Source of the DNA: a virus
Reading direction: 5' to 3' (one strand)
Length of the DNA stretch: 47,248 bases
Virus record (IMG/VR): IMGVR_UViG_3300042446_002063
Span: 1 to 47,248 of that record
Shown: piece by piece, positions 1 to 47,248 of the stretch
How positions within the stretch are numbered: position 1 is the first letter of the stretch
How the letters are laid out: the number at the start of each line of letters is the position of its first letter
Position numbers and translations under genes: made by a program
The notes under the pieces: model-generated
What the model was told of the DNA's origin: nothing
The model's database searches: none
What the model saw: only the letters and a program-made list of their open reading frames with translations

Positions 1-50
1 CTGTGGTACCAAAATTCATTGCAATATCGAGTTTTTGTAGATTTGATCAT
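1..50 (-). CDS. 5' end of an unidentified gene, cut by the window edge
   Basis: An ATG at 50-48 overlaps the TGA of the carbamoyltransferase gene in the ATGA arrangement used throughout this operon. The frame stays open to base 1 and reads MIKSTKTRYCNEFWYH. Only 16 codons are visible, so no family can be named. The support is positional: same strand, same 4-base overlap as the neighbours, no stop codon. It shows that the operon continues beyond the left edge of the window. Confidence 0.5.
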   Translation of the reverse strand, partial: MIKSTKTRYCNEFWYH

Positions 51-1534
51 GAGTATACTGTTACACCATATAGCATTTCAAAACGGTCAGCGTCTGCACG
101 ATCATTGACCATGGGCTCGCCACGTATGTTCAAACTGGTGTTCAGCAACATGGGACAACCTGTTTTGGCGTACCATGCTTCCAACAACTGTCTTATTCCT
201 GATCCATCCGCTGCCACCGTTTGTACTCTACTGGTGCCATCAACATGACATATGGCAGGGTAAACGTCAGGTTGGCGACAATGAGCCACTGACTGCATAT
301 AACTGTGAGTATGCCAGCCTGGCTTGATGTCAAAGTATTGATCAGCCAGTTCAGCTAATATGACTGGCGCAAAGGGTCTAAACTTTTGTCTGCGCTTGAT
401 TGCATTTACTTGATCTTTTATGCTGGGCATACGTGGGTCAGCCAGTAGGCTACGATTTCCTAGTGCTCTGGGTCCGAATTCGGCGCGACCGCTAGCCACA
501 CCAACAATGCCATCACGCAAGAGACCACCAACGGCAGCATCAACAGGATACCTACCAGGTATGTCATGGCCCAAAAAAGCATTAGTCCAATTAATGCGCT
601 TATTGTAAACAAGGGCTGCGGCGCCAAGGCTACTGCCAGCATCACCAGGACAAGGCATAATCCATATATCATCAAAAAATCTCCTTAATTTTCTATTGGC
701 CAAACAGTTGAGTGCAACACCACCTTGATACACAAGATTGGTGCTCCACCCAAAGTCTCTGGCCCGACGCATGACGTTGCCGATCAAGCGTTCCAACAAT
801 CGCTGCGCGGCAGCAGCAATATCCACATTATCCAGTCCACCCATGAAAGTGTCACTAACTCCGGCATGTAAGTTTTGTTTGAACTGTGCAGTACCGGGAT
901 CACTGATCAACACTGCTTCCATGAGATCATGATAATGATCATCACCATATGCTGCCATGCCCATGGTGATGTATTCTTCGTCTAGTGGGTGTAGGCCCAC
1001 ACGCTTAGTAATTGCACTGTAAAACAGACCCAGGCTGTGAGGATATCGTTGTGCCCACAGTCGCTTGTACTGTGCTCGTCCTTTTCTGTCATATTCTGCT
1101 CCCCAGATTGTGATTGTGTCCCACTCGCCTATGGCATCAATTACCACCACTGTGGCACGGTCATATGGACTTGTTTGAAATCCGCTGGCTGCATGGCTCA
1201 AATGATGACTGTGACAACTGTGCGATGCTGTTGGAAAAAATCCTTTGAGTTGTTGCTTGAGGATTTGTTTTGTGGTCAACTTGTTCCACTCTATGCCCTG
1301 ACCGCTGTACCACTGGCGTAGTTGTTTTTTCCAGGGTGTTTCGTAGTAGGCCACATGATCAATGCCGCCGACATTGCATACGTCCCATATCAAGTCTTTG
1401 TGGATGTCTGCATCATTTTTCTTTTTACTATACCGCTCACTATGGCCAGCAAACACGATGTCGCCTTGTGAGTTGATCACTGAGGCAGCAGCATCATGAT
1501 AGCCAGCTGATATTCCCAAGATATTAATTTCCAA
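47..1534 (-). CDS. NodU/TobZ-family carbamoyltransferase
   Basis: Enzymes of this family use carbamoyl phosphate and ATP to place a carbamoyl group on a hydroxyl of a sugar, an antibiotic or, in some phage relatives, hydroxymethylated cytosine. The 495-aa product has both halves of the family. The N-terminal Kae1-like part opens with ILGISAGYHDAA and has the histidine cluster CHSHHLSHAASGF (about residues 107-119) expected to bind metal and nucleotide. The C-terminal part has EFGPRALGNRSLLADPR (about 353-369), then KFRPFAPVIL and LNTSLNIRGEPMV. The length is slightly short for the family. The start is odd: the TTG at 1534 has AAGGAG only one base upstream, while an ATT two codons later would have ideal spacing and give MNILGISAG, the usual family start. 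The gene overlaps its upstream neighbour by about 11 bases. In this operon a glycan made by the nearby glycosyltransferases is a plausible acceptor, but that is inference. Confidence 0.93.
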   Translation of the reverse strand: MEINILGISAGYHDAAASVINSQGDIVFAGHSERYSKKKNDADIHKDLIWDVCNVGGIDHVAYYETPWKKQLRQWYSGQGIEWNKLTTKQILKQQLKGFFPTASHSCHSHHLSHAASGFQTSPYDRATVVVIDAIGEWDTITIWGAEYDRKGRAQYKRLWAQRYPHSLGLFYSAITKRVGLHPLDEEYITMGMAAYGDDHYHDLMEAVLISDPGTAQFKQNLHAGVSDTFMGGLDNVDIAAAAQRLLERLIGNVMRRARDFGWSTNLVYQGGVALNCLANRKLRRFFDDIWIMPCPGDAGSSLGAAALVYNKRINWTNAFLGHDIPGRYPVDAAVGGLLRDGIVGVASGRAEFGPRALGNRSLLADPRMPSIKDQVNAIKRRQKFRPFAPVILAELADQYFDIKPGWHTHSYMQSVAHCRQPDVYPAICHVDGTSRVQTVAADGSGIRQLLEAWYAKTGCPMLLNTSLNIRGEPMVNDRADADRFEMLYGVTVYS

Positions 1535-1868
1535 ACTCCTTGAAAGTTATTTCATATCCTACTACAATACCAGCACGGTTACTATTGACTTCGTAACCTG
1601 GAGCAACCCACCAATTACCTTTTTTTGCTCTAACAAAAGGCGCCAATGGTGTAGCACTATATCCGGTCACAGCACCAAGTTCTACAGTGGCAAAATCAAA
1701 CTTGAATTCTCGTCCGGCATAAACACTGGGTCGGTAGTCAGAATTATAGTATGCACCTGTGATATAAGAAGTTTCTGACGTGTATCTTACATGAGGGTGT
1801 ATGTTATTGTAATCACCTGAGAATCCCAGATGAGTTGACAACGCCAACATTAATGCCCAGCTATTCAT
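1524..1868 (-). CDS. small beta-rich protein, possibly exported
   Basis: The product is 114 aa. It begins with a short hydrophobic stretch (about residues 4-16) without a clear basic n-region, so a signal peptide is possible but weak. The rest alternates polar and hydrophobic or aromatic residues (for example SVYAGREFKFDFATVELG and GNWWVAPGYE), which suggests beta-strands as in a small barrel or half-barrel. I do not recognise a family with confidence. The ATG at 1868 overlaps the stop of the 33-aa gene by 4 bases, and the 3' end overlaps the start of the carbamoyltransferase, so translation is probably coupled. An envelope location would fit a phage gene acting on the host surface, but nothing here proves it. 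Confidence 0.7.
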   Translation of the reverse strand: MNSWALMLALSTHLGFSGDYNNIHPHVRYTSETSYITGAYYNSDYRPSVYAGREFKFDFATVELGAVTGYSATPLAPFVRAKKGNWWVAPGYEVNSNRAGIVVGYEITFKEFGN

Positions 1869-1966
1869 TTGTAGATAAACGGATCTCGTTTGCGAAGTTC
1901 TTTCAACTTCTTACGATAACGAATTTCTAAAGTAATTCTGTCCCAAAGTTTACGTATCCATTTCAT
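1865..1966 (-). CDS. 33-aa basic peptide gene
   Basis: A very short gene found by reading the junction between its neighbours. The ATG at 1966 overlaps the TGA of the 341-aa gene by 4 bases, and its own TGA (1867-1865) overlaps the ATG at 1868 by 4 bases. GGAG lies 6 bases before the ATG (reverse strand of 1967-1976). The product starts MKWIRKLWDRI and ends KELRKRDPFIYK, with 13 Lys or Arg among 33 residues and a heptad-like pattern suggesting one amphipathic helix. Correct Shine-Dalgarno spacing and coupling on both sides make it likely to be translated. The function is unknown. As the smallest product downstream of seven radical SAM genes it could be a modified peptide, but it has no Cys, Thr-rich or Gly-rich core typical of known radical SAM peptide substrates. 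Confidence 0.72.
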   Translation of the reverse strand: MKWIRKLWDRITLEIRYRKKLKELRKRDPFIYK

Positions 1967-2988
1967 CTCAGTCTCCTTATTTGCTGTTCAGCATAGTCTT
2001 GATCACTCCAACAATACTCATATGTAGCTTCAGCATCACTTGTGCGTATTTTATACACATCAAGATGACCTGCAAGTTGTTGCCAGATTTGATTGTAATC
2101 TAGGGTACCAAATGATTTTGTTAAGTTAACCTGTGCTACTCGGGGATGACCAATAGTAAGACTAGAATCTTCAGGATCAAACCCATTGGCCACAAGCCAT
2201 GTACGAAAGTCTGCTAATTTTTTTATTTGCCACTTATAAGCACCTGGGTCTCTAGCCCATTCTATGTCAAAATCTCCAGCGGCTTCTGTTTGATTGCGTA
2301 AACTGGTTGTAACCAACTCTTCTACATTGCGACCTTCGTCATTAAACACTTCCCAATGTGCTTTGCCTACTGCTTTGTTTACGCCCACATATACTCCGCC
2401 CATTTGTCGGTTGATTGTGTCTATGCCAAACAGTTCATAATCTTCTGAATCTAATGCGAAACGTGGTGCATTGAGCCAACACATGAGTTGACTGGGTCGG
2501 CGCCATTCAGGTGCTTGCATGACCTTGCGCATGCTCAACACAAGACTTTCGTATTCGTGACACAGCAAGTTAAGTTGTCGTATGTGCCAGCGTGTGCCAG
2601 CATCGGCCTTGACCCAGTAAGGACTCATATGCCCAGAGTGTCCTTGAAGATCTTCAAAATACCGGTGCAGCCAATTCATACGCTCATGATCAACATCCAA
2701 GTTGTCTTGTATGGTGCCTTCCACGGTGAACTGATCGTCAATGGTGTAACCCAACCCGGCTGAGTTGATTGCGTCAATGCTGGCATTGATTTGACCTACA
2801 ATATATTCAGCATTGCGTACACTTTCTGTCCAGCCCAGCCAGCAGTAGTTTTTTTCTAAATGCAAGTTGTTACGGATAATGTCGTTTAATGCCGACAGCC
2901 ATTTGCGACTGAGACTGTTGTCTGTGACATCAATGTACAGCGTGAGTGTGTCCGCGCCACGCAGGTCTATTTCAATTCTATCAAGCAA
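1963..2988 (-). CDS. conserved-looking protein of unknown function after the radical SAM genes
   Basis: The product is about 341 aa. No ATG is available near the 5' end. The longest frame starts at a TTG at 3027 with no ribosome site and overlaps the previous gene by 47 bases. A TTG at 2988 is preceded by GGTGG with suitable spacing and leaves an 8-base overlap, so I chose it; the product then begins MLDRIEIDLRGAD. Visible features are an N-terminal beta-type segment (about residues 4-20), a Trp/His-rich middle with NWLHRYFEDLQGHSGH and LNLLCHEYESLV, and a Gly-rich GGVYVGVNKAVGKAHWEVF segment. There is no radical SAM motif, no membrane segment and no signal peptide. I do not recognise the family. 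It is coupled to the upstream radical SAM gene and to the 33-aa gene, so it may be a partner or substrate of the radical SAM group. Confidence 0.85.
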   Translation of the reverse strand: MLDRIEIDLRGADTLTLYIDVTDNSLSRKWLSALNDIIRNNLHLEKNYCWLGWTESVRNAEYIVGQINASIDAINSAGLGYTIDDQFTVEGTIQDNLDVDHERMNWLHRYFEDLQGHSGHMSPYWVKADAGTRWHIRQLNLLCHEYESLVLSMRKVMQAPEWRRPSQLMCWLNAPRFALDSEDYELFGIDTINRQMGGVYVGVNKAVGKAHWEVFNDEGRNVEELVTTSLRNQTEAAGDFDIEWARDPGAYKWQIKKLADFRTWLVANGFDPEDSSLTIGHPRVAQVNLTKSFGTLDYNQIWQQLAGHLDVYKIRTSDAEATYEYCWSDQDYAEQQIRRLR

Positions 2989-4258
2989 TGTTGTTCCACC
3001 ATTCCAGCACTGCGGGACGATCAGCAAGTATTTCAGCCATTGTAATCTTCTGTGTGCGTATGCTTTCTAATTGTAACACACGAGCTTTGCCCCGAACAAG
3101 TCCTTTGGCATACTCGTTGGGCCATTGTTCAGAAAATGTGGGTCTGATTTTCAGTTGTAACAATATGTCACGCAACGCACCATCTACTTGAGGCACAAGT
3201 TCGTCTACCCATGTATCCAACAATGCTCTAGGCAGGGCCAAGGGACTCATCACAATGTCTGGTGAGAATGCAAATATCACTTTAGCCAGGACGTCAACTC
3301 CGAATCGCTGTGCAAGTTGTCTAATGCGTGTAACTTCGAACATTCCGGGCAGAGTGAGCGTAAAGTCAATTCGTACTTGACGTCTGTTACGTTGGATCTC
3401 AACTGCTTGACCAAAATGCTCAAGCCAGCGATCATATTCAAGGCCTGTTCTAATGTATTCGCCAATTGTGCCTGTGCCGTCGAGACTGGCACATATCTGC
3501 CAATCGCGCAGCCTGCTGAGAATATCACGATATAAGTTAACACCTCGATAATCCACTCTGGATAAATTTGTATTGTATCTAGCATATACTCGTGACCCAT
3601 CCCCTAATTCCACTATGCGTTTCATGTAACGCCAATGTTGTTCGTACATTAGTGGTTCGCCGCCCACCCAGTATACTTCTTCAACACAATGCTGTTCCAC
3701 AGCATCGGCAAATTCCTGCTCAATCTGACTGTCTTGAAATGCAGAAATTTCTTGCCGCACTTCAGATCGCATCCAAGTATTCTTGGGATTGGTCCAGTCA
3801 ACCATGTTGTGTTGTTTCTGTTCTGTTTCCCAACTACTACTCAGCATGTCACCGCATGTGCGACATTTGAAATTGCACAAGTTACTGAATCTATAATCCC
3901 AACTCACGGGTTGCATTGTGGTGCGCCCAGAGGTGTCAGTGGTTTCCCAGATGTCAGGGTACTTATGTTTAAACAACTGCCAAAAATATGTGCGGTAAAC
4001 ATCAGTGTTCAATAACTTGTCATTGCACACTTCACACTCAGGCAAGGTTTCTCCTGTCATCATTCTACTGCGCACACTCATCATGTGCGGTGAATTCCAA
4101 TGTTGCTCCAAGGTAATAGGAATGTATTGACCAGAGCCTGCAGCCGTGTCTATATACTGTTTAAAATTTTGCGCAGGTTCTCTTGACGCACAACACATGC
4201 GCCTTTCTGTTTGTGGACTCAAGTAAGTATGCACCCAAGGCGCCATGCACAGGCTCAT
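2981..4258 (-). CDS. radical SAM protein, subfamily A (425 aa)
   Basis: Radical SAM enzymes cleave S-adenosylmethionine at a [4Fe-4S] cluster to make a 5'-deoxyadenosyl radical. The cluster motif is C128-x3-C132-x2-C135 (NLCNFKCRTCGD), and the SAM-binding GGEPL is at 199-203. Before the core lies a cysteine-rich stretch, C4 (in CMAPW), C22-C23 and C75-x2-C78, which matches the CxxPW...CC...CxxC pattern of SPASM/twitch auxiliary-cluster domains, here at the N-terminus. The C-terminal DxxR signature of the other copies is altered to ESIR. It is the last radical SAM gene of the operon, overlaps the 401-aa copy by 4 bases (ATGA), and is followed directly by the 341-aa unknown gene. It may be a peptide- or glycan-modifying enzyme; the substrate is not visible. 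Confidence 0.92.
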   Translation of the reverse strand: MSLCMAPWVHTYLSPQTERRMCCASREPAQNFKQYIDTAAGSGQYIPITLEQHWNSPHMMSVRSRMMTGETLPECEVCNDKLLNTDVYRTYFWQLFKHKYPDIWETTDTSGRTTMQPVSWDYRFSNLCNFKCRTCGDMLSSSWETEQKQHNMVDWTNPKNTWMRSEVRQEISAFQDSQIEQEFADAVEQHCVEEVYWVGGEPLMYEQHWRYMKRIVELGDGSRVYARYNTNLSRVDYRGVNLYRDILSRLRDWQICASLDGTGTIGEYIRTGLEYDRWLEHFGQAVEIQRNRRQVRIDFTLTLPGMFEVTRIRQLAQRFGVDVLAKVIFAFSPDIVMSPLALPRALLDTWVDELVPQVDGALRDILLQLKIRPTFSEQWPNEYAKGLVRGKARVLQLESIRTQKITMAEILADRPAVLEWWNNIA

Positions 4259-5460
4259 GGGTAGTCAATTAAGTCAGCAAATTCAGGCTCAACTGAGCGT
4301 AAGTTTTGATTGCGTTTACGGTCTAAATCTGCAACTTTCATGCGTAACATAAATCCATCTGTGCTCGCACCAGTGTTCATAAAGTCTGTGATGCGATCAA
4401 ACTCCGCACGATACTCGGGTGGCACATGTGCTGAACGCAAGTGTTCTGTAATGACCGCCTTGGCTGTGTCCGGCAGTGTGGCAATACTGAAGTACCATGC
4501 ATCGTGCATCATGTTCCAGTAAACAAAGTCAAAATCTTGCAACACAATCCAATGTGCTAGTTCGTCGATGTAGCGCACATTGAACACATTTACTGTACTA
4601 CAACACTGCAACTGCAAGTTGGGCATTTGAGTTTTTAGATACTGAAAACTTGTGATATTGTCTAGTACCATGGCCCAGTCTGCATTGGTGCGTTGATACT
4701 CAAATCTTTTACCTACGTCATCGATGCTAAATGCAATTTCTACAGTTTTGAAATGGCGCCAAATTGCTTGACCACGTTTGGGATATTGTGTGCCATTGGT
4801 GTTGTAATGTATTTCCACCTGATGTGCAATACCACGGTCAATGATGCCTTGCAACATGTCAAAGTGCTCGTCAATCATGAACGGTTCGCCACCAGTGAAT
4901 TCAATGTAGCGAATGTCAGTTAGCACACTATCAATCTGTTGCCAGAACTGAGCATTTTCTCTAGGCCAGGCGCCGGCACGTAACATTTGATATGCATGAC
5001 TTGACTTTTGTTGTTCACGTGGTAGTTGATTGATTTCTTCTGTGGCAAATTGACTCGAACTCCAGGAGCCACAAATGCGGCATTTTAAATTGCAAATGTT
5101 GCCCAGTTTCAAGTCCAAAAACATCAGCGGTTTGGCCTCTGCTGTCCATTCTGTGTCCGCAATACTGTGCTTGAGTCTGTCCAGGGCGTGCATGCGCTTG
5201 CTAGTACGCCCGCCGCGCTCTTCATTCCAACACTTGCGACAAGTTTGTGGGCGGTGGCCAGCAAGAAACTGTTCACGTAGTCGTTGCATGTGACGGCTGT
5301 TTTGTATGTCCGAAAAGTTGGCTGTACTTAACTCAAACTTGTTTCCGTTGTTGTCTAAGATTTCATCATCTGCAAGGCAACACGGACGCACTGTGCCAAT
5401 TGGTGAGGCTTCAATGCTGATCCAAGGTAATACACAGAATTTATCGTGTGGTATGTTCAT
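4255..5460 (-). CDS. radical SAM protein, subfamily A (401 aa)
   Basis: The core motif is C123-x3-C127-x2-C130 (NICNLKCRICGS), followed by FTGGEPF at 188-194. The N-terminal auxiliary region is a textbook SPASM-like pattern: C9 in FCVLPW, a strand ending in RPCC (C27-C28), and C74-x2-C77 before the barrel. A substrate-side motif SIDDVGKRFEYQR follows in the second half of the barrel; comparable S(I/L)D segments occur in the sister proteins. The C-terminus carries DLDRKRNQNL, the shared DxxR signature. ATG and stop both overlap the neighbours by 4 bases. It is closest in layout to the 557-aa and 425-aa copies and probably arose by duplication within the phage lineage. The substrate is unknown. 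Confidence 0.93.
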   Translation of the reverse strand: MNIPHDKFCVLPWISIEASPIGTVRPCCLADDEILDNNGNKFELSTANFSDIQNSRHMQRLREQFLAGHRPQTCRKCWNEERGGRTSKRMHALDRLKHSIADTEWTAEAKPLMFLDLKLGNICNLKCRICGSWSSSQFATEEINQLPREQQKSSHAYQMLRAGAWPRENAQFWQQIDSVLTDIRYIEFTGGEPFMIDEHFDMLQGIIDRGIAHQVEIHYNTNGTQYPKRGQAIWRHFKTVEIAFSIDDVGKRFEYQRTNADWAMVLDNITSFQYLKTQMPNLQLQCCSTVNVFNVRYIDELAHWIVLQDFDFVYWNMMHDAWYFSIATLPDTAKAVITEHLRSAHVPPEYRAEFDRITDFMNTGASTDGFMLRMKVADLDRKRNQNLRSVEPEFADLIDYP

Positions 5461-7064
5461 GTGTCTAAGTAAGAAAATAATGTACGCCAGTTAGTCGATC
5501 TACGTCTATCTAGCTCGTCAAGATATATATGTAACTTTTTTATTGCATTTATATCATTTGTAGTGTGCTGTTTCAATAAACTTATCAGTCCCTGCATACG
5601 CGGAATTGCTTCTTGTTGATCCACTGTGTCCGTTGGCATCGCTGCCAAAATGCGCTCAGCATCATCTTTCCAGAGATCCCATGCAAAAATCTTAGGGTGT
5701 TGAAAAGATTCATTGGGAGAAACGAATTGAAAATAATGTCCAATATGTTTATTCAGACTATAATATTTAATTTTTTCAATCAATTCTGGCATGGTCTTTA
5801 TAGTCATTGATGTCACTGTTTGATTTACATTTAAACGCAACCATGAACCTTGCTCGCTTGCCCAGGCAAACCGTTGTTCAAACTTTTCTAAATTTAATCC
5901 ACTGCGAACATATTGTTGTTCAGGACCCCAACAATCAATACTGGCAGTTAAATCAAAACATCGTATATGTCCGCGACTTTGTAAATCTTTGATCCGACCA
6001 ATGTATAGATCCCAGTATCTGTCTGGAACATTAAGATTACTGAACACACATAATTCCAACTTAGGGTTGGGCCTATTTTCCAACACAGTTAGCACAGAAT
6101 TCATTAATTCGTGTTGAATAAATGTTTCACCCCCCAACAAATGTAACCTTACTAGGTTTTGTACATTTTTGTCTATCCAGGAAATAAATCGATCAAAATA
6201 TTCCTGTGTTGCCGCAGTGGGGATAGTTACAACGGGGATTGAGACGCCGCCAAATCTAAAATCTCCAAATTTTTTGTTTTCTTGTTCAATTTTACTTGAT
6301 AAGTCTCCTGAACAATAGATGCATGCTAGATTGCAAGTATTCTGGGCAAAAATTTCTATTATGCGGGGATTTACTCGTATAGCGGTAGGATCAGTTTCCA
6401 ATTCAACGGGAGTAAGTCCTCGTATGCCCAGGTTATGTTGACGATCGCTCCACCCTCCGGAATCTTCTATATCTCTGCAGTACTCGCACCCACCTTTGGG
6501 CCATTGGCCATTTAACATAAGTGTTCTATCAGCAAGTTTTTTTGGAGTATTGTGAAAATCGTCAAAATTTTCCAAGTTAAATGCCGTAGAATTAACTCTG
6601 TGACAACTGGCCGTGGACAATTTATTTAAAAATATTGTGCTCCAGGTCCATTTGCTTTGACATGCAGTAGCAGTGTCAATTGGAAATTTAATTCCCTGAC
6701 TCAGATGTTGATTTGTAAATGTATCAATTTCTTTTTGAGTTGATATATTTGTTGTTTTTATTCCTTTTATATATTCGTGGTAGTCAGGCCAGTTTGGCCC
6801 AGCATTTAATTTGTAATCTGCAGGAGTCACATATAAATTTAATTGTTCAACAGGGGAATCTTGATACCACTCATAAACAGTATTTGTTTGATTATATAAT
6901 AGTTGGCTGTCAATTATTAATTGATTAATTTCTTGCTGTACTGATTGGTTGACTACATAATTTTCCAATAAAAAATCATCATATGTTGGCCAATCAGAAC
7001 CTGATGCATTGGTGTAATCTTTGGCAGTGATATGTAATTTAGGATTTATTTGTTTTGCGTTCAT
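5457..7064 (-). CDS. radical SAM protein, subfamily B, with a duplicated N-terminal module (535 aa)
   Basis: The core motif is C244-x3-C248-x2-C251 (NTCNLACIYCSG). The GGE motif is GGETF (311-315) instead of GGEPL. The auxiliary cysteines are of subfamily B type: C135 in CQSKW, C154 in ASCHR, and C193-x2-C196 in CEYCRDIED followed by SDR. Uniquely among the seven, about 125 residues precede this region and contain two related units starting near residues 12 and 79. Each has a pattern like (I/V)T-x2-DY-x3-(A/N)-x-G-x2-WP-x-Y followed by a QxEI(N/D) segment. They look like a small tandem-duplicated binding or recognition module. The C-terminus has ELDRRRSTNW, the shared DxxR signature. Both ends overlap neighbours by 4 bases. 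The function of the extra module is unknown. Confidence 0.91.
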   Translation of the reverse strand: MNAKQINPKLHITAKDYTNASGSDWPTYDDFLLENYVVNQSVQQEINQLIIDSQLLYNQTNTVYEWYQDSPVEQLNLYVTPADYKLNAGPNWPDYHEYIKGIKTTNISTQKEIDTFTNQHLSQGIKFPIDTATACQSKWTWSTIFLNKLSTASCHRVNSTAFNLENFDDFHNTPKKLADRTLMLNGQWPKGGCEYCRDIEDSGGWSDRQHNLGIRGLTPVELETDPTAIRVNPRIIEIFAQNTCNLACIYCSGDLSSKIEQENKKFGDFRFGGVSIPVVTIPTAATQEYFDRFISWIDKNVQNLVRLHLLGGETFIQHELMNSVLTVLENRPNPKLELCVFSNLNVPDRYWDLYIGRIKDLQSRGHIRCFDLTASIDCWGPEQQYVRSGLNLEKFEQRFAWASEQGSWLRLNVNQTVTSMTIKTMPELIEKIKYYSLNKHIGHYFQFVSPNESFQHPKIFAWDLWKDDAERILAAMPTDTVDQQEAIPRMQGLISLLKQHTTNDINAIKKLHIYLDELDRRRSTNWRTLFSYLDT

Positions 7065-8734
7065 TTCAATGCTGCCAATTCTGGAATAATTTTTAGTATA
7101 TTTTCTTTTCTAATGTCGTCTAACTCGTGTGTCTTGCGCCAAAAAGTATCTATTAAGTGAGTGTTGTCTGTGGCCATCATAAAGGTGATAGCTGATTCAA
7201 ATCCTTGTGTGGCTCGTTGCAGTGGATCTTGATCACGTAGCCACATGATGTGATCGGAGTAAATTGTGCTTAACTCTTGTTTGTATTCTACAGGTGCAAT
7301 ATCTATTCTGTAATGTAGTGGATCTTGTAGTATGTTTATATTCAAATCTTGCGCACGAATCAATCCACGTTCTACCCAGTCTCTATGAAAATCTGGCAGG
7401 TGCCATGCATTCATTATGCTCAGCGTAGGGCTGATGTAAAAATCCACTTCTGGGCATATCTGCAACATTTCTTGGCGATTGCGTTCCACCACTGCCCAGT
7501 CTGTGCCTTTGCGAATATATTCTGCACGTGAACCTGAGTCATCGAGACTGGCACCCACTGCTACACTGTCAAAGTGCCGCCAATATTCAAACACACTTTT
7601 ACCCTTGAGTTCAGTGTGTGTGAAGTTTGTGTTGTAGATCAATCGCACATCAAAACGTTTTCTACGTACTAGTTCTTCCAAGATGTTGTAGTGTTCTTCC
7701 ATCAACAAAGGTTCGCCACCAGCAAAATAAATTTGCTCTACGTAGTCCAAATGCGGTTCTAACTGTTCCCACATGTCTGTTTCAGTGCTTCCTGCATAGT
7801 TTAACACTGTGTTACGATCCTTCCAATCACCGCCAGCTAATTTAGCTTGGTCCTGATACCACTGACTACTAAAGATATGACCACAACTGCGACATTTTAA
7901 ATTACACAAGTTTGAAAAACGGATATCCCAGTATGTCATTTCAAACGGATTAGTTTCAAGTTTTTTAATTTGATGCCCGTGATGCTTGTTGGCCGACTTG
8001 CGTCCGCTAAAGAATCCATTGGCTTCTTGTTCGTAGCAACGACCACAGGTGGCATTTGGTGTTTCGTTTAACATATCCTCACGCAGTTGTTGCATGGGTG
8101 TATCAGTCCATATTTCTTCTAATGTGTTTTTACGACAGTTGCCCACTTGTCCCGCACCCATTTCAGCATGACAACAAGGATATGCTTCGCCTGTGGGGTA
8201 GGCATGCAGATGTATCCAAGGGTATATGCAAAATGTTTTTGACTTAGTTAATAAAAATCGTTCATGATCTGTTAATGATTTTAAATCTATTTTAACAGGA
8301 TCAGATGATCCATAACGATAAATTTTATTTTTAAAAGATGTACTATCGATTACATTCTTTTTAAATTTTCCGTCTGATTGAATCACAGTAATAAAATTCT
8401 GATCCTTATTAAGAATTTTTGCAAACTCATTATGGATATTAAGATTAGTGGTTACAAGTACAACGAAAAAGTTTGATATATCTACAAAATTAAGAATTTC
8501 TTGTAAATTTTCTACAATGATGCCAGGTGACTGATCAGGATCAATATAAAAATCTTGCTGATGAGAAAACACTATACGTTGATTGTGTGCATAAGGGTCT
8601 TGGTGTAACTTCTTGCAAGCATGTTCTAACCAATTACGACTCAAAGTAAAATCTTCAGTCCATTCAGTTAAATCTACTACTGCTAAAACATCAAACTCAG
8701 CTTTCAGTTGTTCTATGTGCTGTTCTATATTCAT
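7061..8734 (-). CDS. radical SAM protein, subfamily A, with an N-terminal alpha/beta extension (557 aa)
   Basis: The core motif is C277-x3-C281-x2-C284 (NLCNLKCRSCGH) and GGEPL is at 339-343. The SPASM-like auxiliary part is C169 in FCIYPW, C187-C188 in YPCCH, and C230-x2-C233. In front of it is an extension of about 165 residues with alternating strands and helices (for example FDVLAVVDLTEW, QRIVFSHQQDFY, NFFVVLVTTNL) that looks like a Rossmann-type or glycosyltransferase-like alpha/beta domain without cysteine clusters. The C-terminus has ELDDIRKENI, the DxxR signature. Its ATG overlaps the stop of the 445-aa gene, and its stop overlaps the next ATG, by 4 bases each. The extension may bind a sugar or nucleotide, or a partner protein; this is inference from fold pattern only. 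Confidence 0.92.
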   Translation of the reverse strand: MNIEQHIEQLKAEFDVLAVVDLTEWTEDFTLSRNWLEHACKKLHQDPYAHNQRIVFSHQQDFYIDPDQSPGIIVENLQEILNFVDISNFFVVLVTTNLNIHNEFAKILNKDQNFITVIQSDGKFKKNVIDSTSFKNKIYRYGSSDPVKIDLKSLTDHERFLLTKSKTFCIYPWIHLHAYPTGEAYPCCHAEMGAGQVGNCRKNTLEEIWTDTPMQQLREDMLNETPNATCGRCYEQEANGFFSGRKSANKHHGHQIKKLETNPFEMTYWDIRFSNLCNLKCRSCGHIFSSQWYQDQAKLAGGDWKDRNTVLNYAGSTETDMWEQLEPHLDYVEQIYFAGGEPLLMEEHYNILEELVRRKRFDVRLIYNTNFTHTELKGKSVFEYWRHFDSVAVGASLDDSGSRAEYIRKGTDWAVVERNRQEMLQICPEVDFYISPTLSIMNAWHLPDFHRDWVERGLIRAQDLNINILQDPLHYRIDIAPVEYKQELSTIYSDHIMWLRDQDPLQRATQGFESAITFMMATDNTHLIDTFWRKTHELDDIRKENILKIIPELAALK

Positions 8735-10068
8735 AAATTATTATACCATTCGCTTATTTTAGAAAAGCACTTGTCAAAACTTTTGCCACGACGTTGATCG
8801 TATTGTGTGTAAAACTGTTTAAAGTCATTCAACAGTTTTGGCATTTCAAATGCTTCCGAGTGTGGAGTTTCAACAACATCTAAGTAATCAATTAGTCGTT
8901 GCACATGATTGACTTCATGTTCGTGCAAACAAGGATTTTCACGATTGTGGAACAACCATGCTTCCAACTGCAAACGATAACCAGTACGTATATGGTCAGG
9001 TAATACCAAAGCACTCTGGAAACTAGGAAAGCGCAAGATGTTCAATGTAAAGTTCAGTTGATCACGCCCGTAACGTTGTTTTAAATTCAACATCAAGTTG
9101 AGGTGGTCCACAAGACTGTCCAGGCACAAGGCATTGATGGTACACATCACATGCACTGCACTGACAAATCGACCTTCCAACAAAAACAATACATTGTTCA
9201 GCCATTGATCATAGTTCAGGCCATCTCTAATATACTCTGCTTGAGCAAATGTGGCTTCCATAGAGGTATATAGATCCACCTTGGGCAATGCAGCGATCGC
9301 CACTGCAAAGTCTTTCATCTTGTCCAAGTCAATGCCAAGATTTGAATTGATTGCTAACCGGGTGTTGCTACGTCCTTGATTGTTTTTAAACCATTCAATC
9401 AGTTGCCAGGTGTAGCCTGACATCAGCGGCTCACCGCCAGTTATTCGGAGTTCTTGCAGGGTGCGGTGGAGGTCTCGTTCCCACCAGTCAAAGAAGGCTT
9501 CCACATACGGATTAGTCTCACCGAATTTATAAAGTTGACTATTATCATGAGTGTGAGTAAAATGGTTCCTGCCATCGCTAACAAGTCCGATGTAGGGCCC
9601 ATGTTTCCGGATGTCATTGACCCAAGTGGAACTAAAAGCAGGATTGCAATAAGAACAAGCAAATTGACAAGTGCGATCAAAACTAATTTCGAGAGTTCTA
9701 AGATTGACATCGTCTTGGACGGGAGTGTTAACAGCTTCATGCAAGGCCTCTATGGGATAAATTTTACTTTTGTACACACGGTCACTCACAGCGTCAGTGT
9801 GCATGTCTTCGATCTTCCAGCAGTATTCGCATCCAGCAGGGCGTTCACCAGCCAACATCTTGCGCCGGTCCGCTTTCTTCTCATCAGTATTGTGCAGCAG
9901 CCTAGAGTTGTTATTGACTTTATCAGCGTCAATCAAATGGGCTGGCGGGTGATGGCAACTTGTGGTCTGCCCACTTCCTAACCAAATGGTAGCATTGTAC
10001 CATTTCGCCGCACAAAAACTTGAGGACACAGGGTCCAACACTTGTTGTTTAAATTCTAAATCATTCAT
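8731..10068 (-). CDS. radical SAM protein, subfamily B (445 aa)
   Basis: The core motif is C134-x3-C138-x2-C141 (TCQFACSYCNP) and GGEPL is at 211-215. The N-terminal region has the subfamily B signature: C19 in FCAAKW, C38 in TSCHHPPAH, LHNT, then C80-x2-C83 in CEYCWKIED and SDR. The arrangement mirrors a SPASM/twitch domain, but with CxxKW and a single Cys-His pair where subfamily A has CC. The C-terminus carries YDQRRGKSF (DxxR signature). It is most similar to the 465-aa protein by eye: both have a long insertion between the cluster motif and GGEPL that includes ESNPY- or ETNPY-type segments. It is preceded by the glycosyltransferase-like gene (8-base overlap) and followed by the 557-aa copy (4-base overlap). 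Confidence 0.92.
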   Translation of the reverse strand: MNDLEFKQQVLDPVSSSFCAAKWYNATIWLGSGQTTSCHHPPAHLIDADKVNNNSRLLHNTDEKKADRRKMLAGERPAGCEYCWKIEDMHTDAVSDRVYKSKIYPIEALHEAVNTPVQDDVNLRTLEISFDRTCQFACSYCNPAFSSTWVNDIRKHGPYIGLVSDGRNHFTHTHDNSQLYKFGETNPYVEAFFDWWERDLHRTLQELRITGGEPLMSGYTWQLIEWFKNNQGRSNTRLAINSNLGIDLDKMKDFAVAIAALPKVDLYTSMEATFAQAEYIRDGLNYDQWLNNVLFLLEGRFVSAVHVMCTINALCLDSLVDHLNLMLNLKQRYGRDQLNFTLNILRFPSFQSALVLPDHIRTGYRLQLEAWLFHNRENPCLHEHEVNHVQRLIDYLDVVETPHSEAFEMPKLLNDFKQFYTQYDQRRGKSFDKCFSKISEWYNNL

Positions 10069-11164
10069 TTATGTATTGGGTCAGTCTTTCAGGAAGTTCT
10101 GCACGTTCGCGAGCATTGTGTTCGCGAAGTTGTTGATAGTTGTATTTACAAACGGATTCAGCGGCTTCCAAGAAACTGGCAGCACCATTATAACATATAT
10201 CTGCCACAACGTCAACTATTCTGTCAGCACGATCTTTTGGATCATCAATCTGATCAAATGTTTCGTCAATCAAGTGCCTGAATGTTTGAAATCCTGCTGA
10301 ATGTAAATCTCTATAGTATCCTCGGTTGGCTGCTACCACAAACGGGTGACACATAATCATGGGTTTCCATATCTTCTCTGTACGGAATGTATAAGGGTAG
10401 TCAAATATGGTTTCTGTGACTACACTGAAGTACGTGTCAATGTAGGCGGCAGGGTTGACTTCGGCATCGCCCCAAGTGTTATCAAACAAATGATGTTTTA
10501 CGAATCCTGCAGGCACTGTGTCCATGTTAGACAATGCACGATTAATTTCATAATGTTTAGGTAATAGTCGCACAGGTTCTGAGTTACCAGTTTGTAGTTG
10601 ACTGGTCCAGGGCATTTCCACTCGATCATTGAGATTGGTCCACAGTGCTCGATCCAACAACTTGCGATCACGCATGACATCTATTAGATACTTGCGATGT
10701 GGGCGTAGTCGACCGTTGAGAAACAAAAAGTCATAAGGTTTGTTTTGTTTGTGATACACTTGTGGGTGCGATTCGTGCGCACGTAGATTTTCTAGGTACT
10801 CCACAATGTTGGAGAAGTAGCAGTCTGTCTTACAGTAACGCAAGCCGGGCTCCATGTCTCCGGATGTTAATAATAAAATTTCACCTCGGCAAACTTGTTC
10901 TTTGATGCGCAGGCGTGCGAGTTGCAACAGTATGGTTTCGCTGCCTTCTGCAGGATTTGAAAACACAATGCGCCCAGGATAATGCCTTGCCCATTCTGTT
11001 ATTTCTGTCCAGTGGTTTTTTAATGTCACACGCCCAACAATATACACATTGTTGGGATCAAGTACAATGTCAGAGTATTGCCAGAAGCTCTCATCTGCAT
11101 ACGGCTTGAGCAAGTCCCACACTTCGGCCCACTCATCCACAATGATTTTACGATTGCCTAGCAT
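10061..11164 (-). CDS. glycosyltransferase-like protein between two radical SAM genes
   Basis: The product is about 367 aa. The longest frame starts at 11245 but would overlap the upstream gene by 98 bases. The ATG at 11164 follows GGGAGGAG at a slightly long spacing and starts the recognisable protein (MLGNRKIIVDEW). The N-terminal half is alpha/beta (VYIVGRVTLKN, GRIVFSN, GEILLLTSGDM). The middle has PYDFLFLNGRLRPHRKYL (143-160). The C-terminal half has YFSVVTETIFDYPYTF then RTEKIWKP (261-268) and HPFVVAANRGYY. That acidic/RTEKIWKP/HPFVV arrangement resembles the donor-binding region of GT-B enzymes of exostosin or fucosyltransferase type. It probably transfers a sugar. Its position inside the radical SAM block suggests that both act on the same molecule. 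Confidence 0.78.
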   Translation of the reverse strand: MLGNRKIIVDEWAEVWDLLKPYADESFWQYSDIVLDPNNVYIVGRVTLKNHWTEITEWARHYPGRIVFSNPAEGSETILLQLARLRIKEQVCRGEILLLTSGDMEPGLRYCKTDCYFSNIVEYLENLRAHESHPQVYHKQNKPYDFLFLNGRLRPHRKYLIDVMRDRKLLDRALWTNLNDRVEMPWTSQLQTGNSEPVRLLPKHYEINRALSNMDTVPAGFVKHHLFDNTWGDAEVNPAAYIDTYFSVVTETIFDYPYTFRTEKIWKPMIMCHPFVVAANRGYYRDLHSAGFQTFRHLIDETFDQIDDPKDRADRIVDVVADICYNGAASFLEAAESVCKYNYQQLREHNARERAELPERLTQYINE

Positions 11165-12545
11165 GGTATGCACACTCCTCCCACCATGCCCGCATCTCAG
11201 GAAATGTCGCCAAAAAGTTTGTGTCACGACGCTGATCGTGTTCATTAAAGAAACGATAGAAGTCTGCTTTGGCTTGTGAGTGATCAGTTAACTGTGCTGA
11301 TCGCATCCAGGCGATGTCACGATCCAGTCTGTGCAGTTCATAGTCCTTGAATCCTTTGAATGGTTCTTCTTCTGTTTCAATCTGTCTCACCATCCATGCC
11401 CACAACCATTCCAGTTTCTCTGCATAACTCTCAGGCAGTATCTGCAGGCTTTGCCACGCAGGTTCACGTAGCACGGGGGTATCGAACCACACACGTTGAT
11501 AGTCCGTGCTGTATACTTTGCGCAAGCCCAGGATGCCAGCAAACAGTTTGTCCAGACTGGTCACACTGAGATTGTTCATTGTGATGATAAATGTCAAACT
11601 TGAGTAGTTGGGAACTTCTGTAAGAAACTGATTTACTCGGTCCCACAATAAATCAAAGTCCAGGCCATGTCGCATATATTCTGCTTGAGCTCCCCACCCA
11701 TCCAGGCTCACATACTGCATGAAGTGTTCAATGCGGCCATCACATATTTGTTTTACATACCCCAGGTACTTTTGCCATGACTTCTCATCTACTGAGAAGT
11801 TGCTTGTGACATTCAAATGTAGTTTAGGGCTAGGGTTCGCCAACACATAATCAAACACCCTATATGTGTTTTTGTCCATAAGTGGCTCACCACCGGTCAT
11901 GCGGAAATGTTCTAAGTGAGGGTACAAGTCTGGCCACCACTGCCAGAAGGCATCAACATAAGGGTTTGATTCTCGAACGGGAATAGCACGGCGACTGCCA
12001 GCAAAATGCTCAGGAGCATTATGAGGCACCAGGGTAGGATATGCTCCCAGTCGAGCGACTTCATCTGCCCATGAGCTACTAAACTGAGGGCTGCAATAAC
12101 TACACCGCAGATTGCAAGCGTGATTAAAATTAACTTCAACATAACTGGGAATGACATTTTCCGCTCCTGTGCTGTTCTTTATTGATTCAAAATCCACTGC
12201 TGCCCAAGGCTCACCTGAGCGATAGTGTCGATCACTTAACTTGCCCTGGTCTTCCATGTTCCAGCAGTAAGAGCATTCTGTGGGCTTCTCACCTGCCAAC
12301 ATCATTCGGCGCTGTTGTTTTTTATAATTAGTATTGTGCAATGCTGACACATCTATTGCAATCTCTGCAGGATTGATTGGATGCAGTGGTGGATGGTAGC
12401 ATGAGTTATTCATGCCTGTGGTCAAATGCAAGCTGACCTGTTTCCACTTGGCCAAGCACAGTGCAGGACCTAGTTGATCGTGCATTTGTTCAGCAGAACT
12501 AAGAAACTTGCTCTTGTTGTTTACTGACTCGTTGCCCTTGTTCAT
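11148..12545 (-). CDS. radical SAM protein, subfamily B (465 aa)
   Basis: The core motif is C144-x3-C148-x2-C151 (ACNLRCSYCSP) and GGEPL is at 218-222. The auxiliary region is C30 in CLAKW, C49 in NSCYHPPLH, LHNT, and C91-x2-C94 in CSYCWNMED followed by SDR, closely parallel to the 445-aa protein. SLDGWGAQAEYMRHG in the second half of the barrel has counterparts in all paralogues and may line the substrate pocket. The C-terminus reads EHDQRRDTNFLATFPE, the clearest form of the shared DxxR signature. Its ATG overlaps the stop of the 351-aa gene by 4 bases. A hydrophobic frame nested at 11912-12157 is described under findings and is not annotated as a gene. Confidence 0.92.
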   Translation of the reverse strand: MNKGNESVNNKSKFLSSAEQMHDQLGPALCLAKWKQVSLHLTTGMNNSCYHPPLHPINPAEIAIDVSALHNTNYKKQQRRMMLAGEKPTECSYCWNMEDQGKLSDRHYRSGEPWAAVDFESIKNSTGAENVIPSYVEVNFNHACNLRCSYCSPQFSSSWADEVARLGAYPTLVPHNAPEHFAGSRRAIPVRESNPYVDAFWQWWPDLYPHLEHFRMTGGEPLMDKNTYRVFDYVLANPSPKLHLNVTSNFSVDEKSWQKYLGYVKQICDGRIEHFMQYVSLDGWGAQAEYMRHGLDFDLLWDRVNQFLTEVPNYSSLTFIITMNNLSVTSLDKLFAGILGLRKVYSTDYQRVWFDTPVLREPAWQSLQILPESYAEKLEWLWAWMVRQIETEEEPFKGFKDYELHRLDRDIAWMRSAQLTDHSQAKADFYRFFNEHDQRRDTNFLATFPEMRAWWEECAYHARQS

Positions 12546-13597
12546 ATTAACTTCAATGCAGATTTTTTAAAAGGAAGAAAATCAAACAAACTTTCTCCTC
12601 TTATTTTGTCTAGTAATAGAGTTTGCATAACTGTGTCTCTGAACAAATATTGATTAACATTGTCATTTATTTGTGACCTCATATAATTGCATTTGTTTTC
12701 ATCGTGATATATTTTTTCAATACTATCAACACACGCAATGGCTAAACTTTTAAGGTCATCAGGTATGGCTGATAACGTCAAACACTCAGGGTAATATAAG
12801 TCAGTTAAATTAACTGAAATTTTTTGATCTTTAAAAAATACCAGTAATTCTTCCAAGAACCATAAATTTAAAATACTCACAGTTGTACCAATATTTAATT
12901 TTACATTGTGAGGTTTTAACTCATTGATATTTTTAATTACTGTGTCCCATGATCCACCTGACCGTATATGATTAAATTTTTCACCAACCGCATCAATACT
13001 GGCTGTAATTTGCACTGATTTAAAATTTTTCCAAATATCTAAAATGTTTTTGTCTTTAAATTTTAGTACTGACATATTCGAATTATACTGCAACTCAATG
13101 TTCTTGCTTAGACCTTGCAATACCAACTCTTCTAATAGATCCCAATGTTCAAGGTTGATCAACGGTTCGCCGCCTGTGTAGTAAATGTGTTTTACACTTT
13201 CGTTAACAATAATTTTTTTATAATCAGTCAAAGGAAAATGTCTAATTGGATTAATTTCTCCAACTTCTTTAGCCCAAAGATTGCTATTATAAGGCCCGCA
13301 TGACCTACATTTAAAATTACACAAATTTGTGTTTCTTATATCAACAAACTGAAATCCTAGATTGTCTTTCTTTCTACGATTAAATGATTGCCGATAACTT
13401 GGCAGTTTGTTTGCTTCTGCATCAACACAAACTTTGCACTCAATAGGAGGTTCAAATGTTTTTAAATCTTTAAATGGTTGGTTGTGAATCTCAGTGATAT
13501 CTTTTCTATATGTGTGGGTTATTAGACAACATGGTGCTATCTTTCCATTTTCATAAAAAGTAACACCATGATCGATTGCTGCACATTGCCAAGTCAT
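12542..13597 (-). CDS. radical SAM protein, subfamily A, shortest and first copy (351 aa)
   Basis: This is the first radical SAM gene in transcription order. The core motif is C93-x3-C97-x2-C100 (NLCNFKCRSCGP) and GGEPL is at 142-146. The compact N-terminal part shows the SPASM-like pattern clearly: C5, a YENGKIAPCC strand (C23-C24), and C54-x2-C57. The C-terminus has LDKIRGESLFDFLP, a version of the shared DxxR signature. The gene is visibly more AT-rich than most neighbours, with long A/T runs and many Lys, Asn and Ile codons, which suggests a separate acquisition from the other copies. The start is ATG at 13597, six bases after the stop of the glycosyltransferase-like gene, with GGTGA as a possible ribosome site. 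Confidence 0.92.
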   Translation of the reverse strand: MTWQCAAIDHGVTFYENGKIAPCCLITHTYRKDITEIHNQPFKDLKTFEPPIECKVCVDAEANKLPSYRQSFNRRKKDNLGFQFVDIRNTNLCNFKCRSCGPYNSNLWAKEVGEINPIRHFPLTDYKKIIVNESVKHIYYTGGEPLINLEHWDLLEELVLQGLSKNIELQYNSNMSVLKFKDKNILDIWKNFKSVQITASIDAVGEKFNHIRSGGSWDTVIKNINELKPHNVKLNIGTTVSILNLWFLEELLVFFKDQKISVNLTDLYYPECLTLSAIPDDLKSLAIACVDSIEKIYHDENKCNYMRSQINDNVNQYLFRDTVMQTLLLDKIRGESLFDFLPFKKSALKLI

Positions 13598-13603
13598 ACA
13601 ATA

Positions 13604-14530
13604 TCACCAGCCTTCTTGCTGTCTAATCACATCAATCTCTCGTGTCATGACGCCACGATTGTGCCAGTTGCTACGATAGTGTTGTTTGAAGAATCGACTT
13701 TGTTCGCCTTCAAAGATGGCCATGGGCAAGTCTAGTTGACCGTGCAATTCATCTGCCACACGTCCGCTCAGTAATCTTGGTTCTGCATCTTTTACTGTGT
13801 CCCATATCTCATACAAGGCATCGAAGTCCTGAACTTTACGATGATCCCAGTTTGTGAGCATGGTCATATATGTGCCTTGTCTAGCACCGGCCATGGCCCA
13901 CTGTCCATTGTTAACGTCAGCACCAATGTTGTGCCATATGGTCAAGTGATCTAGATTACGTTTGTGTACCTGTTGTTGAAATTCTTCCACCGTGGGCCGG
14001 GCACCTTTGTTCAGGCACATTTTTACACCTTCACGGAATCCGGCCCGCCATGCCTGAAACGCCGACCCATTGGGATATGTGGTTGAGTAGCAGTCATGCA
14101 TGGCCCAGTACATGGGATCAAAACAAAACTCTACTTCAGTTTCTGTACGTCCGTCTGTGGCTTCATGAGTGCGCATGTTGAACACAAACTCTTTTGTCCA
14201 TGAACTCAGGCCACCATTGCCATACATGAGTCCATTGATGTGATTTCTGGCCCGCCAACGAAACACTGCCTGTTCCCAGTCAGCGGTATCAAACGTCAGT
14301 GTTTGATTGAAGAAGGCTGCATCAGGAATATTGTCACCGTCGATGAGTATGAAACGTTCAGTGGTGCTGGCTGTGGCAGCTGCCTTGTGTGCGGCATCTG
14401 AGCCTTTGATGCCATCCACTCGAGTGGCCCAAGGCACCATGTTCTTGATCTGGACCCAAAACTCTTCTTTTTCGGGCTCGTCGTAACTCAAGTATACACA
14501 GTCCAAGTCTGCAATGTCAATTTGATTCAT
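13604..14530 (-). CDS. glycosyltransferase-like protein of a marine phage type
   Basis: The product is about 308 aa starting MNQIDIADLDCVYLSYDEP. The frame opens further upstream (14572), but the ATG at 14530 has GGAG 11 bases before it and begins the conserved part. The key features are LSYDEPEKEEFW, then VPWATRVDGIKGSD, then FILIDGDN (60-67), a DxD-like motif typical of metal-binding GT-A glycosyltransferases. The second half is Trp-rich (YGNGGLSSWTKEF, FDPMYWAMHDCYST). From memory this combination is frequent in marine myoviruses, where it is usually annotated as hypothetical or glycosyltransferase. It overlaps the 111-aa gene by 14 bases. A sugar-transfer role on a virion or host glycan is likely but not proven. 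Confidence 0.8.
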   Translation of the reverse strand: MNQIDIADLDCVYLSYDEPEKEEFWVQIKNMVPWATRVDGIKGSDAAHKAAATASTTERFILIDGDNIPDAAFFNQTLTFDTADWEQAVFRWRARNHINGLMYGNGGLSSWTKEFVFNMRTHEATDGRTETEVEFCFDPMYWAMHDCYSTTYPNGSAFQAWRAGFREGVKMCLNKGARPTVEEFQQQVHKRNLDHLTIWHNIGADVNNGQWAMAGARQGTYMTMLTNWDHRKVQDFDALYEIWDTVKDAEPRLLSGRVADELHGQLDLPMAIFEGEQSRFFKQHYRSNWHNRGVMTREIDVIRQQEGW

Positions 14531-14852
14531 ATGTTTGTTTGCTCCAGCGGGTATGAGGTTGGTCCTCGGCAACGATTACAGCGACATTGTCAGGATGACA
14601 AGGGGATCCAGAGTTGCCAGGGACCAGTTTAAACGTTGTCTGCCAAGAGATTTCTACCAACTTACCATTGCGTACACGCACATTGGAGGCATTACGGTGG
14701 TATTCTTCCTGGCTGATTTCAATGTATGTACCAGGCTCGTCTGCCATGCTGTAGAATAGTGGATTGCCTTGGTCATCATGGTACAATCTAAAGAATGGCT
14801 GCTGGGGCTCTGGAGCTGCCTGAAATAATTGTTGTAGTTGTTCAGGTGTCAT
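14517..14852 (-). CDS. 111-aa conserved phage protein of unknown function
   Basis: The product starts MTPEQLQQLFQAAPEPQ when the ATG at 14852 is used. This ATG overlaps the TGA of the upstream gene by 4 bases, as at other junctions here, and AAGGA lies about 8 bases upstream; earlier in-frame starts (up to 14936) would run deep into the previous gene. The body reads FFRLYHDDQGNPLFYSM, a tyrosine-rich strand region, then KLVPGNSGSPCHPDNVAVIV and a basic C-terminus. I know similar small proteins from marine T4-like phages but no function for them. It is cytoplasmic by appearance: no signal peptide and no membrane segment. It sits between two glycosyltransferase-like genes, so an accessory role in that pathway is possible. 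Confidence 0.83.
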   Translation of the reverse strand: MTPEQLQQLFQAAPEPQQPFFRLYHDDQGNPLFYSMADEPGTYIEISQEEYHRNASNVRVRNGKLVEISWQTTFKLVPGNSGSPCHPDNVAVIVAEDQPHTRWSKQTYESN

Positions 14853-15616
14853 GCTCTCCATTCCTTTACGTTGTAATGAAATGCGCCTGTTTGCGCCACT
14901 GTTTGTATACGCAGTCGGCAGTCTTGATATTCCCAAACCAGTTCCTTGGTCCAGGCTTCTGTTGCTGTTCCTGCTGTGTGTCGTTTCATATGCACAATCT
15001 TTGGGTACGTGCTGAATGGCATTGTGACCCGTTCTCGACCCATGATTTCTGCGGCCATAGCATATACTAGATCAGTTGACGGCGTTTCATCTGGAAACTT
15101 TATGAGTTTCTTAAACTCTGCCCAGTTGGCAAATATGTTGCTGACCCATGAAAAAAACTCTTTAGCAGTTGTACTGCGCCGCCAGTATGTGACAGCATTG
15201 TACACATCGGGCAAGTTGTTGGCATCAAACACTCGGCGATAGTTTCTTGCTGTGCTCACACGGTCTTGCCAATCTCTACAGCCAGTGGATATTACAACAT
15301 CTCTATGTCTAAACTGTGTCCACCAATGATCAATGGGACTCACAATCAACATGTCTGCTTCTAGTTTTATGGTTTCACGAAATGGCGTGAGTCTGAACAG
15401 TTGTGCATCGTTGGCAAATGGATTGACATTGGGTGTAATCTGTCTGTGATGATCATACATGGGATCAGTGTCGAGGCTGTCTGTGACCAGGCAAATACGT
15501 GCTGACGGATCCCAATAGCGTATGGTCTTGGCCAAGGTTCTAGCACAGTCCTGGTAATCCACTGTGTCGCTGTTGACTGCAACAATCACATAACCTTGTT
15601 CATCTATCGGCTGCAA
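14849..15616 (-). CDS. GT-A-like glycosyltransferase (255 aa)
   Basis: The N-terminus GYVIVAVNSDTVDY is the first strand of a nucleotide-sugar binding fold, followed by ICLVTDS. RLTPFRETIKLEADMLIV (75-92) contains the acidic E86-A-D88 site where GT-A enzymes have their DxD metal motif. The start is TTG at 15616: it has AGGAG 7 bases upstream, whereas the only nearby ATG (15603) is out of frame. It overlaps the upstream gene by 17 bases. It is a clear paralogue of that gene: both open with a (V/L)I(V/F)A(V/F)N strand and both have an LxPFxxTxxL(E/D)AD block. The probable role is transfer of a sugar from a nucleotide donor. The acceptor is unknown. Confidence 0.82.
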   Translation of the reverse strand: MQPIDEQGYVIVAVNSDTVDYQDCARTLAKTIRYWDPSARICLVTDSLDTDPMYDHHRQITPNVNPFANDAQLFRLTPFRETIKLEADMLIVSPIDHWWTQFRHRDVVISTGCRDWQDRVSTARNYRRVFDANNLPDVYNAVTYWRRSTTAKEFFSWVSNIFANWAEFKKLIKFPDETPSTDLVYAMAAEIMGRERVTMPFSTYPKIVHMKRHTAGTATEAWTKELVWEYQDCRLRIQTVAQTGAFHYNVKEWRA

Positions 15617-16421
15617 CGATGGCTCCTAAATGTTTCTTGCACATGGCGTGAAAGTCTAATCCAGCCCAACTCAGGGTTTTGAGTCTACCTTCAGTATTGG
15701 TGTATTCAATTTCATAATGATCTTGTTCCACACACTTCAACCCATGATCTGGCATGACGTTGAGCATGGGGAAGAATATCTCATGCACTGATTGTTCAGC
15801 CCCTGCTACCAGTCCCAAGGCAATGCTCAGTGCATAGTCATTGCGATAATTGCTTTGATGGATGCCGTACAAATCTCGGTAATGCTGCCAGTTGGCTCGT
15901 ATCATTTGCATACTATCAAATATGTATTGGCTGATGTTGCCACGACGGAACATCATCACAGTGGCCCACCACATGGGCATATTATACGCACCAAATGTTT
16001 CAAGGTTGGTCATACTGCTGGGATCAAATCCATCCTTGAAAGCCGCAAACTGTTGTGGTAGTGTTAGTACTTCCAATAATCGATCACTGGCCACAACATA
16101 GTCAGCATCCAGTACCAGGGTTTGATCAAACGGTGACAGTTCATAAGCCGTGATGCGTCCAGCATTGTGCCAAGTTACTGTGGCACCGTAATCAGCAAAG
16201 TGTCGTGATCCGCCAGTGTCTGGTGCTGTGACAATGACGTGTTCAAATTTGTGCTGTGCGGCGGCCGCAGGATCATCAGTTACCACTGCCACAGGCAAGT
16301 TCAAGTGGCGGCGAATGTTTTGAGCACTCCATGCTGCCATGGTAATATAGTCCGTTGCCTCATTGTTGAAAGCAAAGATCAGCACACCTTGGGTTAGCGT
16401 TTTTTGTTTAACTCGTCCCAT
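15600..16421 (-). CDS. GT-A-like glycosyltransferase (273 aa)
   Basis: The first strand is GVLIFAFNNEATDY, then LPVAVVTDD, and SPFDQTLVLDADYVV with D105-A-D107 as the expected metal and nucleotide-sugar site. MPMWWATVMMFRRGN follows, a typical acceptor-side region. The frame is open up to 16454, with in-frame ATGs at 16433 and 16421. I chose 16421 because it limits the overlap with the upstream gene to 28 bases, but no strong ribosome site decides it. It forms a tandem pair with the 255-aa gene downstream and probably arose with it by duplication. It is early in the operon that carries the radical SAM genes. Confidence 0.82.
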   Translation of the reverse strand: MGRVKQKTLTQGVLIFAFNNEATDYITMAAWSAQNIRRHLNLPVAVVTDDPAAAAQHKFEHVIVTAPDTGGSRHFADYGATVTWHNAGRITAYELSPFDQTLVLDADYVVASDRLLEVLTLPQQFAAFKDGFDPSSMTNLETFGAYNMPMWWATVMMFRRGNISQYIFDSMQMIRANWQHYRDLYGIHQSNYRNDYALSIALGLVAGAEQSVHEIFFPMLNVMPDHGLKCVEQDHYEIEYTNTEGRLKTLSWAGLDFHAMCKKHLGAIVAADR

Positions 16422-16702
16422 TCCAATTTCCATGCGTTCATTTGTTCTTGCCAACGTTCATGTGCTAGAGCAAACAAGTCTGTCACAACAATTTGCACCG
16501 GAGTTTCATACAAATCTAGTATCACAACATCCTTGTCTTGTGCGCAGGCCAACAGCACAGTCAACAAGTCTGGACCTGCCCGCCACATCCCACCCCCATA
16601 GGCAAACACCATTCGTGCTTCATACTTCTCTTTTAGCACCCGTCGAGCGGCTGCGTGATCAAATCTTGCTCGTGCGTGAGCAACCAAGGCATCAGTATTC
16701 AT
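16394..16702 (-). CDS. 102-aa conserved phage protein, first gene of the operon
   Basis: The product starts MNTDALVAHARARFDHAA and is helical and charged in its first third. FAYGGGMWRAGPDLLTVLL follows, then VVILDLYETPVQI and a Trp-rich amphipathic C-terminus (RWQEQMNAWKLEW). I recall close relatives in marine T4-like phages, where the function is unassigned. No ribosome-binding site is visible before the ATG. Instead a TATAAT hexamer ends 5 bases upstream, which points to a leaderless transcript or to a promoter whose product starts at the ATG. It overlaps the next gene. Confidence 0.85.
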   Translation of the reverse strand: MNTDALVAHARARFDHAAARRVLKEKYEARMVFAYGGGMWRAGPDLLTVLLACAQDKDVVILDLYETPVQIVVTDLFALAHERWQEQMNAWKLEWDELNKKR

Positions 16703-16707
16703 AATGC

Positions 16708-16736
16708 ATTATACAGAAAAAACAGGAAAAAGTAAA
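16708..16736 (-). promoter_or_regulatory. sigma70-like promoter for the left operon
   Basis: On the minus strand TTTACT (16736-16731) is followed after 17 bases by TATAAT (16713-16708), a perfect -10 hexamer with TG just before it. The ATG of the 102-aa gene is only 5 bases further on, so the transcript would begin at or next to the start codon. The -35 hexamer overlaps the foot of the terminator stem. This is a host-polymerase type promoter and differs from the late octamers of the virion module. Confidence 0.6.
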
Positions 16737-16753
16737 GGGGCAACAGCCCCTTT
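16727..16753 (-). terminator. rho-independent terminator after the virion module
   Basis: A hairpin with arms AAAGGGGC (16734-16741) and GCCCCTTT (16746-16753) and a 4-base loop. Read on the minus strand it is followed by ACTTTTT (down to 16727). It lies 5 bases after the stop of the 316-aa gene. The plus strand also has T's after the stem, so it could act in both directions, but all genes here are on the minus strand. Confidence 0.8.
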
Positions 16754-16757
16754 TTGG

Positions 16758-17708
16758 TTAGACTGTGGTAGCTGCCACAGTGGGTGTGCCCCAGGAGTTG
16801 GTTAGATATGTTGTTTCGGGCGGGTAGTAGGTGACAATGGTACAAGGTGCTGTACCGGGGGTGGCACCCACTGCGGCAGTACCACCAGAAATTGGGTCAC
16901 CATCCGAAGCTGACCAAAGTGTGGTGATCACCAGTGTAGTTGAAGCGGCGCCTTTGGCAATACTGTGCTGAATAAAATTGCTGGTATACGGTGCTGTATC
17001 AGCAAACTGTTTGTACACAATGGTGGCAGCGGCACCGGCTACAAGATCATCCCAACCAGTGGCAGTACTCAGTGTGGTTGGCGTGCCTGTGCCACCAATC
17101 TTTGTGGTGCCAGTATAGGCCACGCCAGCAATGGTATGGCTAGTGGCCAGGCCAGAAATATATATGTCACCACAAAGGGTTGTGGCTAGGTCATTCCATT
17201 CTGGATCACCTAAGTCACCAGTTGCAGTTTTGCTGACATCAATTTTGACTGTGCCGCCTGCGTTAAAAAAGTTTGTGGCGGATGCGGCATTGGCAAAGGT
17301 CACTGTGTTGGTAAATGTAATGGTCCAGGTTGCACCTGATGTGGCAGCAGTTTTGCTGTTGGTACCAGTCCATCCTGTATATTGTGCGCCTTGAGCATAG
17401 GCATTGTAACGATTGGTAAAGCAACTGGTGATATCAGTGTTGACTGCACTCAAGATACTAATGGTATCACCAACAGTTGGAGCTGCTCTTGCAGTGATTG
17501 TGGTAGGCTGATGAGCTGCCATATTGGTAACGGTATTCACCAAACTGGCCCACTGTGTGGCTGATACTGTCCCAGCAGTGCTAACAGTGGACAATGCTGT
17601 TTGTCCGTATGCTGTGTTCCATGTGGCATTAATGTTGGCGCCAACGTTGGTGCTTACAAAACCATTATAATCTGCTGCTTGAATTAATCCACCTGATGAA
17701 TATGTCAT
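16758..17708 (-). CDS. Ser/Thr/Ala/Gly-rich virion structural protein
   Basis: The product is 316 aa and starts MTYSSGGLIQAADYNGFV. This N-terminal block, with WNTAYGQTALSTVS after it, resembles small structural or fibre-associated proteins of cyanophages and other marine myoviruses. The rest is low in charge and rich in Thr, Ala, Gly and Ser with many short beta-type repeats (ATWTITFTNTVTFANA), as in adhesins and tail fibres. There is no enzyme motif. The ATG at 17708 has AGGA about 7 bases upstream and follows the 595-aa fibre gene by 12 bases. It is the last gene before the terminator. The probable role is in the tail fibre or receptor-facing surface. Confidence 0.75.
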   Translation of the reverse strand: MTYSSGGLIQAADYNGFVSTNVGANINATWNTAYGQTALSTVSTAGTVSATQWASLVNTVTNMAAHQPTTITARAAPTVGDTISILSAVNTDITSCFTNRYNAYAQGAQYTGWTGTNSKTAATSGATWTITFTNTVTFANAASATNFFNAGGTVKIDVSKTATGDLGDPEWNDLATTLCGDIYISGLATSHTIAGVAYTGTTKIGGTGTPTTLSTATGWDDLVAGAAATIVYKQFADTAPYTSNFIQHSIAKGAASTTLVITTLWSASDGDPISGGTAAVGATPGTAPCTIVTYYPPETTYLTNSWGTPTVAATTV

Positions 17709-17720
17709 TTTTGTTTCCTA

Positions 17721-19508
17721 TTACTTTATTGTCACAATCGCTTCGATTGTTCCTAATCCCGTTAGGTGTTTATTTTCCAGTGAGCGACCAATTACATTAA
17801 ATGCTGTGGCCTCGCCTGGCTGTGCTGCTCTAGCAACACCTTCACCGGCACTCACAAGTCTGTCACCTTTGCGAATTATACCCACACATTTTACAGGAAC
17901 TCGACCGGTCATTGCAACCGCTGGATGAGTATCATCTTCACCGGCTCCGCCGTTCATTGTGTAGGCTGGTCTTGTACTTATCACGCCAAATACATTTTCA
18001 CTTAAATCTTGCGTACTTCTGGTGATTTCTTTGACACCGCCCAGTTCTACCACAGTGCCCGGTTCTAGTAGTTCATCTGCAGCAAACCGTTCTGCAACGT
18101 CGGCGTAAAGTGCTGTGGTTGCTGTGGCAAACACACGGTTGAAATAATTACTACTTGATCCAATATTACCAATAGCATTGGTACCAATTTTTTCAATGCC
18201 AGCAACGCTGACGTTGCCAACAAAGTATGCAGTACCAGTTGATAGTACTAACACATTGCCAGTTCCACCCACATCAAAATTAATGTTGCCGCCTGCAATA
18301 CCAATGTTGCCTTCTGTGCTACCATTTACAAACTTGGTAACACTGACCCCCAAACTCAAGCCGGTCAGCTGTGATCCATTGCCAAGAATAAACGAGCCTG
18401 CAATGTTGGCCTGACTGGTGATGTTACCAGTGGCACTTACTTGTCCAGCAGTGCGCAAGTTACCTGCCTGTACATTGGCTGTGGCGCTGATTGTATCAGC
18501 CTGCACCAATGCCAAGGTATTGATATTTCCACCAATTATGTTGCCAATTGCACTTACTTGACCAGCAGTGGTCAAATTACCGCCTGAGCTGTTGCCAGTT
18601 ACTGTTAATGTTGTACCCACAGTGGCAGCATTGCTAATGGCAAATGTACCACTGGCTCCCAGTGCTGAGGCCACATTGTATGTTGTACCGCTCACATTGG
18701 CCTGAATGATTAAATTACCACCAGAAATTGCACTCTTGATGTTGGCATCTGTAGAAGTAGTGTTTACGTTAAACACGTTGGCCACACCAACAAACAAACC
18801 AGTATTGTTTTGAACACGCAAGATACCAGTTGTAGAAGTGGCTGTGTCGGTGCGCATGAACTGACTGCTGTCCAAACTGTCCAACAACTGTGAGTTAGTT
18901 GCTGATCCTGCAAATACAGCACCAGACACGCTTGCACTCAATGTAACACCTGGGAAAATAGTTGGGAACGCAACTAGTAAGGCAGCTTCAGGGATAAAAC
19001 TTGCACCATCATAAACAATGGCCACACGCACGTTGTTCACATACAAACTAGTAATGTATCGTGTGGCGCCGGTGTTATTGAGAATTGTTTCAGGAATAGC
19101 ACCAGACTGTCCTTGAGCACTGGAATAACCAGGCCCTACCACTAAGAAACTTGCACCAGTGTAGACTTTTAACTGTTGGTTTGTGGTGTCATACCACAAA
19201 TCACCAGTGACATTGCTGGCTGGTGCGCTGGCAGAAGCAGTGGCTGACCCAATGTTTTTAAATAAAGTGCCAGTGTACACTTTTAACAGTGTATTGGTTT
19301 TGTCCCACCATAACTGCCCAGTCAACGGAGCGGCTGGTGCTGTGGTATTTGATCCGCTTTCCAACAAGTGGATAAAGTTTTCATCTAAAAACTCGCCGTA
19401 ACCAGCGTAGTTTTTACCCACCAAGATCATTGAACTTGATGTGTTGATGGTACCATCAGCAATGGTAGCAAAAACTGTGCCGTCTGTTAGATTGATTGTA
19501 TATGCCAT
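17721..19508 (-). CDS. tail fibre-like protein (595 aa)
   Basis: The N-terminus YTINLTDGTVFATIADGTIN, then GYGEFLDENFIHLLES and two copies of a (Q/D)LW(W/Y)D-TxN-xxLKVYTG unit (about residues 65-83 and 101-119), form a block I associate with fibres of marine myoviruses. The middle (about 240-420) is a repetitive beta region of GNI- and GNL-type repeats with Ala, Thr and Val. The C-terminus starts at YADVAERFAADELLEPGTVV (about 463-482) and has STQDLSENVFGVIST and GRVPVKCVGIIRKGDRLVSAG, a compact domain that may cap or trimerise the fibre. The ATG at 19508 has AGGA upstream and an exact TATAAATA octamer 22 bases before it. Host-recognition proteins are usually variable, so a precise function cannot be given. 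Confidence 0.8.
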   Translation of the reverse strand: MAYTINLTDGTVFATIADGTINTSSSMILVGKNYAGYGEFLDENFIHLLESGSNTTAPAAPLTGQLWWDKTNTLLKVYTGTLFKNIGSATASASAPASNVTGDLWYDTTNQQLKVYTGASFLVVGPGYSSAQGQSGAIPETILNNTGATRYITSLYVNNVRVAIVYDGASFIPEAALLVAFPTIFPGVTLSASVSGAVFAGSATNSQLLDSLDSSQFMRTDTATSTTGILRVQNNTGLFVGVANVFNVNTTSTDANIKSAISGGNLIIQANVSGTTYNVASALGASGTFAISNAATVGTTLTVTGNSSGGNLTTAGQVSAIGNIIGGNINTLALVQADTISATANVQAGNLRTAGQVSATGNITSQANIAGSFILGNGSQLTGLSLGVSVTKFVNGSTEGNIGIAGGNINFDVGGTGNVLVLSTGTAYFVGNVSVAGIEKIGTNAIGNIGSSSNYFNRVFATATTALYADVAERFAADELLEPGTVVELGGVKEITRSTQDLSENVFGVISTRPAYTMNGGAGEDDTHPAVAMTGRVPVKCVGIIRKGDRLVSAGEGVARAAQPGEATAFNVIGRSLENKHLTGLGTIEAIVTIK

Positions 19509-19529
19509 GTCAAAGGTTCCTAGTTGCTA

Positions 19530-19537
19530 TATTTATA
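19530..19537 (-). promoter_or_regulatory. T4-type late promoter octamer TATAAATA
   Basis: The exact T4 late consensus TATAAATA is on the minus strand, 22 bases before the ATG of the fibre-like gene, with a ribosome site (AGGA) between. It overlaps the stop codon of the 202-aa gene. T4-like phages use such octamers with the gp55 sigma factor, which is not in this window. Confidence 0.65.
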
Positions 19538-20141
19538 CAGCATTTATGTTACTCAGCGTCTGTATACGCAGGGTGTAATCAATTTGAATCTGACGATTCA
19601 AACTCTTTTGTACAGGATGGAAAATTACATGTGTGATCAAGCGTAGATTATCTACAGATCCGTTCCATGTTTTTAACCCAAGTTCGTCAAACACAAATTC
19701 ACCACTGAAATTGGTTGAATTGTCAAATGCCTGTTGTTCAGGCGGTTCGCCGTAGTCCAACAAACAAGTCACAAGAATATCACTGTACACATTGCCCGAA
19801 GTGTGTAACGGGGTCATTTTGTTGTTTTCAGGGTCAGTGTCAGCTGCTGAATTGTCGTTGACCACTTTAGAATAAGTTTGATTGTACAAGTCAGCATTTT
19901 GCCCTGTGGTGTTTGGGGGCAAATAGGTGATAACTCCTGTGGGATCAACTGAACTACCGCCGTTGCCAAAGGCCATTTCATAGATATATCCAACGTTGCG
20001 ATTGCTCAGTGTTTGAGCCATGGCCAAACTGATATTCTCATAATGAATTGCGTTTTTCTTGTCTACCAAAATTTCGCCAGTGTTGGGGTCATGTATCTTG
20101 ACAAATCCTTCAATTTTGCACAGTCCGGGTTGAATAATCAT
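19533..20141 (-). CDS. tail-region virion protein (202 aa)
   Basis: The product starts MIIQPGLCKIEGFVKIHDP and includes MAFGNGGSSVDPTGVITYLP, ADLYNQTYSKVV, and a beta-rich C-terminus ending in RQIQIDYTLRIQTLS. It has no enzyme motif, signal peptide or membrane segment. I know this general type from marine myoviruses as an unassigned structural protein near the tail fibre genes. The ATG overlaps the stop of the 49-aa gene in the GCATGA arrangement, with GGAGGGCAGGG just upstream as ribosome site. The likely role is as a baseplate or fibre connector. Confidence 0.75.
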   Translation of the reverse strand: MIIQPGLCKIEGFVKIHDPNTGEILVDKKNAIHYENISLAMAQTLSNRNVGYIYEMAFGNGGSSVDPTGVITYLPPNTTGQNADLYNQTYSKVVNDNSAADTDPENNKMTPLHTSGNVYSDILVTCLLDYGEPPEQQAFDNSTNFSGEFVFDELGLKTWNGSVDNLRLITHVIFHPVQKSLNRQIQIDYTLRIQTLSNINAV

Positions 20142-20287
20142 GCCCTGCCCTCCACATAGGTTTTTTGAGTTTTTGGATCAAAAATTCTCATGTGCGCTTG
20201 CACACTTATTGTGCCGGTTTCATTTGGGCGGCGAGGAGCAGGCTGTTGAGTCTGCTGTTTGTTCTGATCTTGTGGTGTATTTGCCAT
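20138..20287 (-). CDS. 49-aa protein between the giant gene and the 202-aa tail gene
   Basis: A small gene seen by reading the gap. The ATG at 20287 (an in-frame ATG at 20293 adds two residues) leads to a frame whose TGA overlaps the ATG at 20141. The product has a Gln/Pro-rich N-terminal third (MANTPQDQNKQQTQQPAP), then RRPNETGTISVQAHMRIF and ends TYVEGRA. The C-terminal half (HMRIFDPKTQK) resembles the start of the 202-aa protein (VKIHDPNTGE), as if a short beta-hairpin were shared. Gene size, tight packing and coupling support it. The function is unknown; probably a virion component. Confidence 0.68.
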   Translation of the reverse strand: MANTPQDQNKQQTQQPAPRRPNETGTISVQAHMRIFDPKTQKTYVEGRA

Positions 20288-20294
20288 GGTCATT

Positions 20295-20302
20295 TATTTA
20301 TC
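20295..20302 (-). promoter_or_regulatory. late-promoter-like octamer GATAAATA
   Basis: GATAAATA on the minus strand lies in the 19-base gap after the giant gene. It ends 1 base before an ATG (20293) and 7 bases before the next in-frame ATG (20287). If it is used, the mRNA would start at or inside the 49-aa gene, or serve mainly the 202-aa gene behind it. Confidence 0.45.
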
Positions 20303-20306
20303 CGTG

Positions 20307-23300
20307 TTATCTGTCACACAAAAACCTTGCAGCTACAGTATCAGTTTCTTGCAGTGCAATACCATTGCTGGGCGTGCCAACACCAGGCTCGTACCAAGTT
20401 TTTCCGCGTCGTTGCAAGATAGTTACTTCGCTGCCAGCTGCTGGCGCAGAGTAAGTGTTATCAACAATAAACTCAATAGCCAATGGGTCAAATAGCGAAA
20501 CAATATAACGATATTGACTATCAGCTGTGGTGTTGCTGTAGTTGTATTGGCGTGTGCCGCCTACGTATACTTCAATGCTTTCAACATACACAGTGCTTGA
20601 ATCACCAAAATCAGCAATGTCAATATTGGGTGCATAGAACACTGCTGTGGTGCCATCGCCCATGCTGGTGTCTTTGACCACGTAGTCTTGATACTGAACA
20701 TTCAACAAGTTACCGCGTCCAAAGTCGTACACATCTGTACCCACCAAGTGATTGGCTGCTGCTGTACCAGCTGTGCCGCGTTGTAATCCAGAAACTGTGT
20801 TTAAGGCAGTGTTCCGATAACGATACATGATTCGTTCGCCATTGATAGATACCACACCAAATACACCTGCTGGCAAATTGGGCTCAGTCAACGCTGCTGC
20901 ATTTTCCACATAAATTATGTCAGCAGTGCTACTCAGCGCTTGCGCCAATGTTGTTGTTGTAGAAGTAGTTATTCTATATGTGGCTTGTACTCCGCGCATG
21001 TCTTGGAAAATACGAAAGGCTGTTGCTTCCGGCACAATTGAATTTGTAAATTCAGTTACAATTAATGTTTGGTTGTTATTAATCACTCCCTGCGCTAATA
21101 TTAAATATTGTCCTTGAATAGTATAGTCACTGCCTTCAAACAGTCTGTAACCATCTAATGTGACCCATAATCTGCTGGCATCAATGTTAGTGCGCAGCAA
21201 ATCAAAATCGTTGACTGGTACAGATGTTCCTAGTTCAAACGAGAACTCGCCAGGAAGTGGTTGTCCAGGATCGTTTAGAGTTGGACTGTCATAGTCTGTT
21301 GTGTCATATTCTTGATAAATGGTACCACTAGTTGAGACTGGTCCAGTAAATGTCAATGTCAATGCATTTTGTTGGCTGGTGTCATTCCATGTAACCACGC
21401 TGAGTACATCGTTTTGATTCAAAGTAGATACAATTTGCAACAATGCACTAAATGATGCTGCTGATGGGTCATAGGCAAACAAGCAATCAGCCAAAGTTGA
21501 TACTGCAATCAAAATTACGTCTCCACTTTGCGGATTGTTTTCAAACACAACTTGTCGTCCAGGAACATTGCTGCCGTCCCAGTTTGTGACACTGTAAGTA
21601 CCATCTTCGGCGCCAAATGATTGTTTTTGCAACACACCATTCACATACACTTGTATGTCATTGACCGCATCAATACTGCTCTGCAAGAAACTGGTGCCCA
21701 TGCGTTGTGGTAGTCCAAAACTAGATGTGGTGCCATCACCAATCCATTCTATACAACTTGGGCCAAGTATTCTATATCCATTGACCATGACAATCATGTT
21801 GGCTGGATTAGTTCCAACTGGTGGGTTCTCTAAAGTCACTGCCCCATTGGTAATAATTGTTTGATCTACAATAAATGTTTCAATTTCTGGAGTGCTCCAG
21901 TTCTGATAATTTGTAGGAACAAATTTTGCTGTTAATTCACCAATCCAAGTAGCTTCATCATTGATTAATGCAACTTCAGTTGTGCCATTTTCAGTGATAG
22001 TAATAGCATTCATAGAGTCATCAATTATGCTTAGAATTGTGTAATTTGTTTCAGTCAATACACCACCTAGGCTATAACCTGAGAATGTAACTGTTTGTCC
22101 CACAGACAAATTAGATGTTGATCCCAGTAACACAATGGCATTGCCCAAGGCTTGAGTATCAGCAACTACAATACTAGCGGCATTTCCTAGAACTACAACT
22201 GCTATTCCATCAGTTGCTAAAACGCTGGCAGTAATGGCCAGTCTAGTATATGTGGTGGGATTAAACGGCAACCAGTAATTGGTATCGGTCAATGTGATAC
22301 CTGCAGGTACTGTTTGTACTGCTCTATAATAATTTCCTTTGGGGGACCCAGTCATTGATCCTGTTGCAGTAGACAACACAAATGGAGTTGTTGCGCCGGC
22401 AATCTCGCTGATGTAAAATTGTGTACTGTTTACTATATTTTGCACATAGTATGTTTGACCAGCAACAATGCCGCCAAATGTAGTACCTGAAAACACAATA
22501 GGTTGTCCCACTGTCATTGCACTGGTGTTGTTGCAAGTAACTATGTTAGCACCGCTAACAGTGCTGGTAACTGTAATTTGGGTGTCATTAAAGATAATAT
22601 CCAAGGCTTGATATGTGTTATTCAAGTTCCATGCTTGACTGATTGTGTAAGGACGCAACTGAGGTATTGCCACTATTTTGCCGTTTATAAACACATATGC
22701 TTCTACAATTTCGGCATAATTTACTGGTAGAATTATAATGTTGTTATCTGCTACAACTGTGGCACCATCATAATTTCCTCGGAACAACTGGCTACCACCA
22801 CCCACTTCATAAACATCAATAACAACAATGTCAAATGCAGATACACTGTTAACGTTAATAATGGTTACATATTGTTCGTTCCAGTTTACAGTATAATCAA
22901 TATCTTCAGTTAGTACTTGTCCAGTGGTTAAATTAGAAACAACTATGTTGAATGGGTGTTCTACAACGTCGGCCCAACTGTAATCAAATGTAATCCCTGG
23001 CTCAAAAGTATAACGAATTGTACCAATTTGGAAACCGTGCCCGTCAAAAGTCCAGTCAGATCCTGGGCGTGTGTAGATACGCATGTCCATGGTGTCATAT
23101 TCAGCACCATTGATCAATTCTTCAGGTGCATGTCCTTCGTAAGGACCAACAAACTCACCACCGTCAACATTGATGTCTGACGGGCGGGTGCCAAGATAAA
23201 TGTCTGCAAATTCACTTTGATAATTGGCATCTAGTGTTTGTGTACCGGTGAAATATTCGCCCCAAACTTGAACTCCTGGATAATCTACTCCATCTACCAG

Positions 23301-26300
23301 CAGTGGTAATTCTAGCCCGTACTCATTGACACCGGGCACATACAATCCCATGGTACGGTCAACCCCAGTTAATCCTGTGGCCTGTGTGCTGCCTGGATAT
23401 GTGTATGTGGCTGGGTTAACCAATTGCCAATTTTCTAAATCAAATGTTGGGCCGACCACTGATGAGCTACCGTCAGCATTGAGTGCAGACCACACACGGT
23501 CGTCGTAACGAACCAAGGTACCGTTTTCGTAAGTGCCCTCACTACTCCAGGTCTGGATTGTGGTTTGATATTGGAATCGATCATATCGAATCACTGTACG
23601 GAATTGACGTATCAACCCGTTGGTCATACGAGGATATGCCACAGCACCCAGCCCATTGCCGCCGACAAACGCAACAGTAGGAGTTGAGCGGTATCCAGCA
23701 CCGTTAGCAGTGACATTTACTCCAATTACTTGTCCTGCCCCATTTAATACTGCTGTGGCCTGTGCTGCAACAGTTGGAGCAGGATCGTTAGGGTTGGGAG
23801 TTATTTCAACCACAGGTGGCTCAGTATATCCTGATCCAGTTTCAATTAACTCAATAGAATCGAGACTTAACAAATAATTATTGAACCATTGACTGTATGG
23901 CCAGGAGCTCCACACTGTGGAACTAGCCGGTAAATCACTTAAATTGTTAGTTTCAGAATTAAAAGAAGTACTGTGATCATATGGCAATAATATTGGGCTA
24001 GTGAACCCAGGCACTTGCAAACTAGTATTATAATACGCCGGCAAGTCAAAGTCAGTCATGTCTCCAAACCATTGATCAAAACCATTGTATCTCAAGTTAA
24101 ACTCGCGAATTTGCACATGATAAGGTTTAACTTCTTGAATATAATCCAACACAAATTCCTGGTTGTCTCGACTATAGTTTTGAAATTCAGTCAAGCTGCG
24201 AATTCTGTGTTCTACATCAATTAGAGAAGTCTTGATCAGCCATTCAGGTGCAGCAAATTCACTTAGTACAAAATTGAACATCAATGTTAATTGACGATTA
24301 CGCTCAATTGCCAAATTGTCAATAAACAATTCTTCATTGATAGCTTGTATAATCTTTCTTGTTTCAATTACTGGTTCTTGATCATAATACTGTGCGTCAA
24401 AAACTTCAACGTCAAAACCAAATCGTCCCAGTGCATAATCCCATAATTGTGCAGAAAATTCAATTGTGCCGTTTTGCAGACCCACACGATCAAACCCTGT
24501 GGCGCCTCGCAGATAAATTTCAAAATTACCCTGGCTGTTGGCAATGACTTTGACACTGCTGCCTACAGGAACATCCAATGTATTGAGTCCAGCGACATTT
24601 GAAACTTCTGCAATAATTTTGCTACTGCTGTTATATCCTGGCAGATACCAATTGATATAGTTCCAATATTGCGTGGTATTGTAGTTCTGAACTTGAATTA
24701 GCTGCAATAATCTCACTGTACCATCAATGGTGATTCTTTCTTCAACAGTGTAAATGGTCCATAATCCTCGATTGCTGGAGTCGCTGACCACTAGATAATT
24801 GTATCCCAACGGAACTGTGTTGAGATTTTGGAATCCTAATATTTCTAAATTGGCTACACGTTTGTTCCATTTTCCAGATCCTGCATTTGGTTCAGGCTCG
24901 CTGCTGTTTAACAATACAAATTGTCTGCTTTCAGCTATAGGATACAATGCCAACACCGAGTTAGCTCTTGTCAGGTAATTTTTCAATGCTGCAAATCTGT
25001 CCACAAACATGCTTTGACGTGGTCGGAATTGTACCCCATAGCGTTCTGCTGGACCAAGATTGATGTCTGGCACTAAGTTGCCATTTGTGTCAACTCCACA
25101 AAAACTGTCCTGCATTTTGCGGTACAAATTACTGCTGATGAATGCATCTTCACGGTCTTGCGCAACTAATTCGTATTCAACGTGAACATTGTCGTTAGTT
25201 AACTCTTTATCAAATTCAATGCTGATGATTGTATCTTGTGCATTGATGTAATCACCAGCATTGTACAGTGCAATAGTACTAGAGTTGATAGGTGCAAGAT
25301 AGGTAATGCCCGATGCTTTGGGATTTTCAATATAGTTAGAAACTGTGCTTACTGGTAGGGTTTTTCCATGTTGTGTGGCTGTGGCAGTTATTCCACGAAC
25401 CCAGAAATAATATTCAGTATTAAAAATACCTTGTGGACTGAGCACAGTGTTTACCACATAACTGTTGATGTCTAATGGTGTTCCTTCACCAACATAAGAT
25501 GCAGGAACTGTGGTACTAACAATCCACTGATAAACATCTACACTGCTGCCAGGGAATGTTTGCCCCCAACGTCGACTTGCATACACAATGTCATCTTGAT
25601 TGGGGTCAATGAATCTCACCGTACTGGTATCCCACCATGCTTGCCCAACTTGTGTTCGTCCCCATGTTGTGCCACGAATGCCAACAGGACCAACATTGTA
25701 ACTGGCAGGATCTACTGCACCAATATAGTCTAAATTTTGACGGGCAGCACCAAGAATCTTGCCTTGTAATGGATCAAAGAAATCATAATATTGTGTAGTA
25801 GCTGATGTAATTCTATCATATGAATACACTGAGTTCAACAGTCTAATATCCACAACTGGTTTTTGCTCTCGCAACACTGTCCATGCTGGAGTCCGAGAGT
25901 TGTTGGTACTAACAAACACACGACCGTAGTTGGCCAACATGGTACTGTCTTCCAGTTCATTACCTGGTGCGCCAGTGAATAGTACTCCGTCGGTGTAGTC
26001 CACTGCGGCGCCGTATTGATCTTGTGTTTGCACGTCTGGATTGTCAATTTGCTGACCAAACACAAACTTGTCAGGATTGGCTACTGATGAGCTGGAACTT
26101 GGCAGTAGATCATATGTATAAACTGATCCACTTTGTAATACTTGGTCAAAGAAATCTGTGGCGCCTTCGTCAAAGTCTGTGGTGTTTAAATCAAACACTG
26201 TGATTAGATATAGTGTGCCACGTGGAGCACCGACTACCAAATTCACAGCACTGTCATCAATACTGACACTGGTGCCAAAACCAGCAAAATCCACAGGGTA

Positions 26301-29300
26301 TGGACTTACAATGGTCTGTGTAAACACAAAAGTTTCAATCCCAAGATCGGCAAATGCTGTGCCTACTGAGCCTGGAGCCACTTGCAGTTTGTCGCCAACC
26401 GGTGCTGCGGCAGAGTTTTTTACAGCAATGGTCAAATATCCTGCAGCATCAACTGTTGCTTGTACATTGGGCACATCTACATTGATTTGTGCAGCCAGGC
26501 CACGTACTTGTGCGCTGGCAGTAATTGTGGTTGTTGTTATTGTTTTCCAGTATGAAGTATTGGTCAGTGCTGTGCTTGCAGGTACTGACTGCAAACTCAA
26601 GTAAATGGTAGTCACACCGCTGCTGGCAGTTTGATAGGTCACTGTATTTGCAGCATATCCAGTTGAGTTGTTCCAGGCGTTGGGTACCACAACATCTTGA
26701 TTGTTGACTCGCAATGTGTTGCCTCCGGTCAGGACAGAGTTGGCCACTGTGTTGGTAATGATACCAAATGCACGACTTTGATTGACGCTGCGTTCAACTG
26801 CACCGGCTTTGAATTGTTGCACACTGCTGTTGGGCACACCCACATACAAACTGCAATTGTAGCTGCAAAGATCAGTGTCGTAGCCGTAGTTGCTGAATTC
26901 TGCCTCAGTGTCTTGAGCTATTTCTTGTACCAGACTGAACCCATTGGTTTCAATTTCAATAATATCACCCACTTGCAGATCAGCAAGAATGGTAATGGTG
27001 TTGCCACTCACTGTGAAAGTGTTTGTTTGATTGGGGGCGGCTGCTTGCTCGTTGACCAAGAATGTGTTATTGACCAACACGCTGACTGGTGCAGACACTG
27101 AACCTAGCACTGTGAATGTCACACTTGATGCATCAGTGCCGTAGATAAAACGTTGAACATCTCGGTCATACACATACACGGTACCTGCTTCAACTTTGCC
27201 ATTGACTGTGTTGTTGGGTGCGCCGATCAGCACTTGTCGACCGTCTGTGCTGGTGCTGACACTGTAGCCAAAGTCATCGCCTGCTGCACTGCCAGCATTG
27301 GTGATTGTACCAGCATACTGGAAGTATCCTTCAGCACGTACAAGAATACTTGAACCAACTGCTGGAGAATTCAAAAATATCAAGTCATTATCCAAGGCAC
27401 TGTCGTTGCTGAAGATGTAGTCAATTTCAGGACGTTGTAACACGTCATCAACCAGTACTGAAAAACTATACAAGTTGTCCACAGCGTAAAAGTATTCATT
27501 CAGTGAGAATGACACTGTCAATGGCGGTGGTGTGTAGCTTGGTGTACCGTTGATCGCTGTGATGATTCCACTGTTTTCTGTAATGGTAAACGTTATGTCA
27601 TTGGCTGGGCTTGCGCCGCCATCAAAACTTGCTGCTGGAATTGTTATAGAATTGCCAGCAGTGTATCCTGTGCCGCCATTTTCAACGCTGACTGTGACTG
27701 TGCCTCTCACACGAGTCACAACAAAAGTTGCATTTGATCCGGTGCCGCCGGTGCCTGCTACTCCATAATACACTTGATAGTCCAGCAGTTTACGACTGGT
27801 TCTAATAATTTCAACTGCATCGCCAACAGCAGGCGCTGTAGCAAATACTACCGCAGTAAATGAGTTTATCACAGTGTAATTGGTGCCAAGCACTTGTTCA
27901 TCGCCGGCTACGCTCACAGTTAATTGAGTATCAGCATCAATTTTGATTGTGTTGCCAATAAAATAATTTGTAGTTGCTCCGTCGCCTAGTGTTTGCAAGC
28001 GCTGAAGTTCCCAATCAACACGACCGTATGCATACACTGCATTGGCACCGGGCGCACCAACATACAGCCAACGTTCGTCTAAGCTCACAACAACACTTTG
28101 GCCGAACTCTTCTGCGGCAACCAGTGATCCTGGTGTGGTCAACAACTGCCATTGTCCGTAAGGAATATTTCCTGGTGCGGCCAATTGTGGGTCTCGATAG
28201 ATGACCACAGCGTATCCATTGTTGAGCCCACCATTGGCTCCTAAACTGCCAGGTGCTCCGGCTGCTGCCCAGGTTTGATTGCCAAAGTCCACACTGGTAC
28301 CATATCCACGAGCAGCACTTTCGCCATCATACAATCCACCGCTTTTGTCTGTGACTGCCAGACTCAGCACAGCATCTTTGGGTGCTAGGGCCGATATTGG
28401 TGCATACACATTGCTGTCGCTCTTGACATACACATAAACACCGCCACGTTTGGGCAATGGAGTTAGTGAGTATGGCGTCCAGTAGGCAGTGTTATAGATA
28501 CTGATGCCTTGTGGTACAGGAGCAGGTGCATAGAAAAATTCTGTTTGGAACGGATCTGGCACATACACAATTGAAAATTCAACATACTCATTGGCAATGG
28601 CCCATTCGGTTGCGCCTACTGGGAATCGATATCTTGGACTGCCAACTAGTGCAGCAAAACGACTTTGCGCTTGTGTCACACTGCTGCCATATTGTTCACC
28701 TTCGTCAACTTCATCAGGTGCAAGGCTCAGCAATTCAGTGAATACTTCATTTTTTTGCAACACAGTCCACAAATCACTGCCGTTGTTGTCTACCCAAACC
28801 TTGGCACCCGGTTCAATAGTGTTGGCATAAGGCAAATTTAAAATATCGCTGGCTTGTGATACCCGTTGAGTTTCTAAAGTAAATCCAAGACCTGTACCAT
28901 TGACCACTGTACGATCGCCTGTAAAGCTAAAAGCAATGGTAACTGTGTCAAGGCTCACTACATCAAGTACTGTGTATACTCCGTTAACTTCTGGGTCAAA
29001 AAATCTTATCACCAACTTGTCGTTTACAGAAAGGCCATGTTGCTTAGAAAATATAACCAAGCTGGTACCATCTAGATTGTCACACACATGCGCAATTACT
29101 CCAGGAACAGATTCAGCTCGATAAATTGCCCAATCGTATGCATTTACTTTTGCTACCCAAACAGTCGTACCAACACCAATGTTGTCAATGTTTGCTGCTA
29201 AACTATCAGTGTTGTCAATATCAAAAACTGTGATATCAGCATCATTAAGATTTACGTAACCTGCTGTGGGTAAAGCAATGTCTGTAGGCAATGTGGTAGT

Positions 29301-32300
29301 GACTGGCAATATATTTGGAGAAGTAATGTTGTAACTTTCTTTCCAAATGTTAGACACTAAAATAGCTTGATCGGCTTGACTAGATTCCTGTGGATTAATA
29401 ATTTGTACTAGCCCAGGATTAGAGTCAAGCAATGCTCGATCTAAGCGCAACTGGAAGAAGCTACGATTAGCATTGGCTCCGTATACAGCACGTTGTACTG
29501 CCCAGTTTTCATAAATGCTGTAGTCTGCAGATTCTTTACCAAGGTTGGCCTGAGCAAACAGTTCAGCACTGAGTATGGTGCCTTTTGAGCCCAGGAACTG
29601 TCTATACACATTTAATTGACTTACATCGTCAAGATTCAGTGACGTCATGTACTGCCGTGGTCGGAATCCAATTAATCCATAACTCAACAGGTCATTATCG
29701 CCTTCAAGATTTGCCGTGTTGATATTGTAACTGTTTTGTAACTGATTGGCTTTGTTGGCCAAGTTAGGCAGCAGTCCCAATTCAATCTGTGTGTAATCAC
29801 TGGTCAACCAGTTGTTGGCATTAAACACTGCCGTGGGCTGTACAATGCTGCCAGCAGACCAGTAGGCACCTTTATACCGAACAATTTCGCCTTTGGTATA
29901 AGTGGTGTAGGAATTCCATTCTTGGATGTTGTCTTGATTGAGAATAAACCCTTGAGCATCAACAGAACCATTCCACTCAGTTGTAGTCATTGCAATCAAG
30001 TTCAAACGACTTTGACGAGCACCTGTTACAGGTTGATAGATCAAATCACCAAACACGCTGGCATTGTTCAACACAATCATGTGTTCGTAAGATGTATATT
30101 TTAAATCAATATAACTCAGTATTTGATCAGTTGCAGGTTCTACTGTGAATGTGTTGTCCAATCTAGTAATAATAAGATTGCGTGTGGGCAATTCTTTGCG
30201 GTTTTGATCCAATAATATATTGTCAGCAGTTTGTGCAGAAATACTATCTATCACAGCTTGTTCACGAGAGATGCTGAGTCTAAATGCCAAAGGATTTAAA
30301 TTGATTAGTGCATTGTCATCCCAACCTTGTTGACTCCAGTACAAGAACTCAGTGACCATTTGCGGCCAGTTCAACTCATAACCATTGACTTGATTATCAA
30401 AAATCAGTCCTTGTCTCTCTAGATATTGTCCATAACTCAACAAAAAATCACTCACGGCAGTTTCACTGGCAAAAATAAAACCATAAGGAATTTGTGTAAC
30501 AGTATCTGTGTAAAACGTAGGAACTTGCACAGTTATGCCACCTGCACTGTAAGTTTGTAAACGTCCAGAATACAGACTTTGAATTACGTTAAAATATGGC
30601 TGTGATGTGCTGTAGCCAAACACTGCATACCCGCCAGCAACTTTTTGTATCACCACTGATGAATAACTGGCACGATCAAACGGTTGATTTTTATACAACA
30701 CTAAGTCGTAACTTTCATCGGGAATCAAGAAAGTGGTATTGGTTGAGTTAGGACTAGATTTTTCGGTATAAATCTTAATATATTGTTTGTCTGAAAAACT
30801 GGCCATTCTATAACACAATCTAACATCCAACGCACCAAGATCAGCAGTAAGATCAGTAGTACTATTCAATCCGCTTTGTCGATTAAAATCTACTATCCAG
30901 TCAATATAGCTGGCTTTACTGGTGCCGTTGCCGTAGATTTCTAAATCATTGGCATCGAGTCTATAACGATTGTTGTAGAGATATTGATTTAAATCTGTGT
31001 CAAATTTGTACAAATCTCTATCAGCAAACAATGCAAAAAATTTGGCCGGACGGGTTAACGCCAACAGTCTCATGACAGCAAATGGATATGCGCTGGAATT
31101 CCACCATGATGCTTCAACAGGGCCGCCGTCTCCGAGACTCCAACTCTTGCGGAATGTGGTATCGTTGTAAGTGCCAACTACTGAATCAAATGGACTGAGT
31201 AATTCGCCTTCTGTGCCTGTGGGAATGACTGAAGTTAATCCAGGTCTTGCATATTCTGGAAGATAATATGGTGCAACCGGGTCTGCAACATATCCTGCTT
31301 CTAAGTCGTCCCACAACACCAAGTTGTCTTGTGTATATGGGCCTGGACCGTAGTTGTCTTGCCACCATATGGGCTCAATTGCAAGTCCCAACATTTCCCA
31401 AGGTGTCTCTTGAGGTTGTTGAGTGTCATAATAGTAGCGATAGATACCACGCCAGGCTCCCAGTAATGGGTCGTTATCTAACTTGCTTTGACTGCCACTG
31501 TAATTCCACGAAAACTCATTGGTTACTGAGTAATTTTGTGTTTTGTAATCCAGTTTGTTCCAAGCAACATAACTCAAAAAGTCAGTGCTCAAAATATTGT
31601 TAATGTTCTGTAAACTATACCCAGTGTCTCTGAACTGACCTGGAAGAACTTCGGCAATGCTGATTGGTACAGGATTTCCATCCAATTTCAAGTTGTTGAA
31701 TATTCTGGTTTCAAATTCCAACAACACATCATCCCGAATATCGCCAAATGTTCTAGTGATGCTGCCGTCATGTCCCACAATTACTGTTTGTGTACCTGAA
31801 CTGGTTTTTTGTGTAATAATCTCTGGACGGTATGCAGGATATAATCCTAATTTAGTAGGTGTGTTTGGGACAAAACTGCCATAGGTAGAAGAATATTCAT
31901 TTATTGTCAGGGTATTGCCCAACGACAATGTTGCCAATACAACAATTCGAGGACCATCTGTGGCCACTGTGTAATCAAGATCTCTGGTGAGTATCACATC
32001 GTTCAAATATACATTCATACCTTGATAATTGGCTGATGTGTAGTTGTACACATTAACAATATCAAATGTGTCATTGGTAGTATTTGATATAGTGTATGTT
32101 GTGGTCTGATACACTGCACCAGCAGGTATCATGTCGCTCCAATAAAACGGCTGTGATTCTACTCGACCTAAAGTAATTTCAGCCAATGCAGTATCTAATA
32201 TTTCACCAGTAGTTTGATACTGGACAACTTGTTGAATTGCAGTATTCAACAGTTGACCTTTGAATTTCAAATATTCGTTGCTGTTAAATTGCAAACTTGA

Positions 32301-35300
32301 AAATATATTGTATGCTTCACTGCGTAAAAAGTACCCAGCCAAGGTCAGTGGTGCGCTTTGCTGTAGTATGGTTAGTCCATATGGCACCAGATTTCCCAAA
32401 TCTCTAGTGTTATTTGCCCCGTTGATTGGACCAGAAAGTGTTGATAAATTTTCACAAATAGTTTCGTATTGGGTACGAATTGTACCTAGTGTAAAACTAG
32501 GGCTGTTAGTGTTCAATGGATTATTTTGTAAATTTATTGGTACTTGAAAAAATCCAATTTTGCTAATTTGATCACTTAGTATTAGTACTTCAATTACATC
32601 AGTTGGCAAGTAAGTGTCAGACAACGTGATTGTTGTACTGTTGGTGCTTACACTATAAGTGTATTGGCTTGGTTGAATAAATTTTGATCCTACATAGATT
32701 TTGATTGCGGGAAGCACTGAGGTAGTACCAACTGCAACATCTAATTTTAATGTTTGCCCAGTGTAGTTAAATTTAAATTGTTGGTATTGCTGACTGGTTG
32801 CAGCGGCTGTTTGCCAACCGATGAGTTTGCCAAATGTGGTACGGTCTATGTATTCTCTGGCCACACCAGAACTGATATCTGATGTGATTGACACATTGTC
32901 TTCTACATACAAAAACGTATCTTTGTACAAGTTGTTCTCAAACACAATGTCGCCAACGTTGTTGATGTTCAAATACTGTAATGGAAATTGTAAAATAGGG
33001 TCCAGTATGCCGGTGTCGCCTACAGCATAACTAAACAATTTGCTGCCTGTAAATGTGCTGGATGGATACTTGACTCGATCGCCAAAACTGATGCTGGCTA
33101 AGTCATAAACATTGAACAGTGGTGCTTGTTGTACTCCAGTTTTTTGTTGTGCTTCAGTCCATTCTACACCATTATACCAAAATGACACACCCTTTTGTGT
33201 GGTTCCTTCAAGACTTACCACACACTGATCAATCAATACCACACCATCATCAGCTACCACTAAATGTATAATGGGCTGTGCAATCAGTGGCGGCACACTG
33301 TCTGGAGTAATGAACTGTACAATATATACTTTGTTTCGTACTTCAGGATCTGAGTCAGCAGCAAAAATTACTCGTGAGCCATCAGTAAACGTATAGCCAT
33401 CAACACTGTATCCAGTACTTCCTTCAATGTTGCTCAATGCATCAGTTTCTGAAAAGTCAATAATGTCAACTGGTTGCTTACCTTCAGTTCCCATGTTGTA
33501 CAAGCGAATGCCAGATCTAAAATTAATAATAGGTCTTTTGGCTCGAAAATTATTGTCTAAAGAAATTTCAGTATTATTGTATCTAGCAGTAGCTTGTATT
33601 ACATCAATGTGAAACCAGCGATTACTACGAGTCCATGCATTCAAATCTTTGCTGGCACGATCAATTGTAAGATAATCTACTTCACCAGGTTCTGACGCAA
33701 TGGTGCTGTCACGAGCATCAACTACGTAAGTTTCGGGGGTGATGAAATTTCTCACTGGCAACAGTTCAATTGCAGTGCCTACACCAGAAATATAGAACTC
33801 ATTGTTGGCAAATGCTATTGCAGTAAATCCCACCACTGTGGCAGTGCTCAATTCAAACGTTGCACCATCAGCAACTGTGGCTATTGAAAATTGAATACCA
33901 TTGGCTGCAATAGTTTTGATGTAATAAGTTTGTCCAGCAACAATGCCGCCAGCTGTGGTGCCTAAAAATACAATTTCTTCGCCTTCATACAATCCAGCAG
34001 TAGAACTGCAAGTAATATAGTTACTACCGGCAATTGTAGCGGTACAAGTAAATGTAGTTGTGCCTGATCCATATGAAACTGGTAACACATCACCAGTGAA
34101 TCTTACTTTGAGTCCGTTGGTAAATGTTACTCCATTGGGACTGACATAATTTTTTTGTCCAATGATTTGATCAACAAAAATTGTATTAGCATCTGACTGG
34201 TCAATTAGACGAATTTTACCAAAAATTTCTGGGTCTGTACCGTCTTGATAATACAAATCATTAAGTACCGCTGTCAACAAAGGTATGCGTTGGAAATATC
34301 CTGTGGAGTTTTTATACCAACTGGTACTGCTATATGTATTGCCGTAACTGATGGTAAACTTTTGATTTAGTCCAACATCAGCAATTTTTGCCAGGCTAAT
34401 ATATTCCACACCATTGCGATCTACTATGCTGATTTGCCAAACTTGATATCGATCTGTCAGTGGCACCTCGGTAGACTGATCAAAGTTGATAGAATCATAA
34501 CTGCCAACTTGTCCATTTTGCCCGATCGTTGCTACAACCAGTGTAAGATCATTGGCAGGAGTTGCGCCGCCTAATTGATCTCCTGTTATTTTTAAAATGT
34601 TACCAACTGCATATCCATTCCCATTTGTTACCACTTGTATTTGTGTTTTGGTATCATATGAGTTGCTGCCTGGAAATAAATTTACATTAAGTACAGCGCC
34701 TGTGCCTGTGCCTGTCACTGACGTTACAGAAACAGAATTGTAGTTCCCATATACACTTATAGTTCCACCTGGCAGGGCCCAGTTAACTGGTAGTTGATCT
34801 AAATACTCATTTGTTGCTGGAGTGTTGGTAACGCTTATTGAGGTTGATGTTGAATTTGTAACAATAAAGTCACCGTTGTATATGCTAGGCGTTACCCCAG
34901 CAATACGTACTCGATCTCCAACCAACGGTGGGTATAATTCAGACGCAAAACTAAAAGTAGTAACGCCTGTTATATCTGTTGTGATTCCAACAATTCCCAC
35001 TGGTGTTCGCCGACTGCCTGTGGGGGATAAAAATCCTAATTGAAACAACGGGTCATATAATGTAGTTTCGATCCAACCACCATCTTCAGCATCTGTGATG
35101 GGATTTGTAAACACCAGTGTACGAGCATCAAGATATGTGGTTCCGTCGATGCCGCCATAGGTGGTAATAAACTGTTCTAATGGTTGGTTGTTGATTTGAT
35201 CAAATTGTAAATCAGTCAACAGATCAATTGGGCCTACATCAGGAAGATCATAATAGAATTGTTGTGCTGTTTTTTGTGGTACGTTAAAAGAAACAACACC

Positions 35301-36317
35301 AAGATCTTCGCCATTGTTGGTAACACCATATACATCACGGCTGCTAATGTTGGGGGTAGTAGGTATTACTCCATCAACGCCTGGGGCTGTTTGAATCCAA
35401 AATCCTGGTCCAGTGCCGGGTGTGCCATCTACAATGTTGATAGTTCCGCGCAGGTTGGTCTGATTTTCGCTAACATAGTACAAGGTGTCAGGAGCGTCTT
35501 GCGGCACAGTAAACGTTACAAGACCAAAACTACTACCGTTGCGCAACACGCCTGAATTGTATGCATCGCCAGTGCCAAGACTCAAGGCAGTTTTGATCCA
35601 GAAGGGATAAACACCATTGAGTGTGATATTAAACACATAGGTATTGCCACGTGCCAAGGTCAGTGTTGGATTGGCCTGAAAATCAATCAAGTACGAGGAG
35701 GTTCCGTTGTTGGTCACCCGATAGTTCACCGTTTCTTTGGCGTTCTGTGCTACTTGAAATGTGTAACTACCCCCACGCACTAGATCAATTGTGGGATTAT
35801 TTCCGTTGAGGCCCGAGAATGTATAAACACCATTTTCTCTTGTTACTACAAAGTTATCAGCAGTGGGTACACCAAGAGATTCTACATCCACAGTTTCTGG
35901 GCCACTAGGCAACCAAAAATACTGGCTGAAGTTAATAAAACTATCATAATCAACAAATGGATCCCAGGTATAATACTCACTGTTGTACAGTTGATCTGGT
36001 CTGTTTTGATTACCGCCCTGAAAACCAATGGCATCATTCATGCCTGGATAAGTTATAACATTTTTAATATCTTGAGTATCAGGCTTGAGGCTGACAATTC
36101 CAGCCTCAAGTTGATAATCTTGTCTAGTTACGCTTGGTTCTACAACATAACTGTCGTTGGGGTTGACACCAGGTCCTACTGTGCGTCCAATAAAACCTTG
36201 TGTTTTTTTAAACTTGGGCTCTTGAATCATTTGATCAAGAGTGGCTGCCAAGAATTGTTTGTTTACTGGTGTTTGAAATATCTGCGGGAGAAAATCAACT
36301 GATCTAGTTCGTGCCAT
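20307..36317 (-). CDS. giant multidomain virion protein (5,336 aa)
   Basis: One uninterrupted frame of 16 kb, by far the largest gene here. The start ATG at 36317 has GGAG 7 bases upstream and overlaps the stop of the gp6-like gene by one base. The N-terminus (MARTRSVDFLPQIFQT) leads into cupredoxin-like beta modules at about 190-340 (NTYVFNITLNGVYPFWIKT). Many beta domains follow. FG-GAP-like repeats at about 2640-3480 (FGQSVVVSLDERWLYVGAPG and relatives) suggest a beta-propeller. Related GTTxGGIVAGQTYY modules occur near 770-845 and 4590-4660, with a diverged one near 4720-4785. GxGYT repeats lie near 4150-4230. A C-terminal region (about 5100-5336) has GERIMYRYRN and GKTWYEPGVGTPSNGIALQ. 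In T4 this slot after gp6 holds gp7 and further wedge and fibre genes; the protein may combine several such roles. No catalytic motif is seen. Placement as a peripheral baseplate or tail protein is inference from position. Confidence 0.9.
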   Translation of the reverse strand: MARTRSVDFLPQIFQTPVNKQFLAATLDQMIQEPKFKKTQGFIGRTVGPGVNPNDSYVVEPSVTRQDYQLEAGIVSLKPDTQDIKNVITYPGMNDAIGFQGGNQNRPDQLYNSEYYTWDPFVDYDSFINFSQYFWLPSGPETVDVESLGVPTADNFVVTRENGVYTFSGLNGNNPTIDLVRGGSYTFQVAQNAKETVNYRVTNNGTSSYLIDFQANPTLTLARGNTYVFNITLNGVYPFWIKTALSLGTGDAYNSGVLRNGSSFGLVTFTVPQDAPDTLYYVSENQTNLRGTINIVDGTPGTGPGFWIQTAPGVDGVIPTTPNISSRDVYGVTNNGEDLGVVSFNVPQKTAQQFYYDLPDVGPIDLLTDLQFDQINNQPLEQFITTYGGIDGTTYLDARTLVFTNPITDAEDGGWIETTLYDPLFQLGFLSPTGSRRTPVGIVGITTDITGVTTFSFASELYPPLVGDRVRIAGVTPSIYNGDFIVTNSTSTSISVTNTPATNEYLDQLPVNWALPGGTISVYGNYNSVSVTSVTGTGTGAVLNVNLFPGSNSYDTKTQIQVVTNGNGYAVGNILKITGDQLGGATPANDLTLVVATIGQNGQVGSYDSINFDQSTEVPLTDRYQVWQISIVDRNGVEYISLAKIADVGLNQKFTISYGNTYSSTSWYKNSTGYFQRIPLLTAVLNDLYYQDGTDPEIFGKIRLIDQSDANTIFVDQIIGQKNYVSPNGVTFTNGLKVRFTGDVLPVSYGSGTTTFTCTATIAGSNYITCSSTAGLYEGEEIVFLGTTAGGIVAGQTYYIKTIAANGIQFSIATVADGATFELSTATVVGFTAIAFANNEFYISGVGTAIELLPVRNFITPETYVVDARDSTIASEPGEVDYLTIDRASKDLNAWTRSNRWFHIDVIQATARYNNTEISLDNNFRAKRPIINFRSGIRLYNMGTEGKQPVDIIDFSETDALSNIEGSTGYSVDGYTFTDGSRVIFAADSDPEVRNKVYIVQFITPDSVPPLIAQPIIHLVVADDGVVLIDQCVVSLEGTTQKGVSFWYNGVEWTEAQQKTGVQQAPLFNVYDLASISFGDRVKYPSSTFTGSKLFSYAVGDTGILDPILQFPLQYLNINNVGDIVFENNLYKDTFLYVEDNVSITSDISSGVAREYIDRTTFGKLIGWQTAAATSQQYQQFKFNYTGQTLKLDVAVGTTSVLPAIKIYVGSKFIQPSQYTYSVSTNSTTITLSDTYLPTDVIEVLILSDQISKIGFFQVPINLQNNPLNTNSPSFTLGTIRTQYETICENLSTLSGPINGANNTRDLGNLVPYGLTILQQSAPLTLAGYFLRSEAYNIFSSLQFNSNEYLKFKGQLLNTAIQQVVQYQTTGEILDTALAEITLGRVESQPFYWSDMIPAGAVYQTTTYTISNTTNDTFDIVNVYNYTSANYQGMNVYLNDVILTRDLDYTVATDGPRIVVLATLSLGNTLTINEYSSTYGSFVPNTPTKLGLYPAYRPEIITQKTSSGTQTVIVGHDGSITRTFGDIRDDVLLEFETRIFNNLKLDGNPVPISIAEVLPGQFRDTGYSLQNINNILSTDFLSYVAWNKLDYKTQNYSVTNEFSWNYSGSQSKLDNDPLLGAWRGIYRYYYDTQQPQETPWEMLGLAIEPIWWQDNYGPGPYTQDNLVLWDDLEAGYVADPVAPYYLPEYARPGLTSVIPTGTEGELLSPFDSVVGTYNDTTFRKSWSLGDGGPVEASWWNSSAYPFAVMRLLALTRPAKFFALFADRDLYKFDTDLNQYLYNNRYRLDANDLEIYGNGTSKASYIDWIVDFNRQSGLNSTTDLTADLGALDVRLCYRMASFSDKQYIKIYTEKSSPNSTNTTFLIPDESYDLVLYKNQPFDRASYSSVVIQKVAGGYAVFGYSTSQPYFNVIQSLYSGRLQTYSAGGITVQVPTFYTDTVTQIPYGFIFASETAVSDFLLSYGQYLERQGLIFDNQVNGYELNWPQMVTEFLYWSQQGWDDNALINLNPLAFRLSISREQAVIDSISAQTADNILLDQNRKELPTRNLIITRLDNTFTVEPATDQILSYIDLKYTSYEHMIVLNNASVFGDLIYQPVTGARQSRLNLIAMTTTEWNGSVDAQGFILNQDNIQEWNSYTTYTKGEIVRYKGAYWSAGSIVQPTAVFNANNWLTSDYTQIELGLLPNLANKANQLQNSYNINTANLEGDNDLLSYGLIGFRPRQYMTSLNLDDVSQLNVYRQFLGSKGTILSAELFAQANLGKESADYSIYENWAVQRAVYGANANRSFFQLRLDRALLDSNPGLVQIINPQESSQADQAILVSNIWKESYNITSPNILPVTTTLPTDIALPTAGYVNLNDADITVFDIDNTDSLAANIDNIGVGTTVWVAKVNAYDWAIYRAESVPGVIAHVCDNLDGTSLVIFSKQHGLSVNDKLVIRFFDPEVNGVYTVLDVVSLDTVTIAFSFTGDRTVVNGTGLGFTLETQRVSQASDILNLPYANTIEPGAKVWVDNNGSDLWTVLQKNEVFTELLSLAPDEVDEGEQYGSSVTQAQSRFAALVGSPRYRFPVGATEWAIANEYVEFSIVYVPDPFQTEFFYAPAPVPQGISIYNTAYWTPYSLTPLPKRGGVYVYVKSDSNVYAPISALAPKDAVLSLAVTDKSGGLYDGESAARGYGTSVDFGNQTWAAAGAPGSLGANGGLNNGYAVVIYRDPQLAAPGNIPYGQWQLLTTPGSLVAAEEFGQSVVVSLDERWLYVGAPGANAVYAYGRVDWELQRLQTLGDGATTNYFIGNTIKIDADTQLTVSVAGDEQVLGTNYTVINSFTAVVFATAPAVGDAVEIIRTSRKLLDYQVYYGVAGTGGTGSNATFVVTRVRGTVTVSVENGGTGYTAGNSITIPAASFDGGASPANDITFTITENSGIITAINGTPSYTPPPLTVSFSLNEYFYAVDNLYSFSVLVDDVLQRPEIDYIFSNDSALDNDLIFLNSPAVGSSILVRAEGYFQYAGTITNAGSAAGDDFGYSVSTSTDGRQVLIGAPNNTVNGKVEAGTVYVYDRDVQRFIYGTDASSVTFTVLGSVSAPVSVLVNNTFLVNEQAAAPNQTNTFTVSGNTITILADLQVGDIIEIETNGFSLVQEIAQDTEAEFSNYGYDTDLCSYNCSLYVGVPNSSVQQFKAGAVERSVNQSRAFGIITNTVANSVLTGGNTLRVNNQDVVVPNAWNNSTGYAANTVTYQTASSGVTTIYLSLQSVPASTALTNTSYWKTITTTTITASAQVRGLAAQINVDVPNVQATVDAAGYLTIAVKNSAAAPVGDKLQVAPGSVGTAFADLGIETFVFTQTIVSPYPVDFAGFGTSVSIDDSAVNLVVGAPRGTLYLITVFDLNTTDFDEGATDFFDQVLQSGSVYTYDLLPSSSSSVANPDKFVFGQQIDNPDVQTQDQYGAAVDYTDGVLFTGAPGNELEDSTMLANYGRVFVSTNNSRTPAWTVLREQKPVVDIRLLNSVYSYDRITSATTQYYDFFDPLQGKILGAARQNLDYIGAVDPASYNVGPVGIRGTTWGRTQVGQAWWDTSTVRFIDPNQDDIVYASRRWGQTFPGSSVDVYQWIVSTTVPASYVGEGTPLDINSYVVNTVLSPQGIFNTEYYFWVRGITATATQHGKTLPVSTVSNYIENPKASGITYLAPINSSTIALYNAGDYINAQDTIISIEFDKELTNDNVHVEYELVAQDREDAFISSNLYRKMQDSFCGVDTNGNLVPDINLGPAERYGVQFRPRQSMFVDRFAALKNYLTRANSVLALYPIAESRQFVLLNSSEPEPNAGSGKWNKRVANLEILGFQNLNTVPLGYNYLVVSDSSNRGLWTIYTVEERITIDGTVRLLQLIQVQNYNTTQYWNYINWYLPGYNSSSKIIAEVSNVAGLNTLDVPVGSSVKVIANSQGNFEIYLRGATGFDRVGLQNGTIEFSAQLWDYALGRFGFDVEVFDAQYYDQEPVIETRKIIQAINEELFIDNLAIERNRQLTLMFNFVLSEFAAPEWLIKTSLIDVEHRIRSLTEFQNYSRDNQEFVLDYIQEVKPYHVQIREFNLRYNGFDQWFGDMTDFDLPAYYNTSLQVPGFTSPILLPYDHSTSFNSETNNLSDLPASSTVWSSWPYSQWFNNYLLSLDSIELIETGSGYTEPPVVEITPNPNDPAPTVAAQATAVLNGAGQVIGVNVTANGAGYRSTPTVAFVGGNGLGAVAYPRMTNGLIRQFRTVIRYDRFQYQTTIQTWSSEGTYENGTLVRYDDRVWSALNADGSSSVVGPTFDLENWQLVNPATYTYPGSTQATGLTGVDRTMGLYVPGVNEYGLELPLLVDGVDYPGVQVWGEYFTGTQTLDANYQSEFADIYLGTRPSDINVDGGEFVGPYEGHAPEELINGAEYDTMDMRIYTRPGSDWTFDGHGFQIGTIRYTFEPGITFDYSWADVVEHPFNIVVSNLTTGQVLTEDIDYTVNWNEQYVTIINVNSVSAFDIVVIDVYEVGGGSQLFRGNYDGATVVADNNIIILPVNYAEIVEAYVFINGKIVAIPQLRPYTISQAWNLNNTYQALDIIFNDTQITVTSTVSGANIVTCNNTSAMTVGQPIVFSGTTFGGIVAGQTYYVQNIVNSTQFYISEIAGATTPFVLSTATGSMTGSPKGNYYRAVQTVPAGITLTDTNYWLPFNPTTYTRLAITASVLATDGIAVVVLGNAASIVVADTQALGNAIVLLGSTSNLSVGQTVTFSGYSLGGVLTETNYTILSIIDDSMNAITITENGTTEVALINDEATWIGELTAKFVPTNYQNWSTPEIETFIVDQTIITNGAVTLENPPVGTNPANMIVMVNGYRILGPSCIEWIGDGTTSSFGLPQRMGTSFLQSSIDAVNDIQVYVNGVLQKQSFGAEDGTYSVTNWDGSNVPGRQVVFENNPQSGDVILIAVSTLADCLFAYDPSAASFSALLQIVSTLNQNDVLSVVTWNDTSQQNALTLTFTGPVSTSGTIYQEYDTTDYDSPTLNDPGQPLPGEFSFELGTSVPVNDFDLLRTNIDASRLWVTLDGYRLFEGSDYTIQGQYLILAQGVINNNQTLIVTEFTNSIVPEATAFRIFQDMRGVQATYRITTSTTTTLAQALSSTADIIYVENAAALTEPNLPAGVFGVVSINGERIMYRYRNTALNTVSGLQRGTAGTAAANHLVGTDVYDFGRGNLLNVQYQDYVVKDTSMGDGTTAVFYAPNIDIADFGDSSTVYVESIEVYVGGTRQYNYSNTTADSQYRYIVSLFDPLAIEFIVDNTYSAPAAGSEVTILQRRGKTWYEPGVGTPSNGIALQETDTVAARFLCDR

Positions 36318-39300
36318 TAAATTACTCCGCTACCTGGGGCAGTACGCAAATTAGTACTGGTCAATGCTTCAATCACATCAATATTATCGATGATTGCACC
36401 ATTGGCAAAAATTTCATTGGGCTGACTGCGTATCTCGTACAAGTCGCCAAAACTCTTTTGTTGGTCTAACGGCACCAACACCACCGAGCTAATAATTGTA
36501 CCCAACTGCCTGTGTAAATATGCTGCCAGTTCTGAGAAGTAAAATGTATCACCAAAATTCCATTTGTCAATTGAAAAATAATTGTTCATCTCTGCCAGCA
36601 CTGAACTCTTAATTTCACTGGTACTAGCTGTAGAATTTTGCGCACGAATCACCTTGATTGTGGCACGTAGCTCTGCTGCGGCCTTGGGACCAAACAAGGG
36701 TTTGAACATCACAGAGTTGACCACGATGTTGTCTGAGATCATTTTGTAATCTTGCAATGCTTGATATTCAGTTGTTAGCTGATCAATTGTGGGCAAGGAA
36801 GGTTCAATTACAGTTCCTGTGGTGTCGCGCAGCCAATTTTGATAAGCAGTATAATAACTCAGTGTCACTACATACAGGTCAATAATGTTGGTGGTGCCTG
36901 GGTCAATTCTGTTTGTGAGTGGGCTATTGTGGCGGTACTGGAAGTACAAACTTTGTCTGCCAGTTCGAGCAATCCAGCCGCTGACACTGACAACCGTGCG
37001 TACTCCTGTGACTGAAATGCTGAGCTGATAGAATGCATTCTCGTCATAAGCATAAAACACCTGCCCCGGAGTCCATTCAGTTTTGGCCAGTTCAATTTCA
37101 TCCAGTGTGCCATAATCATAAATGACTCTACCTTGTTCCACCAGCAAGTAACGTTGCAAGTTGTCAAAGTCCACTGTTTGTTGTAAGAACACATAAGGTC
37201 CAGCAGTGGTAGCAGGTCCTACGATTTCGTCAAAGAAGTCTGGATTGTCTGGCACCCCGTCATTGTCACTATCTCTATAACTTACCAGGACTTGGAAGTC
37301 GTCTACATAGCCGTCGCTTTCCACAGGTTGTCCAATTATGGTGGTATAGATATCACCAGGCAGGGGTTCTGTTGAGTTGGGCTGTGTGTTCACTGCCAAC
37401 ACATTGACAAAGTCTTTGATGATTGTACCTGTACGGCTGTCATACACCAGTTGATCATCATAGAAGAAGAAACGTGTTTGCAACACTGATCCAAAGTTGT
37501 AGGCCAGGCCACGAAATGTAATGGTGTAGTTTTGATTTTGTACAACAAACTGTATTAGCCAACTAGAATCAAGATTAGTGCCTGATGTGTTACCAGCATA
37601 TTGTTGACTCCACGCAGCAGGATTACTTTGTGAATACGCATCAAGATTGGTACTGGTTATGAGATACCAAGTATAAGGTGTGCCAGTTATATCACCGTTG
37701 CTATCATATCCCAATCCAAAATTGCGATACAACAGAATTTGCTCAGTCATTTGCTGTTCAATGGTATTGGGGAGATCAGTAACAAACAATGGAATAATAG
37801 TATCTACCAAGGCACCAGTGGGCACAAAGTTGTTGATAGTCACAGGACCCGAACCGCTGGAAAGATTCCCAACACCGTTGTTGTACCCATCCCCCACAAT
37901 GGCCTGGGGACTGGCCCAGATTTCCATGCGTTCGTCTGCTCGCATAGGTGTGCCTTGAACCAGTCGGTTGTTGCGATCAAAATAATAGCCTGTGGGCGGT
38001 ACAAATTTGATCAAGCTGCCTACAATAGCATACTGAAACATTGTGGTGGTGGTATCGCCAATGGGAATTGGTGTTCCTGTGGCATTGGTAAAATATCCAG
38101 TGGTCTCATTGGCCATTGTGGTACTTTGTTGCCATTGATAGCCGGGCAACCATGTTATACCATCAGGCGTTGTGGCTGATGTAATACGTGGAAAGTTGGC
38201 ATAATAAAACTGTCTTACAGTAGGACCACCAATACTTGGTTGCACCTGGTTGGTGATAATATCTGCAATATCGTTACGATTGATATAGGAAAACAATATA
38301 GTAGGCAAAATGTTTTGACGCCAAATTGCACCGTCACTTGAGAATGTGTTAGTTGAGCTGTACTTGCCAGTGTTGTCCACAAGGTCAAGATAACGACTGG
38401 TACCAATTGATGCACGATTCAATGCTTTGCTCTTGATGATACTGTTGTATTGTGTGTAAGGGAAGAGATTGTAGTCTTCCCCGTTGACCATGCGATTTTG
38501 TGTGTAGTAACGTGCAGGAGCACGTTGTTTGATTTCACCAATGGGTTCACGTGCTTGGCTGTTGCTTACAGGACGAGTAATGCCGCAAGTGAATGTGATA
38601 GTCTGCAAGTTGCCGTTGCGGTCAGTGTAACTGATGGGCAGCACAACGTTTTGCATTTCTTCAGGATTGATAATGTATTGTAATCCATTTGATGCACGAA
38701 CATAAGCACGGAATATACCCACAGGAATCTCACTAAACACACCATCTCCAAAGATCATGGTGATTTGGTCATTGGCTCTTGATGTTACCGAGTAAATGGG
38801 TTGCAGTACATTGTTGCGTTGTTCGGCTGCTGTGTAAACGTTTTCTACGTATTTCCACTCACGGCTGATATTACCAATGTTGTCCAACTGAAACAACCAG
38901 CGGTCGTCATTGTTTACGCCTTCGACGTTGATGTCTACTGTGCGGTTAGAAATTCGTTCAGTCAAGTTAAAATCTTGATTTTGCAAGATACCTTGTTTGA
39001 AGAAAAAGAAATACCCAGTGTTAGCTGACTGAAATCCCAACTGGTCGTTTCTAAACAATACGTTAAAAACTGTATTGGGAGTAGGGGCTGGTTCGTATAC
39101 ATAATCTCTTCCAACTGAAGTAGAAGTTGTAGCTTCGAACGGCATGCTGATGCCGTCCACTGTGGCAGTGTAAGGAATCACAGGCAAAAATCCTGACACC
39201 AAATTGATACCATATTCAGCAGTGTCCACTCCTAATATAGTTTGTCGATTACCCGGGCGGCCTACTTTTTGACTGTCTACCAATGCGGCATTGATAATGG

Positions 39301-39772
39301 CAGTAAACTGTTCTTGCCAGTCGTTGTTGGTGGGATCAGCCCAGTTTACTGTGACATTGCTCAAGTTTACACCGTTGTAATCCACAACATTTTCAGTTGT
39401 GGTAACATTGAATACTTTGAGAAAACCTTCAGCCGCTGTATTGCGCTTGGCAGTATAACTTATTAAATTTGCTAATCGCACAACTGAATCTCTGCGTTCA
39501 GCAGTGTCAATGTAGTTTTCGCGTGTGTTTAAGTCGGTACGAAATGCCAGTGCTTGTCCCATGAACGCCATGACGTCCAGCAAGGCAATAAATTCTGAAC
39601 TTTCAATGTAGTCATTGAAAGTTTCTGGGTAATACAAACGCAGATAGTCAATGAAACTTTTGCGAAGAGTTTCAAAGTCATAACTTTGAAAGTCGGCTTC
39701 GCGGTAAGTTTGGTAGATTTGTTTCCAATCTTCTACACCAAATACTGCTGTTTGTCGTGTGGTTGTTGCCAT
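36317..39772 (-). CDS. baseplate wedge protein, gp6-like (1151 aa)
   Basis: The first 200 residues contain the recognisable gp6-type helical region: FETLRKSFIDYLRLYYPETF, then ESSEFIALLDVMAFMGQALA, and LNTRENYIDTAERRDSVVRL, followed by LISYTAKRNTAAEGFL. In T4, gp6 forms the inner ring that holds the wedges together around the hub. The protein is much longer than T4 gp6 (about 660 aa), with beta-rich insertions in the middle (about 250-900). The C-terminal part (ELRATIKVIRAQ, LAEMNNYFSIDKWNFGDTFY, LHRQLGTIISSVV) is typical of baseplate J/gp6 C-terminal domains. The order gp25 then gp6 matches T4. An AATAAATA octamer is 19 bases before the ATG; only a weak GGAC serves as ribosome site. Confidence 0.9.
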   Translation of the reverse strand: MATTTRQTAVFGVEDWKQIYQTYREADFQSYDFETLRKSFIDYLRLYYPETFNDYIESSEFIALLDVMAFMGQALAFRTDLNTRENYIDTAERRDSVVRLANLISYTAKRNTAAEGFLKVFNVTTTENVVDYNGVNLSNVTVNWADPTNNDWQEQFTAIINAALVDSQKVGRPGNRQTILGVDTAEYGINLVSGFLPVIPYTATVDGISMPFEATTSTSVGRDYVYEPAPTPNTVFNVLFRNDQLGFQSANTGYFFFFKQGILQNQDFNLTERISNRTVDINVEGVNNDDRWLFQLDNIGNISREWKYVENVYTAAEQRNNVLQPIYSVTSRANDQITMIFGDGVFSEIPVGIFRAYVRASNGLQYIINPEEMQNVVLPISYTDRNGNLQTITFTCGITRPVSNSQAREPIGEIKQRAPARYYTQNRMVNGEDYNLFPYTQYNSIIKSKALNRASIGTSRYLDLVDNTGKYSSTNTFSSDGAIWRQNILPTILFSYINRNDIADIITNQVQPSIGGPTVRQFYYANFPRITSATTPDGITWLPGYQWQQSTTMANETTGYFTNATGTPIPIGDTTTTMFQYAIVGSLIKFVPPTGYYFDRNNRLVQGTPMRADERMEIWASPQAIVGDGYNNGVGNLSSGSGPVTINNFVPTGALVDTIIPLFVTDLPNTIEQQMTEQILLYRNFGLGYDSNGDITGTPYTWYLITSTNLDAYSQSNPAAWSQQYAGNTSGTNLDSSWLIQFVVQNQNYTITFRGLAYNFGSVLQTRFFFYDDQLVYDSRTGTIIKDFVNVLAVNTQPNSTEPLPGDIYTTIIGQPVESDGYVDDFQVLVSYRDSDNDGVPDNPDFFDEIVGPATTAGPYVFLQQTVDFDNLQRYLLVEQGRVIYDYGTLDEIELAKTEWTPGQVFYAYDENAFYQLSISVTGVRTVVSVSGWIARTGRQSLYFQYRHNSPLTNRIDPGTTNIIDLYVVTLSYYTAYQNWLRDTTGTVIEPSLPTIDQLTTEYQALQDYKMISDNIVVNSVMFKPLFGPKAAAELRATIKVIRAQNSTASTSEIKSSVLAEMNNYFSIDKWNFGDTFYFSELAAYLHRQLGTIISSVVLVPLDQQKSFGDLYEIRSQPNEIFANGAIIDNIDVIEALTSTNLRTAPGSGVI

Positions 39773-39791
39773 TTTTGTATCGTCCGTGTTT

Positions 39792-39799
39792 TATTTATT
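39792..39799 (-). promoter_or_regulatory. late-promoter-like octamer AATAAATA
   Basis: AATAAATA on the minus strand lies in the 46-base gap between the gp25 and gp6 genes, 19 bases before the gp6 ATG. It fits the relaxed NATAAATA late consensus seen in marine T4-like phages. The surroundings are A/T-rich, so chance is possible. Confidence 0.5.
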
Positions 39800-39818
39800 A
39801 ATAATAAAAACGGCGCAG

Positions 39819-40193
39819 TTATACGTAACTGGCATTGCGTGTTTGCTCGTCAAAGAATATACTGAGAATTTCAGCATTAGTGGTATTGATAACAGTGATT
39901 TGAAGTTGTATCAATATTCCGTTTTCTTGAGGAAACACTTGTATGTCATTGATAGTGAGTCTGGGATCCCCACCTGCTACCCGCTGCACTTCGGCACGTA
40001 TCTGTTGTGAAATTTGTTCAACTTGATTTTCAAACAAAAAATCATACAAAGTAGTGCCATAACCTGGGCGTCCAGGCAGTTCACCTTGACGAATACTAAA
40101 AGCATTTAGCAAGTCTCGTTGAATTAGATCAAAGTCGGTTAGCGTGAACTTTTTGTATTGATCAATAGTGTTAAAGCCAATAAATGTGGTCAT
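39819..40193 (-). CDS. baseplate wedge protein gp25 (GPW/gp25 family)
   Basis: The 124-aa product has the family's usual size and pattern. FDLIQRDLLNAFSIRQGEL is followed by PGRPGYGTTLYDFLFE (the conserved PxYGxxLxxxLFE element), then EQISQQIRAEVQRV and paired strands (LTINDIQVFPQENGILIQL). In T4 gp25 sits in the wedge next to gp6 and gp53 and helps start sheath assembly. The gene is directly upstream of the gp6-like gene, as in T4. The ATG at 40193 has no Shine-Dalgarno sequence; a CATAAATA octamer ends 5 bases before it. Confidence 0.93.
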   Translation of the reverse strand: MTTFIGFNTIDQYKKFTLTDFDLIQRDLLNAFSIRQGELPGRPGYGTTLYDFLFENQVEQISQQIRAEVQRVAGGDPRLTINDIQVFPQENGILIQLQITVINTTNAEILSIFFDEQTRNASYV

Positions 40194-40198
40194 GTCAA

Positions 40199-40206
40199 TA
40201 TTTATG
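40199..40206 (-). promoter_or_regulatory. late-promoter-like octamer CATAAATA
   Basis: CATAAATA on the minus strand fills most of the 15-base gap before the gp25 gene and ends 5 bases before its ATG. Transcription from it would give an essentially leaderless gp25 message, which fits the missing ribosome site. Confidence 0.55.
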
Positions 40207-40208
40207 GA

Positions 40209-41582
40209 TTACCCGCCTCTGACTCTACGCAGGTTTGGCAAGTACAATTTTCTTATATCATCAATCAAGGCCAATACCAGTGCCAACCTATTATCTACTT
40301 CAGCAATAAATTCAGTGTACGGTTTGCCTGCTACATCTCTTTGTAACGATGCATAATCCTTGGCAATACCATTCAGATATTTCATGATAGCGTCATATTG
40401 TGCAATCAATATGTTGGCTGTTTTGGCCGTGACTTCTTGTGTTGCTAATTCAGACAATTTATTTTGTTGATCTGCAGTCAATGCTTTTAATCTTTTATTT
40501 TCAGCAAATAATGGTGGTGGTGGCGGAACAGGTCCGCCATAGTCTAAATTAGGTATTTTGTCATTACCAAACACTCGTGTCACAGCAGCATCCAAAGTGG
40601 CACGATCCACTGTGTCTTCAGACTCCCCTGGTGGCGCCAATTGTGCCACAGCATCATTGAGTTTTTTGTCAGCAAAATCCACAGCAAATGATGCGTCTTT
40701 GGCCAAGGTGTCAAATTGGGACTTTAAGTTTGCAGGCAGTTCACCTTTGGCCCAGGCCAGTGTGTCTGTTGGACTCTTGGCAGCATTCAATGCGACTCCT
40801 GCTAATGCCTTGGGATTGAGTTGGTCAACTGGAATTCCTAGTTGTTTGACTATGTTTAATCCTGAGCTCATTAGACTTTGTTGTGTTAAATTTTGTATTG
40901 CTGGGTTGCCTAACAAACTATCAAGATTGTTAATACCATCTTTGCCGGTCCACACTGCAGGACTTTTTAACACACTGGTCAATGAGTTGGCACCTTGAGT
41001 GAGAAACGATGTCACTGTTCCAGTTTTTAACAATCCAGCGTTTTCTAACTGGGACGCATCAAATCCAAATTTACCTACCCCTGTGGCGTCACTGAATTGT
41101 GATGTGGCTTGTCCTACCAAGGTTGACGCTTGAGACATGGCTGACCTTACATCTATACCGCTGAGTCCGCTTATAGAAGTCAACGATGGTACTTGTTTGG
41201 AAAAATCAGCCAGGTTAATGCCGTTTGTAACTGGAGTTCCACTGATGACTTTGGTAATACCTGACAATGTTTGTTGTGCCACAGAGGTTGCTGACCCAAA
41301 TACTGAAGAAAATTCTTTGCCTGCTGAACTAAATGCTGTGCCCAATGCCCCCGAAGACAGTCCTGGAACGCCACTAAGTGCTTGTGAAACTTGCCCTGCC
41401 GCAGCCGCAAGACCACCTTCAACTTGCTTGGCTGCGTTTAATACATCACCGGACTCAAGCCCGACCAAGGCACCAGTTTTAGATTGTTGTTCAAACACTG
41501 CTCGGGCTTGAGCCTCAGTGGCACCAGGCGGTCCTTGAACTTCAAATGTTTGTCCGTTGAAATCAAAAGTAAATGTGCTCAT
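40209..41582 (-). CDS. baseplate-region protein of unknown function (457 aa)
   Basis: The N-terminus FTFDFNGQTFEVQGPPGATE and QARAVFEQQ form a short defined domain. After it comes a long Ala/Gly/Ser/Leu-rich part (about 40-290) of low complexity with many predicted helices (QVSQALSGVPGLSSGALG). A proline run (PVPPPPP, about 354-360) separates a charged, helical C-terminal region (about 362-457) that looks coiled-coil (LKALTADQQNKLSELATQEV) and ends RRVRGG. I do not recognise a T4 homologue. Its position between the gp5-like spike and gp25, and the ATGA overlap with the gp5-like gene, suggest a baseplate or hub-associated role. A role as membrane-contact or spike-associated factor is conceivable but unsupported. 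Confidence 0.75.
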   Translation of the reverse strand: MSTFTFDFNGQTFEVQGPPGATEAQARAVFEQQSKTGALVGLESGDVLNAAKQVEGGLAAAAGQVSQALSGVPGLSSGALGTAFSSAGKEFSSVFGSATSVAQQTLSGITKVISGTPVTNGINLADFSKQVPSLTSISGLSGIDVRSAMSQASTLVGQATSQFSDATGVGKFGFDASQLENAGLLKTGTVTSFLTQGANSLTSVLKSPAVWTGKDGINNLDSLLGNPAIQNLTQQSLMSSGLNIVKQLGIPVDQLNPKALAGVALNAAKSPTDTLAWAKGELPANLKSQFDTLAKDASFAVDFADKKLNDAVAQLAPPGESEDTVDRATLDAAVTRVFGNDKIPNLDYGGPVPPPPPLFAENKRLKALTADQQNKLSELATQEVTAKTANILIAQYDAIMKYLNGIAKDYASLQRDVAGKPYTEFIAEVDNRLALVLALIDDIRKLYLPNLRRVRGG

Positions 41583-43081
41583 TTTGCTTTAAAATTCCAT
41601 CCAGCAGGTACAGGCACAGCACCCGGTGGTGGTGTAGGTTGTCCTGGTTCTAATTTTATTTTTACATCAACGCCCTTGTTGTGATACGGATACGGTTCAT
41701 GTGTGGGTGCTCGGGGCACAATAGTTTTTAATGCTTTTTCGTCAACTTCCCAACCGTTGCTGGTGTTAAATGTTGTGTCGTCCAATTCAATTGTAGCAAT
41801 GGGTTTGGGAGCAGTGACCACAGGAGCCGCGGGTCCATTCAAGTCTATGCCACCTGCAGTGAACAATAATGATTCGCCGCCGTTCCATGATCCGTCAGCA
41901 CTTTGTACAGCCATAGTGCCATCTGCTTTGACCCCCAGTGTGGCTTTGCTGTAGATTTTAAAGTCGTTTTGTGCAGAAATATTCAAATCTGTCACTGCTT
42001 CTATTGTGGTGCTTTTGGTGCTTTTGACCTGTATGTTGCCGCCAGCAAACATGTTGATGTCACGATCAGCATGCATGTTGATGTCACCGTTGGTACGTAT
42101 ATTCACTGAGTTGGTCGAGAACACATCCACTGTGCCTTCTCGACCAAATTCCAACCATGTTTGCCCATTGGCATGTGTTATGTAAAAGAAATCGCCTGAG
42201 TCGTTCATTGTGATCTGATGACCCTTGGGAGTTCGCAATCTAAACAAGGCATTGTTACCGTCAAGGTCACCATCGTCCATCACAAGGGTGTGGCCACCCA
42301 TGCGACCAATCACTTGTGCGTCTTGTGGGTTTAATTCTCTGTTTTGAATCTTTTTACGAATATCATTGGGACTCATGCCTCCTTGATAAACAGGTATTCC
42401 AGGTGTGCTGATACCGAACACAGCACTGGGTGTTTCTCGCTGGCTACTTGACCGTATTGGACCGCGTTCTATGTCCTGGTTGAGCCCTTGTCGGAATAAC
42501 ACGCCAGCAGCCACAGCATGCACTGGTTTTTCTTGATCAAAAAATCTTCCAGAATTAACAATAGCAATATTATTAGTGTTGATTTCTGTTACTGGCAGCA
42601 GTTTGTCATTGGCAAAATATGTTTCTTGATTTTTATTGCCTACCACATACTGAGTGGTGCTGCCAATAGCAGGAACCATGTGTCCTAGGCCGTCATCAGG
42701 AACCACACCAATGTAATATCCCAACTGCCGATCACCATTGGCAAAAACACACAAAATTTTAATGCCAATGTCTGGTGGTGTAAACCACATGCCGTATGCA
42801 TTTTGATTTTGTGTATAATCACCTACCCCTGTGTTGGCTGTGTTGCCTGCAGGAGTGTAGCCAAAAAATCCTGGCAGATATCTCACAGTGGTCCACTTGG
42901 TTGAATCCTCAGGATCGCCACTGGTAAATGTTTCAATATAAACTTGTAACCTTCCACTACGAGTTGGGTCTACATTGTTTTTGACTATCCCCACAAAAGG
43001 TCCAAATTCCGTAGGTACGCCGCCACGATCTAATTTGTAATTGGTTGGTCTACCTTTGCTGCGTTGTATATCTTCTGACAA
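41579..43081 (-). CDS. gp5-like baseplate central spike protein without a lysozyme domain
   Basis: The first 130 residues are an OB-fold of the gp5/VgrG type: FGPFVGIVKNNVDPTRSGRL, YGMWFTPPDIGIKILCVFAN and GDRQLGYYIGVVP. The second half (about 270-410) is a beta-helix of repeated strands: LFRLRTPKGHQITMNDSG, then VNIRTNGDINMHADRDINMF and GGNIQVKSTKST, ending near GGIDLNG. This resembles the trimeric needle of gp5. The lysozyme domain that T4 gp5 carries between these parts is absent: no catalytic Glu/Asp/Thr arrangement is visible. The start is TTG at 43081, with AAGGAG about 6 bases upstream and no closer ATG. The protein probably forms the membrane-piercing tip. Confidence 0.87.
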   Translation of the reverse strand: MSEDIQRSKGRPTNYKLDRGGVPTEFGPFVGIVKNNVDPTRSGRLQVYIETFTSGDPEDSTKWTTVRYLPGFFGYTPAGNTANTGVGDYTQNQNAYGMWFTPPDIGIKILCVFANGDRQLGYYIGVVPDDGLGHMVPAIGSTTQYVVGNKNQETYFANDKLLPVTEINTNNIAIVNSGRFFDQEKPVHAVAAGVLFRQGLNQDIERGPIRSSSQRETPSAVFGISTPGIPVYQGGMSPNDIRKKIQNRELNPQDAQVIGRMGGHTLVMDDGDLDGNNALFRLRTPKGHQITMNDSGDFFYITHANGQTWLEFGREGTVDVFSTNSVNIRTNGDINMHADRDINMFAGGNIQVKSTKSTTIEAVTDLNISAQNDFKIYSKATLGVKADGTMAVQSADGSWNGGESLLFTAGGIDLNGPAAPVVTAPKPIATIELDDTTFNTSNGWEVDEKALKTIVPRAPTHEPYPYHNKGVDVKIKLEPGQPTPPPGAVPVPAGWNFKAK

Positions 43082-43090
43082 AATGTCTCC

Positions 43091-45799
43091 TTATGCTTCT
43101 CTAACTATGGTCTGTGTGCGCCCAGCGTTGGCAAACGGGTTGGTATTCAACGGTTCTGGAGAATTGTCACTGAATACAATAGGGTTGACTCCCGACCCTG
43201 TGGGTGCTTGTGGGTACGCTGATGGGCCTATATTAAAGTTGTTGTTCTGCAACGACGATAGTGAGGCTGACACCCCAACACTGTTTAAAGGTGCTGATGC
43301 TACTGGTATTGTGCCAGTGTTTGTGAATGCTGCCGAAGTTCTTATGTTGTTGTATAAAGTGTTATTAAAATTTGTTGCCGCTGTTGTTTCTGCCGTGGCA
43401 AGTTCCGCGGATGGTGATTGTGCATTTTGTCTGGTCAGTTGAGCAGTTTCTGTTGTACCTTCGTTGTTTCCATTATTGGTCGCTACTGATTTTCCTACAG
43501 TATTTGTGCCATCAGGTTTGGGAAACATGTACAATGCGCCTTCAATGGTTTGTTCAAATTTTCCTTGTCTAAATTCACTCACAACTTTCTGTGCAGAATA
43601 CACTGTGCTTTGTATTGGCAGTCGATCTTTTGTGTTCCCACCAGCATAAGGATCTGCTAGTCCAGTGTTTAAATTATAATCGTTTGGACGTTGCCATGAT
43701 ATTTCAAACATCACCTGCTGTGCGTCAAAGTTTATGCTACCGTCAGGTAAAAATGCCGAGTAACTGAATTCTTTAAGACTAACCCCACCAGATATACTGC
43801 CTTGTTGAATCCAAGCAGGATCACCAATGATTCGTAAATTACATGTGCCCATATCACCAGGACTGTAAAGATATTCAGCAGCATTGGCTTGTGCTTCAAG
43901 TGCGCGGCCTTCTTCGCCTTGCCTATCTTCTGTACTACTGGGGGCATGAGTGTAAAACGGAATTTCTCGCATACTAGCAGTTGTTGACTCTCGTATAATT
44001 TCTGCTCCACTTTCGCTTTTTTTAGTACCAGTTACTGTTACATTGTACAGACTGTTGAAGCTGGCAGTAAAATCTATTACCGCAGTATTTTGTCCAGTGA
44101 ACCAGTAAGGATATGCTTTGTGTATTCCGCGGAACTCGGTTAATGGAAAATATTTTGAATCAAAATTTTGTAAAGGATACGGTGTTACAAAAAATATAAC
44201 ATCATAGGCAAAGTCATTGCGTTTTCGATCATACTTGCCTTGATACGCTTCCATGGAAATTTCAAACCACATCATGGGTTTTTTTGTTGCGTTTGGGTTG
44301 ACGGTTTCTTTATTTGTTTTGGCATCTATCACCGTCAACTGTTGATTGTAAATGTAACTGCTTTTTCTAACAGCCTGGTCAATCACTTGAACCAATTGCA
44401 TACCAGAAGTAATTGACCATTTACGTGCAACACTGTTCATGGGGTTGGTTGCTGGAGACAAGGCTTGATTGGCATTTTGACTGGGTGCGACCCCCATGGG
44501 AGTGTTGCTTTGTGTTACTACATTGCCTGTTAGTTTCAATAACGACTCGCCGATGTCATACTCTGGAAAATCTGGATGTTTTCCAAATTCAATGGCGTAA
44601 GTGTCGGCTACAGTATAGATGCCGTCTTTGACCAGTTGCTGTTGATATGCGTTCATGGCTCCCATAAGACCTTGTTTAATGGTCAATGACGAAGTAGGTG
44701 CAGTTGATGCCTTGGGCGGCGCCGGTGTTGTTGACCCAGCGATTGCTGATGGCGAGTAGTTTGGATTGCCAAATACCCCACCTGAAGAATTGCCGCCAGT
44801 GGTTGTGGTTGCTCCTGGATTATCAGCAGGTGCAGTTGATGACACATATTTTAAATTGTCACCTAGTAATTCACTAACAGTTCTTGCAGAAAATTCTGCA
44901 TCAAAAGGTATCGTACCACGACGTGTGCTGCCAGCAACCCATTGACCTATGGGTGCGCATTCAAAGTCATATGTGACCAGCCTTGAACTTACTTGCCAAT
45001 TAATGTTTGTAATAATAAATGGTATGAATTTTTCTACCACAGCGTTGGGATCAGTTAATCCTGTGTTGGGGTCAGCAGCACCAACTGCTATTTGATTACC
45101 GTTGATATCATAACCATACCACCGTATGACCATGAGATATGCTGCGGCAGTGTAGTTAATGGGCTCATTGTTGTTGTCAACCTGAGCCACATCTTGAACT
45201 GCTCGATACAATCTATCCAACAGTGTGATGTTGCCCGGTTCTACTACTGTGAATTTTAAATCAGTAACAAAATGCGGACTTTGTGTTAGTTTGCCAGGCA
45301 ATGCATTTTCTATGGTAATAGAATCAATGTAAAAATCTTGAGGGAACGCAGGGTTGCGTCCAAAGTCAGGATCTGTTTCGTCAAGGGCAGGTCCACCACC
45401 AGTGTCACCATCAATTTTCATGCCTGCAAGTTTGCCTAAGAATCCGCCTGACGTGTTGGTAGGTGCGCCGCCGCTTTGAAACAACAAAAAATATCCGTTG
45501 AGATTCTTTTTTGATCCTCGTAAAAATGCCTGATATTGCACATTGCTCATCAAATATACACTGGCACTGTAGGTGTAACTGGCAAATCTATCTAAAACAT
45601 TGGGTTGCGGAGTAATGTCGTCTGAGGCTGTGAGATTGCCGGCTACATTGGCTTGAGTCTGAGTGGCTGTAACTATGTTCTCAGATAATGTGTTGTCATC
45701 ATCCTGGGTGAGATTGCCTATACCATCAATCTCTACTTTCCATGATGGTGACTGGTCTTCGGGGTTGGGCAGTTTGGGTGGTGGGGTACCGTAGGCCAT
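43091..45799 (-). CDS. large baseplate protein in the hub position (902 aa)
   Basis: The product begins MAYGTPPPKLPNPEDQSPSW. Recognisable stretches are SYTYSASVYLMSNVQYQAFL (about 73-92), FYIDSITIENALPG, NITLLDRLYRAVQDVAQ, and AAYLMVIRWYGYDINGNQ. A second half with IEFGKHPDFPEYDIGESLL, MMWFEISMEAYQGKYDRKRN and YNVTVTGTKKSESGAEIIRE is beta-rich. Low-complexity Ser/Thr/Asn/Pro linkers lie near 320-360 and at the C-terminus. There is no enzyme motif. Between a gp53-like gene and the gp5-like gene, and large, it is the best candidate in the window for a hub component such as gp27, but I cannot show homology. The ATG at 45799 has GGGA upstream; the gene ends 9 bases before the gp5-like TTG. Confidence 0.75.
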   Translation of the reverse strand: MAYGTPPPKLPNPEDQSPSWKVEIDGIGNLTQDDDNTLSENIVTATQTQANVAGNLTASDDITPQPNVLDRFASYTYSASVYLMSNVQYQAFLRGSKKNLNGYFLLFQSGGAPTNTSGGFLGKLAGMKIDGDTGGGPALDETDPDFGRNPAFPQDFYIDSITIENALPGKLTQSPHFVTDLKFTVVEPGNITLLDRLYRAVQDVAQVDNNNEPINYTAAAYLMVIRWYGYDINGNQIAVGAADPNTGLTDPNAVVEKFIPFIITNINWQVSSRLVTYDFECAPIGQWVAGSTRRGTIPFDAEFSARTVSELLGDNLKYVSSTAPADNPGATTTTGGNSSGGVFGNPNYSPSAIAGSTTPAPPKASTAPTSSLTIKQGLMGAMNAYQQQLVKDGIYTVADTYAIEFGKHPDFPEYDIGESLLKLTGNVVTQSNTPMGVAPSQNANQALSPATNPMNSVARKWSITSGMQLVQVIDQAVRKSSYIYNQQLTVIDAKTNKETVNPNATKKPMMWFEISMEAYQGKYDRKRNDFAYDVIFFVTPYPLQNFDSKYFPLTEFRGIHKAYPYWFTGQNTAVIDFTASFNSLYNVTVTGTKKSESGAEIIRESTTASMREIPFYTHAPSSTEDRQGEEGRALEAQANAAEYLYSPGDMGTCNLRIIGDPAWIQQGSISGGVSLKEFSYSAFLPDGSINFDAQQVMFEISWQRPNDYNLNTGLADPYAGGNTKDRLPIQSTVYSAQKVVSEFRQGKFEQTIEGALYMFPKPDGTNTVGKSVATNNGNNEGTTETAQLTRQNAQSPSAELATAETTAATNFNNTLYNNIRTSAAFTNTGTIPVASAPLNSVGVSASLSSLQNNNFNIGPSAYPQAPTGSGVNPIVFSDNSPEPLNTNPFANAGRTQTIVREA

Positions 45800-45802
45800 A
45801 TG

Positions 45803-46102
45803 TTAGAATCCCAACACAGATTTAAGTGTGGTGATCTTGGGCAGATAGATCGTGGTACCCACTGTAAAATCCAAGGGCGGTTTGGTAAGTGTGTTGGGGT
45901 TGCGTTGATAAAACACCCACCACAGTCGAGCATCGCCGTACAAGTCATGCGCCAACAAATCAGGTCTATACTGATAAGTGAGGTTGATAGTAAAACTCAA
46001 ATCGTCACTTTCCTTGGGCAAGGGTCTGTCCACCATGACGTCAAGATAAAATTGATTGTACCCTGTGGCAAAATAAGGACTGGTTGCATCATAATTGGCC
46101 AT
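45803..46102 (-). CDS. gp53-like baseplate wedge protein (99 aa)
   Basis: The C-terminal half has the gp53/LysM-like signature YRPDLLAHDLYGDARLWWVF followed by DFTVGTTIYLP, which matches the family's RPD...DLYG...WW...GT...IP pattern. The N-terminal half (YDATSPYFATGYNQFYLDVM) is a strand-rich extension. T4 gp53 is about twice as long, so this is a reduced version. gp53 joins the wedges and contacts the hub. The ATG overlaps the stop of the previous gene by one base (TAATG), with GGAGGG 8 bases upstream. Assignment is by motif and context. Confidence 0.8.
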   Translation of the reverse strand: MANYDATSPYFATGYNQFYLDVMVDRPLPKESDDLSFTINLTYQYRPDLLAHDLYGDARLWWVFYQRNPNTLTKPPLDFTVGTTIYLPKITTLKSVLGF

Positions 46103-47248
46103 TACCAGAACCCTCCTTTGAGTAAATTACCATTGGCAAACTCTTTGACACTGAACTGTTGACTGACTTGGTCTCGTGTTTGTATGGGTAGCAAATTGAT
46201 TTGAACTGTGATCTTGGTAGGCACATAAGTTGAATTGTCTATGTTGCTGACACTTTGACTCACGGTCAATAACTCTTGCGGAGTATTGGGCAATGCGCCT
46301 TTGGGCAGTAGAGCATTTCTCAGTCGATTGATCACAGCAGATATAGGATTGTTACCACTCTGTGTTTTGGGCAAAGTATTGTTGAAATTGACATTGTAGT
46401 TGTTGGGTTTGGTTCTAATGTAATCTACGTCACTAGGCAAGTTATAATTAAAACTGCGAATCACACAAGGGTGTGCATTGAACTGATATTGCCCCAACCC
46501 AAACAAATACACCAATGGTGGCGGAGTACCGCGCTGGCTATCTTTGCTGCCATAAAACATTTTTGTGGCTGTCCGGAAAAAATGTATCACTGCCAAAAGA
46601 TAGTTGGCTTCTTGAGTGTTTTGCGCAGTAAACACTCCAGTGATACCAATATCGCCTACGTATGAATTTTTATAAAAGTATCCACGATAGTTTGAATGTG
46701 TCAAGTCTGTAGTGTCGTAATTGGCATTGTATGTGGTTTGTATATCGGGCATGTAAGGAAATATCACGCCATCACTGGCTGCCAATGGAGCTAAAATTGA
46801 CTGCTGCGTATCGTCTTTGTACAGATACGTGGCTTCTGGCGGTAATTTTAATTTCACACGCCAGTCGCCGTTGGCCGGAGATTGGAACTGTGCTTGTATG
46901 GCTTGTTGTTCTCGTAGTCGTATTTCTGTTGCTCTCTGCTGAGCTGCTTCGGCAGCGGCCACTGCATCTACTGCTGCTTCAGGATTTCTTGCGGCTGCAT
47001 TGTTGAAGGCTGCACCCCCAAACGGTGATGTAACACCAGGATCAACTGCAGGATCCACAGGTGCAGGAGTTCTTGCAGTTGCATCGTTGAAGAACGCACC
47101 ACCAAATGGTGATGTAGCACCCGGAGCCACAGGTGTAGGAGCTCGTGCAGTTGCATCGTTGAAGAACACACCACCAAATGGCGAGTCAGCACCTGGAGCC
47201 ACAGTAGGCACAGGTTCGGGTTGTCGAGTAAGATCAACATTGACCACT
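46102..47248 (-). CDS. baseplate or tail-tube protein, 5' end outside the window
   Basis: The frame is open to the right edge; the first possible codon in view is a GTG at 47247, so the true start may lie beyond it. About 381 residues are visible. The N-terminal part contains three imperfect copies of a SPFGG(V/A)xFN(D/N)A(T/A)AR unit with Pro/Ala/Val spacers (about residues 21-95), then an Ala/Gln-rich helix. The main domain has WRVKLKLPPEATYLYKDD, DGVIFPYMPDIQTTYNANYD, AVIHFFRTATKMFYG, GQYQFNAHPCVIRSFNYNLP and DVDYIRTKPN, a block known to me from T4-like marine phages near baseplate genes. It precedes the gp53-like gene by overlap. A role at the tube-baseplate junction, like gp48 or gp54, is possible but not shown. 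Confidence 0.75.
   Translation of the reverse strand, partial: VVNVDLTRQPEPVPTVAPGADSPFGGVFFNDATARAPTPVAPGATSPFGGAFFNDATARTPAPVDPAVDPGVTSPFGGAAFNNAAARNPEAAVDAVAAAEAAQQRATEIRLREQQAIQAQFQSPANGDWRVKLKLPPEATYLYKDDTQQSILAPLAASDGVIFPYMPDIQTTYNANYDTTDLTHSNYRGYFYKNSYVGDIGITGVFTAQNTQEANYLLAVIHFFRTATKMFYGSKDSQRGTPPPLVYLFGLGQYQFNAHPCVIRSFNYNLPSDVDYIRTKPNNYNVNFNNTLPKTQSGNNPISAVINRLRNALLPKGALPNTPQELLTVSQSVSNIDNSTYVPTKITVQINLLPIQTRDQVSQQFSVKEFANGNLLKGGFW
46992..47202 (-). repeat. three imperfect in-frame repeats in the partial baseplate gene
   Basis: Three related units of about 50-55 bases start near 46992, 47078 and 47150. They share TTGCATCGTTGAAGAA-type sequence and a GGAGCCAC-type end, and each encodes a SPFGG...FN(D/N)A unit. 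The two right-hand copies are nearly identical, so the duplication is recent or kept similar by selection. Confidence 0.75.

Follow-up and report, generated by a model that had tools for sequence, protein, structure and literature searches.

Two layouts of gene start appear to coexist in the 47,248-nt stretch of viral DNA analysed here (the window) and in the phage records related to it. In the usual one, a promoter would be followed by a leader of approximately 10-25 nt, a Shine-Dalgarno (SD) motif and the gene; in the other, a -10-type box seems to be placed so that RNA polymerase would start on the ATG, or at most 3 nt before it, and no SD motif is present. The second layout is best explained as deliberate: both sigma70-like and T4-type late promoters would start transcripts whose leaders measure 0-3 nt, and we assign this reading a probability of about 0.85 from the DNA evidence. 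The boxes, their fixed spacing, the absence of SD motifs, the ATG starts, the conservation of these features and, at the late boxes, a base pattern fitting a transcription start can all be read in the genomes compared below. The window is presumably part of a large T4-superfamily phage, as judged from its virion genes and its relatives.

The first-pass annotation had proposed deliberate leaderless initiation because two genes of the window, the 102-aa gene and the gp25 gene, showed the same layout. The conserved geometry supports this proposal, but in related genes the leader may be 0-3 nt rather than strictly 0. The two genes do share their spacing, but their promoters are of different kinds (sigma70-like and T4-type late), and three genes of the window, not two, have the layout. 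The features concerned are collected in Table 1.

Table 1. Genes, promoter elements and control sites located in the window.
Feature	Position	Strand	Remarks
102-aa gene, ORF	16394-16702	-	78 loci; leaderless start predicted, with +1 on or next to the A of ATG 16702
-10 box TATAAT	16713-16708	-	Followed by GCATT and the ATG at 16702; spacing 5 nt
-35-like element TTTACT	16736-16731	-	Spacer to TATAAT 17 bp
Intrinsic-terminator-like hairpin, end of upstream gene	16753-16734	-	8 bp, 5 G-C, T-rich tail; overlaps the -35
gp25 baseplate wedge gene, ORF	39819-40193	-	PF04965, phrog_43; leaderless start predicted, with +1 at the A of its ATG
T4-type late promoter box CATAAATA	40206-40199	-	Followed by TTGAC and the ATG; spacing 5 nt
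Late promoter box GATAAATA	20302-20295	-	7 nt before the conserved ATG 20287
49-aa gene	20138-20287	-	Start probably the second ATG; predicted 3-nt leader ACC
Late promoter TATAAATA	19537-19530	-	21 nt before gene 17721-19508; leadered, AGGA
Late promoter AATAAATA	39799-39792	-	19 nt before baseplate gene 36317-39772; leadered, no obvious SD
Look-alike TATAAT	8745-8740	-	5 nt before ATG 8734, inside upstream coding sequence; negative control

For the 102-aa gene, the reported TATAAT 5 bases before the ATG and the lack of an SD motif were both recovered, on the minus strand, which had been left unstated. Together, TTTACT and TATAAT match 10 of the 12 consensus bases. The 78 loci carrying this gene yielded 61 distinct 60-nt upstream sequences, in which the best -10 hexamer was sought over 0-15 nt. 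It was located 5-6 nt from the ATG in 58 of the 61 (11% after shuffling), and TACAAT at 6 nt was seen by eye in two of the remaining three; an SD-like 4-mer was found in none (0/61). The best -35 hexamer was TTTACT in 35 sequences and TAGACT in 20 (together 55/61), and the spacer between both elements measured 17 bp in 58 of the 61 and 16 bp in 2 more, as in a conserved promoter of sigma70 type. The hairpin overlapped the -35 in 59 of the 61 distinct relatives, either with the -35 at the 3' edge of the stem (42) or inside the hairpin (17); it was strong in 51 (a score reached by 0.8% of shuffles) and was followed by at least five T in 10 bases in 49. From this overlap, the terminator of the preceding gene and the promoter of the 102-aa gene seem to share about 45 bp.

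All 40 aligned 102-aa sequences, with identities down to 51%, share Met1, and nearly all share Thr3 (alignment A1: the sequence of the window and 39 of the 78 loci). A true start codon further downstream, the objection that the first-pass annotation had raised against its own reading, thus does not apply to this gene. The predicted structure of the 102-aa protein (pLDDT 86.7) had an uncharacterized phage protein as its best match in a Foldseek viral search (E 8e-8), followed by DUF4376 proteins (E 0.0035 and weaker), and the predicted fold weakly resembles DUF4376-type phage proteins. No family was found in PHROGs (E 0.001) or Pfam (E 0.1), no match in INPHARED and no significant fold in the PDB. 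The gene overlaps its neighbour by 61 nt, and the gene cluster downstream of it includes two genes for radical-SAM proteins (7061-8734 and 12542-13597, minus strand).

The gp25 gene was identified by PF04965 (29.2 bits, cut-off 27.2) and phrog_43 (E 2e-11). Its octamer 5 bases before the ATG at 40193, already pointed out in the first-pass annotation along with the missing ribosome site, was found as described, on the minus strand, and no SD motif precedes the gene in the window. Of the best 80 of 120 relatives, 78 were used, as two began inside the gene, giving 45 distinct upstream sequences. ATAAATA stood exactly 5 nt before the ATG in 41 of the 45 and the near-box GATAAGTA in the other 4, so that the conservation of the 5-base spacing, suggested earlier as a check, held for both genes. 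An SD-like motif was present in 3 of the 45, each time an AAGG upstream of a GATAAGTA box. Mean information content was 1.94 bits per position in the box and 0.34 at -60 to -16, indicating that the box is retained while the DNA above it turns over. The near layout was also shown by 6 of 6 members of the gp25 family in the records compared, the window included.

ATAAATA occurred four times in the 47-kb window, always on the minus strand (0 copies on the plus strand) and each time just upstream of an ORF start (40193, 39772, 20287 and 19508). The third of these belongs to a 49-aa gene whose listed start, 20293, is probably wrong and was corrected to 20287, since the first ATG is absent from most relatives and only the equivalent of 20287 is retained. 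TAAATA lay 4-7 nt before an in-frame ATG in all 57 distinct relatives of this gene (range searched, 0-60 nt); when only the most upstream in-frame ATG was considered, 51 relatives had the motif 4, 6 or 7 nt away and 3 had it 1 nt away, while 3 lacked it. The 49-aa protein had no PHROG match. A third of the window is taken up by a 5336-aa open reading frame (20307-36317, minus strand).

A single TATAAT-N5-ATG is weak evidence, because the window contains 37 copies of TATAAT on both strands and the same geometry is seen at 8734. That site was considered as a further leaderless case and rejected: its TATAAT belongs to the end of the preceding gene's coding sequence, and 0 of 6 orthologues show it at the called start. 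A promoter scan of positions 14000-21000 gave 13 sites, not significantly above shuffled sequences (10.8 +/- 3.1). The comparative tests, by contrast, place the box-start geometry far beyond chance.

Genome-wide counts were made in six IMG/VR records (G001, G002, G003 without its last 175 bases, G004, G006 and G008) from 12 long relatives, with 1397 genes called by a codon model holding no promoter or SD information. Expected counts came from permuted motifs, some of which (TAAATAA, AAATATA, TTAAAT) overlap the promoter core, so that the expected values are if anything too high. TAAATA was found 4-7 nt before the start (near class) in 86 genes (9.3 expected), at 8-14 nt (between) in 8 (11.9 expected) and at 15-31 nt (far class) in 133 (32.6 expected), corresponding to 45, 7 and 74 gene families, respectively; families are given because orthologous genes are not independent, and gene starts are the calls of this analysis. 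For strict ATAAATA, the near, between and far counts were 29, 0 and 59 (2.8, 5.3 and 9.3 expected). TATAAT was found in 16 genes at 5-6 nt (2.0 expected), 4 at 8-14 nt (8.0) and 97 at 15-31 nt (17); anchored on gene starts, 6 nt was commoner than 5 nt (12 vs. 4).

The SD motif followed the same classes. SD-like motifs preceded 2 of the 86 near, 3 of the 8 between and 101 of the 133 far TAAATA genes; 0 of 29 near vs. 43 of 59 far genes with strict ATAAATA (Fisher 5e-12); and 1 of 16 near vs. 87 of 97 far genes with TATAAT (Fisher 3e-11). All 86 near TAAATA genes started with ATG, as did 124 of the 133 far ones, and ATG-only starts were nearly general among leadered genes too (152/154). Predicted folding of the first 45 nt was weaker in near-class genes than in genes having neither layout (-3.0 vs. 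-5.0 kcal/mol, p 3e-5); compared with leadered genes (-3.8 kcal/mol), it was not clearly so (p 0.07). A strong early-type promoter, TTGACC-17-TATAAT placed some 30 nt from the ATG and accompanied by AAAGGAG, recurs before many small genes of the six records, and this promoter type occurs in leaderless form also.

Fifty-nine families had at least one near-layout gene, accounting for 109 of their 168 members (TACAAT variants, the called genes of the window and the 8734 look-alike included). Thirty-nine of these families were present in at least two genomes, and 23 of the 39 had at least two near-layout members. The layout was found in 5 of 5 portal genes (phrog_213, at 7 nt), in 4 of 4 members of a superoxide dismutase family (PF02777 and PF00081 in the member tested; at 4-5 nt), among them an iron/manganese superoxide dismutase with a late box 4 nt before its ATG (G004:C1:137960-138508), in 4 of 5 members of a calcineurin-like phosphoesterase family encoded beside gp55, in 4 of 5 genes for a GIY-YIG protein and in 2 of 3 for a GGACT-family protein. 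The window had 24 called genes, all on the minus strand; the caller missed both the 102-aa and the 49-aa genes, so called gene sets are incomplete. Counted independently of gene calling in the 12 related records, ATAAATA-N5-ATG occurred 43 times, vs. 2 for the reversed pattern. TATAAT-N5-ATG was not enriched in the 12 whole records (43 vs. 41 reversed-pattern controls), and the TATAAT near signal appeared only when anchored on gene starts.

The T4 late box is counted from -13 in a review of T4 (PMC2988020); by this arithmetic, an 8-base TATAAATA ends at -6, and a spacing of 5 nt makes the A of the ATG the +1 base. For late boxes at spacing 5, the base preceding the ATG (base 5) was a pyrimidine in 37 of 38 genes and 23 of 24 families (background 50%), and in 45 of 45 gp25 relatives; a pyrimidine at this position would prevent initiation one base too soon. 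Of the 20 genes with spacing 7, 19 had A at base 5 and all 20 had pyrimidines at bases 6-7, a pattern suggestive of a 3-nt leader AYY, and the 49-aa gene of the window is of this kind (ACC). The base before the ATG was free at spacing 4 (22 genes). The TATAAT near class had no clear start-base pattern, and among the 102-aa relatives the base preceding the ATG was a pyrimidine in only 45 of 61. No strong consensus was found in the 12 bases upstream of the TAAATA core. A gp55-type late sigma was found in 11 of the 12 related records (the 47-kb record of the window being outside this search); the twelfth, G001 (225 kb), may be a fragment. For the gp45 clamp, on which late transcription in T4 depends, the profile PF02916 matched 0 of the 12 records by Pfam, and it matched no control either.

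The base pattern at spacing 7, with a suggested start 3 nt before the ATG and an example in the 49-aa gene, raises the question of whether part of the class has leaders of 2-3 nt and forms a separate, near-leaderless class. We put this at about even odds and regard it as a refinement, not a contradiction, of the 0-3 nt reading, although at spacing 5 the base-5 pyrimidine (37/38) seems to shift initiation to the ATG. A rival explanation is that the layout is an accident of genome compaction, with promoters squeezed into short gaps near the ATG and translation proceeding from read-through RNAs by coupling or 70S scanning. The gaps are indeed short, with 15 nt in front of gp25 and 55 nt in front of the 102-aa gene, and, as the look-alike at 8734 demonstrates, chance can produce the geometry; however, the spacing at gp25 stays constant whereas the DNA above it is variable, distances of 8-14 nt are avoided or not enriched, SD motifs are missing from the near class only, and the hairpin precedes the 102-aa gene in nearly all distinct relatives (59/61), so that an accident seems improbable to us.

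Still less credible is a role of the AT-rich element as a translation signal, for example an A/U-rich stretch bound by S1, in place of a promoter. An AT-rich bias before non-SD starts has been discussed in terms of possible S1 sites (PMC5397173), but the core seen here also stands 15-31 nt upstream of genes that mostly bear an SD motif, it matches the T4 late box in a group whose related phages encode gp55, a -35 element 17 bp away is conserved at the 102-aa site, and the purine/pyrimidine pattern of the late boxes fits an RNA start.

Under deliberate initiation with 0-3 nt leaders, the 102-aa gene would be transcribed by sigma70-RNA polymerase from a promoter overlapping the terminator of the preceding gene, while the gp25 and 49-aa genes would use T4-type late boxes, presumably read by the gp55-type sigma of the phage (gp55-RNA polymerase). 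A 70S ribosome with initiator tRNA would then bind the AUG at the 5' end, the mode given for leaderless mRNAs in PMC9031893. Kasugamycin is reported to leave leaderless translation unaffected (PMC5230787). The actual RNA 5' ends and the leaderless translation are what we infer from these promoter positions. Leadered copies could also come from transcription reading through from upstream genes, for gp25 above all. A phage clade with leaderless or near-leaderless RNAs for portal, baseplate, superoxide dismutase and phosphoesterase genes, alongside SD-led genes that have the same promoter boxes, would offer a natural comparison of two initiation routes within one genome and would show how leader length can be set by promoter sequence alone.

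The six related records carried 23-35 tRNA genes each, with exactly one tRNA-Met having C1/A72 in every record; no such tRNA-Met was found in T4, HTVC008M, 121Q or S-PM2. We take C1/A72 on a tRNA-Met to be a mark of initiator tRNA; of the three G-C pairs usual in the anticodon stem, only part was present. More initiator tRNA strongly enhances leaderless translation and only slightly canonical translation, according to a review (PMC9031893). A gene for ribosomal protein bS21 was found in 5 of the 12 related records (G001-G005) and in HTVC008M; its relatives among genome contigs were mixed and 34-57% identical, and gave no host assignment. Equating these phages with the bS21-encoding phages of PMC9723584 was considered and rejected, as the GC content given for the latter is 31.0-33.7% vs. 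43-46% in the window and three of the records. In G001 (L163-L174), ARAGORN labelled a tRNA with anticodon CTA as Pyl, a possible amber-reading tRNA.

A wider and tentative proposal, which we hold as possible but rather doubtful, is that initiation with 0-3 nt leaders works as a second, regulated channel beside the SD route, in which a start-site code in the late promoter sets the leader length and the phage's own initiator-like tRNA helps. The proposed code would be a pyrimidine at base 5 for spacing 5, and A followed by two pyrimidines for spacing 7. The C1/A72 tRNA-Met of the six records and the bS21 of 5 of the 12 are counted in its favour; the Pelagibacter phage HTVC008M, which has the layout and no C1/A72 tRNA, speaks against a tRNA-aided channel.

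Among named phages, the closest likeness was found in HTVC008M, an isolated phage, in which 8 of 166 called genes had ATAAATA exactly 5 nt before the ATG; SD-like motifs occurred in 2 of these 8, upstream of or overlapping the box. In its annotated stretch 5800-20000, 5 of 5 sites were at annotated starts, including those for the tail tube cap, tape measure and end protector. It shares the ATAAATA-N5-ATG layout with the related records but differs in its smaller genome, its known host and in that no initiator-like tRNA was found in it; no report of this leaderless layout in HTVC008M was found in titles and abstract openings of the open-access literature. ATAAATA at 4-7 nt was found in none of the called genes of T4 (210), 121Q (337) or S-PM2 (110), these being fewer than the features of the records (296, 618 and 270, respectively). 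Raw ATAAATA-N5-ATG counts, pattern vs. control, were 9/1 in HTVC008M, 2/0 in T4, 2/1 in S-PM2, 1/2 in 121Q, 3/3 in P-SSM2, 0/2 in KVP40 and 0/0 in both Phosso and XaC1.

The late promoters of T4 (gp55/gp33/gp45) resemble those described here in having a TATAAATA-type box at the -10 position, and a gp55 homologue is present. They differ in that 0 of 210 called T4 genes have ATAAATA 4-7 nt from the start, whereas many do in the related records, and in that most gp25 relatives (36/45) begin the box with C. Single leaderless cases are known in phages, such as lambda cI (PMC9031893), and a jumbo-phage paper remarks in passing that phage transcripts "are often leaderless" (PMC5312081). No description of systematic leaderless late genes in a T4-type phage was found in titles and abstract openings of the open-access literature. 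The parts, leaderless mRNAs and T4 late promoters, are well known; within that literature we found no report of the systematic use of late boxes, conserved family by family, for leaders of 0-3 nt. The leaderless mRNAs of Caulobacter, Mycobacterium and lambda cI likewise have a -10 box about 10 bp upstream and no SD motif, as given in PMC3160421, PMC4117421 and PMC9031893. The present case differs from them in that it concerns a T4-superfamily phage and dozens of gene families, portal and baseplate genes included, and in that a phage-type late promoter is used as well.
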